Assembly (NCBI RefSeq): GCF_023856365.1
Contig: NC_064548.1
Coordinates: 17,718,461 to 17,782,460 of the forward strand
Source: Brienomyrus brachyistius
Taxonomy: Eukaryota; Chordata; Actinopteri; Osteoglossiformes; Mormyridae
DNA: 64,000 nucleotides
Direction: 5' to 3'
The position numbers and the translations under genes are program-made. The number at the start of each line of letters is the position of its first letter. The first letter of the stretch is position 1. The notes beneath the pieces are model-generated. The model saw only the letters and a program-made list of their open reading frames with translations. It was not told the origin of the DNA and did no database searches. Positions 1-64,000 of this stretch are shown piece after piece.

Positions 1-72
1 GTTAAATGAGGGGAAACCCGAAAATGTGCTGGGCTCTGGCCCCCCAGGACTGCAGTTTGACACCCGTGACCC
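1..72. mobile_element. End of a hAT-type MITE (truncated)
   Basis: Contains CCAGGACTGCAGTTTGACACCCGTG, the characteristic terminal sequence of fish hAT MITEs, whose other end begins CAGGGGTGTCAAACTG. Only this end is visible; the rest lies outside the window or is lost. Confidence 0.5.
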
Positions 73-89
73 AAACGATCTCATGTCAC

Positions 90-690
90 ACCCCACTTTG
101 TCTCTCTTCACTAGCTCCTGATTGACTCTCACCTCAAGTTCAGGTCTTTTGTGCTGGTTTACAGGTCCATCAATGATCAAGCACTCATCCCCATGAAAAG
201 GCTTCACATGACCTGTGTTCCATCTTGCCCCCTTCATTCAGCAAACCAATTTGACTTGAAGATCCTTCCATCACACAAGAAGTTTCACTCCACAGTGTTC
301 TCTTGTGTGGTTCCCCAGTGGTGGAATGAGCTGCTGAACCACATCCAGTCATCAGACTCCCTCTTCACCTTCAAGAAGAGCCTCAAGACCTAATTGTTCC
401 ATGAATTCCTCTACTAGGCTGATGCCTCTGTATGTTCCCTGAATGTTCTTACAGTATGTTACACTTCTTGTCATTGAATAGATTTATTAGGCTCTTGCTT
501 TGTTAGAAGTTGTCGTGCAGCTCTTGCTCCAATCCTGCTTACACTTGTACCTGGGAATTCACTGGAAGCTCAGTCTAGTCACACTAATGCTTAGTCGACT
601 CCTTGACAGCATGTATGTTTGTAATGTTCTAATTGCCGCACTTGTACGTCACTTTGGACAAAAGTGTCTGCTAAATGTGTAAAATGTAAC
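90..690 (+). mobile_element. 3' end of an L2-type LINE retrotransposon
   Basis: A short open stretch (151-393) encodes the familiar C-terminus of L2-like reverse transcriptase ORFs: aromatic-rich VPQWWNELLNHIQSS then FTFKKSLKT. The downstream sequence ends with the fish L2 3' tail around 652-690 (GGACAAAAGTGTCTGCTAAATG). The reverse transcriptase core is absent, so this is a 5'-truncated dead copy. Confidence 0.75.
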
Positions 691-1850
691 TTAATAGTAC
701 TTGGATAATACGTGTAGCTGAAAGTTGTATCTCAAGTGTAAGAAAAAGAGTATAAAAATAATTATAGATTTTGTACCCTCTCTGACTCAGAGTTTTGACT
801 TCTTAAGAATGCAAGCAGTGATGCACAAAGGCTTCTGGGACAATTGCAATTGTCAAACAAGACATCTTCAGTAGTGTAGAACAATTGGGTGAATGTTCTT
901 GAATCATCAGTTCGAGTTTTATTTGTTGTTAGCTGCTGCTAAAAAAAAAGTGGTCTGGGTTTTGACTGATAGTTCTGCTGAGGAGAAAACACACACCGCC
1001 TTTTCAGCATAACAGTGTGTTACCCTGCATTGGAATGAATACAATTCTCTGAAGAAAAGCTTGATATTTGTGTATGTTTTGTTTTGCAGTCAGTAAGTGT
1101 CGATAAAATTATTGTGTTTTAAGTGGGAATTTCTTTGAATCGTAATGAAACTCAGTACTGCTTTGCAATTTCTGAAAACCACATAGCCCGCAACTGCAAT
1201 AACGCAGAGTTAAGGTGCTCAGTGACCGGGTTGATTGCTGTATGACTGCATAGTACACCGTTGGAAAGAGCGACGAACCAGGCCATCCCAACCATACTGC
1301 CAGGTTTTCTGCCTAATGGTGCCTGAGTCTATCAAACATGGCACCACAGGAAATGAGGAGCTGTCTGTACTCGAAGCCTCTGATTGGATGGGAGGTTTCG
1401 GAAGTGTGCAAAAGTGGGGCTTAGGTATGGGTAGTCAATGAAGAGTAAGAGGGAACAATAACCATTACAAATTGAAACAAACAAACATGAAACAGATCAT
1501 GTCTTGTCCAGAGAGTTAATGCTTGATGCCCAGTCTGTACTGAGTAAACGTATTGTTCATTAATGACTTTCTACATTAAATACTTATTTCAGTGAACAAA
1601 ATTACCCCATTTGCTACGATGATTTGTTGAGTTTGATAAGTTCGTTTTGTTCGGTTTATTCAATGATCGGCTTATTGCGCAACTCATTCACAAACAAGAT
1701 CACGGAATTAAATCATGCCATTTAAGACCGATGATGTACAGAAACACACTGGGGTACAGACGTCTGAAAGTACCAGTATGGATAATATAATTTAATATTA
1801 AGCATGATATGTAATGCAAGATATAAAATAAATCTTTATTAAACATTAAA
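691..1850. other. Intergenic, no gene recognised
   Basis: AT-rich DNA. The small open frames show no protein family similarity and no splice structure. I see nothing supportable. Confidence 0.5.
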
Positions 1851-1852
1851 GG

Positions 1853-2190
1853 TGTCAGAGTTGGTGCCCGTCTGACCTTGTCCTATGTTTCTTGTCCCCT
1901 TTTGGCCAGCAGGTGTCGCTGGTCATCTTGCTCCCCCCTCTCTGTCTTGTAGCCCTTAAGCCCCTAGTGTGTTTCTCTGCTCCCCAAGCTGCCATATCCT
2001 GCTCTGATCCCTAGTTGTCTTTAGCTCGTGGTTTCTTTAGTTTGTTTTTATTTTTCCTGTTTAGTTTTTCACCCGTTGTGGTTCCTTTATTTCCTTGTTT
2101 TTACTTTTTGTTGTGTTCTGTTCTGTTAATAGACCCATTTTCATTTGTCCCCTTTTTCCCTCCTTTGTCATGCCCCACCATAACAAAAAG
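1853..2190. mobile_element. Possible solo LTR or SINE-like repeat (TGTCAGAG...CATAACA)
   Basis: A pyrimidine-rich unit that begins TGTCAGAGTTGGTGCCCG and closes near TGCCCCACCATAACA, followed by AAAAGG. A similarly organised unit at 20055-20314 also ends in CATAACA, which suggests a family. No flanking duplication was recognised, so the class is uncertain. Confidence 0.35.
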
Positions 2191-2282
2191 GGACTATTCC
2201 ATGAAAAGAATCATGATTTCCATCTCTAGTATCGAGCCTGGGGCTTTGATTCTGATTTAGTGCCATGATGCATGGAAATAAT

Positions 2283-2606
2283 CCATCCATCCATGCATCC
2301 ATTTTCCAAACCGCTTATCCTACTGGGTCATGGGGGGTCTGGAGCCTATCCCGGAAGCAATGGGCATGAGGCAGGGAACCACCCTGGATCGGGGGCCAGC
2401 CCATCGCAGGGCACATTCACACACCATTCACTCACACATGCACACCTATGGGCAATTTTTGGTAACTCCAATTAGCCTCCGCATATTTTTGGACTGTGGG
2501 GGGAAACCGGACGACGATATGGGGAGAACATGCACACACATGTAACCCAGGCGGAGACTCGAACCCGGGTCCCAGGGTGCTAACCACTGCACCACCATGC
2601 CACCCC
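2283..2606 (-). mobile_element. tRNA-derived SINE, full length, with 13-bp target-site duplication
   Basis: Inverted SINE. The tRNA-like head (GCAGTGGTTAGCAC box-A region and GGGTTCGAGTCTCCGCC box-B region) is on the minus strand at 2606-2545, and the tail is (ATCC)n at 2283-2300. It is flanked by a perfect 13-bp direct repeat GCATGGAAATAAT at 2270-2282 and 2607-2619, which proves retrotransposed insertion. Confidence 0.9.
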
Positions 2607-2639
2607 GCATGGAAATAATAGTAACAGTAAATGATCAAT

Positions 2640-2765
2640 TTTTTTTTTTTTTTTTTTTAGTAATGCTCGTTTTAGGCTAAATTAGGCAGCTATATCACAA
2701 TATTTCAGTATGTGATAAATGGTCAGAAGAAGAATGGATGGATGAATGGATGGATGGATAGATGG
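2640..2765. repeat. Poly-T run and (GATG)n microsatellite
   Basis: A T20 run at about 2639-2659 and a GGATGGATGAATGGATGGATGGATAGATG tetranucleotide tract at about 2735-2768. Confidence 0.8.
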
Positions 2766-3364
2766 ATGATGGTATCAAATGATGTTTCTAAATATTTATG
2801 AATAAAAGATATGTTTATCAAGTCATATTTGAAGGCTAATTATACTGAAAATTTATATTAATATATTTTAAAATATGTCTAATTTAAAATATAAGCATGT
2901 GGTTCGTTTTCCTTCTTGTGGAATACCTCAGCAGTTCTGAAGTATGTTTGGCTAGACTTCAAACAGGGGAGGAAATGGCAGATGATAAACTTACCCGTGG
3001 GTCTCAGACTGTTCTGGAACCTTTTGATCATTTAAAGTAGCTCCCAAAATTCAGGGTGAAGTCAGATGCTTCATGATAAATAGGAGTTTCGATGCCAAGT
3101 GCTTCACATTGGACTACTCCATTCATGTAAACAACTTTCAGGAATAACAATTACAAAGATGAAGCACAAATAACCCTATTCATTATTATAAGCCTTTTCT
3201 TGTGTAACAGACCAGCTATAGACGCGTGTTTGAATAAGCAACTTATGACAGTTATCACTGACAAGACAGACTGATGAGATTCTATTCACACGAGTTTCTG
3301 TCTCCAAAGCATTAACAGGTTAATATTATAAATTATAAATATTATAATATTATAAATATTATAA

Positions 3365-4159
3365 ATGTCATGGGACTTTTTATTGACTATATTGACTATA
3401 GCTCAGCCTTCAATGCAGTCATCCCGGATATCCCGGTCAGGAAGCTGTCTCCTGCACCTGGATAAAGGACTGTCTCAGTTCCCATCCTCAGACAGTGAAA
3501 CAAGCGGTACCAGTCTGCCTGAAGGGATGAGATCCTTAGATCCTCAGCTTGGAGTTCAACAAATAACCTGACAGTGAACATCACAATAACTTAGGAAATC
3601 ATCATCGATTTCAGGAGGCACAGTGCAGACCCGACCCCTCATATATCAACGGCGACTGCGTGGGGAGAGTCTCAGTATTCAAATTGCTGGGTGCCTTCAT
3701 CTCTGCTGACCTGTCCTGCACTGCAAACACCACAGCGCTCATTCAAAAGGCACAGCAGCGACTTCACTTCCTGGGACTGAATGATCTGGGTCAAGAGCTG
3801 CTGGGGACCTTTTACCGCTCCTCCATAGAGAGCGTGCTGACATACTGTATCACAGTGCGCGGTACAGGAGCTGCAGTGAAGCAGAGAGGAGGGGCCTTCA
3901 GCATGTCATCAGCGCCGCTCAGAGGACTGCCGGCTGCTCTCTGCCCTCCCTACAAGACTTATACACTTCCTGCTGCCTCAGCAGGCCCGAAAACATTCGG
4001 AAGGACCCCCCACATCTTGGTTTTCACCTTTCTGACTTGTTACCCTGTCGACGGCCCTACAGGCCCTTCAAATCAAGGACAAACAGACTCAGGGACAACT
4101 TCTCCCCCAGAGCCATAACAACATTGAACCTCAACATGCACTGACCGTCTCTTTCCTTG

Positions 4160-4219
<60 letters not shown>

Positions 4220-4470
4220 CCTCCCTCCTACCTCTTCTCTCGATGTGCAATAATTCTCTTGTGTAATAACCACAGCCAAGTGCAATATTTGCCCTGTATG
4301 CAATATTTTACACTATTTTTAATTCTCTGTGCAATATTTATATTGTTGGTAATTCATTGTGTAATACTTGCATCATCAGTAATACATCCAATACCACATT
4401 TGTTGCTTAGCAATACTGCACTAACTGTATTACCTTATCTTGTTAAACATTACTATGTTTTATCTATTTT
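3365..4470 (+). mobile_element. Rex/L2-like LINE fragment with internally deleted reverse transcriptase
   Basis: Frame fragments match the RT of Rex/L2-like fish LINEs: an FIDYSSAFN-type catalytic block is visible near 3376-3420, and the C-terminal segment at 3660-3900 reads LGAFISADLSC, KAQQRLHFL and ELLGTFYRSSIESVLTYCITV. The blocks between them are missing and the frame is broken, so it is a non-functional copy. The 3' part has a CT microsatellite and a repeated GTGCAATA-type 3' UTR up to about 4470. Confidence 0.75.
4159..4216. repeat. (CT)n microsatellite
   Basis: About 27 CT units followed by CCCT repeats, inside the LINE 3' region. It generates spurious Leu-Ser and Arg-Glu open frames. 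Confidence 0.95.
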
Positions 4471-4884
4471 TTATTAAGTAGTTTGTATATGTGGTATTTT
4501 TTTAGATTTTCTGCGTAAATGATTGAATGTTTGTTTTTTCCTTGTATGTGAAGGGGTTTCTTGTTTGCAATTTTGTTATGCAAAAAAAAGATGCTAATTT
4601 CTTCAATATCATTTACTCATAGCCTTCTAATTTCCCCAATTAAAAGATGCTTATACTGAGTTACAATGCAACAATACAAAAGATCTGTTCTAAGCTTAAG
4701 TAAGCTTTTGTTTTTGTTTTGATGACATGTTCTGCTCATGGTTTCCCTGGGCAACATGATCATCATACTTATCTCAGTAAATACATTTATATCTATATCC
4801 TGTTTATGCTAGATTGGTGCAGAACTGAAATTTCCTTTCCTCCTTCAAAAAGATTAGATGTTCAGAACATTTGACAGATGCCAA

Positions 4885-5235
4885 CATACAGAATATAGCC
4901 CAAAGTATGTGGACACCAGATCCAACATCTCATTCCAAAACTAAGCATTTTAATATTGAGCTTCTCCACCCCTTGCTGCTATATGTGAGTCTGAGCTCAG
5001 ACAATGCATGTGTTTGCATATATATGTCTCAAAGAAGAAGAAGATGTGATAGATGAATACTAAAGAATTTTAATGTATCTGTAGCCCTACTTGTACAAAT
5101 GTGGAATGCAGCATCATTTCATTTCTATTTAGGTGAATTTTGCTTTGTTTCTGAGAAAGCTTCCCATTAGATGGTAGGACATCCTTGGAGGGATTTGCTG
5201 CCATTCAGCTTTTGTATTATTGTTGAGTAGGGCAC
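4885..5235. mobile_element. DNA-transposon remnant (GTATGTGGACACC family)
   Basis: Contains CCCAAAGTATGTGGACACC, then CATTCCAAAACTAAGCATTTTAAT and the partner block CTTCCCATTAGAT...GGATTTGCTGCCATTCAGC. These are landmarks of a widespread fish non-autonomous element. The blocks are separated by unrelated sequence, so the copy is disrupted. Confidence 0.5.
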
Positions 5236-5569
5236 AAAGGAAAGCCTCAAAGCAACGCAAAGCAAATGTCAACATGAAACAAACTGAAATCCCAGACATT
5301 TCAGGCATTTTTATGCCCTGAAATAGAGAACAAGTCCGGGAAAATAAAGAGGACGTATGGTTGCCCTTGATGTGAATTTATGTGGTTTACCTCTTTGCAA
5401 CTGAACTTGCTCCCAGTCGGGATAAATTCGTAAAGTAAATATAGGCTATAGGCTTGGTAAAGAATACATGCTTAGATTTTGATATATTACTGCTTCTCAT
5501 TCTTGCTTCAATGCCATTTTAACTAATATTAAACAGTAATTGTTAGAATTAATCAATACAAGAACAATG

Positions 5570-5960
5570 ATGACTTGGCTGAAGAACGAACTTGGGATGC
5601 AATAAATCATGGGATTGGTCTCGTTTGTTGAGGATGTAACCAATGACGTGTATTAACTAGACCTGGGGCGTTTCTGGATACTAAGAACAGAAAGATGGTA
5701 CTTGTGGTCTTGACAAGACCGGTCTTGCTAACTTGCCTACCAAAAGCAAACTTGAGATGCAATGAATCATGAGATTGATCTTTTTTGGCAAGATTGCAAC
5801 CAATGTATCCTTGATATTTTGGGCAGGATTTTTACTGTCCTCTGTACTTCTGTTATTGAGTACTGGAACTGGTCTTTGGCAATGGAAGGTGATGTCAGAT
5901 GGGTACAAACACAAAAACAATTAAGTTTGCATATTGAGAAACACCCCTGCTATTACCTGA
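5570..5960 (+). repeat. Dispersed repeat shared (inverted) with 30170-30355
   Basis: Carries CTTGTGGTCTTGACAAGACCGGTCTTGC and GAGTACTGGAACTGGTCTTTGGC. The same blocks occur in reverse complement in ace2 intron 7. An internal GTCTTG...CAAGACCGGTCTTG palindrome suggests a MITE-like element. Confidence 0.55.
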
Positions 5961-7680
5961 CTGCAATGATAAGACTCCCATTTTGAGGAAGTCGAAGCAA
6001 TCTTTCACCCTGCACAGCTTTTGGCTGCAGAAACAGACATGGATCCTGCTGCAGTGATATAGCCTTTCACCAGTTGGTGAGTTTACTGTATTTTATTGTA
6101 TAGTTTTGTATTAACAATCACCTGATATTCCTTTGCAAACATACATTTTGCGATCTTCGAAATGCCATCCGTGCCCGGGTCTGATCGCATCAAGCGGGCC
6201 CAGACACAGTACGGAGTGATCACACCAGTCAAACAAACTGGACTTTGGGGGTCAAACTTGCTCGGGTACGGTACGCATTGGCTAGTGTGAGTACACCCTA
6301 CGTCACATTTCATTCCTGTTGACATATAAATTGAATTTTCATTTTATAGGGTGGGTTTGGAGAAATACATTTATATTCATGAGAGAGGCTACCTGATTGG
6401 CCAGTGAACGTGCTCCCATCGACAAGGGTGGTTCGAGAAGACTTAATATTCATGAGATTAGCTACCTGATTGGCCAGTGGACTTTCCCTAAGGCATTCGC
6501 TAAGTAGAAGCAATTTTTGTTAACAGTTTTTAATGGGATCGCTGCTCCTGAGTCCCGACACCCTCTGCCCACCGTACTGGTCGTCTCAACAACTCCGGCG
6601 ATTGTTAAGTGCCTGTGTAACTCATTTAAACGACTCTAATAAAATATATGAGTTCTTCCCCTTAAGCAGCCTTCTCATCAGTTGCTGCCACCGCGATTCT
6701 TCGGTCTGCCGGTCACCATGTTACGTTTTCTGTGCGGCGCTTGTTCAGATCGTGAATAGAGTGTCTTACTGTAGTAACTACACAGAGCAGATTGGTTTGA
6801 TTTGTATGGCTGTCGAGGGATGTCAGTATCGTGACACAGCGAGGCCAACGCATAGCGTAACATTTCACATTTGTAATGTAAAGGATGAAAGGTGTCTATC
6901 GATATTCCAAAACATGTTGTACGTGAACAGAACGAAATGAGGTACTCTGGTCCCAGCATAGGCGGTAATAATAATAATACTAAATGTACTTAATGTACTA
7001 AAAGTACTACATTGGAAGTACTACAAATGATAAACAATCTCACTTTTATTCTGGCCTGCAATTTTAATTCTGGCTACACCTCTGACATAATAATCCATTT
7101 CAGCACCACTTTAATAACTTCCAGTAATTGTGGAATCACTTAACACTATAAAGATTATAGGAGTGAGTGCTTTTTGACCAGTGGGTGGTATTTTCTAGGA
7201 TGAGAACCTAAAGAGCACAGGCCTTTCTTCAAAATACAATACAAGCCTTATCAAAAGCCAATATTAAGCACTCTTTAGCTTCTGCCAACGCCATTCATGC
7301 CATCATTTCTGCTAAACCAAATTAGCAGAAAATCATAATGCTCATAATTAAAATGAAATACCATGGTTGTGCTACTTCACTGTCAACCCAGCTTGTTTCC
7401 CTGTGTTTGAAATCAGCACCAGCAGTATTAGCATTGGACATTAGCATCTCCGGGGTTAAAGCGGATTCCCTGAGGCTATGCTGACTCATGGGACGGTCAA
7501 GTCATTTCGGTATGCGCCTTAGCAAACAATTTCTTGCACCAAAGAAATATTTCCGCAATGCTTTCAGCTAATGTCGCTAGCTTCAGGAAAGCTATGTGTG
7601 CTATAATTATGAGTTTTAGAATTATATGACCAGTGGTGATGCACCACAGCATACAACAACAAAATGTGTCTGTCTTCCAC
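5961..7680. other. Intergenic, no gene recognised
   Basis: The longest open frame (6533-6940) has no recognisable domain and no homologous context. A repeated motif GATTGGCCAGTG with TTCATGAGA occurs at about 6380-6400 and 6450-6480 (a short local duplication). Nothing else is supportable. Confidence 0.4.
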
Positions 7681-7689
7681 ATTTAACCC

Positions 7690-7815
7690 ATATGTGTAGG
7701 GGCAGCTAATTCAGCGCCCGGGTAGCAGTTCCTTGCTGGTTAGGGATTTGAACCAGCAATCTTTCAATTCCCGGAGTGCTTCCCTGCCACGCTCTTACAC
7801 CATGTGTCTGCTCTT
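7690..7815 (-). mobile_element. tRNA-derived SINE fragment (second family)
   Basis: On the minus strand it reads GGTGTAAGAGCGTGGCAGGG (box A-like) followed by GCTGGTTCAAATCCC (box B), typical of a tRNA-derived SINE head. It lacks an obvious tail. Confidence 0.55.
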
Positions 7816-7896
7816 CCTTATGTCTGCTGCTGTGTTGTGAAATTTCCCTTCATGGTATCAATAAAGTGCATCGTATCAAGCCTGAAAATAAACACA

Positions 7897-7902
7897 TTTA
7901 TT
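7897..7902 (-). promoter_or_regulatory. Possible polyadenylation signal (AATAAA) of the asb11-like gene
   Basis: Reads AATAAA on the minus strand about 230 bp after the stop codon of the asb11-like gene. It is the right motif at a plausible distance, but the region is AT-rich, so chance occurrence is possible. Confidence 0.4.
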
Positions 7903-8128
7903 TACAACTCAGTATCAGAATCCACAGCATTTTGGAGTAACTTTTAAAACACTGATGAGAAGCAAAGTCCAAATTGTTAGGGATATCATCTGGCAGAGTA
8001 ACATTGGTATACATGACAGTGTCACAGTGGTTGTCATTAAACAAGTTTTACAAAGTTTAACAAACAACAGACGAATGCTAGGGAGTGAAAATTCACAGAT
8101 ATGACATCGTTCAGACTGTTTCAACGAA

Positions 8129-11100
8129 TCATCTATAATGCAGAAAGTCACTGAGGCACAGGGGAAGGCAGAGGCTGGACAGCTTGTGGAGTCGCATCCT
8201 CCCGAGGTCCTGCCTTATGCGGAACCTGCAGAGCTGAGCTAGAGTGGAAGGACCTGGGCACGAGAGGAGAGCATGTCAGCCATGATCCTCCCATCTTCGT
8301 TAGCGGCGTGTCTCTAATCCACCACCAGGGGGCACTCTGCACTCCAAAAAACACCTCAAAAATGTGTAACTCGGGAGATTACCTATCAAAAGCTTGACAG
8401 AAGCATCCAGGTGTTGTTTTCCCATGCAGGCTGGCCTACCTTGTCTAAGCAGCAGCACCCTCGCTGCGGAGCCATTGGCCGGAGCCAGTTCCACGGGTCT
8501 CTTCCCTTCGCTGTTCCTTGCCCAGGAGTTGGCGCCGTAGTCTGTGAGCAGCTCCGCGGCGGCCGGGCTGTCGACCTGGGCAGCGGCGTGAAGAGCCGTG
8601 TCTCCTGCCCTCCCTCTGTGCACGTCGGCTCCTGCGGTCACACGGACACACAGTCACGCCTCCGTTTCAGCCAAGTGCTGCGGCCAGAGGTCGGTGCTTT
8701 AAGTCAAGGTGTGAAAGAAGACAGACCAAGCTGTAGGAGTCTCTCCACACAGTCCGTTCTCCGGAAGAGACAGGCGGTGAACAGAGGCGTCCCCAGCCGT
8801 GGGACCTCCAAGTCGATATCCACCCCACTGGCCAGCAGGAGCTCCATACATTCCCTGTGACCTGATGAGAGAAAAAAGGGAAATGATTCCATTAAAACCC
8901 AAGGATCACCGATTAGTGCTTCATGAAGACATCATACCATGAGAAAGAGTCGCATTTCATTACCGTTAAACAACTCCTGGTAAAACACGATCATATTTTT
9001 GTTACACTTCCCTGAATATTATACATACGATTCTCAAAACGTTATGAAAAGTGCCAAAAAATATGCAGATCAGAGAAAATAAATTTGCTTAAATTTAGTT
9101 GTCATAAATTCTGATGGTTCATGAAGGTGAGTTGCAGTGTATGTTTTGTAACTTAAAATGCAACATAAAGCTTGTGTATGTTCACGCATGCTTCACATTG
9201 TCAGCCTAGTGCAGGCTGCATTTCTACTTTGTAAGCTAATAAATAATATGAACGATCAATCGAATTATGCTCCAAATTTCACCCGGGGGCCCCTGGAATC
9301 TTCCTGACTTCCCTCTCTTTACTCCTGCAAATGAACTAGAGTGTAGTTTTCTTTTCTCAGTTTATTAGGATAAGTCACATTTTTTTTTTCCAACAGGTGG
9401 CAGCTTTGATTCATTTTTGAAAAGAAAAACACTGTTTTGGAGCCTATATTAGGAACCACAGGGAACGTCCCCGAACAGGATGCCGGCGTGCCCCATGCCA
9501 ACACGCACACATACAGTCACAGTACAACACAGGATGGAGCCCTTTACCTCTCTTTTCTTATCTACATTTCCTGTTTAATTCCACTATGGCTAAATGGTAA
9601 CCTCCATCCCCCCACCCCGGGAGATGCAAATTGTTTGGGATTTCCCTTTGTCTGGAATAGCAGCTGAAGTGACAGACGTAAATACAATGGCGAAGCTCTA
9701 GACAATCATTATCGGCACCTCTCTTTGCAGCCTCGTGGACGGGGGAGGCCCCCGGGTAGGTGGGAACAGGGGAGGGGCCGCGTTCCAGGAGCAGCCTCAC
9801 GCAGGCGACGTTGCCGCTGACGCAAGCGTTGAACAGTGGAGTGGCGCCGTCGACTGTCGCCATGGCCACCTGGAAACGGACACCGGCGACAGAGTCCAAA
9901 AAACATTAAGTGCTCGCTGGGTTTAATGCAGTTTCAAAGCTACCCAAACAGATTTGCGCTGGTGGCGTTGTTTCAGCATGAAGTTAAGCTCCCACATCAG
10001 CGAGAGACGCTTTCTTACATCTGCCCCGCTGTCCAGCAATAGTCTGGCACAGTTAACGTGGCCTCCAAGACAGGCTTCGTGAAGTGGGGACACTCTGTCC
10101 AGGGTGACAATGTTCACGCCGAAACCCTATACGAAAATGGGAAAAACACATGCAGGAGAAACAATTACTTTAAGAAAACTCAACAAAATTTTTTGTTTCA
10201 TGTTCTGTGTAGAGATGCATTATGCCAAGTCGTTGCTGGATAGATGACAGCAGAGGTGCTGTGATTAGTGTGCTGGCAATGCACTGCGGGGAGGCAAGAG
10301 TTTTGATGTCCCAGCTGTGTGTGGAGTTTGCATGTTCTCCGCATATTGCTGTGGGGATTCCTCCAGATTCTCTGGTTTCCCCCCACAGTCCAAAAACACG
10401 GTAATGTGTGCTGGAGCTGCCAAATCGTCTGTAGGTGTGAATGGTGTGCAAGCCCTGGGTTGTTCCCTGCTTTGTGCTCCTTGTGTCTGGGAAGGACTCT
10501 GGAATCCCAGTGACCCAGAAAAGAATGTTTGACGAACAAGTCTGTGCCTAGGAGTTAGGATCTGTAATGCATCGCTAGCAGTATGACTCCAGAAGTACCT
10601 GTGCAAGGAGGGTCCTGAGCACGAGTAGACGACCCTGCAAAGCGGCCTCGTGCAACGGGGATCTCTCAGCCCAGGGGTCTGCAATGGACAGATTACAGCA
10701 GATACAATGGGATCTATAGGATCCCTCATAGCAATATAAGCTGGAGCTTCAATGGACAAAATATCACCCCATCCAGGTCTTATTTCTTTATTAGGAAATA
10801 CACTGGAATTACCTTGATTAACATAAAGTACATTTAGACGGTGTATTCCTAATTTACTATAAAAAAAACATTAAACCTATTAATATTCTATTAATACCTA
10901 CTATTAATACCAACCTATTCTGTGGCCACTCCTGTATAATATATCTACAACCCCCCCCCCCCCCCCCCCCAGTCTTCAATGTCAAAAATGGATTCACAGA
11001 AAAGTATACGCCCACTGCACAATTGCCACTTCCTGTTTAATAAACAGGATATGGCTGCAAGTGAAACTGTCTGGAGTTAACCAAAGGAACAAAGAATGAT

Positions 11101-11227
11101 AAAGGAGCTTACCAGCCATTAGCGTGTTAGCGACGAGGGCCCCGTATTTCTGAGGGTCCGCAGTCCACGGTCCCCTCCACAGTGCAACCTCGGTCTTCAC
11201 GCCAGTCATTGCTAAAGAGTCTCCCAA
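8129..11227 (-). CDS. asb11: Ankyrin repeat and SOCS box protein, ASB11-like (ASB9/ASB11 group), complete, 7 coding exons
   Basis: Substrate-recognition subunit of a Cullin-5/Elongin B-C ubiquitin ligase (known for the family). Coding exons on the minus strand: 11113-11227, 10599-10678, 10019-10126, 9719-9869, 8727-8861, 8440-8631, 8129-8253. All have GT donors and AG acceptors, phases close, and the sum is 906 nt (301 codons plus stop). Six ankyrin repeats run from about residue 40 to 255, with motifs such as SPLHEAALQGR, SPLHEACLGGH, ATPLFNACVSGN and GTPLFTAC. The last exon encodes the SOCS box: BC-box TLAQLCRFRIR, then a Cul5-box LPLCLSDFL that fits LPxxLxxFL, ending at TGA 8129-8131. RLLVLRTLLAQG and LLTDYGAN favour ASB11; EGKRPVEL resembles ASB9. 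The start chosen is 11227; a second in-frame ATG lies six codons later. Length fits the family (about 290-325). Confidence 0.9.
10225..10540 (+). mobile_element. Degenerate tRNA-derived SINE in asb11-like intron 2
   Basis: Same family as 2283-2606, plus orientation. Landmarks are GTGTGTGGAGTTTGCATGTTCTC, GTTTCCCCCCACAGTCCAAA and CCTGGGTTGTTCCCTGC. The head is strongly diverged and the tail lacks clear GGAT units, so it is an old copy. Confidence 0.75.
10948..10970. repeat. Poly-C tract
   Basis: About 20 consecutive C in asb11-like intron 1. Confidence 0.95.
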
Positions 11228-11394
11228 ACGACTGTGATCCCAGTCACATCTGAGCCACAGGGCTCCAGTTTATCAAGCCCTCCTTGGCTGACGCCTCTTT
11301 CACTGAAAGGTGTTCCCACTTAAATGACATAAGGGCTTATGCAGATAAGTCTCTTGTAACCTGACTCCAACTGACTGTTAGCCAAAATACTACA

Positions 11395-11396
<2 letters not shown>

Positions 11397-11440
<44 letters not shown>
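11397..11440. repeat. (AT)n microsatellite upstream of the asb11-like gene
   Basis: About 20 AT units about 170 bp before the proposed start codon, followed by a polypyrimidine TTTCTTC stretch to 11483. It could be inside the promoter region. Confidence 0.9.
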
Positions 11441-11446
<6 letters not shown>

Positions 11447-11483
11447 TTTTTTTCTTCTTTCTTTTCTTCTTTTTTTCTTTCCG

Positions 11484-13129
11484 TTGGATAACAGTGAAAA
11501 AATCCAACTCCACTTCAGTGCATTTGCTTTAAAAATGTAAAAATCTAAAGCCCTGTCACTGAAATTACCTTTACGGGTGGGGGGGGTGGGGTCAGAAAGT
11601 GGAAAAAAAAAACAAAATTATTGCCTGGGAGGTGCTGCCCCACACTTCACTTCTGCATTCCAGTTTCTCTGCTTATTTAAAGTTTCCATTGTTAGCGCGT
11701 CCTGCTCCTTATTCCCCACAAGAGGAATCAGTGCTGTCCTTCATGGTTTACAGCGTTTTGTAGCTGTCAGCTAGAATCCCCTTTACCCGTTTAAAGTTTA
11801 ATTTCCACTCCTGTGGCTTTAGTCACAGGTAAACCCTACAAAGCTAAACTGTAACTCCAAACTCTGTACTCTGCACGAAACTGTCACGCAAGTATTTTGT
11901 GCTAAACCTGAAAAACCTCTCATTATATCTATCTGTCATGGCGGGGGAAAAAAACACAATAAACACATTTCAGGGTACACCAAGGTAGTCACGAGGATCT
12001 CCAGACAGGTTTTTATTAGATGCCTCAGGGCAGCACCATGCAGAGGTGGGGGTGGGGGGAGGGGAGGCATTTGGCTGGGTGGGGTAAAAAAAATCTTACA
12101 AAATACCTTTGAAGGTTGTCATATTCAAAAACGTTTTTTTCTTCTTATAGCAACCTCCTGTTGTTCAGTGTCATTACATGATATTTACATATTCATCTTA
12201 CTATGGCCAAAGACGTAAAGAAGCTTTTTGGCCCAGTTCTCGATCTAAATGTTCAATACTGACATTAAGTATTAAAATAAGAAGCAATTACAGACTTTTA
12301 TCTCACAAAATGTTTGTAAACAAAGGGTACTTGTGACCTCTGAAATAGGGGCATTCAAGATTATGCAAAGGCAGAACTGTAAATGGTCGAGTTCCCATTT
12401 CAGCCTTGAATCAGCAGGAATGTCTATGCTAATCTACACTCCTCTAACCGTGGAATGTTTTGACTTGCACTGCAACAAAAGCCACACTGCGTAACCATCA
12501 GCGGCATGCGAATGCCAGGAATCAGCTCTCTGTTGAAATTCAAACTCAGGCTGCTTTTTGCAGTGAATCGGGACACTTTGTCAGTAATGGTCACCGGTGA
12601 CAAATTAATTGAACTTTGTTCGCGAGCACATTCTGTAGAGGGTTGGTGAATTCAAACGATCTAAAACTTTACATGTTGAGGCTTTCATTTGAAAAAGATA
12701 TTTGTTATGTTGGACGACTGGATCATTATGACATAAAGAGCCATTTTCCAAAACCCACTCTGCTTCGTTATTTTCGAGACACGACAGCCAGCAGACCCTC
12801 TATCAGACATGCTCAACATACGTTACCAAATTGAGAAATAAAAGTCACGCTGTTCTCATTCTAACCCACCAAAGACATTTCATTAAATTTTATAAACTCA
12901 CATAGTCCACAGAAACTCTCCAGTGAATGGATCCCATGGATTGAGTGAATTTTGGAAATTTACATTCCAGTTGTATTACAGGTTCCCTTGGCACTTTTAA
13001 ACAACTAAAAGAATATGGGCGTCATTTATTGCACTATAAGTCATAGCAGCAAACCTATGAGGTGCTGATGAAAGGTTTTATCATATTACAGGGCACTGAA
13101 ACGTCTGCATATGCTTATGGCTTCTCCTT
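11484..13129. other. Intergenic, no gene recognised
   Basis: AT-rich spacer without coding signature. G-rich patches occur at 11576-11590 and 12040-12085. No supported element. Confidence 0.4.
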
Positions 13130-13132
13130 CAG

Positions 13133-13818
13133 GGCGTGTGTCTGTGTATCTCTGTGTGTCTGTGTATGTGTGTGTCTGTGTATCTCTGTGTCTGTGTGTG
13201 TCTGTGTATCTCTGTGTCTGTGTGTGTCTGTGTATGTGTGTGTCTGTGTATCTCTGTGTGTCTGTGTATCTCTGTGTGTCTGTGTATCTCTGTGTCTGTG
13301 TGTGTCTGTGTATCTCTGTGTGTCTGTGAATCTCTGTGTGTCTGTGCTTCTCTGTGTGTCTGTGTATGTGTGTGTCTGTGTATCTCTGTGTGTCTGTGTA
13401 TCTCTGTGTATCTCTGTGTCTGTGCATCTCTGTGTCTGTGTGTGTCTGTGTATGTGTGTGTCTGTGTATCTCTGTGTCTGTGTGTGTCTGTGTATCTCTG
13501 TGTCTGTGTGTGTCTGTGTATGTGTGTGTCTGTGTATCTCTGTGTGTCTGTGTATCTCTGTGTGTCTGTGTATCTCTGTGTCTGTGTGTGTCTGTGTATC
13601 TCTGTGTGTCTGTGAATCTCTGTGTGTCTGTGCTTCTCTGTGTGTCTGTGTATGTGTGTGTCTGTGTATCTCTGTGTGTCTGTGTATCTCTGTGTATCTC
13701 TGTGTCTGTGAATCTCTGTGTGTCTGTGTATGTGTGTGTCTGTGTATGTCTGTGTATATGGTTATGTGTGCGTCTGTGTATCTCTGTGTGTCTGTGTCTG
13801 TGTATGTGTGTGTCTGTG
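13133..13818. repeat. GT-rich compound minisatellite with a 286-bp higher-order duplication
   Basis: About 690 bp built from TCTGTGTATCTCTGTGTG-type units. It lacks stop codons in several frames on both strands, so it yields artefactual Cys/Val/Ser-rich and Thr/His/Arg-rich open frames. The rare variants TGTGAATCTC and TGTGCTTCTC recur in the same order 286 bp apart (13325 and 13611), which shows a tandem block duplication. Confidence 0.95.
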
Positions 13819-14235
13819 TAACAATCTTTTCATGGATAAGGAAGCCTAACAAGGTAACCAAGAGGTAAGAAACAAATTGGATGATAAATAATTGTTGTGA
13901 GGGTATTTTATGGCTCATTTAAGACACGGGTCGCCACCGACCTGTTTAACATAAGGGATAGGAACAGAAAACTAACATATAACAAAGGATACAAACTCAG
14001 TATGTATTTTCACAGGTTCTCCTTGAAATAGTGTTGGATGGCACAGTGCATGTACATTACATATAAACATATGTTTGTATAAGTGCATTTTACAAGTTTT
14101 TCTTATTTCACACAGTATTTAAAGATCTATATATTAAGTGAAACAAATTCAATGTCACAATTGACAAGTGTAGTAACTTTATCATCATTTATAAAAAAAA
14201 TATATCACAATATTGATTTGAAATTTACATATCAT
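13819..14235. other. Intergenic, no gene recognised
   Basis: AT-rich; nothing identifiable. Confidence 0.4.
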
Positions 14236-14239
14236 CCAT

Positions 14240-14597
14240 TTGGGTGGGCATGGTGGTGCAGTGGTTAGCACTGTTGCCTCACACCGCTGGGACCTGGGTT
14301 GGAGTCTTTGCCTGGGTCACATGTGTGTGGAGTTTGCATGTTCTCCCCATGTTGTCGTGGGGTTTCCTCCGGGTACTCCGGTTTACCCCTGCAGTGCAAA
14401 GACATGCTGAGGCTAATTGGAGTTGCTAAATTGCCCGTAGGAGTGCATGTGTGAGTGACTGGTGTGTGAGTGTGCCCTGCGATGGGCTGGCCCCCCATCC
14501 TGGGTTCTTCCCCACCTCATGTCCGTAGTTTTTGGGATAGGCTGTAGACCCCCCGCGACCTAGAAGGATAAGCAGTTTGAAAAATGGATGGATGGGT
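14240..14597 (+). mobile_element. tRNA-derived SINE, near full length, plus orientation
   Basis: Begins GGGCATGGTGGTGCAGTGGTTAGCACTG (box A region), has box B-like GGGTTGGAGTC, and the body GTGTGTGGAGTTTGCATGTTCTCCCC. It ends with AATGGATGGATGG. Same family as 2283-2606. Confidence 0.88.
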
Positions 14598-17500
14598 ATT
14601 GCCGATACATGCATGAAATAAATTGCAAGCTTCTTATAATATAAATGGCCATTTCCAACCAAATATAAACAGGACTTTGTGTAAACAAACTCTCTGAGGA
14701 ACAAGGGGTCTCCCTCTCAATGGAAATTATAATGCAAAGAACATTGATTAATGTGTCACTATGGTATGAAAAGATATATAGTCACTGACTGTTTTCTGTG
14801 AGGGTAACACATTAGACTGAAAACTGGATTATGGCTCTACTGGGTCATGCTACACAAACCCAACCAAGTTATTTTTCTAACCACACTGAGACTTTCTCAC
14901 TCCTCTCCTTCTCTATTTACTGATAAACAAAACATTGCGTGAACGAAATTGCTACTCGGGTACTGACTGAAACAAAAGGTCAATCAAACCATTTCAATAT
15001 TGCTGTCTAAGATCTAAACATTTTTCGGAAAAGAAAGAGGCAATTTCCTTTCGATGAACAGAATTGTCTTAGCATGATCAGCCGTGAGCTGGATTTTGTT
15101 TTCATTCACAATCTGTGACACTGAGCCGAGCAGCTTTTCACTGTCAACACTGCCGTACAGTGCTGAGAGGTAACTGCACAGCACTTAATTTCCCCAGAGT
15201 GGGGAAATGCACTGCATGCTAGATCATAGTGTTAATTTAAACCTAAGTAAAAACTAGGTCAAAGTGCAAAAAAGGTTGAGAGCCACTGTCCTGTGGGACC
15301 TACTGTGGGTCTGGTCAGCGATGTCCATACATGCTCATCTGCTATTTCGACAAACACACCGTCAAGATGGCGGCTGGCCTGGGTCAGGCATGATTTTTTG
15401 GCACAAGATTCATTCTGATCCTCCTGCTTGTTTGCCACTTCTCCAGATAACCTCAACAGCTTGTGTGTCGCTGCCTCTAAGGCCTCTGACGCAGCATTAG
15501 CACTGGAGGAGAAAAAAAATTATACCTACGTACTTCAGAAGGGAATAAAAACACTTTAGCAGCTGACAAAAGGCATGTTTACCTAACTTGTTAAAAACGA
15601 TAAAATTATCCGTTATATTAATGCATTATATGAAAGTGAAACGCTAAAGCTTTTTAGCAGGCCATATCTCTTTTGAAGCTGAAGACCGAGACGCCATGTG
15701 GATTGCCGCTAACGTGCTTTGTCACAGCGCCGAACACCTTTGGAAAAAAAGGCATCAGTGATGTGGCGGCGACTGGGAATCTCATATCTTGACTTGAGTA
15801 TGAAAATCTAAAATATATGATCAGATACTGCTCACCGAATGTCATTATAGGACAGAAAAATAGACCAGCTAGCAAAGAGCAGTGCTGTCGTGAATTAACG
15901 TGCTAGCCTGCTATGGCATTCTGGCTAATGTCGACAGGCATTTTCAGGCTGTGCGTCTTGTGGTTTGTCGTATACGGGAGCTTCATTAAAAGTTTTTATA
16001 GCCAGTGAGCTCGCTTTAAACCGAATGGTGAACCTGATGTTGCATATTATACGCGTTACAGCCGCTGGTCTCATTTTTATAATTTTTTTTTGAGTGTGTA
16101 ACTAAAAACAGTTTCTTCTTTGACTCTGTGCATGCTCGATACCCTACTGTAAGACAAACCAGGAAATTCACGCATTATGACAATCGATTTAAGAATGCAT
16201 CGGTGTCAACCACCACCCTGTCAACCACCACCACTAATTCTGTGGGAAAGACTGGGTATAAATTAAGGATGTAATTCTGCATCTGAGACTGAAACTGCTA
16301 TATAAGCACTCATGTAGCTGGCACAGCTGCAGCCTTTTGAGCTCTCCTCATGTTACTAATGCTACAAAACTCATTTCTCATTTGACAATTAACACTATAA
16401 GGCATGTACATCACAAAATTGTTGTCCTATTTAAAATTAGGGAAAGCTGTAAATTTTTATAAATATTACGCATTACTAGGGCTGTAACAGTACACACATT
16501 TGTCATGTACGGTTAGTATTTCACATGTATTTTTGTATTTTCATTGTTTTAATGAAATTAATATTTTGTATATAGTGTTTTATAATATGTAGTATTATTG
16601 TATTTTATTTTGTTACATTTGATGAGGAAGTTTTTGATATTTGTAACAAGATATTTCTTGATGTATTTGTGGCCAGTTCTGCTACAGGGTGCTGTTGAGC
16701 TCAGGAAGCAGGAAGTAATGGGTAACGGTCCCCTTCTGCAGGCTGCAAGGTCTGGAAGCCTCGGAGATCTTTACTGACTAGTGTGTCTCGCCACCACACT
16801 GTTTAGTGACTTCCCATTTCGAGGAGACCTGCTCTCTTGTATCAAAGTACCATGGGAAAAGCTTTTAGCTGAAACTGAAAACTCAGAGTGTGATTGACAG
16901 GGCCCTGGTAACGTCCTCTCTCTTAATGCAAGCACTGTGGGAAAGACTTTTAACTAAAGCAGAAAATTCAGAAGAAGACAGACAGAATGCTGCAAAAGAA
17001 TAACGAAGTACCACGGTTTAAACCAACAGGTAACTGATGTCATTGAGGCTAAGAAGTTCCGTTTCAAAACCCTAAAGTGGACCACACATTGCCCTACTCT
17101 AGCATCAGCTAGCTTAGCACACACCAGTGCCTAGCAGAAGCTATGACAGCAGACAAAGAATTTTCTTTACAAACCAGGACAACCTTAACTTGATAGTTTT
17201 AGCTACCATAACATTCACTGGACATTTAGGTTGTACGATATCTCCCTAAAATCTGACACACTTTTATCATGACATTTATATTAAGCTGTGATTCATGTTC
17301 AAATAAGCTTTCGTTCATGATGTAACTGCTGGGAAACTAGGATGGTGGTCGGGGAAAATGGTGCCACTGGAGATAAGAATTGGTACTGCTTTATGGCCGA
17401 ATATTGCCAGCAGATGGCGCTATAAAATACAGTTAAAATAACACGTATCAATAAACAAAAATATTGCTAAGTGGCTGACTACCCCAGTTTCATTAGTATC

Positions 17501-18895
17501 ACATATAAAAGTGTTTATTTATGTTAACAATTTCGTCCTTACAAAAAAGAATTTAGAATAAAAATGAGGAAGTGGTTTCATCCTGCTGTACTTTAACTTA
17601 CTGCTGCCCAGCAAACTTATCAACCTCCATTTTCGATGAATATTCAGTCTCTTTAAGCTATGGACATCATTTCAGATGTTTTTTTTCTTTTTTAAAAGGT
17701 CAAAATGTTTACTTTTTATTTCATCAACTTGCATTCAGTCAACAGTTTATCCAGTAAAGGGTGATGGATTTTACTAATATCATTACATTATTAATTATTG
17801 TAATTGTTTTAGTGGAAGCAGAAGTCTTCAGCCTTAAGGTGGTCTGTCTAACTTTAGTGTAATTCCAGTATAAATCGTTTTGGTTGCATTTGGTTACGGA
17901 CAAACTGGCACTGCAATTATTGCACCAAATGATTTTACATTTCCAGTTGCCAATTGCTGAGGCCAAAACTTCAGTGCTTAAACATAGCGAGTTGAGCGAG
18001 TGCGATTTGTATGGAAATTCAGGACACATCATGACTTTTCGTGGATCAATATAGGACACACAATTGATTTTTCAGTACAGCACACTGGGTGGCAACTCTA
18101 CACTGGTTCCGCCTGGTGGAATACTGGCAGATTCCCAGATTGGTATAAGAGGCTGGGAAACCCTAGTTTAGAATTTGGCATCTCTGCATGTGGATTTTAT
18201 CCAGCTGCTGCTTACTTAGTCCAAAAGCATGCAGGAGGTGTTGACCCAGTGGAAGAACTCACGTTCTGTATTTCCCCGTTCCAGCACTGAATGACTTCCT
18301 ATACGCCTGTCGTGTGTACAGTATGTAAATAGGGAGTTTCTTAAAGTAAGTACAGCATATCGCAACTATATCAATAGATAGAGAAGGCTCCGTATTTTAC
18401 TTACGCATGCTAGCATTTACATAAAAGACCTCATGGTTGTTGTATCTCAATGGGACCCTCGTGCAAGACCACCCCCCCGGAAAGGCTTCAAGTTCACCGG
18501 ACAAATGTTCAGCCCTGACCTCTGACCCTAAATGTTCTTCTCATGTCTATATGTGCATGTCGCAAGGTCGGGCGGGGGGGGCAGCAGGATGGGATATGCA
18601 AAAAACCTAAATAATTACCATTTAAACCTTTAGAGGCTTTTCAATGGAAAGACAAGCCTGTATAATGATAATGGTGGTGACCGAACTGCTTTATGTTACT
18701 TAGGTTATCCAAGGCATAGGAGAGAATGTTACATATGTCCGATGCAACTTTATAATTTAACTACAAAGGCATTTTTTTTTGGGGGGAGGGGGGAGGGCAA
18801 AACCAAATTAAATATTAAGGAGTACATGTTCCTGTGATTACGGAACATGTTTTGACACTAACAGGTGTCAGTGTTTCCTGTCTCATATTCCATAA
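14598..18895. other. Intergenic spacer, no gene recognised
   Basis: About 4.3 kb with only short, unrelated open frames. Around 15240-15500 and 15650-15990 the composition is closer to coding, but no domain, splice structure or family could be named. Probably diverged repeats. Confidence 0.4.
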
Positions 18896-18902
18896 ACGAA
18901 TA

Positions 18903-19223
18903 CAGACGCTCCTCTACTTACGAACTTTCAACTTAGGAACTTTCAGACATACGAATGAAAAGGACTGTAAGTCCAAATTGTGTTCCTTGGGCTCCCGTTT
19001 CCTGTCCACAACGTCATTTTTTTTCTTCTGCGTGCCAATTCCTCCTAGTACGACTTCCGGCCGCTACTCTCGCCGCGCAGCAGCGTAGCGTGCGTACTCC
19101 CAGCATCCTAGTTCTTTGTACTTGCGTATACCCTTAAAATGATGTTGAATAACGACTTACAAACATCTCAAATTACGAACAGCCATTCGGAACGTATTTC
19201 ATTCGTAAGTAGAGGATTGTCTG
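18903..19223. mobile_element. Tc1/mariner-type MITE with 22-bp TIRs and TA duplication
   Basis: The left end CAGACGCTCCTCTACTTACGAA mirrors the right end TTCGTAAGTAGAGGATTGTCTG with two mismatches. TA flanks both ends (18901-18902 and 19224-19225). 321 bp with no transposase. Confidence 0.8.
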
Positions 19224-19485
19224 TACATGTAATACTCATAGTGTCAAAGGGGAACCCGTTACAATAATGCCACTTCCCCCAATTCCCTCAGTATCCATGG
19301 GGTCTGATTAGTGTTCTGTTCCCTTTTTTTAATTCTCAGACAGCAAATGTATATTGTATGTATTTCCTGATTTAAATTTCAGTTTATATATTACAGCACA
19401 TATTTTTATAACACATAAGAATGTTCCGTTTTTCAGCACCATAATCTAATTTATAATAAAGTGCTGAGAAAAGAGAGGAAATAGA

Positions 19486-19565
19486 GTGGGCCCTCCGTAT
19501 CCCCGGGCTCCACATTTGCGGATTCAACCAACACATGTATTGAAAATATTGGGAGGAAAAAAATC
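19486..19565. mobile_element. Single end of a pogo/Tigger-like transposon
   Basis: GTGGGCCCTCCGTATCCCCGGG followed by GCGGATTCAACCAAC and GAAAATATTGGGAGGAAAAAAAT closely follows the well-known Tigger-like terminal sequence seen across vertebrates. The opposite end is not found nearby. Confidence 0.55.
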
Positions 19566-20054
19566 CTGAAAGATCCAAAGAGCAGAACTTGAATTTTTTT
19601 TTTTTGTGCGCCAAGCACTACCTTGCAAGTGTAATTTGGGTAGGCTGCCGTAATTTTCAGTCAGACGTGGGGGCAGCTGAAATGTCACACGGCTTCTTTT
19701 ATTCCTCTAGCGTTCCGGTTTGCCATATTGCTGAGGCTGAACGCCAGAGAAAGGCTCTGTCCCAAATCAGGGGCTACGGCTTCTAAGATCAAATACATCA
19801 GTCCCTCAGAAAGGATGCAACCCTTGAACTGGGTACAGCTATACTCTCCTTTCTTATTTATCTACTGTACTTTATTGTGCTGATTCTGAAGGTCGCTGGC
19901 TAAAATTTGATATATGAATCCAGGTCTTGAACAGGAAGGCAGAAAAACTGATTTGATTTTATTTTTATATTTGGATTTGGCTGCTGTACTTTCTCTTCTT
20001 ATTTATGTTGTATTGAGTAAGTAGTCTATAGATTACTTATAGTACAGGATAGTG

Positions 20055-20314
20055 TCATGACCTGCTCGTACAGTCCTTCTGTGTGCCACTCCCCCCTCGT
20101 TACCTCATGTGAATTCCTGATTGTTCTCAGCTGTTCTGCATTTGCGTCCCTTAGTCTTGTGTAAAGTCCACATCAGAGTTTGTATCCCCTGGTCCGTCAT
20201 TAATGTGTGTCTCCCATGTTCCCTGTCTGCCCTAAATAAACCCCGTCTATTGGATCTCTGCCTGTTCGACTTGTCATTCTCCCCGTCCTGCTTGCTCGCC
20301 GAATGGTGGACATA
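20055..20314. mobile_element. Possible solo LTR (TGTCATGACC...GGACATAACA)
   Basis: Starts TGTCATGACCTGC and ends GGTGGACATAACA, with an internal AAATAAACCCC polyadenylation-like signal at about 20234. TG...CA ends plus a poly(A) signal fit an LTR. No flanking 4-6 bp duplication was proven. Confidence 0.4.
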
Positions 20315-20540
20315 ACAGATAATATGTGTGTAGGTTGTATGCAAAATATTGGACCATTTTATATAAGAGACTTGAGCATCCAGAAGGTGAGGGACAGACA
20401 GGCATTGAGGGGACCCGCTTTTCTGAATTCTTTATTTGTTCCTCTTGAATTTCCGCTAAATAGTAATTTATTAATTCAGAAAGAGGTGTGAAGTTCCCAC
20501 TCTGTCACTCAATGCCAAAAAGCAGAAGTTGAAGGAAGTC

Positions 20541-20546
20541 TTATAA
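20541..20546 (+). promoter_or_regulatory. Possible TATA-like element of the IL-1 family gene
   Basis: TTATAAG lies about 45 bp upstream of the proposed start codon at 20586. If it is a TATA box the 5' UTR would be very short, so an upstream non-coding exon is equally possible. Confidence 0.25.
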
Positions 20547-20585
20547 GCGACAGGACAAGCGAATGAGAGTCACTCAGACCAAATC

Positions 20586-22454
20586 ATGGAGAGGAAGGTA
20601 GACGGTTTTCTCTCACTGTATTCTCTGTCTCTTTTTCTTATATTCTTGAATGGCTTCTGTTAAAATAGAAATATTATAGTGGCACTAAATATTCTCAAAG
20701 TGAGGATGTTTTTCATTTACTTTTATCTGTCTATTTGACTATTAAGTGCGATTGTTTTTTAATGTATTCTTTCAGGACACTTCTGTAACTGGAGGGGTGT
20801 TAATACAGCACACATTTCAACAGGGGGAGCATCACTATGAAATTGAGAAAGTGGTAAAGAATAAAATGACTCATGGACGTATATCTTTTTTAAGGTACAG
20901 TAATGTGAAACTTTTGCTGTCATATTGCACATCTGTTACACGGAGTAGCTGTTCTCTAAACTGAATTTACACATCATACCCAGCACTCTGAAACAAATCT
21001 TTTTATTTATCTATTGCACATTCCTCCAATATGCTTTCGTTGTGTTTTTTGTTGTACTCGTCTCCTATTTCTTGGATTTCATGTTTATTTTTTGCTGTCC
21101 TATGTTTTCATATGTCTTCTTTCATATGTTTTCGTCTATGTCTTACATATCCGTATTCTGTCTTAATCGTTTTTGCACTACGGACAAGAAGAACATAACT
21201 TCGTCTCTGTCTGACCCGTGCATCCTACGACTGAGGCGACAATAAGACACTTTAACGTCTTGTTAGCATGCGTCATCAGACTCTGTGTGTTTCCAGAAAC
21301 TGTCTTAGGAAATTACAACGCACTTTTTTGACTCTTTGTGAAACAACATATTCATTGGTTAATAACTAATAATTAATGATTTGAAGGATATGTTATTGAA
21401 TTCTTATTGAAGGAACACAACAGAAATGTCAGCTGATCCTTTATGCTCTTGCAGCAAAGGAGACATGCTTCTGAAGATTAACGACATGGACCTGCGTGAT
21501 TTGCCCCCAGAGCTGTTTGCAGAGTTGCTGGCCGAGAGCTCTCCTAGGCTGGTGAGTGAGCACATCCTTCCTGTGATACTGCAAAATAATCCACTAACCA
21601 CCACACCACACAATTAGAAGACTGCATTCCTGACGCTCACTGTCCAGATAATGTTTGTGTGAATGTGCATCTTCACAGTACATTTTCATTAGAAAATATT
21701 ATCAAAGCAGCAACACCTGACATAGACATCAAGCGCTGAAATACAAACCTTCAGAAAAAAATGTACAGCCCTGGTACAGTTTTGTTCTCCAAGGTATAAC
21801 CCCCCAGTGGTACAAAATGTTCCTTGGAGTCCATTTCTGTACCTTAAATTAGACTAAAAGGTATATTTACTTTACAGCTAGGGTACAATTGGCAGACCAT
21901 TGAAGATGCAGCATAGGTGACAAGTAATTGTACCCTCAAAGGTACAAAGTGGTCCATTTTTTTGGACAGTGAAGCCTATGCACCCAGATCTGTCTCAAAA
22001 AATAAATGTATGCTCCTTTAAGTGCTTCTGAGCTGTCTTCCATCTTGGTATGTTCCGCAGTAATTTAGAAGTTCTTCTGCTTAATCTGACATTTGCTCGA
22101 ATTTTTTATTTTTTGTAAATATCGTCGTTTTACATTCCAATCATTAGGTTATGCTAATTTTTGTGTTTTTTTGTTATACAGTTAAAAAAATTTTAAATGG
22201 GTTTTATAATAGCTAATGGTATAAATGCATCTCCGAAAATTCATCTCTTGAGGGTTCAGTTCTGTCTCCCTAATGAAATGATATTGATGCATGAGCTTCG
22301 GCCTCCATTACAGTTTTCTGAGGGAGTTTGTGATTTGAAGATGAGAACCACGGAATCTGCTTATCAAACAAGCTGTTTAAGAAGATGTTCAGTCCCATTC
22401 CTCATCCAAACATGCTAACAACTATCTTGAAATTATGAACTGAATTTAAATATA

Positions 22455-22496
<42 letters not shown>

Positions 22497-24117
22497 CTGT
22501 AGAAATACTCAGATATAAAACAGCCAATAAAGCTGTTGACATATTAATCTGACATATGACCGTGGCCACTTACATGAAGTTTCCTGTTGATGCTCGATAC
22601 AGACGGTCTATCAGCCCCACAAGAACGCCCCTAAAGAGAAGTGTCTGGAGAATGGAGGGTTCCGGGCCTTCTCTAAGGAGAATAAGGTCTTGAGTTTCAA
22701 CCTAGACTTGAGCAGAGAGGCTGACCCAGACGATGTGACAAAAGAAAACTTTCATGAAGCTGCCAAGCCAGAAAGCCAGCTGGACAAGCTGCTGTTGGTC
22801 ACCATGATCAGCACCAGCTTCTCCGTCATCACTGGACGTGGATGTGACAAGGAAGGCCTCTGCCAGGATAAGTTTTGTACAGAGTGCAACCAAAACGATG
22901 TGATTATGGAGGCTAAGTCGAGCAATATCACCCAGGGTAAGGCCTCTTGGGACTTTTACTTACGCAAAAATGTTCTGAGGGCAGAAGGAAAAATGATTGG
23001 TTGAGAGAAAGAGATGACCAATCAGACTGTCGAGCAGGTGGATCCAAGCAACCAGAGGAGGTAGGACCAACCAATCAGATGTCTTGGTCCCACCTCCTCT
23101 AGATGCATGAGCCTGACAGCAGTAAGTACTCAGAGTTCTCTGATCTGATCAGCCCCAAGCACTGCCGGTAATTAACATTAGATACTGTTTCCCTGTGTTG
23201 AATCAAAACTCAATGTTGTTTCTTCCACTCTGTATCAATATACCTTCCATCCCTGACATTTCCTGTAATGATCCCTATTTTGCTTTTGATTGTAGATCAT
23301 CAAACTCTGGGATTTTGTAGAAGTTCAGCACGTCACATTTTGCAACATGACATTTCCCCTTCTTTTTCCTTTTATAGTACTCGGGGAAATAACGTTCATC
23401 CAAGAGAAAGTTCAGGACAACATCTTCATCCAGAGTTTAATGTACGAGAAGTACATCCAGAACAGACAGAGGCTTGCGCGCATGTCAAGTAACTGCATGA
23501 CAAACTCAGGTCAGTGATCTAAAAAAATATAGTAGATGCCATGTGGTTTCCGTCATTGTTTGTTGAGGGGTGTCCCACACATTCTTACCATTTCAGTAAA
23601 TATCACCATCTATCTCTACAAAACTACCTGCATCAAAGGGGAATACAGAGGAATCCCGGTTGTCCTGAATTTCTCCGGCACAGACTGTTTTCTGAAATGC
23701 AGCAAAAGTGGTGACGAGCCGACTGTCAGCATCGAGGTAATCGCGCATGGTTCCAGTAATATTACTCCCCATTACTTGTGCATATAGCGGAGTAGTGATT
23801 CAGTAGTGAACCTCACATATGTTACAGCTTATAACACCGGATACACAGATGCACTGTTTCGAGCATATAATTGCTGAATCGTTTCGTTTTTTTTTTTTCT
23901 GCAGAGCTGTGAAAAAATTAAATTGAAGAACATCTGTGAAGGCAATAAGGATATCATGGGGTTTCTTTTTTACATGAAAGCAGTCCAGCCAGACATGCGT
24001 CGCTTCGAGTCCGTCAGCTGCTCGGGCTGGTACCTGCATGCGAAGGAGGAGGAAGTGGAGGTGGAGCGATTCGTCATGACCGATGAGGCCTTCTACTTTT
24101 TCATTGAGGGGAAATAG
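20586..24117 (+). CDS. Interleukin-1 family cytokine with PDZ-like N-terminus, complete, 7 coding exons
   Basis: Secreted-type cytokine of the IL-1 family by its C-terminal beta-trefoil. Exons: 20586-20597, 20776-20894, 21455-21551, 22603-22936, 23378-23509, 23597-23736, 23905-24117; total 1047 nt, 348 codons, all GT-AG and phase-consistent. The trefoil part includes VVLNFSGTDCFLKC and DEPTVSIE (compare the VLKDDKPTLQLE strand of IL-1 beta) and the C-terminal family signature FESVSCSGWYLHA around residues 312-324; the usual Pro of the signature is absent. There is no signal peptide, as expected for leaderless IL-1 cytokines. Residues about 8-80 look like a PDZ domain: SKGDMLLKINDMDL then a helix ELFAELLAES. 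It may correspond to the teleost-specific novel IL-1 family member (nIL-1Fm), but I cannot confirm this without a search. The first exon encodes only four residues and is the least certain. The gene converges on ace2. Confidence 0.83.
21765..21975. mobile_element. MITE-like GGTACA repeat in IL-1-like intron 3
   Basis: Repeated GGTACA and complementary TGTACC blocks (GGTACAGTTTTGTTC, AAGGTATAACC, CTGTACCTTAAATTAG, TTGTACCCTCAAAGGTACAAAGTGG) give a palindromic structure typical of a small fish DNA element. Ends are not sharply defined. Confidence 0.45.
22449..22497. repeat. (AT)n microsatellite in IL-1-like intron 3
   Basis: Two AT tracts separated by a single AC interruption, shortly before exon 4 of the IL-1 family gene. 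Confidence 0.9.
23054..23100. repeat. 17-bp inverted repeat in IL-1-like intron 4
   Basis: AGAGGAGGTAGGACCAA (23054-23070) pairs with TTGGTCCCACCTCCTCT (23084-23100) with one mismatch, over a 13-nt loop containing CCAATCAG. It begins 118 bp after the exon 4 donor and could form a strong RNA hairpin. Confidence 0.8.
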
Positions 24118-24296
24118 AAACCGTTAGATGCCTTAAACACGAATCCCTGCGTCGCACGGAATTATTTGACACACCGTTACGTCCACTTCTAAAAACAGCA
24201 TGTGCTTCTTATGTCGAGAGGTAGCGTCTTTGTCACAAAAAGAAAACACTTTTAGGCTATCAGCCTTTTATAAATGCATTTCTGACAGAGCAGAAG

Positions 24297-24302
24297 AATA
24301 AA
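24297..24302 (+). promoter_or_regulatory. Polyadenylation signal AATAAA of the IL-1 family gene
   Basis: AATAAA lies 180 bp after the stop codon of the IL-1 family gene and is the first canonical hexamer on that strand, giving a short 3' UTR of about 200 nt. Confidence 0.6.
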
Positions 24303-25221
24303 AGCTATGAATCTGGCTTTGGACTGTTATTGTTTTAAACACCTTACGTAACTGGTGTGAATTTCACCGTTTTACCGTTGTATCGCATTGACCATGTTGT
24401 CTGAAGCTGTTCTCTATCAGACTGTAAGGAAGGCCAGAATTAACATTTCAGTATCTAGTCTTTCAGAATGAGTATTCGTATATTATGTCAGAAGCTAAAT
24501 CTTTGCCATGTTTTACATCTTTTTGTGTGTGCTTTTACGTAAAATAACGTGAAATTAAATAATTTTTATTCAATATTTCTTCCTTTATCCAAGCCCAAAT
24601 TTATATATTAATTTATACATGTCTGTTTTTACAAAGTGCAGATAGCTGTTTATTAATGTGAAATGTTAAAGCTGACATTCCAGGTCGTATATGCTCCCTG
24701 TCAACTGAAATATTATGCTAGATGGAACTCCAACTTGAATATTATGCTAGAGAGAGACGAGTTTGGGGACAAACTACACGTGTGTAACTAATTTTTTTTA
24801 AACAGGCTTGTCGTGTAGGTCAGTGTACTTGCTTCTCTTCTGAGCACTAATCCATGTATACAGCTGCATATTACACAGGGAGCAATTCAGGTTCAATATA
24901 AGGCAAAAGAAAGAGAACCTTAAAGTGATAACAATCGTCATCACATTTTAAAATACAAATCTAATGAATATTATAACCAAACACACACAAGCATTTATAT
25001 TATATTTTTATGTTAATTCAGAGAATGATACTCTAATGCAGATGTTTACATTATATATAGTGGATATATATATATATATATATAAACATTATGTTCCATT
25101 GTCTGTGTGGAAAAGTTAAAATCTTGAACTGAAAATGATTTTTTTTTCCTCTTTAAGTAAAAGCACTTGCAGATGTAGAGTTGTACTTCTCATTTTAATT
25201 CTGGACTTTTCCAACCACTTA
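24303..25221. other. Spacer between convergent IL-1-like and ace2 genes
   Basis: About 0.9 kb of AT-rich DNA with a (TA)n tract at about 25063-25084. It must hold the ace2 3' UTR. No additional gene is seen. Confidence 0.5.
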
Positions 25222-28200
25222 TCAAAATCCTGTTTGATCATCAGTGTCATGTTCAAAATTCTGGTTTGTCACTCCGTTATGATTTTCATATGGGTTTTCA
25301 GTTGGGTTTTCAGCTTCCTCTTTCTTGGCTTTCCTGTGAAAAAGATCATTACATTTATGTAAGGCTTGAATAACTAACAGCAACAGAATTCACACTGCAC
25401 GCTTTGTACATTTGCGACTCAGCCAGCGCAACATTGTAAATGCATTTCAGTCAATAAACATGTGTGCTGACATTTCTTTAAGCTGTTTGCTCGGGTGACG
25501 ACACTCACCGCTTCCTGTCCCGGACGCCAGAGATGATAAGGTATGTTCCAACCAGAAGTAAAAGACCCATGACGACTCCGAACACCACCAGCCACACTGT
25601 CAGGGCCGGCTCCACGGGTGGGGGCAGCGTGGAAATGATGCCTTCAAACTCCAGCGTCTTATCATCAAGCAGGAATGCGCTGTTGATTCTGCCCCTGGAG
25701 TGCCTGCGTACACCGGTACCATCGTATTTGCTGTTAATTTTGGAAGGTGACCCCATTGCATTGATTACAAAACTTTGGCAAATTATGAAAACTATGGCAA
25801 AGGTCTGATCATACTGGTAATGACCGGTTGGGCGCGGACTGTAGCATCCAGCAAATGTTGCTGTAAGGCTAGGACCTTTGAGAATGCAGAGTAACAGTGT
25901 GTGGTCGATTTTCATAGGACTCATGTCCCTTCCTGGGTATGCCCATTCCTTGTACCTCTTGAAGTCCCCCCCCCCCCCCCATATTTCTTGGATAAGTAGT
26001 CGGATGATGAATGGATAATGACTGCAGGATAATTACCCATGACTACGGGCTTGATTAATGTGTGAGGGTTGATGGACTGGGGTGGTGGATTGAGTTAATC
26101 ACTATAGGATGACAACCTGTGTCATCTGGCTATATCTCTGTGGGTTGGGGTGCAAGATATCAGATTTTATTAATATGTAAAGCCTGATGGCCTGTGACAT
26201 TGAGTTTGATTAATCTGCGGAAGGTGATTGCTTGTGATATTGGTTTCAATTAATCTTTGTAGTTCAGCGGCCAGTGGGTTTTTTTTTATTATTAATCACT
26301 ACCCTCTCGGTATGAGTCAATGCTACACTGATACGTATATAACTTCAAAAGTACATTTTTGAGAATCGTAAGATTTCTGTGTACAATGTAGGCCGCGCTC
26401 TCATGAGTCACTAGAGAAGGCCTTACCGAATAGCAGACTCCACTTCTGCCTTTGGGATGAGCACCACTGGGTCGGCGGGATTTGTCACCACAAAGTAGAA
26501 CGAGATCCTTGGTTTAACTTGATAAGTGTGGATGTTGTCTGACCTGGGTATTTTAAAATGGAGTTTCCGCCCAAAGAACCAAAGATTACTTTTTCATACA
26601 TCATTACAATTTGCGCTGAAACATTTGCTATTAGGTTATTTTAAACTAAGAAAAGCATTTAAAAAGTAGGTTTAATTCGTTCTTAGATCAATATGTACAT
26701 AGATAGTGAAGAGCGTCCTTTATTCCTCAACAGTCTTTCTTACATGAAGTTCAGTGTCTGTCCCAACACCAGGGTGTAATACTGTCGCATAGCATAGGCC
26801 ATGGTGGCTTTGAAAAGGTACAATTCATTGTCATTCCACTGGTACTGCAAAGAAGGATAAAGATGCTATACTTATTGCATTTTACATAAGTCTTTAAGTA
26901 GGGTTATTCTGAGAAATACAGCTCTGAAAAAAATTATGAGATCACTATATATTTTAAAAAATCTGCATTTTTAAATTCTGGTTTAATAGTGGTTCTGCTG
27001 GCAGAAGGCTACGCTGAGCAGCAGATTGCAGCAAGACTGTAGTCCCATATAGCAAGGAAGCAGCCCTTCATCACTGAGAAGCAGGGAAGAGCCGAACTGG
27101 AGTTCAAAAAGAAGTATATTTTACACAGAAGCAGACCCATAAAATGAGTGAAACTGAAAATGTTGCTGTGGTCTCTAGATTTTTTCCAGGGCTGTATATA
27201 CAAAAGATTACAAGGATTACTATCGACTGCAAAAACTTGTTGTGGACTCACAGCTTGATCACCCATTGCAGCTTTAAGACTCAGTCTGACTTTGAAGGCC
27301 TCTTTAGAGTCTGTGTAGTAGAAAAGCTCATTAAGAACTTTCATGGACATCAATCCAAAAATGAGCAAAAGCGTTCTTCATTTATTTTCACGTTCTTACA
27401 TGGATCTGTTGCGACATTCCATCCTGGAAACCTGTTGTTCTTACGATTTTCCTCCTGTAGCCATGTTTGTAGCACACTGAAGTATTCCAGGAGTGGCTTT
27501 GAGTCCATCCTGGTGACTCCAGACACTTGCTCCAGAGCTCTGGTCCATGACTTAGATTTTCCCAACTCCAGCATGGCCCTGAAGTACAGCATGCAGATAC
27601 ACCATTGCGGCAAAGTTCCACGGATTTACAATAACATTGTTATTCAGACTTATGTTTGAAAACGAGATAAGGTTAAAGCAAGAGGTCTCATTAATCTTAA
27701 AGTTTGAGTAAATTGGGGACATCTGCTAAAATGTGTTTGTCATTTTTTTCCATCTGAGGTATAAAGATTAGAAGGGTAAATTCATTGCACCCAGGTGTCA
27801 TCTTTTACATTATAAAAGTGCAGCATAAATAATGTTTATCTGGAAGTTGTTGTTTACCTAAGTTTATCACCAGCTGGTTTGGAATTGGTGATGTCACACT
27901 TGAATAAAGGTCCAGTGTGTCCGGCAGTTTCACACAGGGAGGCCTGGAACTGGAACTGGTAAATGGTTCTGGTGAAATACCTGCAGGATCCATGAAGAAA
28001 AGGCAGGTAGCTTTAGGTGATAAGTTTGCTGATGCTGTGCTGATATTATAATCCAGCGTGTTTTAGCATCGTTTAGCGTCGGTTTTTGTACTGGTTATAT
28101 GTGATGATGGATGAACACGGCACCTAATGAATGAATAATCATTGGCTACGTGGAATAAGGCGGCTGGGTCGCAGTATGTCTCGTCTCTGGGCAGAGGCTC

Positions 28201-31200
28201 CACTACACCAACCATGTCTCTCCTGTGGAAAATGCAGTTCATTAGTATTCACCACTGTTGTGCAGCGAATGTTTGCGTAACTAATTCGATTCAGCTGAGG
28301 CCTTACTTCATCTCCCACCACCTCTGCATCCACTGGTCTTTTGGGATGGTGCCTTGGAAGACCTGCCATCTCCATTCCTCCAGCATGTATGTGAAAGGCA
28401 AGGTGGCCACAATTGTCAAAGCCTGCTTCATCAGGAAGTTAATCTCTGTCTCTGCAGATATCAGTAAGTAATATCAATAGTGCTAGTGATGCTGAGATGG
28501 CATCTGCCTCCATAGATACCCGAATGTCCTCAGAATCTGCTTTTATCACCAGACTTTCATCGACATTCTGATGAAACACATTCACATATACTTAGAACTT
28601 CTCATGCATACGTACATATCTATTACGTCTGCACATGTTTCCTTGGTAACGCCCAGGCATAATAACTATACAATGCTTAAATCTATTAAAGTATCAATTA
28701 TCTTTTTATTATGTCTAGCATTGTACCTACATTCACACACTATATAAGTGTGAATCTACAAGAATTAAAAGAAATTGCTAAATGAACTGGATGAAGAGCA
28801 GCTGCAGTTGCTGCGCCTCTATTGTCGCAGTTTTACCGTAATCCTCCTTGAAATCCGCAGGAAGAAGGCCCAGAGCCAGCAGGTGTTGTGGAGTGGCTGC
28901 AGAAAGAGACATGATCTCTCCCACGGCCTCATGGAAGCCCTCATTGGCTCCTTCTCTGAAGAGATACGACTGGTTCCGATAGGCCATTTGATACTGGTTG
29001 TGTCCCATCTCATGGTGGACCGTCAGAAAGTCATCCATGTTCACCTTGCCGCACATTTTGATTCTGCAGTTAATAAGGACAATTAATTTAAAAATGACCA
29101 ATCAGTAAAGTATCCAGGATTTCATTAAATCTCATGTGCATTAGCGGAGGAGTCAGGGGGTGGAGGGGTAGGCATAACATAACAGCAGCCGCCCCCCCCC
29201 CCGTTACCTGGCAATCATGCAAAATTACCCAGAACCAGCCCCGCCCCGGGTCGGCCCTCACCCCCCCACTGTGACACCCTCCACTGCCCCAGTTCAACTG
29301 ACTTTGTAATTTCATCATATTATTTAGTGCAATGACAGACTCAGAATGAGGAAGAAACATCCACACTTTTCTTAGTCTCATTCAACTGTGGTGCCATTCA
29401 TTCTCCCCACCCCCCCTTTTCTGGAGTAACCTACCTGAAGTCCTCTCTGTTGCCCATGTCCCATGCAGTCGGATGGCACACCACCATCCTGCCATCATCG
29501 GGCTTCACAAACATTGAGTTTTCCCAGAAGTTTGGAAGCATCTGGTACAAATTTACAGACATGAAGAACTTTTCCGCTTCTTTGAACAATCTATCCACTG
29601 TCCAGCCCTGGAATTGTAGGGGAACGGTTTCATTAAGCTCCTCTCACCACAATTTCTGCAGTAAAGTACGGCCATATTGATAGAGTGGCCCTGAATTGCT
29701 TAATATTTTGTTTCCCTAAACATTGTAGCATTTTGTCTTTGTCCATTTTTATCTTTATTCATTTAGCAGATACTTTTCTTCCAAAGGGTCTTTTGTGTTT
29801 TTTTTGTGGTGTTTGTTGTGTTTTTCACTTCTAGGCCATGGAATATTAATGTTCAGATCTAGTGAAAATTAAATATATGTACATAGCACATTTTAGTAAT
29901 CTGATTGCAGGTTAAGTTAAATTAGAAGTAAGTAATAATAGTGGCATAGTGATTTAAAATCTTAGGATGTTGTGGATTTAACTCACTCCACAGCTTTATA
30001 GGCCTGGAGCTTGGACGTCTTCTGTGTGATTGCATGGATTTAAACTCTACTCTGCTTTTCTTCTCGTAAATCACAGGAATAGAGTATAAGTGGAATGATT
30101 TCTCAAATTCGGGATGTTTTTAATATGCATACTTGACTATACTTGTGTGCTCGCGTAACCGTTTTACACCATCATACATTGACGAAGACCAGTTCCAATA
30201 CTAAGAACAGAGTAAGTAATGCCCAGATGTTGCTCCTGCCTCACCCTGAATGTCAAGGATACATCGGCTACATCCTCTCGCCAGATGAGACCAATCCCAC
30301 GATTCATTGCGGCCCAAGTTAGCAAAACCGGTCTTGCCAAGACCACAAGTACATCCTGTGTCCCAGATTCACTGCCACTGTGCAGTGGATTTGCAGTTGC
30401 GATAAACAGATAAATGGATAGATATATGACTAAGAATCACATGACGTCACACACCTGACTGATCATAGCCGAGGTCACGTCGATATCTGGTTTGTCGGGG
30501 TAAGGGACAGAGAGAGGATAAAGGTTTGTCCAAAACCTTCCCCACATGTCACCTGGTAAACGATCATGAAAACACACAAAAATATGTTAAAATGATGAAA
30601 GCTAATACAGACGCTTCTCTGTTTCTGGACTTCCTGTTTTTATAGACCTACCTAGCAGATGGGCAGGCAGTCCTCCTGCCTCGCTGATGTGTCCAGGGTA
30701 CGTCAAATGTAGTTTGCTTCTCACGTAGGCGTGAAGTTCTTTGTACAGTGGCATGATCTGGAAAGATACAAAGTAGAAGCGGCTAACCAGAATTTGGGGA
30801 GAGAACCCCAGTCATTGCAGGACGGGTTAGCAGCAACGTGTTTTAGTGTAACGAATGGGATGAGAGGACATTAAAACCATACCTCCTGGTATATACGGCG
30901 GACGTCTGACATGAGTTCATCGCGGGTATAGCTGTACTTCCCGTCATCATTGGTCTCGTAGTTACCTCTCCAGTAGTCCCCATAGTCAGCATAACCTTCG
31001 GTTTTTAAAAAATATTTGTAGTTGTATAAAAATTTTGCCATATAAGAAGGTTTTACATTTTTTTAAACTGTATGTTTAACTGCATTTTTCTGTATTAGGT
31101 CTTATATCCATGTCTCAACATGTCAGGTTTGAATGTCTAACAAATTTATTTATTTATTAAGTATATTTATTACGGCTTCTGGCATGATGATCAACGAGAT

Positions 31201-32320
31201 CAAAATTTCATCTGTGTGACTGATGCATCATATAGCTGGAGATAACAGTAAAGATCCTTTGACGTGATTTGAACGTCACTGCATGGCTTGGCTCTTCATT
31301 ACTGACTAACTAGTGGCACAGAGCTCGGCGGTACCGTTAAGTTTTGCAGCTTCGTCCTTCAGCTCCACATAGTCCTGGTAGAGTGGCCTCATCTTCTTTC
31401 CCACCTCGACCCTCCAGCCCTCCCACACATGCAGCCTCTCGTAGTAATCTGTGCTCTGAGCCATGACGCTCTCCAGTCCTGCGATACAGCAGCAAGGTGC
31501 CATGTCCGAGAGCAACACTGTCATTACACTGAAGGGGCATGGATACCCATGCAGATTCAGGGGGCTCAGCAACTTACAGGGGCCCCAAATCCTGCCCCTG
31601 CCCCCCAACACCTACTCAGCAATATCTACCAAGGGGGACTCATATTTCTTCAGACTGAAAGTTCCAACCCAAACAGGGAGCCCAAGGCGTCATTTTGTCA
31701 TGGGGCCCAGAATTTATAACAACGCCCTTGATCTTTACATTGTACTTTTGTTACTTTATGCACAGTAGCCATGCCTAGATACTAAAACTGAACTGAAATC
31801 CCCCATGATCGCCTAAGAATATGAGGTAAGAGCAGCTAGTCATACCTGGTTCTAGGGTCTGACAGTCGAAGGGATCGTCAAGTTTACACACTGTGCCTGT
31901 GCTGTAAATGGTGCTCATTTCATTCATGACTTTGTTGAGCTGCGAAAGTTAAACAGGCACAGTCACTGAATGTTCAGATCGCAGACGTTCGCGAGCGTGA
32001 ACTGAAAACCTTCCGGCTTATGCCACTGCGGAACTCACGCGGTCCAGTTTGTCCTTTGAGAGCGCCCCCGACCCTTTGTCCTGAAGTGCCATCAGCTGCA
32101 CTTTGATGCTCGGGTCAGTGATTTCATTGAGCGGGAAGGTCAGAGACTCCTCTGACACCTTACTGTAGTAGGACCCCCAAATCTCCCCCTGCTGCGACTG
32201 AAAATAGGGAGCAGGGTCATGTTGAAATGCAGGTTAAATCGTTTCACTTAGAAAATTGGACTGGAGCGTCAGACTTAAAGAATCACAGTGACTCCATTGA
32301 TTCGAATGCTGGCCTAGCAC

Positions 32321-32352
<32 letters not shown>

Positions 32353-33243
32353 CGTGTGTGTGTGCGTGTGACAGAGAGAGAGAGCATGTGTGCACCATGC
32401 GATGGACTTGCATCATGTCCAGAGTGTAACGTGACCTATGTTTCAAAGGATAGCTTCCAGCTCACTGTATTTCTGTCAGATAAGCAGCTTTTGAAAACAT
32501 ATGGGTTATATAAAGGATGCTTTATTTGGCCAGAAGAGGGCAGAGTGGTTTATTACATATTGCATGCTATCGTACCCCTGGAACTGTTCCAGTACACACC
32601 ATTTACATAAACACATTTAGAAATAATTTGGATTAATTCAAGACAGAAGTCAGATTTTTTTGTTATAAAATTTACATCTATGTCCATCAATCCATTTTCT
32701 ACTTTCATGTGTCCAATTTAATTTAATTATGTAATGTTTTATATTTATAACTTCCGGTTAATATAAAGCTTAATGCTCAGTGCTTGTGGGTTAGAGGTGA
32801 TAAATGTCAGATAATTACATTTACTGAAGTGTGATTTCGCTTTTATTACTATTACAAGAATTCTCATGATAACTTAATATGGACTTGGATTAAGTATAAG
32901 GTTCTTAAGGGTTAGCTATACCCATCCATCCATCCACCCATCCATCCACCCATCCATCCATCCATCTATCCATCCATCCATTCATCCATCCTCTGTCAGT
33001 GTGTATCCAGCATATCCTTGCAGTGAGGTATATGGTCTTAATATATGTAGCACTTACCAGTTTGTCGGCGTTCTCACTGGTAATGTTTGTATTGTAAGCC
33101 CACGATGCCAGTGAATGCTGGTACATCAGTTTGGTGGCATTTTCGTCGAAGCTCTTCAGGAACTCGGCTGCCCGCTGCTCTACGTCCGACTGACCGCGGG
33201 TCACCCAGACCCCAGCCAGGAGCAGGAGAAGAGTGGCATGCAT
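25222..33243 (-). CDS. ace2: Angiotensin-converting enzyme 2, complete, 18 coding exons
   Basis: Type I membrane zinc carboxypeptidase that trims angiotensin II, with a collectrin-like chaperone region. Exons (minus): 33058-33243, 32039-32197, 31846-31939, 31335-31478, 30883-30995, 30652-30757, 30455-30552, 29435-29607, 28837-29063, 28307-28451, 28124-28222, 27858-27980, 27400-27578, 27252-27310, 26744-26844, 26427-26543, 25509-25703, 25222-25333; sum 2430 nt, 809 codons (human 805). Signal peptide [17 protein letters not shown]; zinc motif HEMGH at 375-379 with third ligand Glu403 in EGFHEAVGE. The collectrin-like part starts near exon 14-15. The transmembrane helix [16 protein letters not shown] is in exon 17, followed by the RDRKR stop-transfer. 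The tail has NPYENH (NPxY) and ends QTGF, a PDZ-ligand-like C-terminus. An upstream in-frame ATG at 33267 would add eight residues. The peptidase appears intact. Confidence 0.96.
26918..27196. mobile_element. Tc1-like non-autonomous transposon in ace2 intron 14
   Basis: Terminal inverted repeats TACAGCTCTGAAAAAAATTATGAG and, on the other side, the complement of TACAGCCCTGGAAAAAAT. The interior aligns in inverted orientation with 45882-46372. It ends only 56 bp from ace2 exon 14. Confidence 0.75.
30170..30355 (-). repeat. Dispersed repeat in ace2 intron 7, inverted copy of 5570-5960
   Basis: GAAGACCAGTTCCAATACTAAG and AGCAAAACCGGTCTTGCCAAGACCACAAGTAC are reverse complements of blocks at 5700-5880. 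Confidence 0.6.
32320..32372. repeat. (GT)n microsatellite in ace2 intron 1
   Basis: About 24 GT units with GC interruptions, followed by an AG-rich run. Confidence 0.95.
32921..32992. repeat. (ATCC)n tetranucleotide tract in ace2 intron 1
   Basis: About 17 CATC/ATCC units with single-base variants, 66 bp from the ace2 exon 1 donor. No SINE body is attached, so it is probably an expanded orphan SINE tail. Confidence 0.9.
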
Positions 33244-33699
33244 CCTGTCTCCAAAGACTGTCCACACAGCAACTGCGAAGTAGAAATATTTCTCATAGCA
33301 ATTGGTACATCACCCCGGCCTTTGGACAGAGCTGTAATTGCAATACACACCCACATCTTTATTGCTGGGTCATATACTTTAAAAAATTCCTACCCTGAAC
33401 CCACCAATTTTTAATAACAAAAAGGCTCTTTGCATGTTGTGCTTATATTTTCTAATGTGGTTTTCGTATTACGCAAAAAAATGACTGGAATTTAGACATT
33501 AATGTCACACCCTCTTATACACAGCTCCTTTGTTGTGGCTTTCAGAGTGACTCCGGTCCTTTCTGCGACTCCTCTTTGTACCTCCTGATTCAGAAAAATA
33601 TAGTCCAGTATATTTACACAGGTATATAAATACTTCAGTAGTGTAATGATGGTTCTTGAATATGTCACAGGCTGAGGTGGGAAGTTCAAGTCCAGAGAG

Positions 33700-33806
33700 T
33701 AAAAATCCAGACCAAGATTTTGTTTCAACCAACCAGTTGAGTACTATGTAAATGTAACTCTGTACGCTCAGCTTGTTGGGTGAAACAAAACCTTGGTCTG
33801 GATTTG
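33700..33806. mobile_element. Hairpin/MITE-like inverted repeat upstream of ace2
   Basis: AAATCCAGACCAAGATTTTGTTTCAACC (about 33704-33731) is mirrored by GGGTGAAACAAAACCTTGGTCTGGATTT (about 33778-33805) with few mismatches. It lies about 460 bp upstream of the ace2 start codon. Confidence 0.65.
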
Positions 33807-33914
33807 TATGCTGGATTTTTAACCTGCTTCAGCCTCTTTGCATCTAAATTCCCTCACAGAGTCTCACCTTGACTTATACCTCTGATACTGTGTGTGGTGT
33901 TGCCCAGCTACTGC

Positions 33915-34012
33915 GGTTCCCTGTTGGTGGTTCCCTGTTGATGGTTCCCTATTGGTGGTTCCTTGTTGGCGGTTCCCTGTTGGTGGTTCCTTGTTGGCGG
34001 TTCCCTGTTGAT
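33915..34012. repeat. 14-bp minisatellite, seven units
   Basis: Seven exact-length tandem copies of GGTTCCCTGTTGGT with single-base variants (GGTTCCTTGTTGGC, GGTTCCCTATTGGT, GGTTCCCTGTTGAT). It lies about 670 bp upstream of the ace2 start codon. Confidence 0.95.
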
Positions 34013-34764
34013 GGATCTGCGCCATCAGCCACCTGGTCAGGTCTCCAGAAGCCTGCTGTATGAGCTGGACTCTGCTATAAAGCTTCCAAATGGACAGCAC
34101 TGTCTCGCCTAAAACACTTCAACAAGGTTCCCTCAGCTCAATAAGACAAGTACAGTCTTCGGCATAATTTTCTACTACACACATACTTGCAAGTTGGTCA
34201 GATAAAAGGAATAAACACACAAATAACTGGAAATATAAGCCACATGTTTCACCCAAAAATGGTGAATATTAAGAACAATCTATGAGTCCCAGATCTGACT
34301 AATTTAAGTAAAACTCAACGAATCTTTATTAAAGATTTTAGTGAGTTCTCAAGTCATAGTTTCTATAAATAGTATATTATCAGTGAATTATATTATATTA
34401 TTATCTGCATTGTGTTCTTTTTGTTTTCATGATTGATTAAGGTCTCTTTAGGCCTAAGGGTACAGTGGCAGTACAGAGAAATGAGGAAGTATATGCTGGT
34501 CTTTACTTTATGGTGTGCAGCAGTACTTTGGACCCGCCCTCCTGAATAAGGGTGTTTTTCTCCCGACAAAGAAGGTTTCCTGTCACGTTTTGATTTTTTT
34601 CAAGCTTAAAAAATAATCAATCTCTTTGCCAGGAACCTAAGTTCTGTCATCAGAGTATATTGTGCGCATCATAAACTCTAGCAATACCTTGAAAAACATT
34701 TATTTTCCAAACAGTGGTAAACTATGGTTGTTAGTAATTAACTAAAAGATCAATGACAAAGGCA

Positions 34765-35008
34765 CTATACATGCCTTCATAATGCATTATAATGGTCAGT
34801 ATAAGCCATTACAATGCATTATGAAGGTATTTATAGTGCATTATACATGAGAGCTTCATAGAGCAGTCATAATGCATAATAAACATGGTTATAACATGTT
34901 ATGCCTTTTTATAAATAGTTATAGCTATGTTTATACTTTATGAATGCATTATAATGCGTTATGAATGTATCTAAAATGTATAATACATGAGTGCTTTAAG
35001 TAAAGAGT
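34765..35008. mobile_element. AT-rich MITE-like repeat (CATTATAATGCATTATGAA)
   Basis: Many alternating copies of CATTATAATG/CATTATGAA and complements, closing with CTTTAAGTAAAGAGTTACT, a pattern frequent in fish hAT-like MITEs. No precise ends. Confidence 0.5.
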
Positions 35009-35243
35009 TACTAAAAATATTTATATTTTTGCGTCTTTGTTATACTGGCATGTTGATGTTTTCTTCCACCTCTTCCATCACAATCTTCATGCATGTTCAG
35101 GCTTAGAACTTTTCTCATTCATTTTCTTGCTCTTCTGTGAAACCAAAGCCTTTACCCAGATGTGTTTATATGTAACGCAGTAATGGTGACACCTCCATTT
35201 TGAAAATTTCTGCCTATTTTTAAAATCACAGCTTATTCACTCT

Positions 35244-36253
35244 GGGCCCAGTTGTTCAGAAGTTATCTGGTCTGATTTTGGCTATCGGATCGGAACAAAT
35301 CTTGAAAATTGTTCAAAAGAAAAAAAAAGGATTCTTAAATCGGATTAGATCAGTTAATCCAGTCTGGGTTTTGAAACCTCTGAGTAGGTCTTCTTCAAGA
35401 ATATTTAGTAGGATTAGGAATGTTTTGATCCAAAAAAAAATCAGTATTATTAAGGATTATAGTCCTTATGGTGGATTTCCGTAACAAAATGAAATAAAAC
35501 TTTAAAGCTGGTCAAAAAAATGTAACACTTGTATCATGTAATATACACATTTACGTATATTTTGCACTTAAACCATTACAGCGTGTTATGTAATAAGCAG
35601 ACATGAGGCTACTTATTAAGCCTAATACACTAAAGTTTTTAAAATAAGATTTTATCTCCATAAAATAACCCCCCAAACAACTGTCAATATCAAACAAAAC
35701 AATATATTTCATTTTAACTTTCATTCATCACTGTATATTAATTACAAAGACAGAATCATCAGAAAGGAGTCAAACAAAAGTCGTGTCTAATGATTACATT
35801 CCTTATTTTATTTAACTAGTCAATATTTAGCCTTTTCATGATTCAAAACACATATAAAAAGTATTTGTGAATAATGCATATTTGTTCTTTATTTGTTGCT
35901 CATCTGGTGAGAAACTTCTGTGGAAAACAGAAGGGGACCTTTCCATTATTTTTGTTGTGCTATCGTCTGTCTCTTTAAATAACAAAACTTGAAGTGACCG
36001 TACACTGGCTATTTTACCTGTTATTCTTTACATAGCTAGTAGCTTTCGTTGTGGTATGTTGTCCTATTTACAACACCGGTCAGCCAGATTTGGTAATATT
36101 GAAAAGTTTGTATCTGGATCAAGGTGTAATTCAGTGGTGCTTTGAATAACTGGCATAAAAGCAAGAAAGGTTACTTCATCCTGAATAGCAAAAAACGGAA
36201 ATTCCAAATTGGGATAATTCTGATCCATGTTAAACTTTCTGAACAGCTAGGCC
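35244..36253. mobile_element. About 1-kb DNA element with GGCCcAGtTGTTCAGAA terminal inverted repeats
   Basis: The left end GGGCCCAGTTGTTCAGAAGTTATCTGG is mirrored by the right end, whose reverse complement reads GGCCTAGCTGTTCAGAAAGTTTAAC. The interior is AT-rich and has no transposase frame. No clear target duplication. Confidence 0.55.
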
Positions 36254-36541
36254 TTGGTTTTAGTGTAATGTTAGGCCTATGGGCGTAGATAAGGTGTTTC
36301 TTATCGCTTTTGATTTTGGTGCCATATCGTTACAACACAATATATGGGAAGAGTTTGAAGGCTGTGTACTTTGTGTGCCAAGGGTTATATAAAGGACACG
36401 TTAATCAATGGGTGGTGCTTCCATAAGCAGTCTGATGTTTCACCATCCAGAGCTTCATGATCCAATACGCACAGAACTACGGTAGCCCAATCAGTGTGCG
36501 GATACCTAATTTACTGTACAAACGGCAAGGACACAGCTTCC

Positions 36542-36645
36542 TATAAAAAGGAGCACAGCTCTCACATTCATTACCAGCAGCCTAACCAGCAGCACCACGG
36601 ACAATGAAAGCCAGCATTTTACACAATAAGCAAATTCATGGTAAC
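36542..36645 (+). promoter_or_regulatory. TATA box plus short ATG-led exon-like segment of unknown gene
   Basis: TATAAAAA at 36542-36549 is followed 62 bp later by ATGAAAGCC (36604), a 12-codon frame, and a GTAACC donor-like site at about 36640. The spacing fits a core promoter with a signal-peptide exon, but no following exon was recognised. It may be chance or a relic. Confidence 0.25.
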
Positions 36646-37352
36646 CACTACACAACTAACAGCACTACACATTACAAAAAACAGCACTTACAACACGACG
36701 AGGCGACACTCACTATCAACAACATAAACACACATTAATTTACAAAATGATTGACAGTACAGTGCCAGGCAGGACATATGCGAATGATTTACGTCTGTAT
36801 TGCCTTGCCCTGTGGCATCACATTACAGTCATGCAACAGTGGGTTGACAAAGGAAATTCATTAAATCCATGCAACATCCATAATCACTTATCCTGCACAG
36901 AGTTACTGTAAACCTGGAGCTTATTCTAAGAGGCGTATATGAAGCATTGGAAACCCTGGATGGCCACACATCCACACACTAAAGTGAATTGATCTGACTT
37001 TATGTTCTTTGACTGTTGGAAGAATCTAACCCAGGGCAGTTAAACCCAGAACCCTGTAGCTGTGGGGCCCTGTGCTGCGCATTGTCATTCTTCCAGAACC
37101 ATCAAATATACAGCATAATTAAAATATATCTTTTTTAATGCTATGGGTATTGTAGTTTTATTGAAAATTGCCAGGATTTATCATAATGTTATATGATCTG
37201 AAAGCCTTTCTCATTGTCAGTAAAAGCCAGCGAAGGCCATCAATGACTCTGTTTGTTTCTACAGCTGAATGACTTCTCGTCTGTCACTACAGATTAGACC
37301 CTGCCTCAATCTCCAAAATTAAGATACGGAGTGAAGGTTACAGTGTCTAAAT

Positions 37353-37531
37353 CAGGGGTGTCCAGTCTTATCCGCAAAGGGCTGCTGTGTACGCGGGTTT
37401 TAATTAGATTACTAGTTAGAGGACTGATTGGCTGAAGAGTCCTCACACCTGGGTTTGAACAGCTGACTTACAGGTTACCCCAAAAACCTGCATACACAAC
37501 GGCCCTTTGCGGATAGGATTGGACATCCCTG
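37353..37531. mobile_element. hAT-type MITE, 179 bp, with perfect 8-bp target duplication
   Basis: Terminal inverted repeats CAGGGGTGTCCAGTCTTATCC and, on the right, GGATAGGATTGGACATCCCTG. The flanking duplication GTCTAAAT is perfect at 37345-37352 and 37532-37539, diagnostic of the hAT superfamily. No transposase. Confidence 0.92.
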
Positions 37532-37539
37532 GTCTAAAT

Positions 37540-38639
37540 GAACTGAAAACTCTGGACAAGCGCCTCCTCTTGTAAAGACAGCAATATTGAGTAGTTGGGT
37601 AGTAGCTGTGAATTACATACTATTTGGTACTGTTGGGCATAGAGTATTGCATGATCATCGTATGAACTAAGTATTTATATCTCTCCAACCTTTTAAATAA
37701 TAAACCTGTTTCATGTTATAATGTTGTGTTAGACATGAATTAGTTCTGTCCATATAATTTTATATATTGCTGACTCATTTGGCAGTGAATTATTGGCGCA
37801 GCGTCTCGAACTACATTACAAATTAATTGCCTAAAATTATGATCGATGTACTCTTTGTCCTTGCATAACTGTCAGGAGGCGAATTCATAAATATAAATTA
37901 TTACGAACACGCATTATTGTCCATTTTTGTTAAGAAATAATATTCATTCAAAATGCTAAGTATTACCAAGCATTATTTTATGTTATTTGTGTCCAAACTG
38001 CCCTTTCAAGACGTAATGCAGTACATAACATCTTCGAAGAGCAAAGTTCCTTTTAGTGCCACAAGATGGCAGCAAATCTGCTAATTGTATTCTGAAGCAC
38101 ATTAATATTTCATCTATCATCCATATTCCATAACTTGTCCCGTACAGGGAGTATTTATCCATCAGAAGAAATGTATTTTTAGGCATGTAATAAATATCGC
38201 GATTGTTGAGGGGCGGCATGTAGAGTAGTACTGTATCCTCATTCCTCACACGTCCCTGCTTTTGATCCGTTACACCAGACTCACTGTGACCCTGTATCGG
38301 ACACGCCATTCTGAAAGACTGATGGTATACTTAGAGTAACTCTGTTGCAGATTATAGCCCTAAAATATACTTTAAATATTTAAGGGATCGTTAAGAAGTA
38401 GTCTGAAATTAGCCCTGAAATCTAAGCATAGATTACTGTCAACTAAACTGGTATCTACATTTTCATTTATTTTTCGATCATAAATAAAATGTCAGATTTG
38501 AGATTTGATACAAGAAAATTATATTTCAACATATATACGGCAATTTTACTATGTTTAAAACAAACAACCGATAAAGAAACAATAGGTCTGCTTAAATGTG
38601 TTCTTGATTTGGAAATTACTATTAATATTTATCCCTAGT
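37540..38639. other. Intergenic upstream of reps2, no gene recognised
   Basis: AT-rich spacer. The open frame at 37983-38309 (minus) has no recognised family. Upstream enhancers of reps2 may lie here but cannot be read directly. Confidence 0.4.
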
Positions 38640-38845
38640 GCCAGCAGTTTCTTTGCTTTTAGCGACCCCTTGCGTTTGTTTGTGGTAAGGCGCACTGCGT
38701 GCGGTGTACCGCAGAGTCATGCTCAGCTGTGTATCCCCGCCCCCCTCGGCGTGAAAACCCGTCTTTCCTTCGTGTTGGCAAGTGCTGGAGAAATGCGAAG
38801 CGGGCTCTCTCCCCCCCCCCTATTTTCTAATGTGACTCTCCTGGA
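38640..38845 (+). promoter_or_regulatory. Likely reps2 promoter / 5' UTR, GC-rich with GC-box
   Basis: The 200 bp before the reps2 ATG are much richer in GC and CpG than the AT-rich surroundings. They hold an Sp1-type CCCCGCCCCC run near 38735 and no clear TATA box, as expected for a broadly expressed gene. A poly-C run (about 38811-38820) sits just before the start. Confidence 0.5.
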
Positions 38846-40366
38846 ATGGAGCAGAGCCATGGCGCTTCTGTGGAAAGGGGCTTCATATCTCTGAGCGAAA
38901 GCGAACAAAGATGTTACTCAGGTCTGTGCTCCCTGTGCCAAGCTGACAGCTCCGGGAAACTACAGGCGAGCAGAGTGGCAGAGCTGCTCAGAGCATCCCA
39001 GCTGCCCGTGGAGACCCTGCATCAGGTGAGTTTCCCACCCTGCAAGCAGGGGGCTGTTACGTCCATCCAGCAGCCTTTTAAATGTCTCCTAATTCCCTTT
39101 GATAGCAAGTCCAGGCTGACCTGGGCTTCGTGTCTGAACCTTTCCGCATAATTGTAACTAGTTCACACCGTGTTCCTTTAAATTGTCTTTGTAAATTATT
39201 AATATGTTATCCAAAGCAGGCTACTTCACAATAACACTTGTCCCGAGTAAGAGAACGTGTTTATGCGCAGGTGCTTAGACTGTGGTTGTTTTTCTCCGTC
39301 TTTTAGAAATTTACTGAACTTGCAGGAAATATACGCGCCATCGTTTTAAAACCCTGCGCGTTTCAGCGGAATTTTATTTAATTTTTAAAGATAATAATAT
39401 CAGCCAGTAAGTTCAGTTGTGATGTTCCGTGTTTGTATGTACAGAGTTTCGGGTATGTATGACCTTTGGAAACGTGGAAACCCGCCGAACTAGTAAAACC
39501 AGGACTTTGCGCTGGAGAATTCCACTGTATTAACTTATCGGAGATCGTAGTCAATATATCTGTGTGATAACATTTAAAAGTGTAAAATGTAGGTGTAGCC
39601 GCCCTTCCTTTAGTATTCATTCCCTTGCCTATTGTCTATAGACTCTGCAAACGGTGCGATGTCTGGATGCTGCCTAATACCTACTTTTGAGATAAAAGAC
39701 CGTCAGAAAGTACTGAGGGTGTCTTCATCGTGAACGAGAAGGCTGTGCGCGTTTGGTGAAAGTGGCCTTAGCATAAAGGACCGTTGTTTTAACACGTCTT
39801 AAGGCGTGTGAATACTACGAAGTGTCCCTCTTGTGATTTTAATGTATGTTAGGGTTGCCATGGTCATTTTGGGGGGCTCACACCTTCAGGGTCGGTTTGA
39901 ATCCAGCCTCTGTTGTTTGTGTGTGGAGTTTGCATGCTCTCTCCATGTTCTATGGGTTTCCTTTTGGTGCTCCAGTTCTTTCCGACTGTTCAAAGAAGTG
40001 CAGTTAGGTGAATGAGTGAGTGCTTGTAGTGTGTGTGTGTGTGTGTGTGGTCACTTATATATTACATTGTGGGGACCAAATGTGATGATAACCTATTATT
40101 TTGACACTGTTCGCACAAAGGAAAACATCCTTCCATCCAATTTCTGTAGCTGCTTATGCTATTCAGGGTTTCAGGCGCACTGGAGCCTGTCCTGGAGGCT
40201 ATGGGTGCAAGACAGGGAACCACCCAGGATGGGGGCAGCAATATATTTAGTTTGGTTACTTATGGTTAAGGTTAGGGCTGGGTAGGGCTTAAGATTGTCA
40301 TTGTTGGGATTAGGGTTTTTTCCATAAAAATGAATGGACGGATACAAATGTATGTGTGCGTGCATA

Positions 40367-40442
<76 letters not shown>

Positions 40443-43400
40443 ATCCAAGGTGTACTCTTGCCTTCCCTCTATGCTGCCTGGAATGGACTGCTCCTCTCTA
40501 TGATGTATTTGGACCTTGATGAAATCTCATTTGAAACTTAAAAGGGGTCTAATTTGAGATTTTGTGCATCTTTTTGCTCAGTGAGAGACCTGGAGAAATA
40601 AGCTATAATCTCGTTTTGGTTTCACACAGACCTCATCGTTGTCTAGGGGAAATAAAGGAAGCATATTTGAGAGCTTTTTTCTAATTTTCTTTTCCCCCGG
40701 GACCCCATACTGGATAAGTGGTCAGGAGATGAATGTATGGATGAATGTTCTGGGACAGAGAGGTCTTGCATGATAGGGTGATTTGTCTAAATACTGAGAA
40801 ACATAATATTTGTGTTATATTGCACTCAATTGCGATATAAACATTGCTGCTGACCAGTACTGAAATATATGAATAGGTTTGCCTTCTTAGCAGGTTCCTG
40901 GGTGGGATTCACACTATATGCAGTGTTGGTTTTTGAAAACAGCCCCAGTGAAACTAATCAAAAAAGCCTCCTTTGCCGGTTTTATGGTATTTGTAGGCCT
41001 ACTGCTGTTGTCTTCTCACTCTGATATAACAGTGACAGCTGTTATATCAGTACGGTATCAATACGGTATCAATACGGTATACCTTTGATGGAATGCCAGT
41101 CCACAACAGCGCAGGCATTCACACACTATGGGCAGAGAGTCCGAGTATTAGAGACAGGAGTTAGCCTGACTGCGCATGGGAGGAATCCAGAGAAGCTGGA
41201 AGAAGCACGAGTCGGGGAGTAGATGGAAACTCCTGACACAGAACAGAGATGCCAAACACTCAACCACGAGGTATGCAGCAGCAGTACCACCCATTGCCAG
41301 TAGGGGGTCCCAGCCAGTACTCATCAGTGTTCCATAGGGATTTTGTGGAGGGGTTGGTTAATTTCCAAAAAGAAACAATATATTTGAATTTTATGTACAA
41401 TCCCTTACCTGTGTGTTCTATTCATACCTAAAAGAGTGGAAACGCTTAAACTTATGAAAACGCAGATCGGCGCACTGGCGCACCACCACCCTGGGATAAT
41501 TTTGCTAGTCCGTGATATTTGTTTACAAGGTAAGTCAGCCTGTGAACATCAAAATGTTGGTAACTCCTCCTTAAGGCACAATGTGAATGAATAAATAATA
41601 TTGTTTTCTAAAAAGGAAGTAAGGAGGCCTTTTGGGTTCGGTTATTATTGCGTACCTTCCTGGTTACTGCACATGAAGATGATACACATGATCATTCTTG
41701 TTTTTCTGGTCTTCAAAAATAAATATGGTTTCTCTGTGAGCTTCTGCGTCTATTCGCGGTGTGAGAATGATGTTCTGACACACACAGCTCAGTCACAGAC
41801 TCATTGTCTTTGAATGTTGCCTTTTTTTTCCATTTCCAGGAATAGAATGACATTTGGTAAATAGTGAACGTATCTTTTGCTGATGTAATTGCTGAGATAA
41901 TTAGTGCTGTATTGTCATTACACGTGTCATTGTTCTGACTCGTGTGTCATTCATTAAAAAATTTCTATGCCCTAATAGATTCACAGCTGTCTCAGTAGCC
42001 CTGCACACCACTTTCCTGTCAGCATGATCCTCCCTAAATGAATAAAGTACTAACTTGACTGGGATCCAAGCAGGCATAGAGCTGCTGTTTGTCTCTGACA
42101 GCTGCCTGGACATGCTGAATCGGCAGCTTTCAGGAAGACTTCTGCCTATCCGGGGGGCACACTTACTGCAGTTCCACAGGCAACAGTCAGCAGATAAACT
42201 TCTAAACCTATGATTATTACTATATATATATATATATATATATATCAGCTTATTTGAATTATGATTTGCATGGTGGGAAGTGAGATTAACAGGACCAATA
42301 TTACTACTACTAATAATAATAAATTAATATTATTATTATTATGAGACAAGGTAAATAAAAGTAGATGTTTTGAAGCACAGTGTACGTCAACATACTGCCA
42401 ACTTGGATGTTCCCCTGACTCGCGCCCTGTGCTGCATGGGGTAGGCTGTAGGCTCCTTACCAGGATAAGAAGATGGATGGATGGATGTATGTATGTTTTT
42501 GTGTATGGGTGAATAAGGATGTAGTGGATTTTCATTCATTCTGTGTGGCAGGTTAAGTGTTGGGAAGCAAGTGACTTCATGAAATAAATGCAAATGTTTG
42601 GATTAAGCTGAATGGGCCTCCTTCTAGGACACAAATACTGAGCCATTCTCACCCAAGTGAATAAATGAATGTTTCTTTTTTTCATTCACAACTTTGGGCA
42701 CACACACACACACACACAATAAATGGGTCTTTCACTGAGACTGTTTTTTTTAGGAAGTCACCAAACAGCCTTGTCCTTTGTGGGAGGTGGCCCTCTGGTG
42801 ATGTTTGCCAAAAGCACGATGAGGATCTTGGCAGAGGTCCATCAGCACCATCACTACATGCTAATTAATAGATGAATATCTCTCTATGCCATCTTAAGCA
42901 TTGAATATTATTTAAATATTGCAACTCCCCCCAGTTTGGTGCGGTCTGTTTACTCGAACACATCAGTGAATAATGCCGCTAAATGAGCCAGTACCATGTG
43001 CTCATGAATTTCACACGTGAAGTGAGGTTGGCTGAATGGTGTGAGTAGGAGGTGCTGTGTGGACGTATGTCCAGGGCTGATGAAGTTCTGTTCTGCTGGC
43101 TGTCAGGTGGGTGCCTGTTCTTTCCATCTTTATGTCTGTATTTTCCAGTTTCTGATGTGGATAGTTGAACTGGTGCCTTTAAATATTGTGAGGATGTGTG
43201 TCCTGTCATGGGCTGGAGTACTACCCAAGGTTCCCTGTTCCCTGTATGTTCTGGGATAACAGGTACACTCCACTGAGAAAGTGTTATGGGAAATGAATGG
43301 GTGTTCTGTGTGGTCTTAATACAATATTATTGACATTTTAAAATGTATTTCAATAAATGTTTACAAGTAAGGCTTTATTAATACAGCATTTTATCTTTTT

Positions 43401-45843
43401 AAGCACTAAAAGAAAGGCAAATGTCTGTGAAGTGTGACCACTTGTACTCTTTGAAGTGTAGTCACATTTAGTCGTGTTGGTGACCCTTTCCGCTGGGATG
43501 TAGTTGATTGCTTTATGTTAAATATTTATTTAGCAAACTGGCTTGAATTGCTGAGGCTGGAAGTAAAGTTTAAGTTTACAAGAACTTCCCTTCCCAGTCT
43601 TCTGATTTTAATGTAAATATTACATGACAACTAAACAAAGGGCATGGTGGTTAGAAGGATTTAGGGTTGGTTTTCTCCTTTTGTGACTGAAGGCTCTTGT
43701 GGTTTGGAGTCCCTGGAGGGGTCATGCTGGCAAACATCAGGATCGTTCTGGAATCTGTGCCAGGGAAGTAGAAATAGAAGGATGTGGTGAGGATGTGGAG
43801 CATTGCTCACAGCTGATATGGGATCCTTGAGGAACTTGTTACATTTCGGGATTTCAGCTTCACACACAGTTAAATAACAGTCTTTTGAGCTTTCATTATG
43901 AACAATGTTTGTTGCGGAGAAATCCTCTTACGTTGTAAGCGGGGTCAGTACCTCTGGCTGCCACAGGTGGAGTGGTATCTTTCAACAAACTGCGTTTAAC
44001 TCAACAGAAACATTGTTTCCTCATAATAGGACACGCATGGCTTCTGAAGTAGAACCGGAATTTACAATTCAATCAGTGTTGCATTGTTTTTTTTTCTAAT
44101 ATACCTCGTAGATCCAGATAACCCCCAGTGCCCTGAGAAATGGTCTAACAACAGTTTGTTTCTATAAAGCCATAATCCTTCAGAATTGAGACCTTGTCCA
44201 TGCATTTTAGGAAATCGTTAAATCTTCATAGAAGTGCACCGCTTGGACTGGCATTCCAGGCTTCTACATGGCCAAGCATGATGCTTCAGTCTGTCTGATT
44301 AAACAGGAAGCTCCTGCATCGTAGTGCTGATCCACACAAAAGTTAACAAAGCCTCTGTTTTGAAAGGAGGAGATTGTTCATGGACCAGGAAGGGATTGAC
44401 GTCCAGAGTGTCTGTCCCAGCTGGCTGTAATTTAAGAGCTATACACCAGAGGATCTCACATGTTACTTGTGTACAATAGGATGCATCAGTCAAGTTCATG
44501 TAGGACGCAATTATACTACACTATACCTCATGCCCCACCTAAACTGGAATATAGTTCACACATTATGTATCTTATTGCCAGGTATATAGTATGGATGTTA
44601 GCAAGTGAATGTTTTTTAAGGGAAAGGCTAACTCAAGGTTAATAACAGCAGAACAATAGTTCCTTCAAGAATATATTGGTCAACACTGACCTTTCGTATA
44701 AGAATAAAACAGAAATCTGAACAGACTTGGTCTTAATGTAAAAGTAGCCAAGTTCTGTGGGTCGATGAGTGAAAGAAAAGTCACTGCCAAGCCTGAGATT
44801 ATCACCAGTGAGGTTTCAGAAATTTGTGTTCCTCTGGTTGGTCATCTCAGGAGGGAGCCGGACCCTGATTGGTCCATCTAACAGGTTTGTCACTCGATGC
44901 TGACAAGGCTCGCTGCCGGGCTTTTATTAGAAGCCAAATGCAGACGTATCCTGCTGCATGCACTACAATACGACCACACACAGCCGTGCGCAGCGATGTT
45001 CATGATAAACAAACGTACAGGGTGGAGATTTCCCAGGGCACGCTGGAAATCTAAAACTGCACGATGACGTTAGTGGTACTGACATGTTGGCAGTTGTATG
45101 GTACTGGTCTACTTAGTGTTGAGCTTGTTTCTGCCCTGTGGGTCTATGATGAACAGTTTCTAATTTCAGGGTAGGTTCTGATGCGATACCATCGACATTA
45201 GTTTGTAAACCTCAGTTTCATGGAAGGCTAGAGCCTACGTTAACTGCGTGTGGATTGATTTTCAGCTGCGGACCAACCAGCATCGCTGTCCGGATGTGTC
45301 CGCTGTCCTTCCAGTGAGTGTATGAGTGACGTCCCAGCAGAAGTGCCTTTTAAGCAGAATGAGAACTGGGGGGTTGTTAATGGCTCTTTTAGGATGGCAG
45401 CACTTGGAGTTACACTCAACTGCAGGACCCATCCCACCCCGGAAAGAGCTGACTTTTGCTTTCTTGCGTGCCATCTTAAATCAGTGGGCTGTGATGCTTG
45501 CTGCGGGAGGGCACTCAGCTCACGCACTCCCTGGAAACCCAAGGACCGCACAGCCTGTCCGATGGCTTGCTGATGCCAGTTTGTTCTTGATTATAATTTT
45601 CCCAGAAGAAAACTAAACTAATATTGCTTGTGTTTCTCATGGGTTGCCTGTGTGCAAGTTGCAATGAGGAACTTTTTAAAAAAAAAAAAAAAAAAAACCT
45701 GTTTGATGTCTTAGCATGTGAAGTATATTTTTTGACATTTTGTAATAACATTATGAGTGACATGGTGTCTTAGTAGGTTTGAGGGTTTGAATTTAAATGC
45801 TTCCTGCAGGGTTTTTTCCCTCTGTACACACACACACACACAC

Positions 45844-45881
<38 letters not shown>

Positions 45882-48800
45882 CTCTAGAAAAAAATGAAGA
45901 GACCACAGCAAAATTTCCAGTTTCACTCATTTCTCAGTTTATGGGTTTGCTTCTGTGTAAAATATACATTTTTTTGCAAACTCAGTCTGGCTCTTCTCTG
46001 TTTCTTATTAATGAAGGACTTCTTCCTTGCTTTATGGGATTTCAGTCCTGCTTCTAGGAGCTTGTTACAAATTGTCCTAGCAGTGAACTTCACTGTTTCC
46101 CATTCTTTTTTGAAGGTAACTTGAACTAATCCTTCAATTTATGAGGCCCTGCCGGATACGTCGACGGTCATCTCTGGCATTAGAAAGTTGCTTTTGCCCT
46201 CTGCCTGACTGGATTTTGGTTATTGCCAGTGTCTCCTGCTTCATCTTGTTCTTGCGTACTGCTGTCCTGAGCCTGGAAGCAGCCTGCCTCGCAGTGTAGC
46301 CTTCTGTCAGCAGAACTGGGATTAAACCAGGATTTAAAGAAAGAAGTGGTCTCTTTTTTTTCCAGAGCTGTACATGTGTACTCACAGAAGGTTTTGGGAT
46401 GTTTAATTCTGTAAAAATGTTGCAGGTTTATTGGTTTCATAACAGAAAATCCACTCACATGCAATGTTTAATGTATCTGTATCTTTAAGTGTCATTTTCT
46501 GGCTGACTTTGTTCTTGCAGTTTTGCCATTAATTGCAGTCGTAGTCATTGGCTCCCAAAAGGATAGTAAACATACATGATTGGTGATTTTTTTTGTCATG
46601 GCAAACATGGTACTAGTTAAAAAGCACCCAGTGAGGCTGCTTGCCAGTGAGCATTTTCACTCAGAACTGCTCTTTTAGGATTATAATCTGGGTTTACTGA
46701 TAATATAATTTACTGCTTGAAATGAATGTTCTACTTAACTACTAGTTGTTTCATATATTTTTTGTGAACAATGAGTACAGTAATGATTTTTGTTATAAAG
46801 CCAGTAAATTTACAGTATTTTTACAGAATTACGCAAGCGTCCCAAGACTTTCTGTACAGGAACATAGATACCAACCTAACGTTACACTTCACTCTTGGAA
46901 AAAAATCTGACTAACCATGGTCCCTTTGCCCTGCAAAAGCTTTCTTCTCTGTGCCAGATCATGAAGCTTCCTTTCTATAAACATTGTTCATGGAAACTGT
47001 CATCACTGTTAAAATACATTTCTTCCTTTGGATCTCCTGATTTGAGATGTGATGATGAAAGCAGGATGTGTCACTCAGTTGGACCCAGGGTTCAATGCTC
47101 ACTGCTTGACACTGTTCAGCATAGCCAGTGTTCTTCAAAGCATTCCTCAGGGACTCAGAGGTGGTTCAAGTTTTGCTCACTCCTAGCTCTCCCTGCTTGA
47201 CAGTCCATATTTCTGCTCCCTTCTAGGAGCAAAAACTATGAACTGTCTAGGGGTCTCCAAGGACACTGATCTGAGCAACACTAACAGGGCTCTGATTCTG
47301 ATGGACGGGCAAGACAGGCGGGTCAAACTACAGCAACATTTGCCGTCAGGCACAGAGCACCAGGTGTATGGGAGCGTAGTTCACTCTCCTGCAGGTGAAA
47401 CCTGTAGAGTGAGCAGAATCAGGAGGCTGTTGGCGCACACTTTAGGAGAGGGGCGTGTGAGTCTCCGTTTCACTCCAGTAGATGTCCTGCCTCAGGGGAG
47501 ACCTGAAAGAAACCAGGCAAATGGCCAAATAAAAAATGGAGCCGAGAAATTAGTTGGGCTGAGGCGTGGGTTTTGTTCTGGTCGTGGAAACGTTTAGAAC
47601 ATATACTGTAGTTTTGGCTGAATGGTATTTCTTTGCCCACAGGTTACGGAGATTTGTGGAGCAAAACATCTGGGCCACTTCAGCGTAGGGCAGTTCCATG
47701 TGGCCCTGAAGCTCTTGGCTGCTGCACAAGCAGGCCTCCCAGTTCGTCTGGAAAGCATCAAGGGCGGTAAGTCTCGGGGGGGTCAGGAGAGGACCATGAG
47801 CTCGGGGAACGGGGCATGTTTGTGCCGTCAGTCAGCCCTACGCAAGAAAATCGATGTTGCTCCTCATATCCATGCTAACAGACTGTTAGCCGCATTTGAG
47901 TTGCTAGCCATGTGCTGCTAGTGCTACGTTAAGCAGTGCAATCTCAAGATATTTGCCTAGCCCAACCCCTGAAAAACAACGCCATATCACTACCCCTCCT
48001 CCACCAATACTTTTACCCATATATTGTAGCTTTCACTGTAAATAAGGGTGCCCCCCTAGGCTCTCCTAAACCACCTGATTGATGGAGACAAGGTGCAAAA
48101 TCAGAACAACTGACATTTCCCCAATAATTACTCTAGTAGATTGATGTTCAGCCAGACTGTGACACATCTTTAAAAATATATGTATACAGTGGAAACTGCT
48201 TAATGTGATCACGTCTGCCTGGGTGAAACTGATCACAATAAGCAGATGATCGTTATAACCATTTTCCCCTTTTTCTTTATGTCTCAGGCAGATCACCATC
48301 TAATTGACATTTATATATTTATTTTATAGGGTAGTAAAATGGGTAGCATTGCTATTTACTGAATTTTATTGACTTGAAACACGTCTTTCAAAATACAGTA
48401 CCATACAAATTACTGAGCTGTTTGTAATTCACATACACACAGAAGCAGATGGGTTTCCGCAAGACAAAGTAGGCCAGAAAAATTAATTACTGTAATTGAA
48501 TTTTTTTCCATATGTTGTTGTGTATAAAAAGACCCAAAATGAACGCTGTAAGCAGACTACTTGATTACAATAAGTGAATTTACACAGGAATGATTCTGTC
48601 CCAAACTTTTGATACATATAAGCAGTTGATCACTATAACCGTGATCACTATAAGCGGGTTCCACTGTGTTTGTTTGTTAGTCCATTTATTTAATTGTTTA
48701 TGTTGTATTTTCTTTCTTACTCTGCAGAGTGCTTTGGTACAACTTTGGTTAATTTTAAACTTGCTGTATAAATCAATTTCACCTTGACCTTGCCAATACA

Positions 48801-51800
48801 CAAGTGTACTTCAAACTCACACACTTCGCTTTAAGTACAGAGGTCGCATAACTTTGATCTGTCCGGTGTTTCCACAGAATTGCCTCTTCCTAGGTTTCCA
48901 GGGCTGGTACAGAATACAGAAGGCTGGTATCAAGGCCTCCCTCAGTACGGCGACATCAAGCCTCACCAGTTTGGGGCCTCATCTGGTCAGATCCACACGA
49001 CAGCCATAGACAGGAGCAGGATCAGACATCCCGAGAATAACATGGATATCCAGGTGAGTTGGCGTGTATTCCGTCTGACCAGGGGTGCAGTAGGGGCATA
49101 GATACCTGGGTAGGTTCAGGGGGTCCAGCCCGGGGGCCCTTGAACATTGTAAAATTCCGTAATTACTCTAAATGATACAGCATTACAAAAACTGTTTAGG
49201 TAACTTAGAATGGAATGGAATAGTGATCCTTTATTAACTTCTATGGGGGCATTGCCTTTGTGCCAACCCCATCCTGCTCTCCATGAGACACATAAACAGG
49301 TGAGAGCAAGCCTGGGAAGTCACAGTGCAGGGTCAACCAGCATGCCGCATCAGTGGTGCAGTTGGAGGTGGGGTTAGGGTTAGGGTTACATTTATTACAA
49401 ATTTGTACAACAGTTAGTTCCAACCAAGAAATCTTATTGGACAAGACGTGTTCTATGAGTGCTGTTATCAGAGTATAACCGCGCTCGAACATTTCACATC
49501 AGATGTATCACTCTGCTTTACAGGTGTATCTAAAAACCGTTACATATGCCTCATTTCCATCAAGGCAGAGCCGGTGCTGGGCTGATTGTCACTTGGTGCC
49601 TCTTGAGAACCTGCCCGCATTTCCACCTGTTTCAAAAATGAACGTAGGCGGAAGTGAGAGTAAAGTAAAGGGTCATATTTATTCCATTTTGTTGGATTTA
49701 TTTTGATCTGCTTCGGATTTTAAGTTATTATAAGCTGCTGAACCGAAAAAAGTTTCCAGAGTGTGACTCTGTCTCTACTGCCTGAATCCACTTTTCTCTC
49801 CTTAAAGGCTTCCTGTTTGTGTGTGTAAGTGAGTTTATTCTTTATTCTCACTTATTGTTTTACCGTTATCCTATTAAGGATTTCGCAATTAAAGTGTCTG
49901 CTAATAACTGAACTTTGCTATCCGCCTGATGATCTCTTCGCCCCTCGAACCCAACAATATTTCATTTATTAGACCTGCAGTATGGTTTTGAATTACAATT
50001 CAAAAGGAATTCCGCTAATAAGCTGGCCTGTTGTTTCACCACCAGTACCAGTGACATTAGACTTTATCGGTTATGGACTGAATTTTCCAGGTATGCGGAA
50101 GGTTTGGACGCCACAGTCCGTCCCCCTTTTGCTGACATACTAGGAATTACTTTCTTTGCAAAGGGACCTCAGTATATCCAGCCACGCCCCTGACCACAGT
50201 GAAGGCAAAATACCAGTTATCATTTATAGATCGATGAGACCAGTTTCTAAACGAGAAAAAATTAATTGCTTGTAACCAATGAATTACTTTTAAGAAATGT
50301 GCATTTTTCAAATAAGTGAAAAATATGTTTCTATTGATGTTATATATGAATCTTAAACTTAAATGACTTCAGAAATGTTTGTGTGTGTTATATTGCCAGG
50401 AGCCCCAGGCCCCCCCTCGATCACCCAGAAACTCCCCCCCCAGTTCCCCGGCCAGCTCCTCCCACTCCACATGCAGCACGCAGCGGAATGACGATGCATT
50501 AGTGGGTAAGTCCTAAAATGAAACTAAAAAAATTACACAAAAATGAATCCCGCTACTCACATTCGGGTCAGAATGTTTTCGCTGTTTATCTGTTCCAGAT
50601 CAGACTGGCACCTTCATTAACACAAACTTTGCAGCCTAAGTATTGTGTGCCGTATACTTGTGACTGTTTACCCTAATACTGCATTTATAATCCATTTTGG
50701 TGGAGAAAGGAGGTTAGACTTTTGGTCGCACTTTACAATAAGGATACTCTTTGTCACCTGGAATGGTCATTAATCAGAAGAAAGCTGTGGTATAACTTGT
50801 TTAGAATTGTCTGGTTATTATTCACAAAGTGTTACAAGCTAATTTATAACCTGCTTATACACCCTTCATAATCCCTTTATAAGTGTAGCCTTATTGTAAA
50901 GTGGCACCAGACTTTTTTTCACATCATGTTCACCTCCATAGGTTCTCTGCATGTTCAGGTTTATGGTCTAGATTCTCTGCATATTCACTTCTATGATCTG
51001 TAGGCCCTTTGAGCTTAAATCAAGAGTTAATTGATATCAATCTCATGGTATGAAATAAAAAATGTTGTAAATGGCAGGGTGCCCCATTTGTTAGTTCTGT
51101 CAGGGTTCAGGGTTCCAGTATCCACCATAGCTCCATGTGTGGAGTTTGCATGTTCTCTCCATATCAACATGACATTTCCTCCAAGTACTCTGGTTCCTCC
51201 CCACAGTCCAAAACCATGCTGTGGTTAATTGGAGTTACCAAATTGCCCGTAGGTGTGCATGTGTGAGTGATTGGTGTGCGAATGTGCCCTGCAATGGGTT
51301 GGCACCAGATCCTGGGTTATTCCCTGCCTGTTGTCCATAGGCCCAAGATCCACAACAACCCTGAACAGGACAAGTGGTTACAGAAAATGGATGAATGGAA
51401 AAAACACAGTTGCTGGTCGTTCCCAAAGCATTAATGCGAAGCAAATTTGCTTGATTGAAATTTGCTTTTAATCACTTTGTGTATATATCTGGGTTCTCGG
51501 CTGTAGTATCAACATGACTCCACGTTCAGCAGCTGTTTAAGTGTGGACTGAAACGACAGATGCGGCCACAGCACATGTTCCCATTAACGAACCTCTCTGG
51601 GCTTGAATCTCATACGTTTCTGCACACGGATCACGCTGAGGGTGAAGTTTATCGCAGCAGCAGCTGAATTCTCGCCATCAAAATTGCAGCTGCTGTTTTA
51701 GCCAGTTCCCTTCCTGGATGCACAGGGAGAGCGTTCCCATCCCTATCCCTGGCCCATGTGATGAGGTTCAATTAGACACAACTAAATTCTATTGAGGGTT

Positions 51801-54800
51801 TAAGGGATTCCAGTACAGTACAGGCAGTCCTCAGGTTATGAATGAGATCCATTCCCTAAGTCTGTCTTTAAGTTAAATTAGTAGGTAAGTTGCAAAAATA
51901 ATAATACAGTACATACTAATAATGATAATACTGTAGTAATAAAAGTAACTATATATGGTACTGTACAAATGCAATGTTTTCTTGAGCATCACAAAGTAGT
52001 GTTTGTGTTTGTTATTACGAACCCATCCATCCATCCATCCATTTTCCAAACCGCTTATCCTACTGAGTCGCAGGGGGTCCGGAGCCTATCCCGGAAGCAA
52101 TGGGCACGAGGCAGGGAACAACCCAGGATTGGGGGCCAGCCCATCGCAGGGCACACTCACACATCATTCACACACACACGCACTCCTACGGGCAATTTAG
52201 CAACTCCAATTAGCCTCAGCATGTCTTTGGACTGTGGGGGTAAACCGGAGTACCCGGAGGAAACCCCATGATGACATGGGGAGAACATGCAAACTCCGCA
52301 CACATGTGACCCAGGTGTGAGGTAACAGTGCTAACCACTGCACCACCATGCCGCCCGAATATTAAACATCTTGGTAGAATTCTAGAATTCTTGGTAGAAC
52401 TGGTATTCTGGTTTGTACTGTCCCAGGGTAAACCCATCCTCATGTTCTGTACTTGCTGGAATAAACTCTAGGCTCTCCGCAATATACAGTTATGTTAATG
52501 TACTCTGAAGCGACATACAATGAGGCAGATGTTACATTACAGGCATGCAGCTGTTGAGGAGCTCTCCAGTGAGGGAACCTGCAACTGCATACTGCTGTAA
52601 CTCAACCGTCATTGAGTTAACTAGGAAAGGCACACGCTTTGACGTTCCAGCTGTCATTTCATAGAGCTGACCAAGGACAATTTAAGATTTAAATTAATAT
52701 ATAAGGAAGGCTGTTTATTCCTACAAAGCCCCTGCCACTGGGAGAAAACTGATTTTTTTTTTTTTATTCCTGTTTGCGATGCCTTTCGTTCATTTGTAGC
52801 CATGTACCCAGGCAGGAAGCGCGATGCCATTCCGTGAGACAGCAGCACTGCGGAAAAACACAGGAAGCACCTGGCATGCTGTAATCTCATTCCCCACCTT
52901 CCTGTATTTTCCCATTCTTCCTGAATCTTCCTGCATCTTCCTGGATCGTGGTTATGCCCAGGAAAGCCCAGTACATGGAAACAGCTGGGACCCAGTATGA
53001 TTCACGCCCCATTCTTATGGCAGCTGAAGCATTTTATAAGGTCCCAGTTGCGTTCAGTGAGCTGAGTAATTACCACTATCATCCTTGTATATTCTACCAA
53101 TAGTCTTACATTGATTTTTATTACTCATACAGCATTTAAATGCAGTTCTCTTTAAAGGCCTCTTGTTATACTGTGCAGTGCCTGTATTGGGAGCTTTGTA
53201 ATTGTGTTGCTAATGAGATTTACACTGTTGGAAATATAGCATTACACGGAGCAAAGAGAATTGCGTCTTTGTCTCCCAATTGGCTTAGGGCCACAGTTTT
53301 TTCGGGCTAATTATCAGTGCGTTCTACAGGCATATTTTAATCAAGTCAGGGTAAACAAGGGTGTGTCAGAGTCAGCAGCACCTCCGGGGAGTTTTCGTCT
53401 GCCCTCTGCGCGCTTCCACACCAGCGCCGATCCCAGGCACTGACGTTTAATATCACTGACGAAGGCTTTCCGCTGCAGCGCAGGCCAAGCAAGGCAGCAG
53501 GTTGCCCGGTGTCCAGCAGGAGAGCTGCTCTCCCAAACACCATGCAGTCAGGGTCTCTGCGGAGCAGGGTACCCTCACCAAGGTACGAATATGGCTTCTT
53601 TTGGGGGGGGTGTGATGCAGAAACTTCAGCTGTGGGGTAATGAGCAGCTATAAAAGATTTTGCCGCAAAATGACAGGACTCAGTACAAGAATGCAGGCAC
53701 AGGTGGGACAGTGTCTGCCAAGCATGCTTCTCTGCAGGCTCTTTCCGTGGAGGCCCTGATTGACCACAACTCGGAGGACTGCTCTGATGACCCCTGGAGG
53801 ATAACGGAGGAACAACGGGAGTACTACACCCGCCAGTTCAAAAGCCTGCAGCCTGACCTGGGGGCACTTATTCTGGGTAATACCTTGTTGTAGTGCCTCG
53901 GACCAGACGCTGTCTGGATGGCAGGAAATGTGTTTAGCCAGACTGGTGAAAATACGAAGAGGGGAAGGGTTGTGCCCCATGCCTCTCATTGTTCTCAAGC
54001 AGGAAGCAGTGTGCAGTTCAGTTGACCTAAAACCTTCCTTCTGTTTTGCTTCTACATTTTCAATAAAATGAAAAACATGGCTGTTTGTATTTCACTCTTC
54101 AGGCTCTGTTGCGAAGGACTTCTTCACAAAATCGAGGCTGTCGATACGAGAGCTGTCTCATATATGGTAAGTTAGACGTCGCATCCTTGGATAACAGTGT
54201 GTCACACAGCAGATGGAGGGCATTTAATTAGACCAGTTTAGCCATAGCCCAGAAGCGAATTTATTGGAAGGTCAGGCCTCCTAAATAAACACCATTATAT
54301 AGTTTCCCTGCTGCTGAAGCTGGTGCACCATGTGGAAAGAGGAACGCTAGATGGTTCTTTCTCATTCTGGATAGGAGTGCTGAAAGTGGACATAGTGGCA
54401 AGGTGATTTTTTTAACCCCTTTTTTTTGAAGACATTTCTACAATTAAAGAATGCAGTTATGGCGATGGATGAATAAGGGGAAACGCATGCACCGGGTGTA
54501 TATCGGGCGGTCCTGTTATGACCGTCCACCTCTCAAATGACAGCTTAGCCCAGATTAAAATAGTTCTGCAATTACATAATTATACTGAATCATTGCCAGT
54601 GTTTGGTGCTCAGCAATAGTCACGCATTGTGTGGCAGTCGGACCAGCAAATGTATTAAAGGCCGAGTTACAATGAAACGTGTCCTTCTCGCGTTTCCAGA
54701 AGCTTTGAATGTAAACTCCTGTTTGAGGATCGCTTTGGGCCATGACACTGAACTTTAATGAAAAAAGGCATCGCGGAAGGTCACCTCTTCTGTTGTGTTT

Positions 54801-56639
54801 GGAACTTGAAAGAAGAGAAGAACTACAGGTAGACTGTTTAACAGTCTTCCGACAAAAGTAATACAAAGCAGAAGAAAAGTGAACAGGAACAGGAACACCC
54901 AGCGGTTAAACCCGATAGAATCATCTTTTTTTTTGTCATTGGTCCCATGTAACATGATTGTATAGATGCAGAACTCACATGAACCGGATGCTCCTCCACT
55001 TACGATGGGAAAACGTTCCGACACACCCATCATAAATTGAAAATATCGTAAGTGAAATATGATCAATCACTTGGGCGTTCAGTAGATATAACGGGTTTGG
55101 GAAAATTAAACAAAAAAAAAATGCAATTGATAAACACCCTTTCAGGTCACAATGACTTTAGAGACTGGAAACGTGGCTGGGTGGTTGCCCAGCGACAGTA
55201 TAAAGCCTTGTACTGAGTATTGCTAGCCCAGGAACAGACCAAAATTCAAATTTTGATGACTACTGACTGTGCATCGCTGTCCCACACATCGTAAAGCGAG
55301 GAGCATCTACGTATTTAATCAGGATGTGAAATGTTCATGCACCCATGTGCTATACAAACAGGTGAATATTTCAGTAGGCTGATGTAGGTTTCTTGATAGT
55401 GTTGTGGGCACAGAGAGGCGGAGGGTGGCCATCACAGCATTGCACACTTCCTGTCATGTTATGGGAGTCTTTACAGTGTCTGCGGTACTTCTTCCTGCCA
55501 GGGATCTGAGCGACCTGGACCACGACGGAGCCTTGACGTTCCCTGAGTTCTGCATCGCCTTCCACCTTATCGTGGCCCGTAAGAATGGCTTCCCTGTGCC
55601 TGAGATCTTGCCCCCAGGGCTGCAGTCCAGTCTCCTGGAGCAGGACGGAGGTACCTCCGCCATTTCCCGAATCTCACACTTCCAGCTTATGAAGTAATAT
55701 AATCTGTGCCCTGAAATTGTGTTTCATTGGTGTTCTGTTGGCAGTCCCTCCAAGGCCGATGGGCGAGGGCATTTTTTTTGGTGCTCACCTGACCCAACTT
55801 GAGAAGATCCCAGTATCTCCTGAGGTGAGATGATTGACTGAGCAATACTCTGTGTCTAAACAAGAGTGCAATACAAATGGTTGTTTCTGTTGCTTGGATT
55901 TATGCCGCAAATTTAATTCATCATTTTTTTTGGTTGCTCTCCCAGTTCAATCCTGGCATGAAATACCATGTAATGCTGTCAATATGTGTTAAGCAGTCCG
56001 AGGGATGTATTTACATACGTTATTTTGCGGGGAGGGGGATGGTGGTAATACAGCACATAGGTGACTCTGGGCTGTTCACCCGGGTGGTGCAAGGTGGGAC
56101 AGCCCAACCGGTCAATCATTACAGGCTATGGCAATCTGAGCTACATATGTAAATTTGTAAATTAAAAAAAAAAAGTCATACATCTACAATAAATTATTCT
56201 AACGTTACACATAGATATGACTAACACAAAAGCTAATTTTTCAATAATATATTAACATTGTAAGTTAATTTTATTGATCTGAATATGTTCAAATAGGATT
56301 TTCATCTGACCAGTAGGGGGTGCAATTGTGCCCCACGCACCCTCGGTAAATTTCCCTATAATGCAGCCTGCCCACTTCACACCGCCAGCATCCTATGATT
56401 GCACAGGGGTTTCACAGGATGATCCATATGTGGTGAAAGGGTGCTCAGCAGTTTCATACGACATTTAACCCGCTCTCTCTCTCTTGAGAGAGGCCTATAA
56501 AAACATTCACAGCCCATGTAGAATTAATTGCTTATAGAGGACCAGTGCCAAGGTATGAAAAACAGTTCCTGGCTTGGGCTGAATAAACTCTGTTGAAAAC
56601 TGGCTACATTAATGGCATTGTATGTCTACTGTTTGTTTT

Positions 56640-56675
<36 letters not shown>

Positions 56676-59600
56676 TAATGTGTTTACACACATAAAAATT
56701 GTCATATGCTGTTAATGACGTTGTATCTTGCAGAGGACAGAACCCCTTATTTCTTTTGAGGAAACAAAAACGGTACGAGAAAGTTTTGATTGCTTCGAAA
56801 CATGCATTCATCATGCAAGAATTAACAATTAACATTCACCTTCACCACACGAATAAGCACTGATTATTTTAAAATACTACGCCTGCTTTTATTTGACAGT
56901 ATTTCAAAGGCTTTTGGATATTTTCCTAATGTTTAATATTATTAATATTACTTGCAAGTCACATTCGGTTTATTCAAAGCCTGAGCCACATGCAAATGAG
57001 ATTTTTTTTCATATTTTCCAGAAACAAAATAGAGTTGAAACTCTGGGTCCACGAGCTGAGATGACCGCTTCAAAGTTCGACGTGAAACAGGAGCCGTCCA
57101 AGTCGGGTAACAGGAACTGCCCTTGTTGTCTTTGACGGAGTTCCTGAGTACATGACCTCACAAGGGACCAAAGTCGTTTTTCTCATTGCACTAATGCAAC
57201 ATGCTGCTCTTCAAATGACAGCCAGTGAATAGCACCACCTGGAACATTCCGTATCCAGTGTTAAAGTACCTGGATGAGTTGCACAAAAATCTAGACTTAG
57301 CATACCGTCTTCTTAAAGTAATCATTCTCAAGTAATTGTTTTCGAAGTATCCCTTTTGGCGGAAGCTTGCAGTACCGCTGTGGGTTATTGGTGATGGATT
57401 GCAGTGGCTTTTCCATAGGCTATGGGTGCTGTTATCTTGATGAATTTGGACAACATCTTCCTAAAGGCTCAGAAGGTATGGTTGTAATGGTTGTGGTCAT
57501 TGTCTTGCTAATGGCTAAGGATGGGTGTCTTTCTGAATTTCATTGCAGCATCGAGTCCAAAAAGGGCATCAGGGGTTCAAGACCAATCAAATGAATTGGC
57601 CGACACAGACATATCGAGGCCAGGTACCATACAGACCATACTTTCATTTTATTTTGTATTGTTATATCTTCACCCATGAATGTTTCCGCTGCATCAGTAG
57701 AATTCTGGAGGACAAACAGCAAAGGTCTCTTCATGGGTCTGATATGCGCTCATGCGAAGAATCTCTGTACCCATCTGAACAACCCCATGATCATTCCTGT
57801 CTTTCGATCTAGCAGATGAGCATGGAATTAACAGCCCCATGTTGCCGTTTGCAGTGTCACATGGGAGATTAAGTAATATACTTCAGAACGATACCTTATG
57901 TCCTTCTTTCGCAGGCGGAATAGAATTTCAGACAATGCGAAAAGTATTTTGTATTACCAGTAATCAGGCAGTTATAATGATGACACTTTATTGATCTTTG
58001 TGGGGAACTTTGCTTTTTGCTTACCCCATGCTGATCCCCATGACAGATATGTAGGTCAGAGCAAGCATGGCAGCCACAGAGCTGATGTGGCTATTCTATT
58101 CTGCTGAGGCCGGGCTCAAACCAGCAACCTTCTCATCACAAGTACAGAGGCTTAGCCCACCGAGCCACACACTGCCCCCTCAATGGCTAATGAATCATGC
58201 ACATTGTTAGTAGAAGCTCATTGGTTCACAAGCCATGCTTGACTGAGTGATGTCACCGTGGAACTCAAGCAAAGCAAAGCCCTTAACCTCCAACTACTCC
58301 GGGGACCAGCTGACCCTGCTCGATTGTATGTCACTTTAGATGACGACATCGGCTGACTTCATGCGTTTCTTGATGTCCTGAAAAGTTGTTGTGGGAGGGT
58401 TATTATGACCGGTATGTGATGTGCTTCTTTTTAGAACCAGCGTGCAAGATGGATTCAGTAATGAGACCTCGATCGAGGCCACGGTACTGCAGTCGATCCT
58501 CAAATAGTATCAGGATACATTCCTCCGTAGTATGAGGAGGCTTTTCCATATGGATCTGAAATATGTCTGTCGAGGTGAAATGTGAATTTTTAATCAGGTG
58601 TATGGTGTTGGTTCCGCACCCTGATGGTGGACAGGTCCTACTCCAGCACGTCCATCAATGACTCTGTGAAGAACTCAGAAACGCCTCCAGCTCCTCCACC
58701 CCGCCGGCAGAAGACCCACTCACGCGCTTCATCTCTGGACCTTAATAAACTCCTTCAGCAGAGTCATCAGGGTAAGGTGCACATCCCCTACATGTAAAAT
58801 AGTGTGTGTCAATAGTGTAGGCTTGAGCGGTGTCTAATTTTTCATAACATCATGGAATCCAGACATTCAACCACAAAATAAGCCTGTACATTTAAGTGCT
58901 CTTGCCCCTATGATGTGATTTGCAGTACAGGGTGGGCGGGAAGGGGGGTCCACACAAAATATATTTTTGTTGACAAACATTACCTTAGTACAGTGCATTA
59001 ACATAATACCACCCAAGCCTACCATAGTGTTGTACTTACAAAAAAATCCAGGCATCTGAGAAATAGAAACCAGAGGGCAAACACCATGGAATGTCCTGTA
59101 GTTCGTATGAAAACATGTCCCAGTTATTCCATGTTGTGGAAAAATCAGTGTGACTCTATGAATATTAAATCTATGAATCTAAAATGTGAATGTACATTAT
59201 ATTATTCAGGTTTTTTTAAATTGCTAATATCTTTTGTAGCTGTAAAGTGCCGACCTCTTTGAGTCCTCTCGTGTTTCAGAGCCTGGAGGTGACTGGCTTC
59301 TTCCTCCTCCGGCACTCCCTCCGAGACGCGTGGCGATGCAGGTATCTGTTATTTCATGGCCTCGCGGGAAGCCATTTTCCTGGAACTTTATGTAGTTCTT
59401 CACCCTCTTGAGTGTCTTACCATGTCTGGGACTGTTTTCTGCTGAATATTTATTTATTGTTCAGGTCAGAGGACAAGCTCTGTGTCGTGATTTATTTTTT
59501 TTCCCCATGTGTGAGTCATGCCATGAGGAAGCCTTATTGGGATTGTATCAGCTCTGCCATATGACGGTGTTTTTCAGGTGCAGCACGTCCTGCCTTCTGC

Positions 59601-60214
59601 AGGGAAGAGCTCCCAGAAGGCACTGCAGCAGGTCAATTTCGCTGACTTCACTAAGTTCAGAGCAGAGGTAGCCTATGGATTCCTGTCTAATTTTTTTTTA
59701 TTATTTGGACAGCTTCCGATGTTGATTTGTCCAATATCTGATGAAAACAACAATAGAAAATCCAGCCTTAATTCATGAAAATGTGATAACTGGAGATGCA
59801 GAACTGTTCAGCTGGTCTTGGTATAGTTATTTTGGGTCTTTGTGGTATCAAGTAAGGGTTTTATTTCAATAGACCATATGAGTTTGCAGTTGAATCAGGT
59901 CAAATAATCTATATTGCCTAGTAGCTGATCCATACTGGAATAATACTCATATTATTATCCCCATTATAGTCATGTTGGTTTGGTGTGTGCGTGTGTGATC
60001 CAGGTATACATCACATTGTGGGGACCGAACCTGTTATTTTGATGTTGTGGGTATCATTTTGCCTGTCCTGAAATTCAGTTTCATAAAGATCTGTGACTGC
60101 AATTAAAAAACAAAAATGCTTAGGGCTGGGATGGGGTTAAGGCTGTCATTGCTGGGATTAGGGTTCTGCCCATAGAAATGAATGGACGGTCGCCTCAGAG
60201 ATATGTGTACAAAC

Positions 60215-60310
<96 letters not shown>

Positions 60311-63300
60311 CACATTCCCAGTGGTTGAAGCGCATATATTTAGCTTGCTATTGCATGGTGTTCATTGTAATTTAAAACTTACATTAAAAGAGAAAAATCT
60401 TATTGTTTATGATGACTGATGTGGGGGAAAAAACCTTATTGGTACTTTAGTTTATGTACTTTTACCCTTCCTGTGTGCCTTATATAAATTCATTTTGATT
60501 TTATGATCAAAACAGAATCCTAGCAATTTCTTTGTATTTTGTTGGCAAAATCTATGAAACCAGATTCATTTAGGATGCATTATTTTTAAAGCTGTTTATG
60601 TTGGACTCTAAAATCTCAATAAAGCGTTTATTTGTTGGTGCTGAGCTAGAGGACGGAGTTTCAGCTGCAAACTAAGAAAGACGTCCACATGTCTATATCA
60701 GGCACTAGTCTGGATCGGTGTCCTGTCTATCACACAGGCATATCTAGGGGCTGGGTCACAGGCCCCAGCTGAAAGCGGATTGCCCCCTGATTGTCACTCA
60801 CTGACTTAACTTATATCATTGGCTAATGATCATATGCCCCCAATTATAAAAATCGCCCCTTGTGCTATGATGTTCTGGGCTGAATTGTAAGTTTGGTCTG
60901 TAATGAATACCGATGTGCAGTTTAATTCTCCCATGCTCTGGTGCTTGACTACTCACTTCCATCATCTCAGCTCAAGCCATCAGCTTGTCACTGCTGTGTT
61001 TGATCTCACCTACTCGTGCCTCATATTGTGCTTCTGCATGGCTCAGACAAGCATCACATAAGAAAAAGTTTGTTTTAGCATAATAGCAGTGCGCATGGGA
61101 GTTTTACTTACACAAAAATGTTTTGAGGGCAGCTACCAGTTCACCACTGATATGTACTGCGCTAGCCTTGGGATTTGAAGCAATGACCTTCTGGTTATAG
61201 ACACAACATCCTAAACAACTGGGCTGAACATCAATTATTTCTTTCTATTCTTCTGTCTATCCATCCATCCATCCATCTTCTGCTGCTTACCCAGGGTCAG
61301 GTCACATGGGCAGCAGCATAAGCAGGGATATTTCTTTTCTTATGTACAAGAAATGAATACCTAGAAGGAGGAGGTAAGGAGCATGTGCTGATTACAGCGC
61401 GTTGCCACACCCACCACACGGCAAACCACCTCGGGGATGAGAACCTGAGTGCAGCCATGTGGCGGGTGATGGTCCAAATGGACCAGTGTGAGTTTTTTTC
61501 CGGTGGCTGGAGTGCCAATCCTGCCACCAACCCTCAGATTTCCCTGTAAGTTGGAGGACCTCCTAGAAGAAGAGATTTAATTCTATGCATTATTTTATGC
61601 ATTTTGTACATGGCCATAGAACAGGTCTTAAGAACGTAGTGCTGTATTCTGGCTTTCATTGCGAGCCAAATCTCTGCATCCCATGCGATCGACGTGCTCC
61701 CTGCGCCCGGCAATGTGGTGCCTCCAGTGGAAGCTCCAGTGTCATCTGTGCCAAGCCCGCAGTGGCCGTATCCCAGAATGCCCCTCTCAATTGTGATTAA
61801 ATTATGGCAGATTGCCGTACCCCTCTGAGGGGACAGCCCTCGTTCACGTCTGACCCAGAATCACAGGCTGAGTGATGTCACCAGAGAGCTGAGCACAGCG
61901 GAGCTAGTCAGGCAGGATTGGTCACCTGAGAAAATGAACCCACGCTCAACACCCGTCGATTCTGCCAGCGAGCCATCGCTCCACCACATGTCAGCGTTTC
62001 TGTTGTCCTCAGCTGATTAGAGGCCCAGGTGCATCAGGCAGTCGCCTGCTAACTGTTTACAGTTTGCTTATATGCCCCCCCCCCCCCCATGGTTTTCCCA
62101 GACAGATTGCAGATATAAATATGACATGTCCCTGACAGGATATGGTTCATTATATCCATGTATATGCTTTTACCGACCAAGAATAAGGATTAAGTGAAAT
62201 ATACATGAAACTCTCCCATGTCTATTAGAAGCTGCTCCAAATTTGACAAACAGTTCAGGTTAAGTATCTTGCTCCATCTGGGATGCACACAGGACGTTGC
62301 CCGTAATATCCACACTAGCTGCTACCCAGTTTTGCTTTGCCATCACTGAAGCACACAGTTATGAACTGTAACCTTACTTATATTGTTCTCATTCTGATTT
62401 GTACCAAGAAATACAGTTGAAGGCGTTAATTGGTGTTTGTGGAAAGTTGGATTTTATGTTGCCCGTCTGCTCGTCCTACAACTTCTTGGCTCGAGGCTGA
62501 AATGGGAGTGTTTGGCACAGAGCATGGAAAGGCTACACTGAGTAAGATGGGCATGAGTGAGAGAAGACTGAGCTTTCATCTGTGCTGATCATTGCATTAC
62601 TCTTTGTTTCATTGTAACGTGTTTGCTGTGGATATGACACTGTCGACAGATGGTTTTATTGGGAATGAGTCTTTCAACCGGGGGATATTATGATGTCCTT
62701 TATTAAGTCATTGTTTGGTTTTTCACAAAATTCCATAAAGGGTCACATGAAATACAACACTGTCCTGATAAAAACACCTGAGCAAATATAGCCAGCTTGA
62801 CCTTCATCTTGATTAAATATATTTAAATGTTTACTTATGTCTTCATTCTGTCCTGCCGGACTTAAATCTTCATATGCCAGTTCTGGTTTATATTTTTTCA
62901 GGTGTGACTTTAGAAGGCCTCTTACATACAGGATGTTTGAAGGTTCTTTATTATCTTGTTCCGCAGCAGATTATTAGCAGCAGTTCATCTGGTCCCCAGT
63001 GACAGATAGCTGGAGTTCATTAATGGCAGATACTGATGCCTGAGCTGTATTGAACTGACCTGTTTTTACAGACATCTTGTTTGCGTGGCATTGGCATGGA
63101 GTTTGCTCCCCATGTACGAGTGGCGTTTCCTCAGGCTCCTAAATTTCCTCTTGCAGTCTAATAGCATGCAGTTAAGTGTAGTGGTGTCTCAAAATTTCCC
63201 AGTGCATGCTTTCATGTGGGTGTGCTGTCTTTGCCCTGTAATGCACTAGGGTCTTCCTTATGCCCCATGTCCCCGGGGTTAGTCTCACTGCAGCCCTGCA

Positions 63301-63738
63301 TTGGATGAGAGATTTTGGATGAAAGTTGCTCAGATTATAGATTCACATAGGATGATGTCAGATAAGAATGTTTTAATTGCCACATTGTCCAAGGAGTCGA
63401 GAACAAGGCAATGGGTGTTTTGCTGTAAGTGGCAGTGGTTGGTATGGACCCCCATGCTCTTGAATAATGGCCTGGTTCTCGCATGGTCGTGTGTTGGACT
63501 ACCTCAACCAAACACATCCTGATTTATCATTGTAAAACTGAATCACAATCATGCTGCCTGTGAATGAAAATGTGATGTGTCTTTATGTGCTACATTAGAG
63601 GGGCACTTCAGCTTGCTGGTGACTTGGCTCAAGACCCTCTTTGGTTTTGCGTCATAGGAGAAAAGTCCCATCAAAAGCAGCGGACAGAGACCCCTCTGCA
63701 AATCAGACAAGGCTGAGGACATGGTCCACACCAAAACA
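38846..63738 (+). CDS. reps2: RalBP1-associated Eps domain-containing protein 2, 5' portion (17 exons), runs off the right edge
   Basis: Endocytic adaptor linking RalBP1/Ral signalling to EH-domain NPF ligands. Exons: 38846-39025, 47643-47766, 48878-49053, 50400-50505, 53479-53582, 53738-53876, 54103-54166, 55502-55650, 55745-55824, 56734-56772, 57022-57106, 57549-57623, 58435-58483, 58635-58771, 59280-59341, 59578-59667, 63658-63738; 1740 nt, 580 codons, all phases close. EH1 spans exons 1-2 ([22 protein letters not shown]). EH2 spans exons 6-8: [14 protein letters not shown], then the EF-hand loop [13 protein letters not shown]. Proline-rich SH3 ligands follow: [20 protein letters not shown] and [11 protein letters not shown]. 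Exon 16 keeps NFADF, also present in REPS1. The C-terminal coiled coil and RalBP1-binding region must lie beyond 64000. Reps2 rather than reps1 by ETLHQ, by [10 protein letters not shown] and by linkage to ace2. Short exons 10 (39 nt) and 13 (49 nt) could be alternatively spliced. Confidence 0.92.
39855..40030 (+). mobile_element. Partial, diverged tRNA-derived SINE in reps2 intron 1
   Basis: GTCGGTTTGAATCCAGCC (box B-like) then GTGTGTGGAGTTTGCATGCTCTC, same family as 2283-2606. 3' half missing. Confidence 0.65.
40045..40441 (+). repeat. GGGGACC-type repeat ending in (GT)n, interrupted by a SINE piece
   Basis: Shares ACATTGTGGGGACC, GGTTAGGGCTGGG, TGTCATTG.TGGGATTAGGGTT and AAATGAATGGACGG with 60000-60307. 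Both copies end in a long GT tract (here 40380-40441). A SINE-tail-like piece (about 40128-40250, CATCCAATTTCTG...GGGAACCACCCAGGATGGGGG) interrupts this copy. Confidence 0.75.
41021..41050. repeat. Perfect 12-bp inverted repeat
   Basis: CTGATATAACAG and CTGTTATATCAG separated by TGACAG, followed by three ACGGTATCAAT/ACGGTAT units. Located in reps2 intron 1. Confidence 0.85.
42222..42246. repeat. (AT)n microsatellite
   Basis: About 12 AT units in reps2 intron 1. Confidence 0.9.
42395..42495 (+). mobile_element. 3' fragment of a tRNA-derived SINE
   Basis: GGTAGGCTGTAGGCTCC...ACCAGGATAAG followed by GATGGATGGATGGATG, matching the 3' end and tail of the SINE family. Confidence 0.6.
45665..45881. 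repeat. Poly-A run and (AC)n microsatellite
   Basis: A19 at about 45680-45698, and (CA)n with one GCA interruption at about 45829-45881, directly abutting the Tc1-like element. Confidence 0.9.
45882..46372 (-). mobile_element. Tc1-like transposon remnant in reps2 intron 1
   Basis: The ends CTCTAGAAAAAAATGAAGAGACCAC and GTGGTCTC...CCAGAGCTGTA form inverted repeats. The minus-strand frame includes [15 protein letters not shown] and [12 protein letters not shown], like the N-terminal DNA-binding part of Tc1 transposases. Most of the transposase is missing. Inverted relative of 26918-27196. Confidence 0.7.
48187..48666. mobile_element. pogo/Tigger-like MITE, about 480 bp, in reps2 intron 2
   Basis: The left end CAGTGGAAACTGCTTAATGTG and the right end (reverse complement CAGTGGAACCCGCTTATAGTG) match at most positions and continue with GATCAC. 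TA precedes the left end. Internal sub-repeats GATCACTATAAGC recur. Confidence 0.75.
49205..49335 (-). mobile_element. SINE body fragment, same family as 57975-58182
   Basis: GATCCTTTATTAACTTCTATGGGGGCATTG and CCCATCCTGCTCTCCATGAGACA...GTGAGAGCAAGC align with TTTATTGATCTTTGTGGGG and CCCATGCTGATCCCCATGACAGA...GTCAGAGCAAGC. Confidence 0.5.
50724..50908. mobile_element. hAT-type MITE, 185 bp, with 8-bp target duplication
   Basis: TIRs GGTCGCACTTTACAATAAGG and (reverse complement of right end) GGTGCCACTTTACAATAAGG, flanked by AGACTTTT at 50716-50723 and 50909-50916. In reps2 intron 4, 218 bp after exon 4. Confidence 0.9.
51110..51400 (+). mobile_element. tRNA-derived SINE, 5'-diverged copy
   Basis: GTGTGGAGTTTGCATGTTCTC, GGTTAATTGGAGTTACCAAATTGCCCGTAGG and GAAAATGGATGAATGG tail: same family as 2283-2606. 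Confidence 0.8.
51818..51900. mobile_element. Single end of a DNA transposon
   Basis: ACAGGCAGTCCTCAGGTTATGAATGAGATCCATTCC resembles the terminal sequence of a common vertebrate DNA-transposon group. The other end is not visible. Confidence 0.35.
52022..52355 (-). mobile_element. tRNA-derived SINE, full length, best-preserved copy
   Basis: (ATCC)n at 52022-52041, then the complete body to the head GGGCGGCATGGTGGTGCAGTGG on the minus strand at 52355. It is closest to the consensus inferred from the copies here. A target duplication is not obvious. Confidence 0.9.
54985..55311. mobile_element. MITE with GATGCTCCTC TIRs in reps2 intron 7
   Basis: The left end GGATGCTCCTCCACTTACGATG and the right end (reverse complement TAGATGCTCCTCGCTTTACGATG) match closely. 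The ends resemble those of the element at 18903-19223 (CTCCTCTACTTACGA), so the two may belong to related families. Confidence 0.75.
56641..56674. repeat. (GT)n microsatellite in reps2 intron 9
   Basis: About 16 GT units, 60 bp before the 39-nt exon 10. Close GT tracts are known in general to affect use of weak exons. Confidence 0.9.
57975..58182 (-). mobile_element. tRNA-derived SINE (third family) in reps2 intron 12
   Basis: On the minus strand: head GTGTGTGGCTCGGTGGGCTAAGC (box A) and GGTTGCTGGTTTGAGCCC (box B), ending in CAATAAAGTGTCATCATTAT. Confidence 0.7.
60000..60307 (+). repeat. GGGGACC-type repeat ending in a (GT)44 microsatellite
   Basis: Same family as 40045-40441 with the same order of blocks. 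The GT tract at 60219-60307 is the longest in the window and gives artefactual Cys-Val frames. Confidence 0.8.
60308..63657. other. Rest of reps2 intron 16, repeat-rich
   Basis: Holds an (ATCC)4 tract with a TCTGCTGCTTACCCAGGGTCAGG repeat (61258-61300), a poly-C run (62077-62089), and a diverged SINE at 63085-63310 (CATTGGCATGGAGTTTGC, CCCTGTAATGCACTAGGG). No exon could be supported between 59667 and 63658. Confidence 0.5.
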
Positions 63739-64000
63739 GTACGTGCTGATCCTAGTGGGCCTCTTGGGGAATGAATGTTTTCTGTACCATGCAGTTTGAA
63801 CAGTACCTTACAATAAAATCCTGAAAATGATCAGTATTATGTTAAAATGGGTACTGGTGATCTTTCATATTACATCACACTATTTTTCTTTGGTACAATA
63901 ATAAATTTTCCTTTTCCAGTGTTTTTTTTCTGGTGTTACTAGATGAAATAATCCTTTATTAGATAAATTAGATGCTAAGGCTTTCATTCCAAAGTGATTA

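What the first reader, a model, noticed from the sequence alone, without database searches (positions are those of the whole stretch)
20776..21551. PDZ-like module at the N-terminus of an IL-1 family cytokine
Exons 2-3 translate to about 73 residues with the classic PDZ core pattern: a strand ending in ISFLSKGDMLLKIN, a DL turn, then an ELFAELLAES helix and a closing PRLTVY strand. The three C-terminal exons encode an unmistakable IL-1 beta-trefoil. Joining phases are 2 and 0, so both modules sit in one open frame. Textbook IL-1 cytokines carry an unstructured propeptide here. If real, the pro-form could be tethered to C-terminal PDZ ligands inside the cell before release.
Basis: partly seen in the sequence, partly recalled or inferred. 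Interest (0 to 1): 0.85.

Follow-up and report, generated by a model that had tools for sequence, protein, structure and literature searches.

The report
PDZ domain on a fish IL-1 cytokine
An elephantfish gene encodes an interleukin-1-type immune signal that carries a PDZ protein-docking domain where its mammalian cousins carry a floppy leader; the combination is real, conserved across ray-finned fishes and already mentioned in print, but what the PDZ part does is unknown.

Summary
The window carries the elephantfish (Brienomyrus brachyistius or very near) orthologue of the fish gene nIL-1F / il1fma, "interleukin-1 family member A". Seven coding exons (20586-24118) give 348 aa; exons 1-6 match a public protein model letter for letter. 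Residues 8-80 (exons 2-3 plus four codons of exon 4) form a PDZ domain. Some relatives pass Pfam's PDZ cut-off; the window's own sequence falls just below it. AlphaFold folds the same segment of a relative as a PDZ at pLDDT 92-97, except residues 31-40. The module is kept in teleosts, gar, bowfin and sturgeon, about as well as the folded cytokine part and far better than the linkers.

It is not new in kind: Eggestol et al. [quoted passage not shown] Added here: its constraint; Pro in 94 of 94 relatives where class I PDZ domains have His; and a model that starts the beta-trefoil at residue 95, directly after the PDZ, so the C-terminal fragment used in published antagonist tests may lack the first trefoil strands. 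Tethering of the pro-form to C-terminal PDZ ligands is possible but untested, and the pocket is not canonical.

The parts
20586..20597 (+). Coding exon 1 of nIL-1F/il1fma (MERK)
   Evidence: identical to the start of public model P0001; ATG in a favourable context (AATCATGG)
20776..20894 (+). Coding exon 2 (residues 5-44): N-terminal half of the PDZ domain (strands 10-19 and 22-32 in the models)
   Evidence: splice borders AG/GT
21455..21551 (+). Coding exon 3 (residues 44-76): PDZ core GD...IN...DL, helix alpha-B (62-69), start of the last strand
20785..22614 (+). PDZ domain as a whole, residues 8-80 (two introns inside this span)
   Evidence: PF00595 22-76; model strands and helix 10-80; conservation
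22603..22936 (+). Coding exon 4 (residues 77-188): end of PDZ, short linker 81-94, predicted trefoil strand 1 from residue 95, acidic insert, strands to about residue 188
22843..22887 (+). Four-cysteine cluster (C157, C163, C168, C171 in the window protein)
23378..23509 (+). Coding exon 5 (residues 188-232), phase 1-1, predicted mostly as a disordered loop inside the trefoil; a stretch that coincides with it is absent from two annotated relatives
23597..23736 (+). Coding exon 6 (residues 232-278), IL-1 trefoil
   Evidence: PF00340 229-329
23905..24118 (+). Coding exon 7 with stop (residues 279-348), end of IL-1 trefoil
23984..24118 (+). Part of exon 7 used by public isoform X2 (inner acceptor, frame-shifted), which truncates the trefoil and leaves the PDZ intact
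   Evidence: reproduces P0001 at 309 aa; P0002 of Paramormyrops ends in a similar shifted way

Best explanation
This is the mormyrid orthologue of nIL-1F/il1fma, a leaderless IL-1 family cytokine that reviews describe as an IL-1beta antagonist. Its N-terminal domain is a real PDZ fold instead of a classical IL-1 propeptide. Most likely working: the precursor is made in the cytosol; the PDZ docks it on a partner protein (through a peptide, or through the conserved surface that carries H16, H23, Y25 and H79) and so sets its location or holds it back; cutting near the short linker 81-94, or release from damaged cells, frees the beta-trefoil to compete at the IL-1 receptor. Shown here: gene structure, PDZ fold by profile and prediction, deep conservation, constraint equal to that of the folded trefoil. 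Shown by others (reviewed): antagonism by the C-terminal part. Inferred: docking, retention, and the place of cleavage.
Confidence: 0.6

Rival explanations
1. The PDZ fold no longer binds peptides in trans. It serves as a folded prodomain that packs on or shields the trefoil's receptor face until it is cut off.
For: The linker between PDZ and strand 1 of the trefoil is short (81-94; 10-22 residues in 94 relatives). Pro replaces the class I His in 94 of 94. The family-specific conserved residues H16, H23, Y25 and H79 are not general PDZ consensus residues (recalled; one search shows the columns).
Against: The global confidence of the two-domain model is modest (pTM 0.54), so no packing between the domains can be read from it. 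The linker is poorly conserved (0.42).
Confidence: 0.25
2. The main role of the protein is intracellular, PDZ-centred, and the cytokine part is secondary. Isoforms that break the trefoil but keep the PDZ would be functional.
For: Isoform X2 models of two mormyrid genera keep the PDZ and frame-shift the last exon. Arowana P0003 is closer to other fishes in the PDZ (mean 52%) than in the folded trefoil (45-47%), higher in 80 or 68 of 88 comparisons by the trefoil definition used.
Against: Over all pairs the PDZ is only about as conserved as the folded trefoil: higher in 2826 or 2152 of 4005 pairs by definition; the larger count (3634 of 4005) is inflated by a disordered loop in the trefoil range. 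PF00340 is matched in all 94 relatives. X2 rests on annotation only; its abundance is unknown. Published recombinant C-terminal protein has antagonist activity.
Confidence: 0.07
3. The PDZ resemblance is superficial: an ordinary IL-1 propeptide that happens to contain a GD-x-x-x-IN stretch.
For: Sub-threshold Pfam score in the window itself and in 7 of 10 relatives scanned one by one, two of them without any hit. In the profile search against PDB sequences most of the best PDZ rows cover only the second half of the module, and the top row is a designed helical repeat.
Against: AlphaFold gives the PDZ topology with pLDDT mostly 92-97. Of the 50 VIA-align rows printed for model 1, 45 titles name a PDZ. 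Several relatives exceed the curated cut-off. InterProScan of the lumpfish protein independently reported PDZ.
Confidence: 0.05

Closest known systems
Lumpfish nIL-1F (Eggestol et al. 2020, PMC7144542; abstract and passages seen)
   Same: PDZ domain (IPR001478) plus IL-1 family domain, seven coding exons, about 350 aa (352 aa reported)
   Different: Percomorph, not osteoglossomorph; the paper names the PDZ domain but, in the passages seen (both places where PDZ occurs), does not discuss it
il1fma / interleukin-1 family member A of other fishes (for example Megalops P0006, Larimichthys P0040)
   Same: Same two domains; the PDZ of P0006 aligns without gaps; same conserved residues
   Different: P0006 and P0040 pass Pfam's PDZ cut-off; the window's own sequence does not
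IL-1beta (seven exons, coding intron phases II,0,I,I,0; turtle paper PMC4880838, passages seen)
   Same: Beta-trefoil cytokine without signal peptide; the last five intron phases of the window gene are also 2,0,1,1,0
   Different: IL-1beta has an IL-1 propeptide; that paper's text puts the strands in the last three exons (its figure legend says the last four). Here a PDZ, and a predicted first strand in exon 4 of 7
PDZ domains of Dlg, Scribble, Tiam1 and afadin type
   Same: Strand/helix order, GD...N core, structural match
   Different: Scaffold modules (recalled) with GLGF loop; here a shortened loop and Pro at alpha-B1
IL-16 (recalled, not tested)
   Same: A cytokine whose bioactive part comes from a PDZ protein (recalled)
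   Different: Not an IL-1 trefoil; in IL-16 the PDZ itself is the cytokine (recalled)

Membership tests
IL-1 cytokine family | Pfam IL-1/18 domain above curated cut-off | tested here: met
   PF00340 41.7 bits, cut-off 25
IL-1 cytokine family | Beta-trefoil fold | tested here: met
IL-1 cytokine family | IL-1 signature in the last exon | not tested
   No pattern search was run
nIL-1F / il1fma | IL-1 domain plus N-terminal PDZ, seven coding exons | tested here: met
   published description. PDZ of the window itself below the Pfam cut-off
nIL-1F / il1fma | Relatives annotated as interleukin-1 family member A | tested here: met
   P0006 E 2.7e-121, and others; the very closest records are unnamed ('uncharacterized protein')
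nIL-1F / il1fma | Antagonises IL-1beta at its receptor | not testable with these tools
   Reported for trout and grass carp in a review
PDZ domain | Profile match above Pfam cut-off | tested here: inconclusive
   Window protein 17.3 bits, N-terminal piece 20.7, cut-off 23.2. Relatives P0006, P0108, P0040, P0097 above it; 7 of 10 scanned below it or without a hit
PDZ domain | PDZ topology | tested here: met
   Predicted in relatives: strands 10-19, 22-32, 48-52, helix 62-69, strand 75-80; PDZ rows. Strand A not properly assigned
PDZ domain | GD...N core and hydrophobic alpha-B position | tested here: met
   G46, D47, N53, P62 and L/I/M69 all present in 92 of 94; column counts
Class I PDZ (binds S/T-x-hydrophobic C-termini) | His at alpha-B1 (recalled rule) | tested here: not met
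   Position 62, aligned with the His of a PSD-95 PDZ (third match), is Pro in 94 of 94
PDZ domain | GLGF carboxylate-binding loop | tested here: inconclusive
   TGGV in the window; K or N at position 9 in 66 of 94, G10 in 90, G11 in 82, V12 in 81; the Pfam match of P0006 starts at profile position 13
PDZ domain | Binds a peptide ligand | not testable with these tools
   -

The most novel reading that the evidence does not exclude
A PDZ prodomain was the ancestral state of IL-1 cytokines. nIL-1F keeps it, and the unstructured propeptide of IL-1alpha/beta is its eroded remnant. Support: the gene reaches sturgeon, gar and bowfin here and, in print, shark relatives and coelacanth. The window gene's coding intron phases 0,2,0,1,1,0 end in the same 2,0,1,1,0 that is given as typical for IL-1beta. 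Against: the predicted trefoil starts in exon 4 here, while the text of the same paper puts it in the last three exons of IL-1beta (its legend says four), so the phase match may be in the wrong register; no IL-1beta propeptide was compared by sequence.
Probability: 0.1. Interest if true: 0.8.

Novelty: new member of a known kind. Interest (0 to 1): 0.4.

Why it matters
A cytokine joined to a scaffold-type docking domain would give a leaderless IL-1 protein a defined place inside the cell before release, something classical IL-1 propeptides are not known to provide (recalled). The PDZ is kept about as strictly as the folded cytokine itself, which says it does something. The trefoil border proposed here also bears on published antagonist work, in which the last 169 residues of the trout protein were used: in salmon P0075 (365 aa) that would start at about residue 197, after the first predicted trefoil strands (inference).

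Tried and rejected
Rejected: chance resemblance. Rejected: a separate PDZ gene spliced on by mistake, because P0001, P0002, P0003 and the other fish models aligned carry the same N-terminus, apart from P0007, whose model lacks it.

Corrected on re-check: a first comparison had the PDZ above the trefoil in 3634 of 4005 pairs (57% against 48%), but its trefoil range held the disordered exon 5 loop and left out strand 1. With folded parts only, the PDZ (57%) is near the trefoil (54% or 56% by definition), higher in 2826 or 2152 of 4005 pairs. I lowered rival 2 from 0.10 to 0.07 for this.

Led nowhere: model 1 (26 sequences) was good only for the PDZ (mean pLDDT 40.3), so a second model with 94 sequences was run. 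The PDB sequence searches put a designed helical repeat on top (10.2-10.4 bits per repeat, 7.3-8.0, four repeats); I treat it as a chance match. The genome search on the window's own genome was sent three times in the same form and not answered, so gene copies and the IL-1beta gene structure of this species were not examined. The genes shown in the published synteny figure for nIL-1F were not named in the text that I saw. No fold search was run on the PDZ of model 2 alone; the rows printed for that model are filled by the trefoil.

Counts: of 126 proteins held, 94 went into alignment A7; the 32 left out were near-duplicates, short pieces, some fused models, unnamed models, and some that I did not pick for no further reason. 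Three more (P0001, P0002, P0025) were dropped for the identity comparisons because their C-termini are shifted or cut. Alignment A5 holds 19 N-termini: the window's own and 18 of the 25 other members of A2. One search listed 120 of 133 hits; 13 were not seen. PF00595 was matched by 8 of 10 relatives scanned at E<=10, 3 of 10 above the cut-off.

Papers: PMC7144542 abstract and passages; PMC4929537, PMC4880838, PMC12108812, PMC4690019, PMC7687281, PMC4090809 and PMC6333709 passages only. Searches that paired PDZ with IL-1 terms; by the titles and abstracts listed only PMC7144542 was relevant (one search listed 15 of 66). Searches for the gene's names; one for intron phases. Wang et al. 2009 was not read; I saw only its citation in reference lists.

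Full report
What is there. The finding points at exons 2 and 3 of a seven-exon gene on the + strand: 20586-20597, 20776-20894, 21455-21551, 22603-22936, 23378-23509, 23597-23736, 23905-24118, with GT/AG borders at all six introns (exon 1 opens with the ATG) and intron phases 0, 2, 0, 1, 1, 0. The product is 348 aa. A public model from Brienomyrus brachyistius (P0001, uncharacterized protein LOC125710137 isoform X2) is identical from the start through the end of exon 6, and its different end is reproduced by an inner exon 7 acceptor at 23984. No reads were available to me.

Is the N-terminus a PDZ domain? By profile, PF00595 is matched at E 5.6e-4 by residues 1-87 and at 0.0063 by the whole protein, both below Pfam's own cut-off. 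The family gives more: 25 of 26 first-round proteins match at E<=1 (the miss is probably P0007, whose model lacks the N-terminus), and 76 of 94 chosen relatives at E<=0.1 with a best of 5.4e-7. Against this, of ten relatives scanned one by one only three pass the cut-off; gar, bowfin, sturgeon P0107, piranha and lumpfish P0036 score below it, and catfish P0114 and sucker P0124 gave no match. By structure prediction, relative P0006 (53% identical over residues 8-80 without gaps) shows strand 10-19, strand 22-32, strand 48-52, helix 62-69, strand 75-80; pLDDT blocks over residues 11-80 are 92-97 except 66 at 31-40. Strand A is not properly assigned in either model.

How it may work. Reviews describe nIL-1F as an antagonist of IL-1beta: recombinant C-terminal trout protein blocks IL-1beta-induced expression, and the grass carp protein competes for the receptor (PMC4929537). 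It has no signal peptide (same review). I therefore think that the PDZ docks the precursor inside the cell and that cutting or cell damage frees the trefoil. The docking is inferred. The PDZ is under constraint comparable to the folded trefoil: mean pairwise identity in 91 proteins is 57% against 54-56%, and 36% for the region 81-153 (the proteins are related, so pairs are not independent). Between arowana P0003 and 88 other fishes the PDZ is higher (52% against 45-47%). The pocket is unusual: position 62, where a PSD-95 PDZ has its His (alignment), is Pro in 94 of 94; H16, H23, Y25 and H79 are nearly invariant (92, 92, 93 and 90 of 94), with all three His in 87 of 94. A plain class I ligand is thus unlikely, and a non-standard ligand or an intramolecular role is possible.

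What is known. Eggestol et al. [quoted passage not shown] A lumpfish protein is in my set as P0036. This makes the window gene a new member of a known kind. Searches that paired PDZ with IL-1 terms listed nothing else relevant in the library held; subscription papers are mostly missing from it.

Surroundings. A gene with peptidase M2 exons and a collectrin exon, so probably ACE2, lies downstream on the - strand, tail to tail, and ankyrin-repeat exons lie upstream. Oddly named relatives (cltrn in Clupea, pirin in Nerophis, BMX in Acipenser) suggest the same neighbourhood in other fishes (inference).

Noticed in passing
22843-22887 (residues C157-C171): Four-cysteine cluster in the IL-1 part; in many relatives it reads like CxxCxGxGC, reminiscent of a zinc knuckle (recalled resemblance to DnaJ repeats). 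All four Cys aligned in 81 of 94 relatives; in the four osteoglossomorphs of the set (P0001, P0002, P0003, P0005) the third column holds another residue.
   Followed up: partly
25250-33309, - strand: Probable ACE2 gene (peptidase M2 and collectrin matches), tail to tail with nIL-1F. What looks like its last exon ends in ...DDQTGF*, which resembles a class I PDZ ligand. No link to the PDZ of the neighbour is shown.
   Followed up: partly
23905-24118: Isoform X2 acceptor at 23984 frame-shifts the end of the trefoil while leaving the PDZ whole; the Paramormyrops model P0002 has the same kind of end, as from an acceptor one codon upstream.
   Followed up: partly
20586-24118: The coding intron phases end in 2,0,1,1,0, the pattern described as typical of IL-1beta, although the predicted trefoil register may not fit that homology.
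   Followed up: partly
38831-55697, + strand: An EH-domain exon (55383-55697); with the stretch near 38831 it looks like a REPS2-type gene (recalled; no Pfam match at 38831-39151).
   Followed up: no
8300-9905, - strand: Ankyrin-repeat exons, possibly an ASB-type gene (Pfam Ank; gene name recalled).
   Followed up: no
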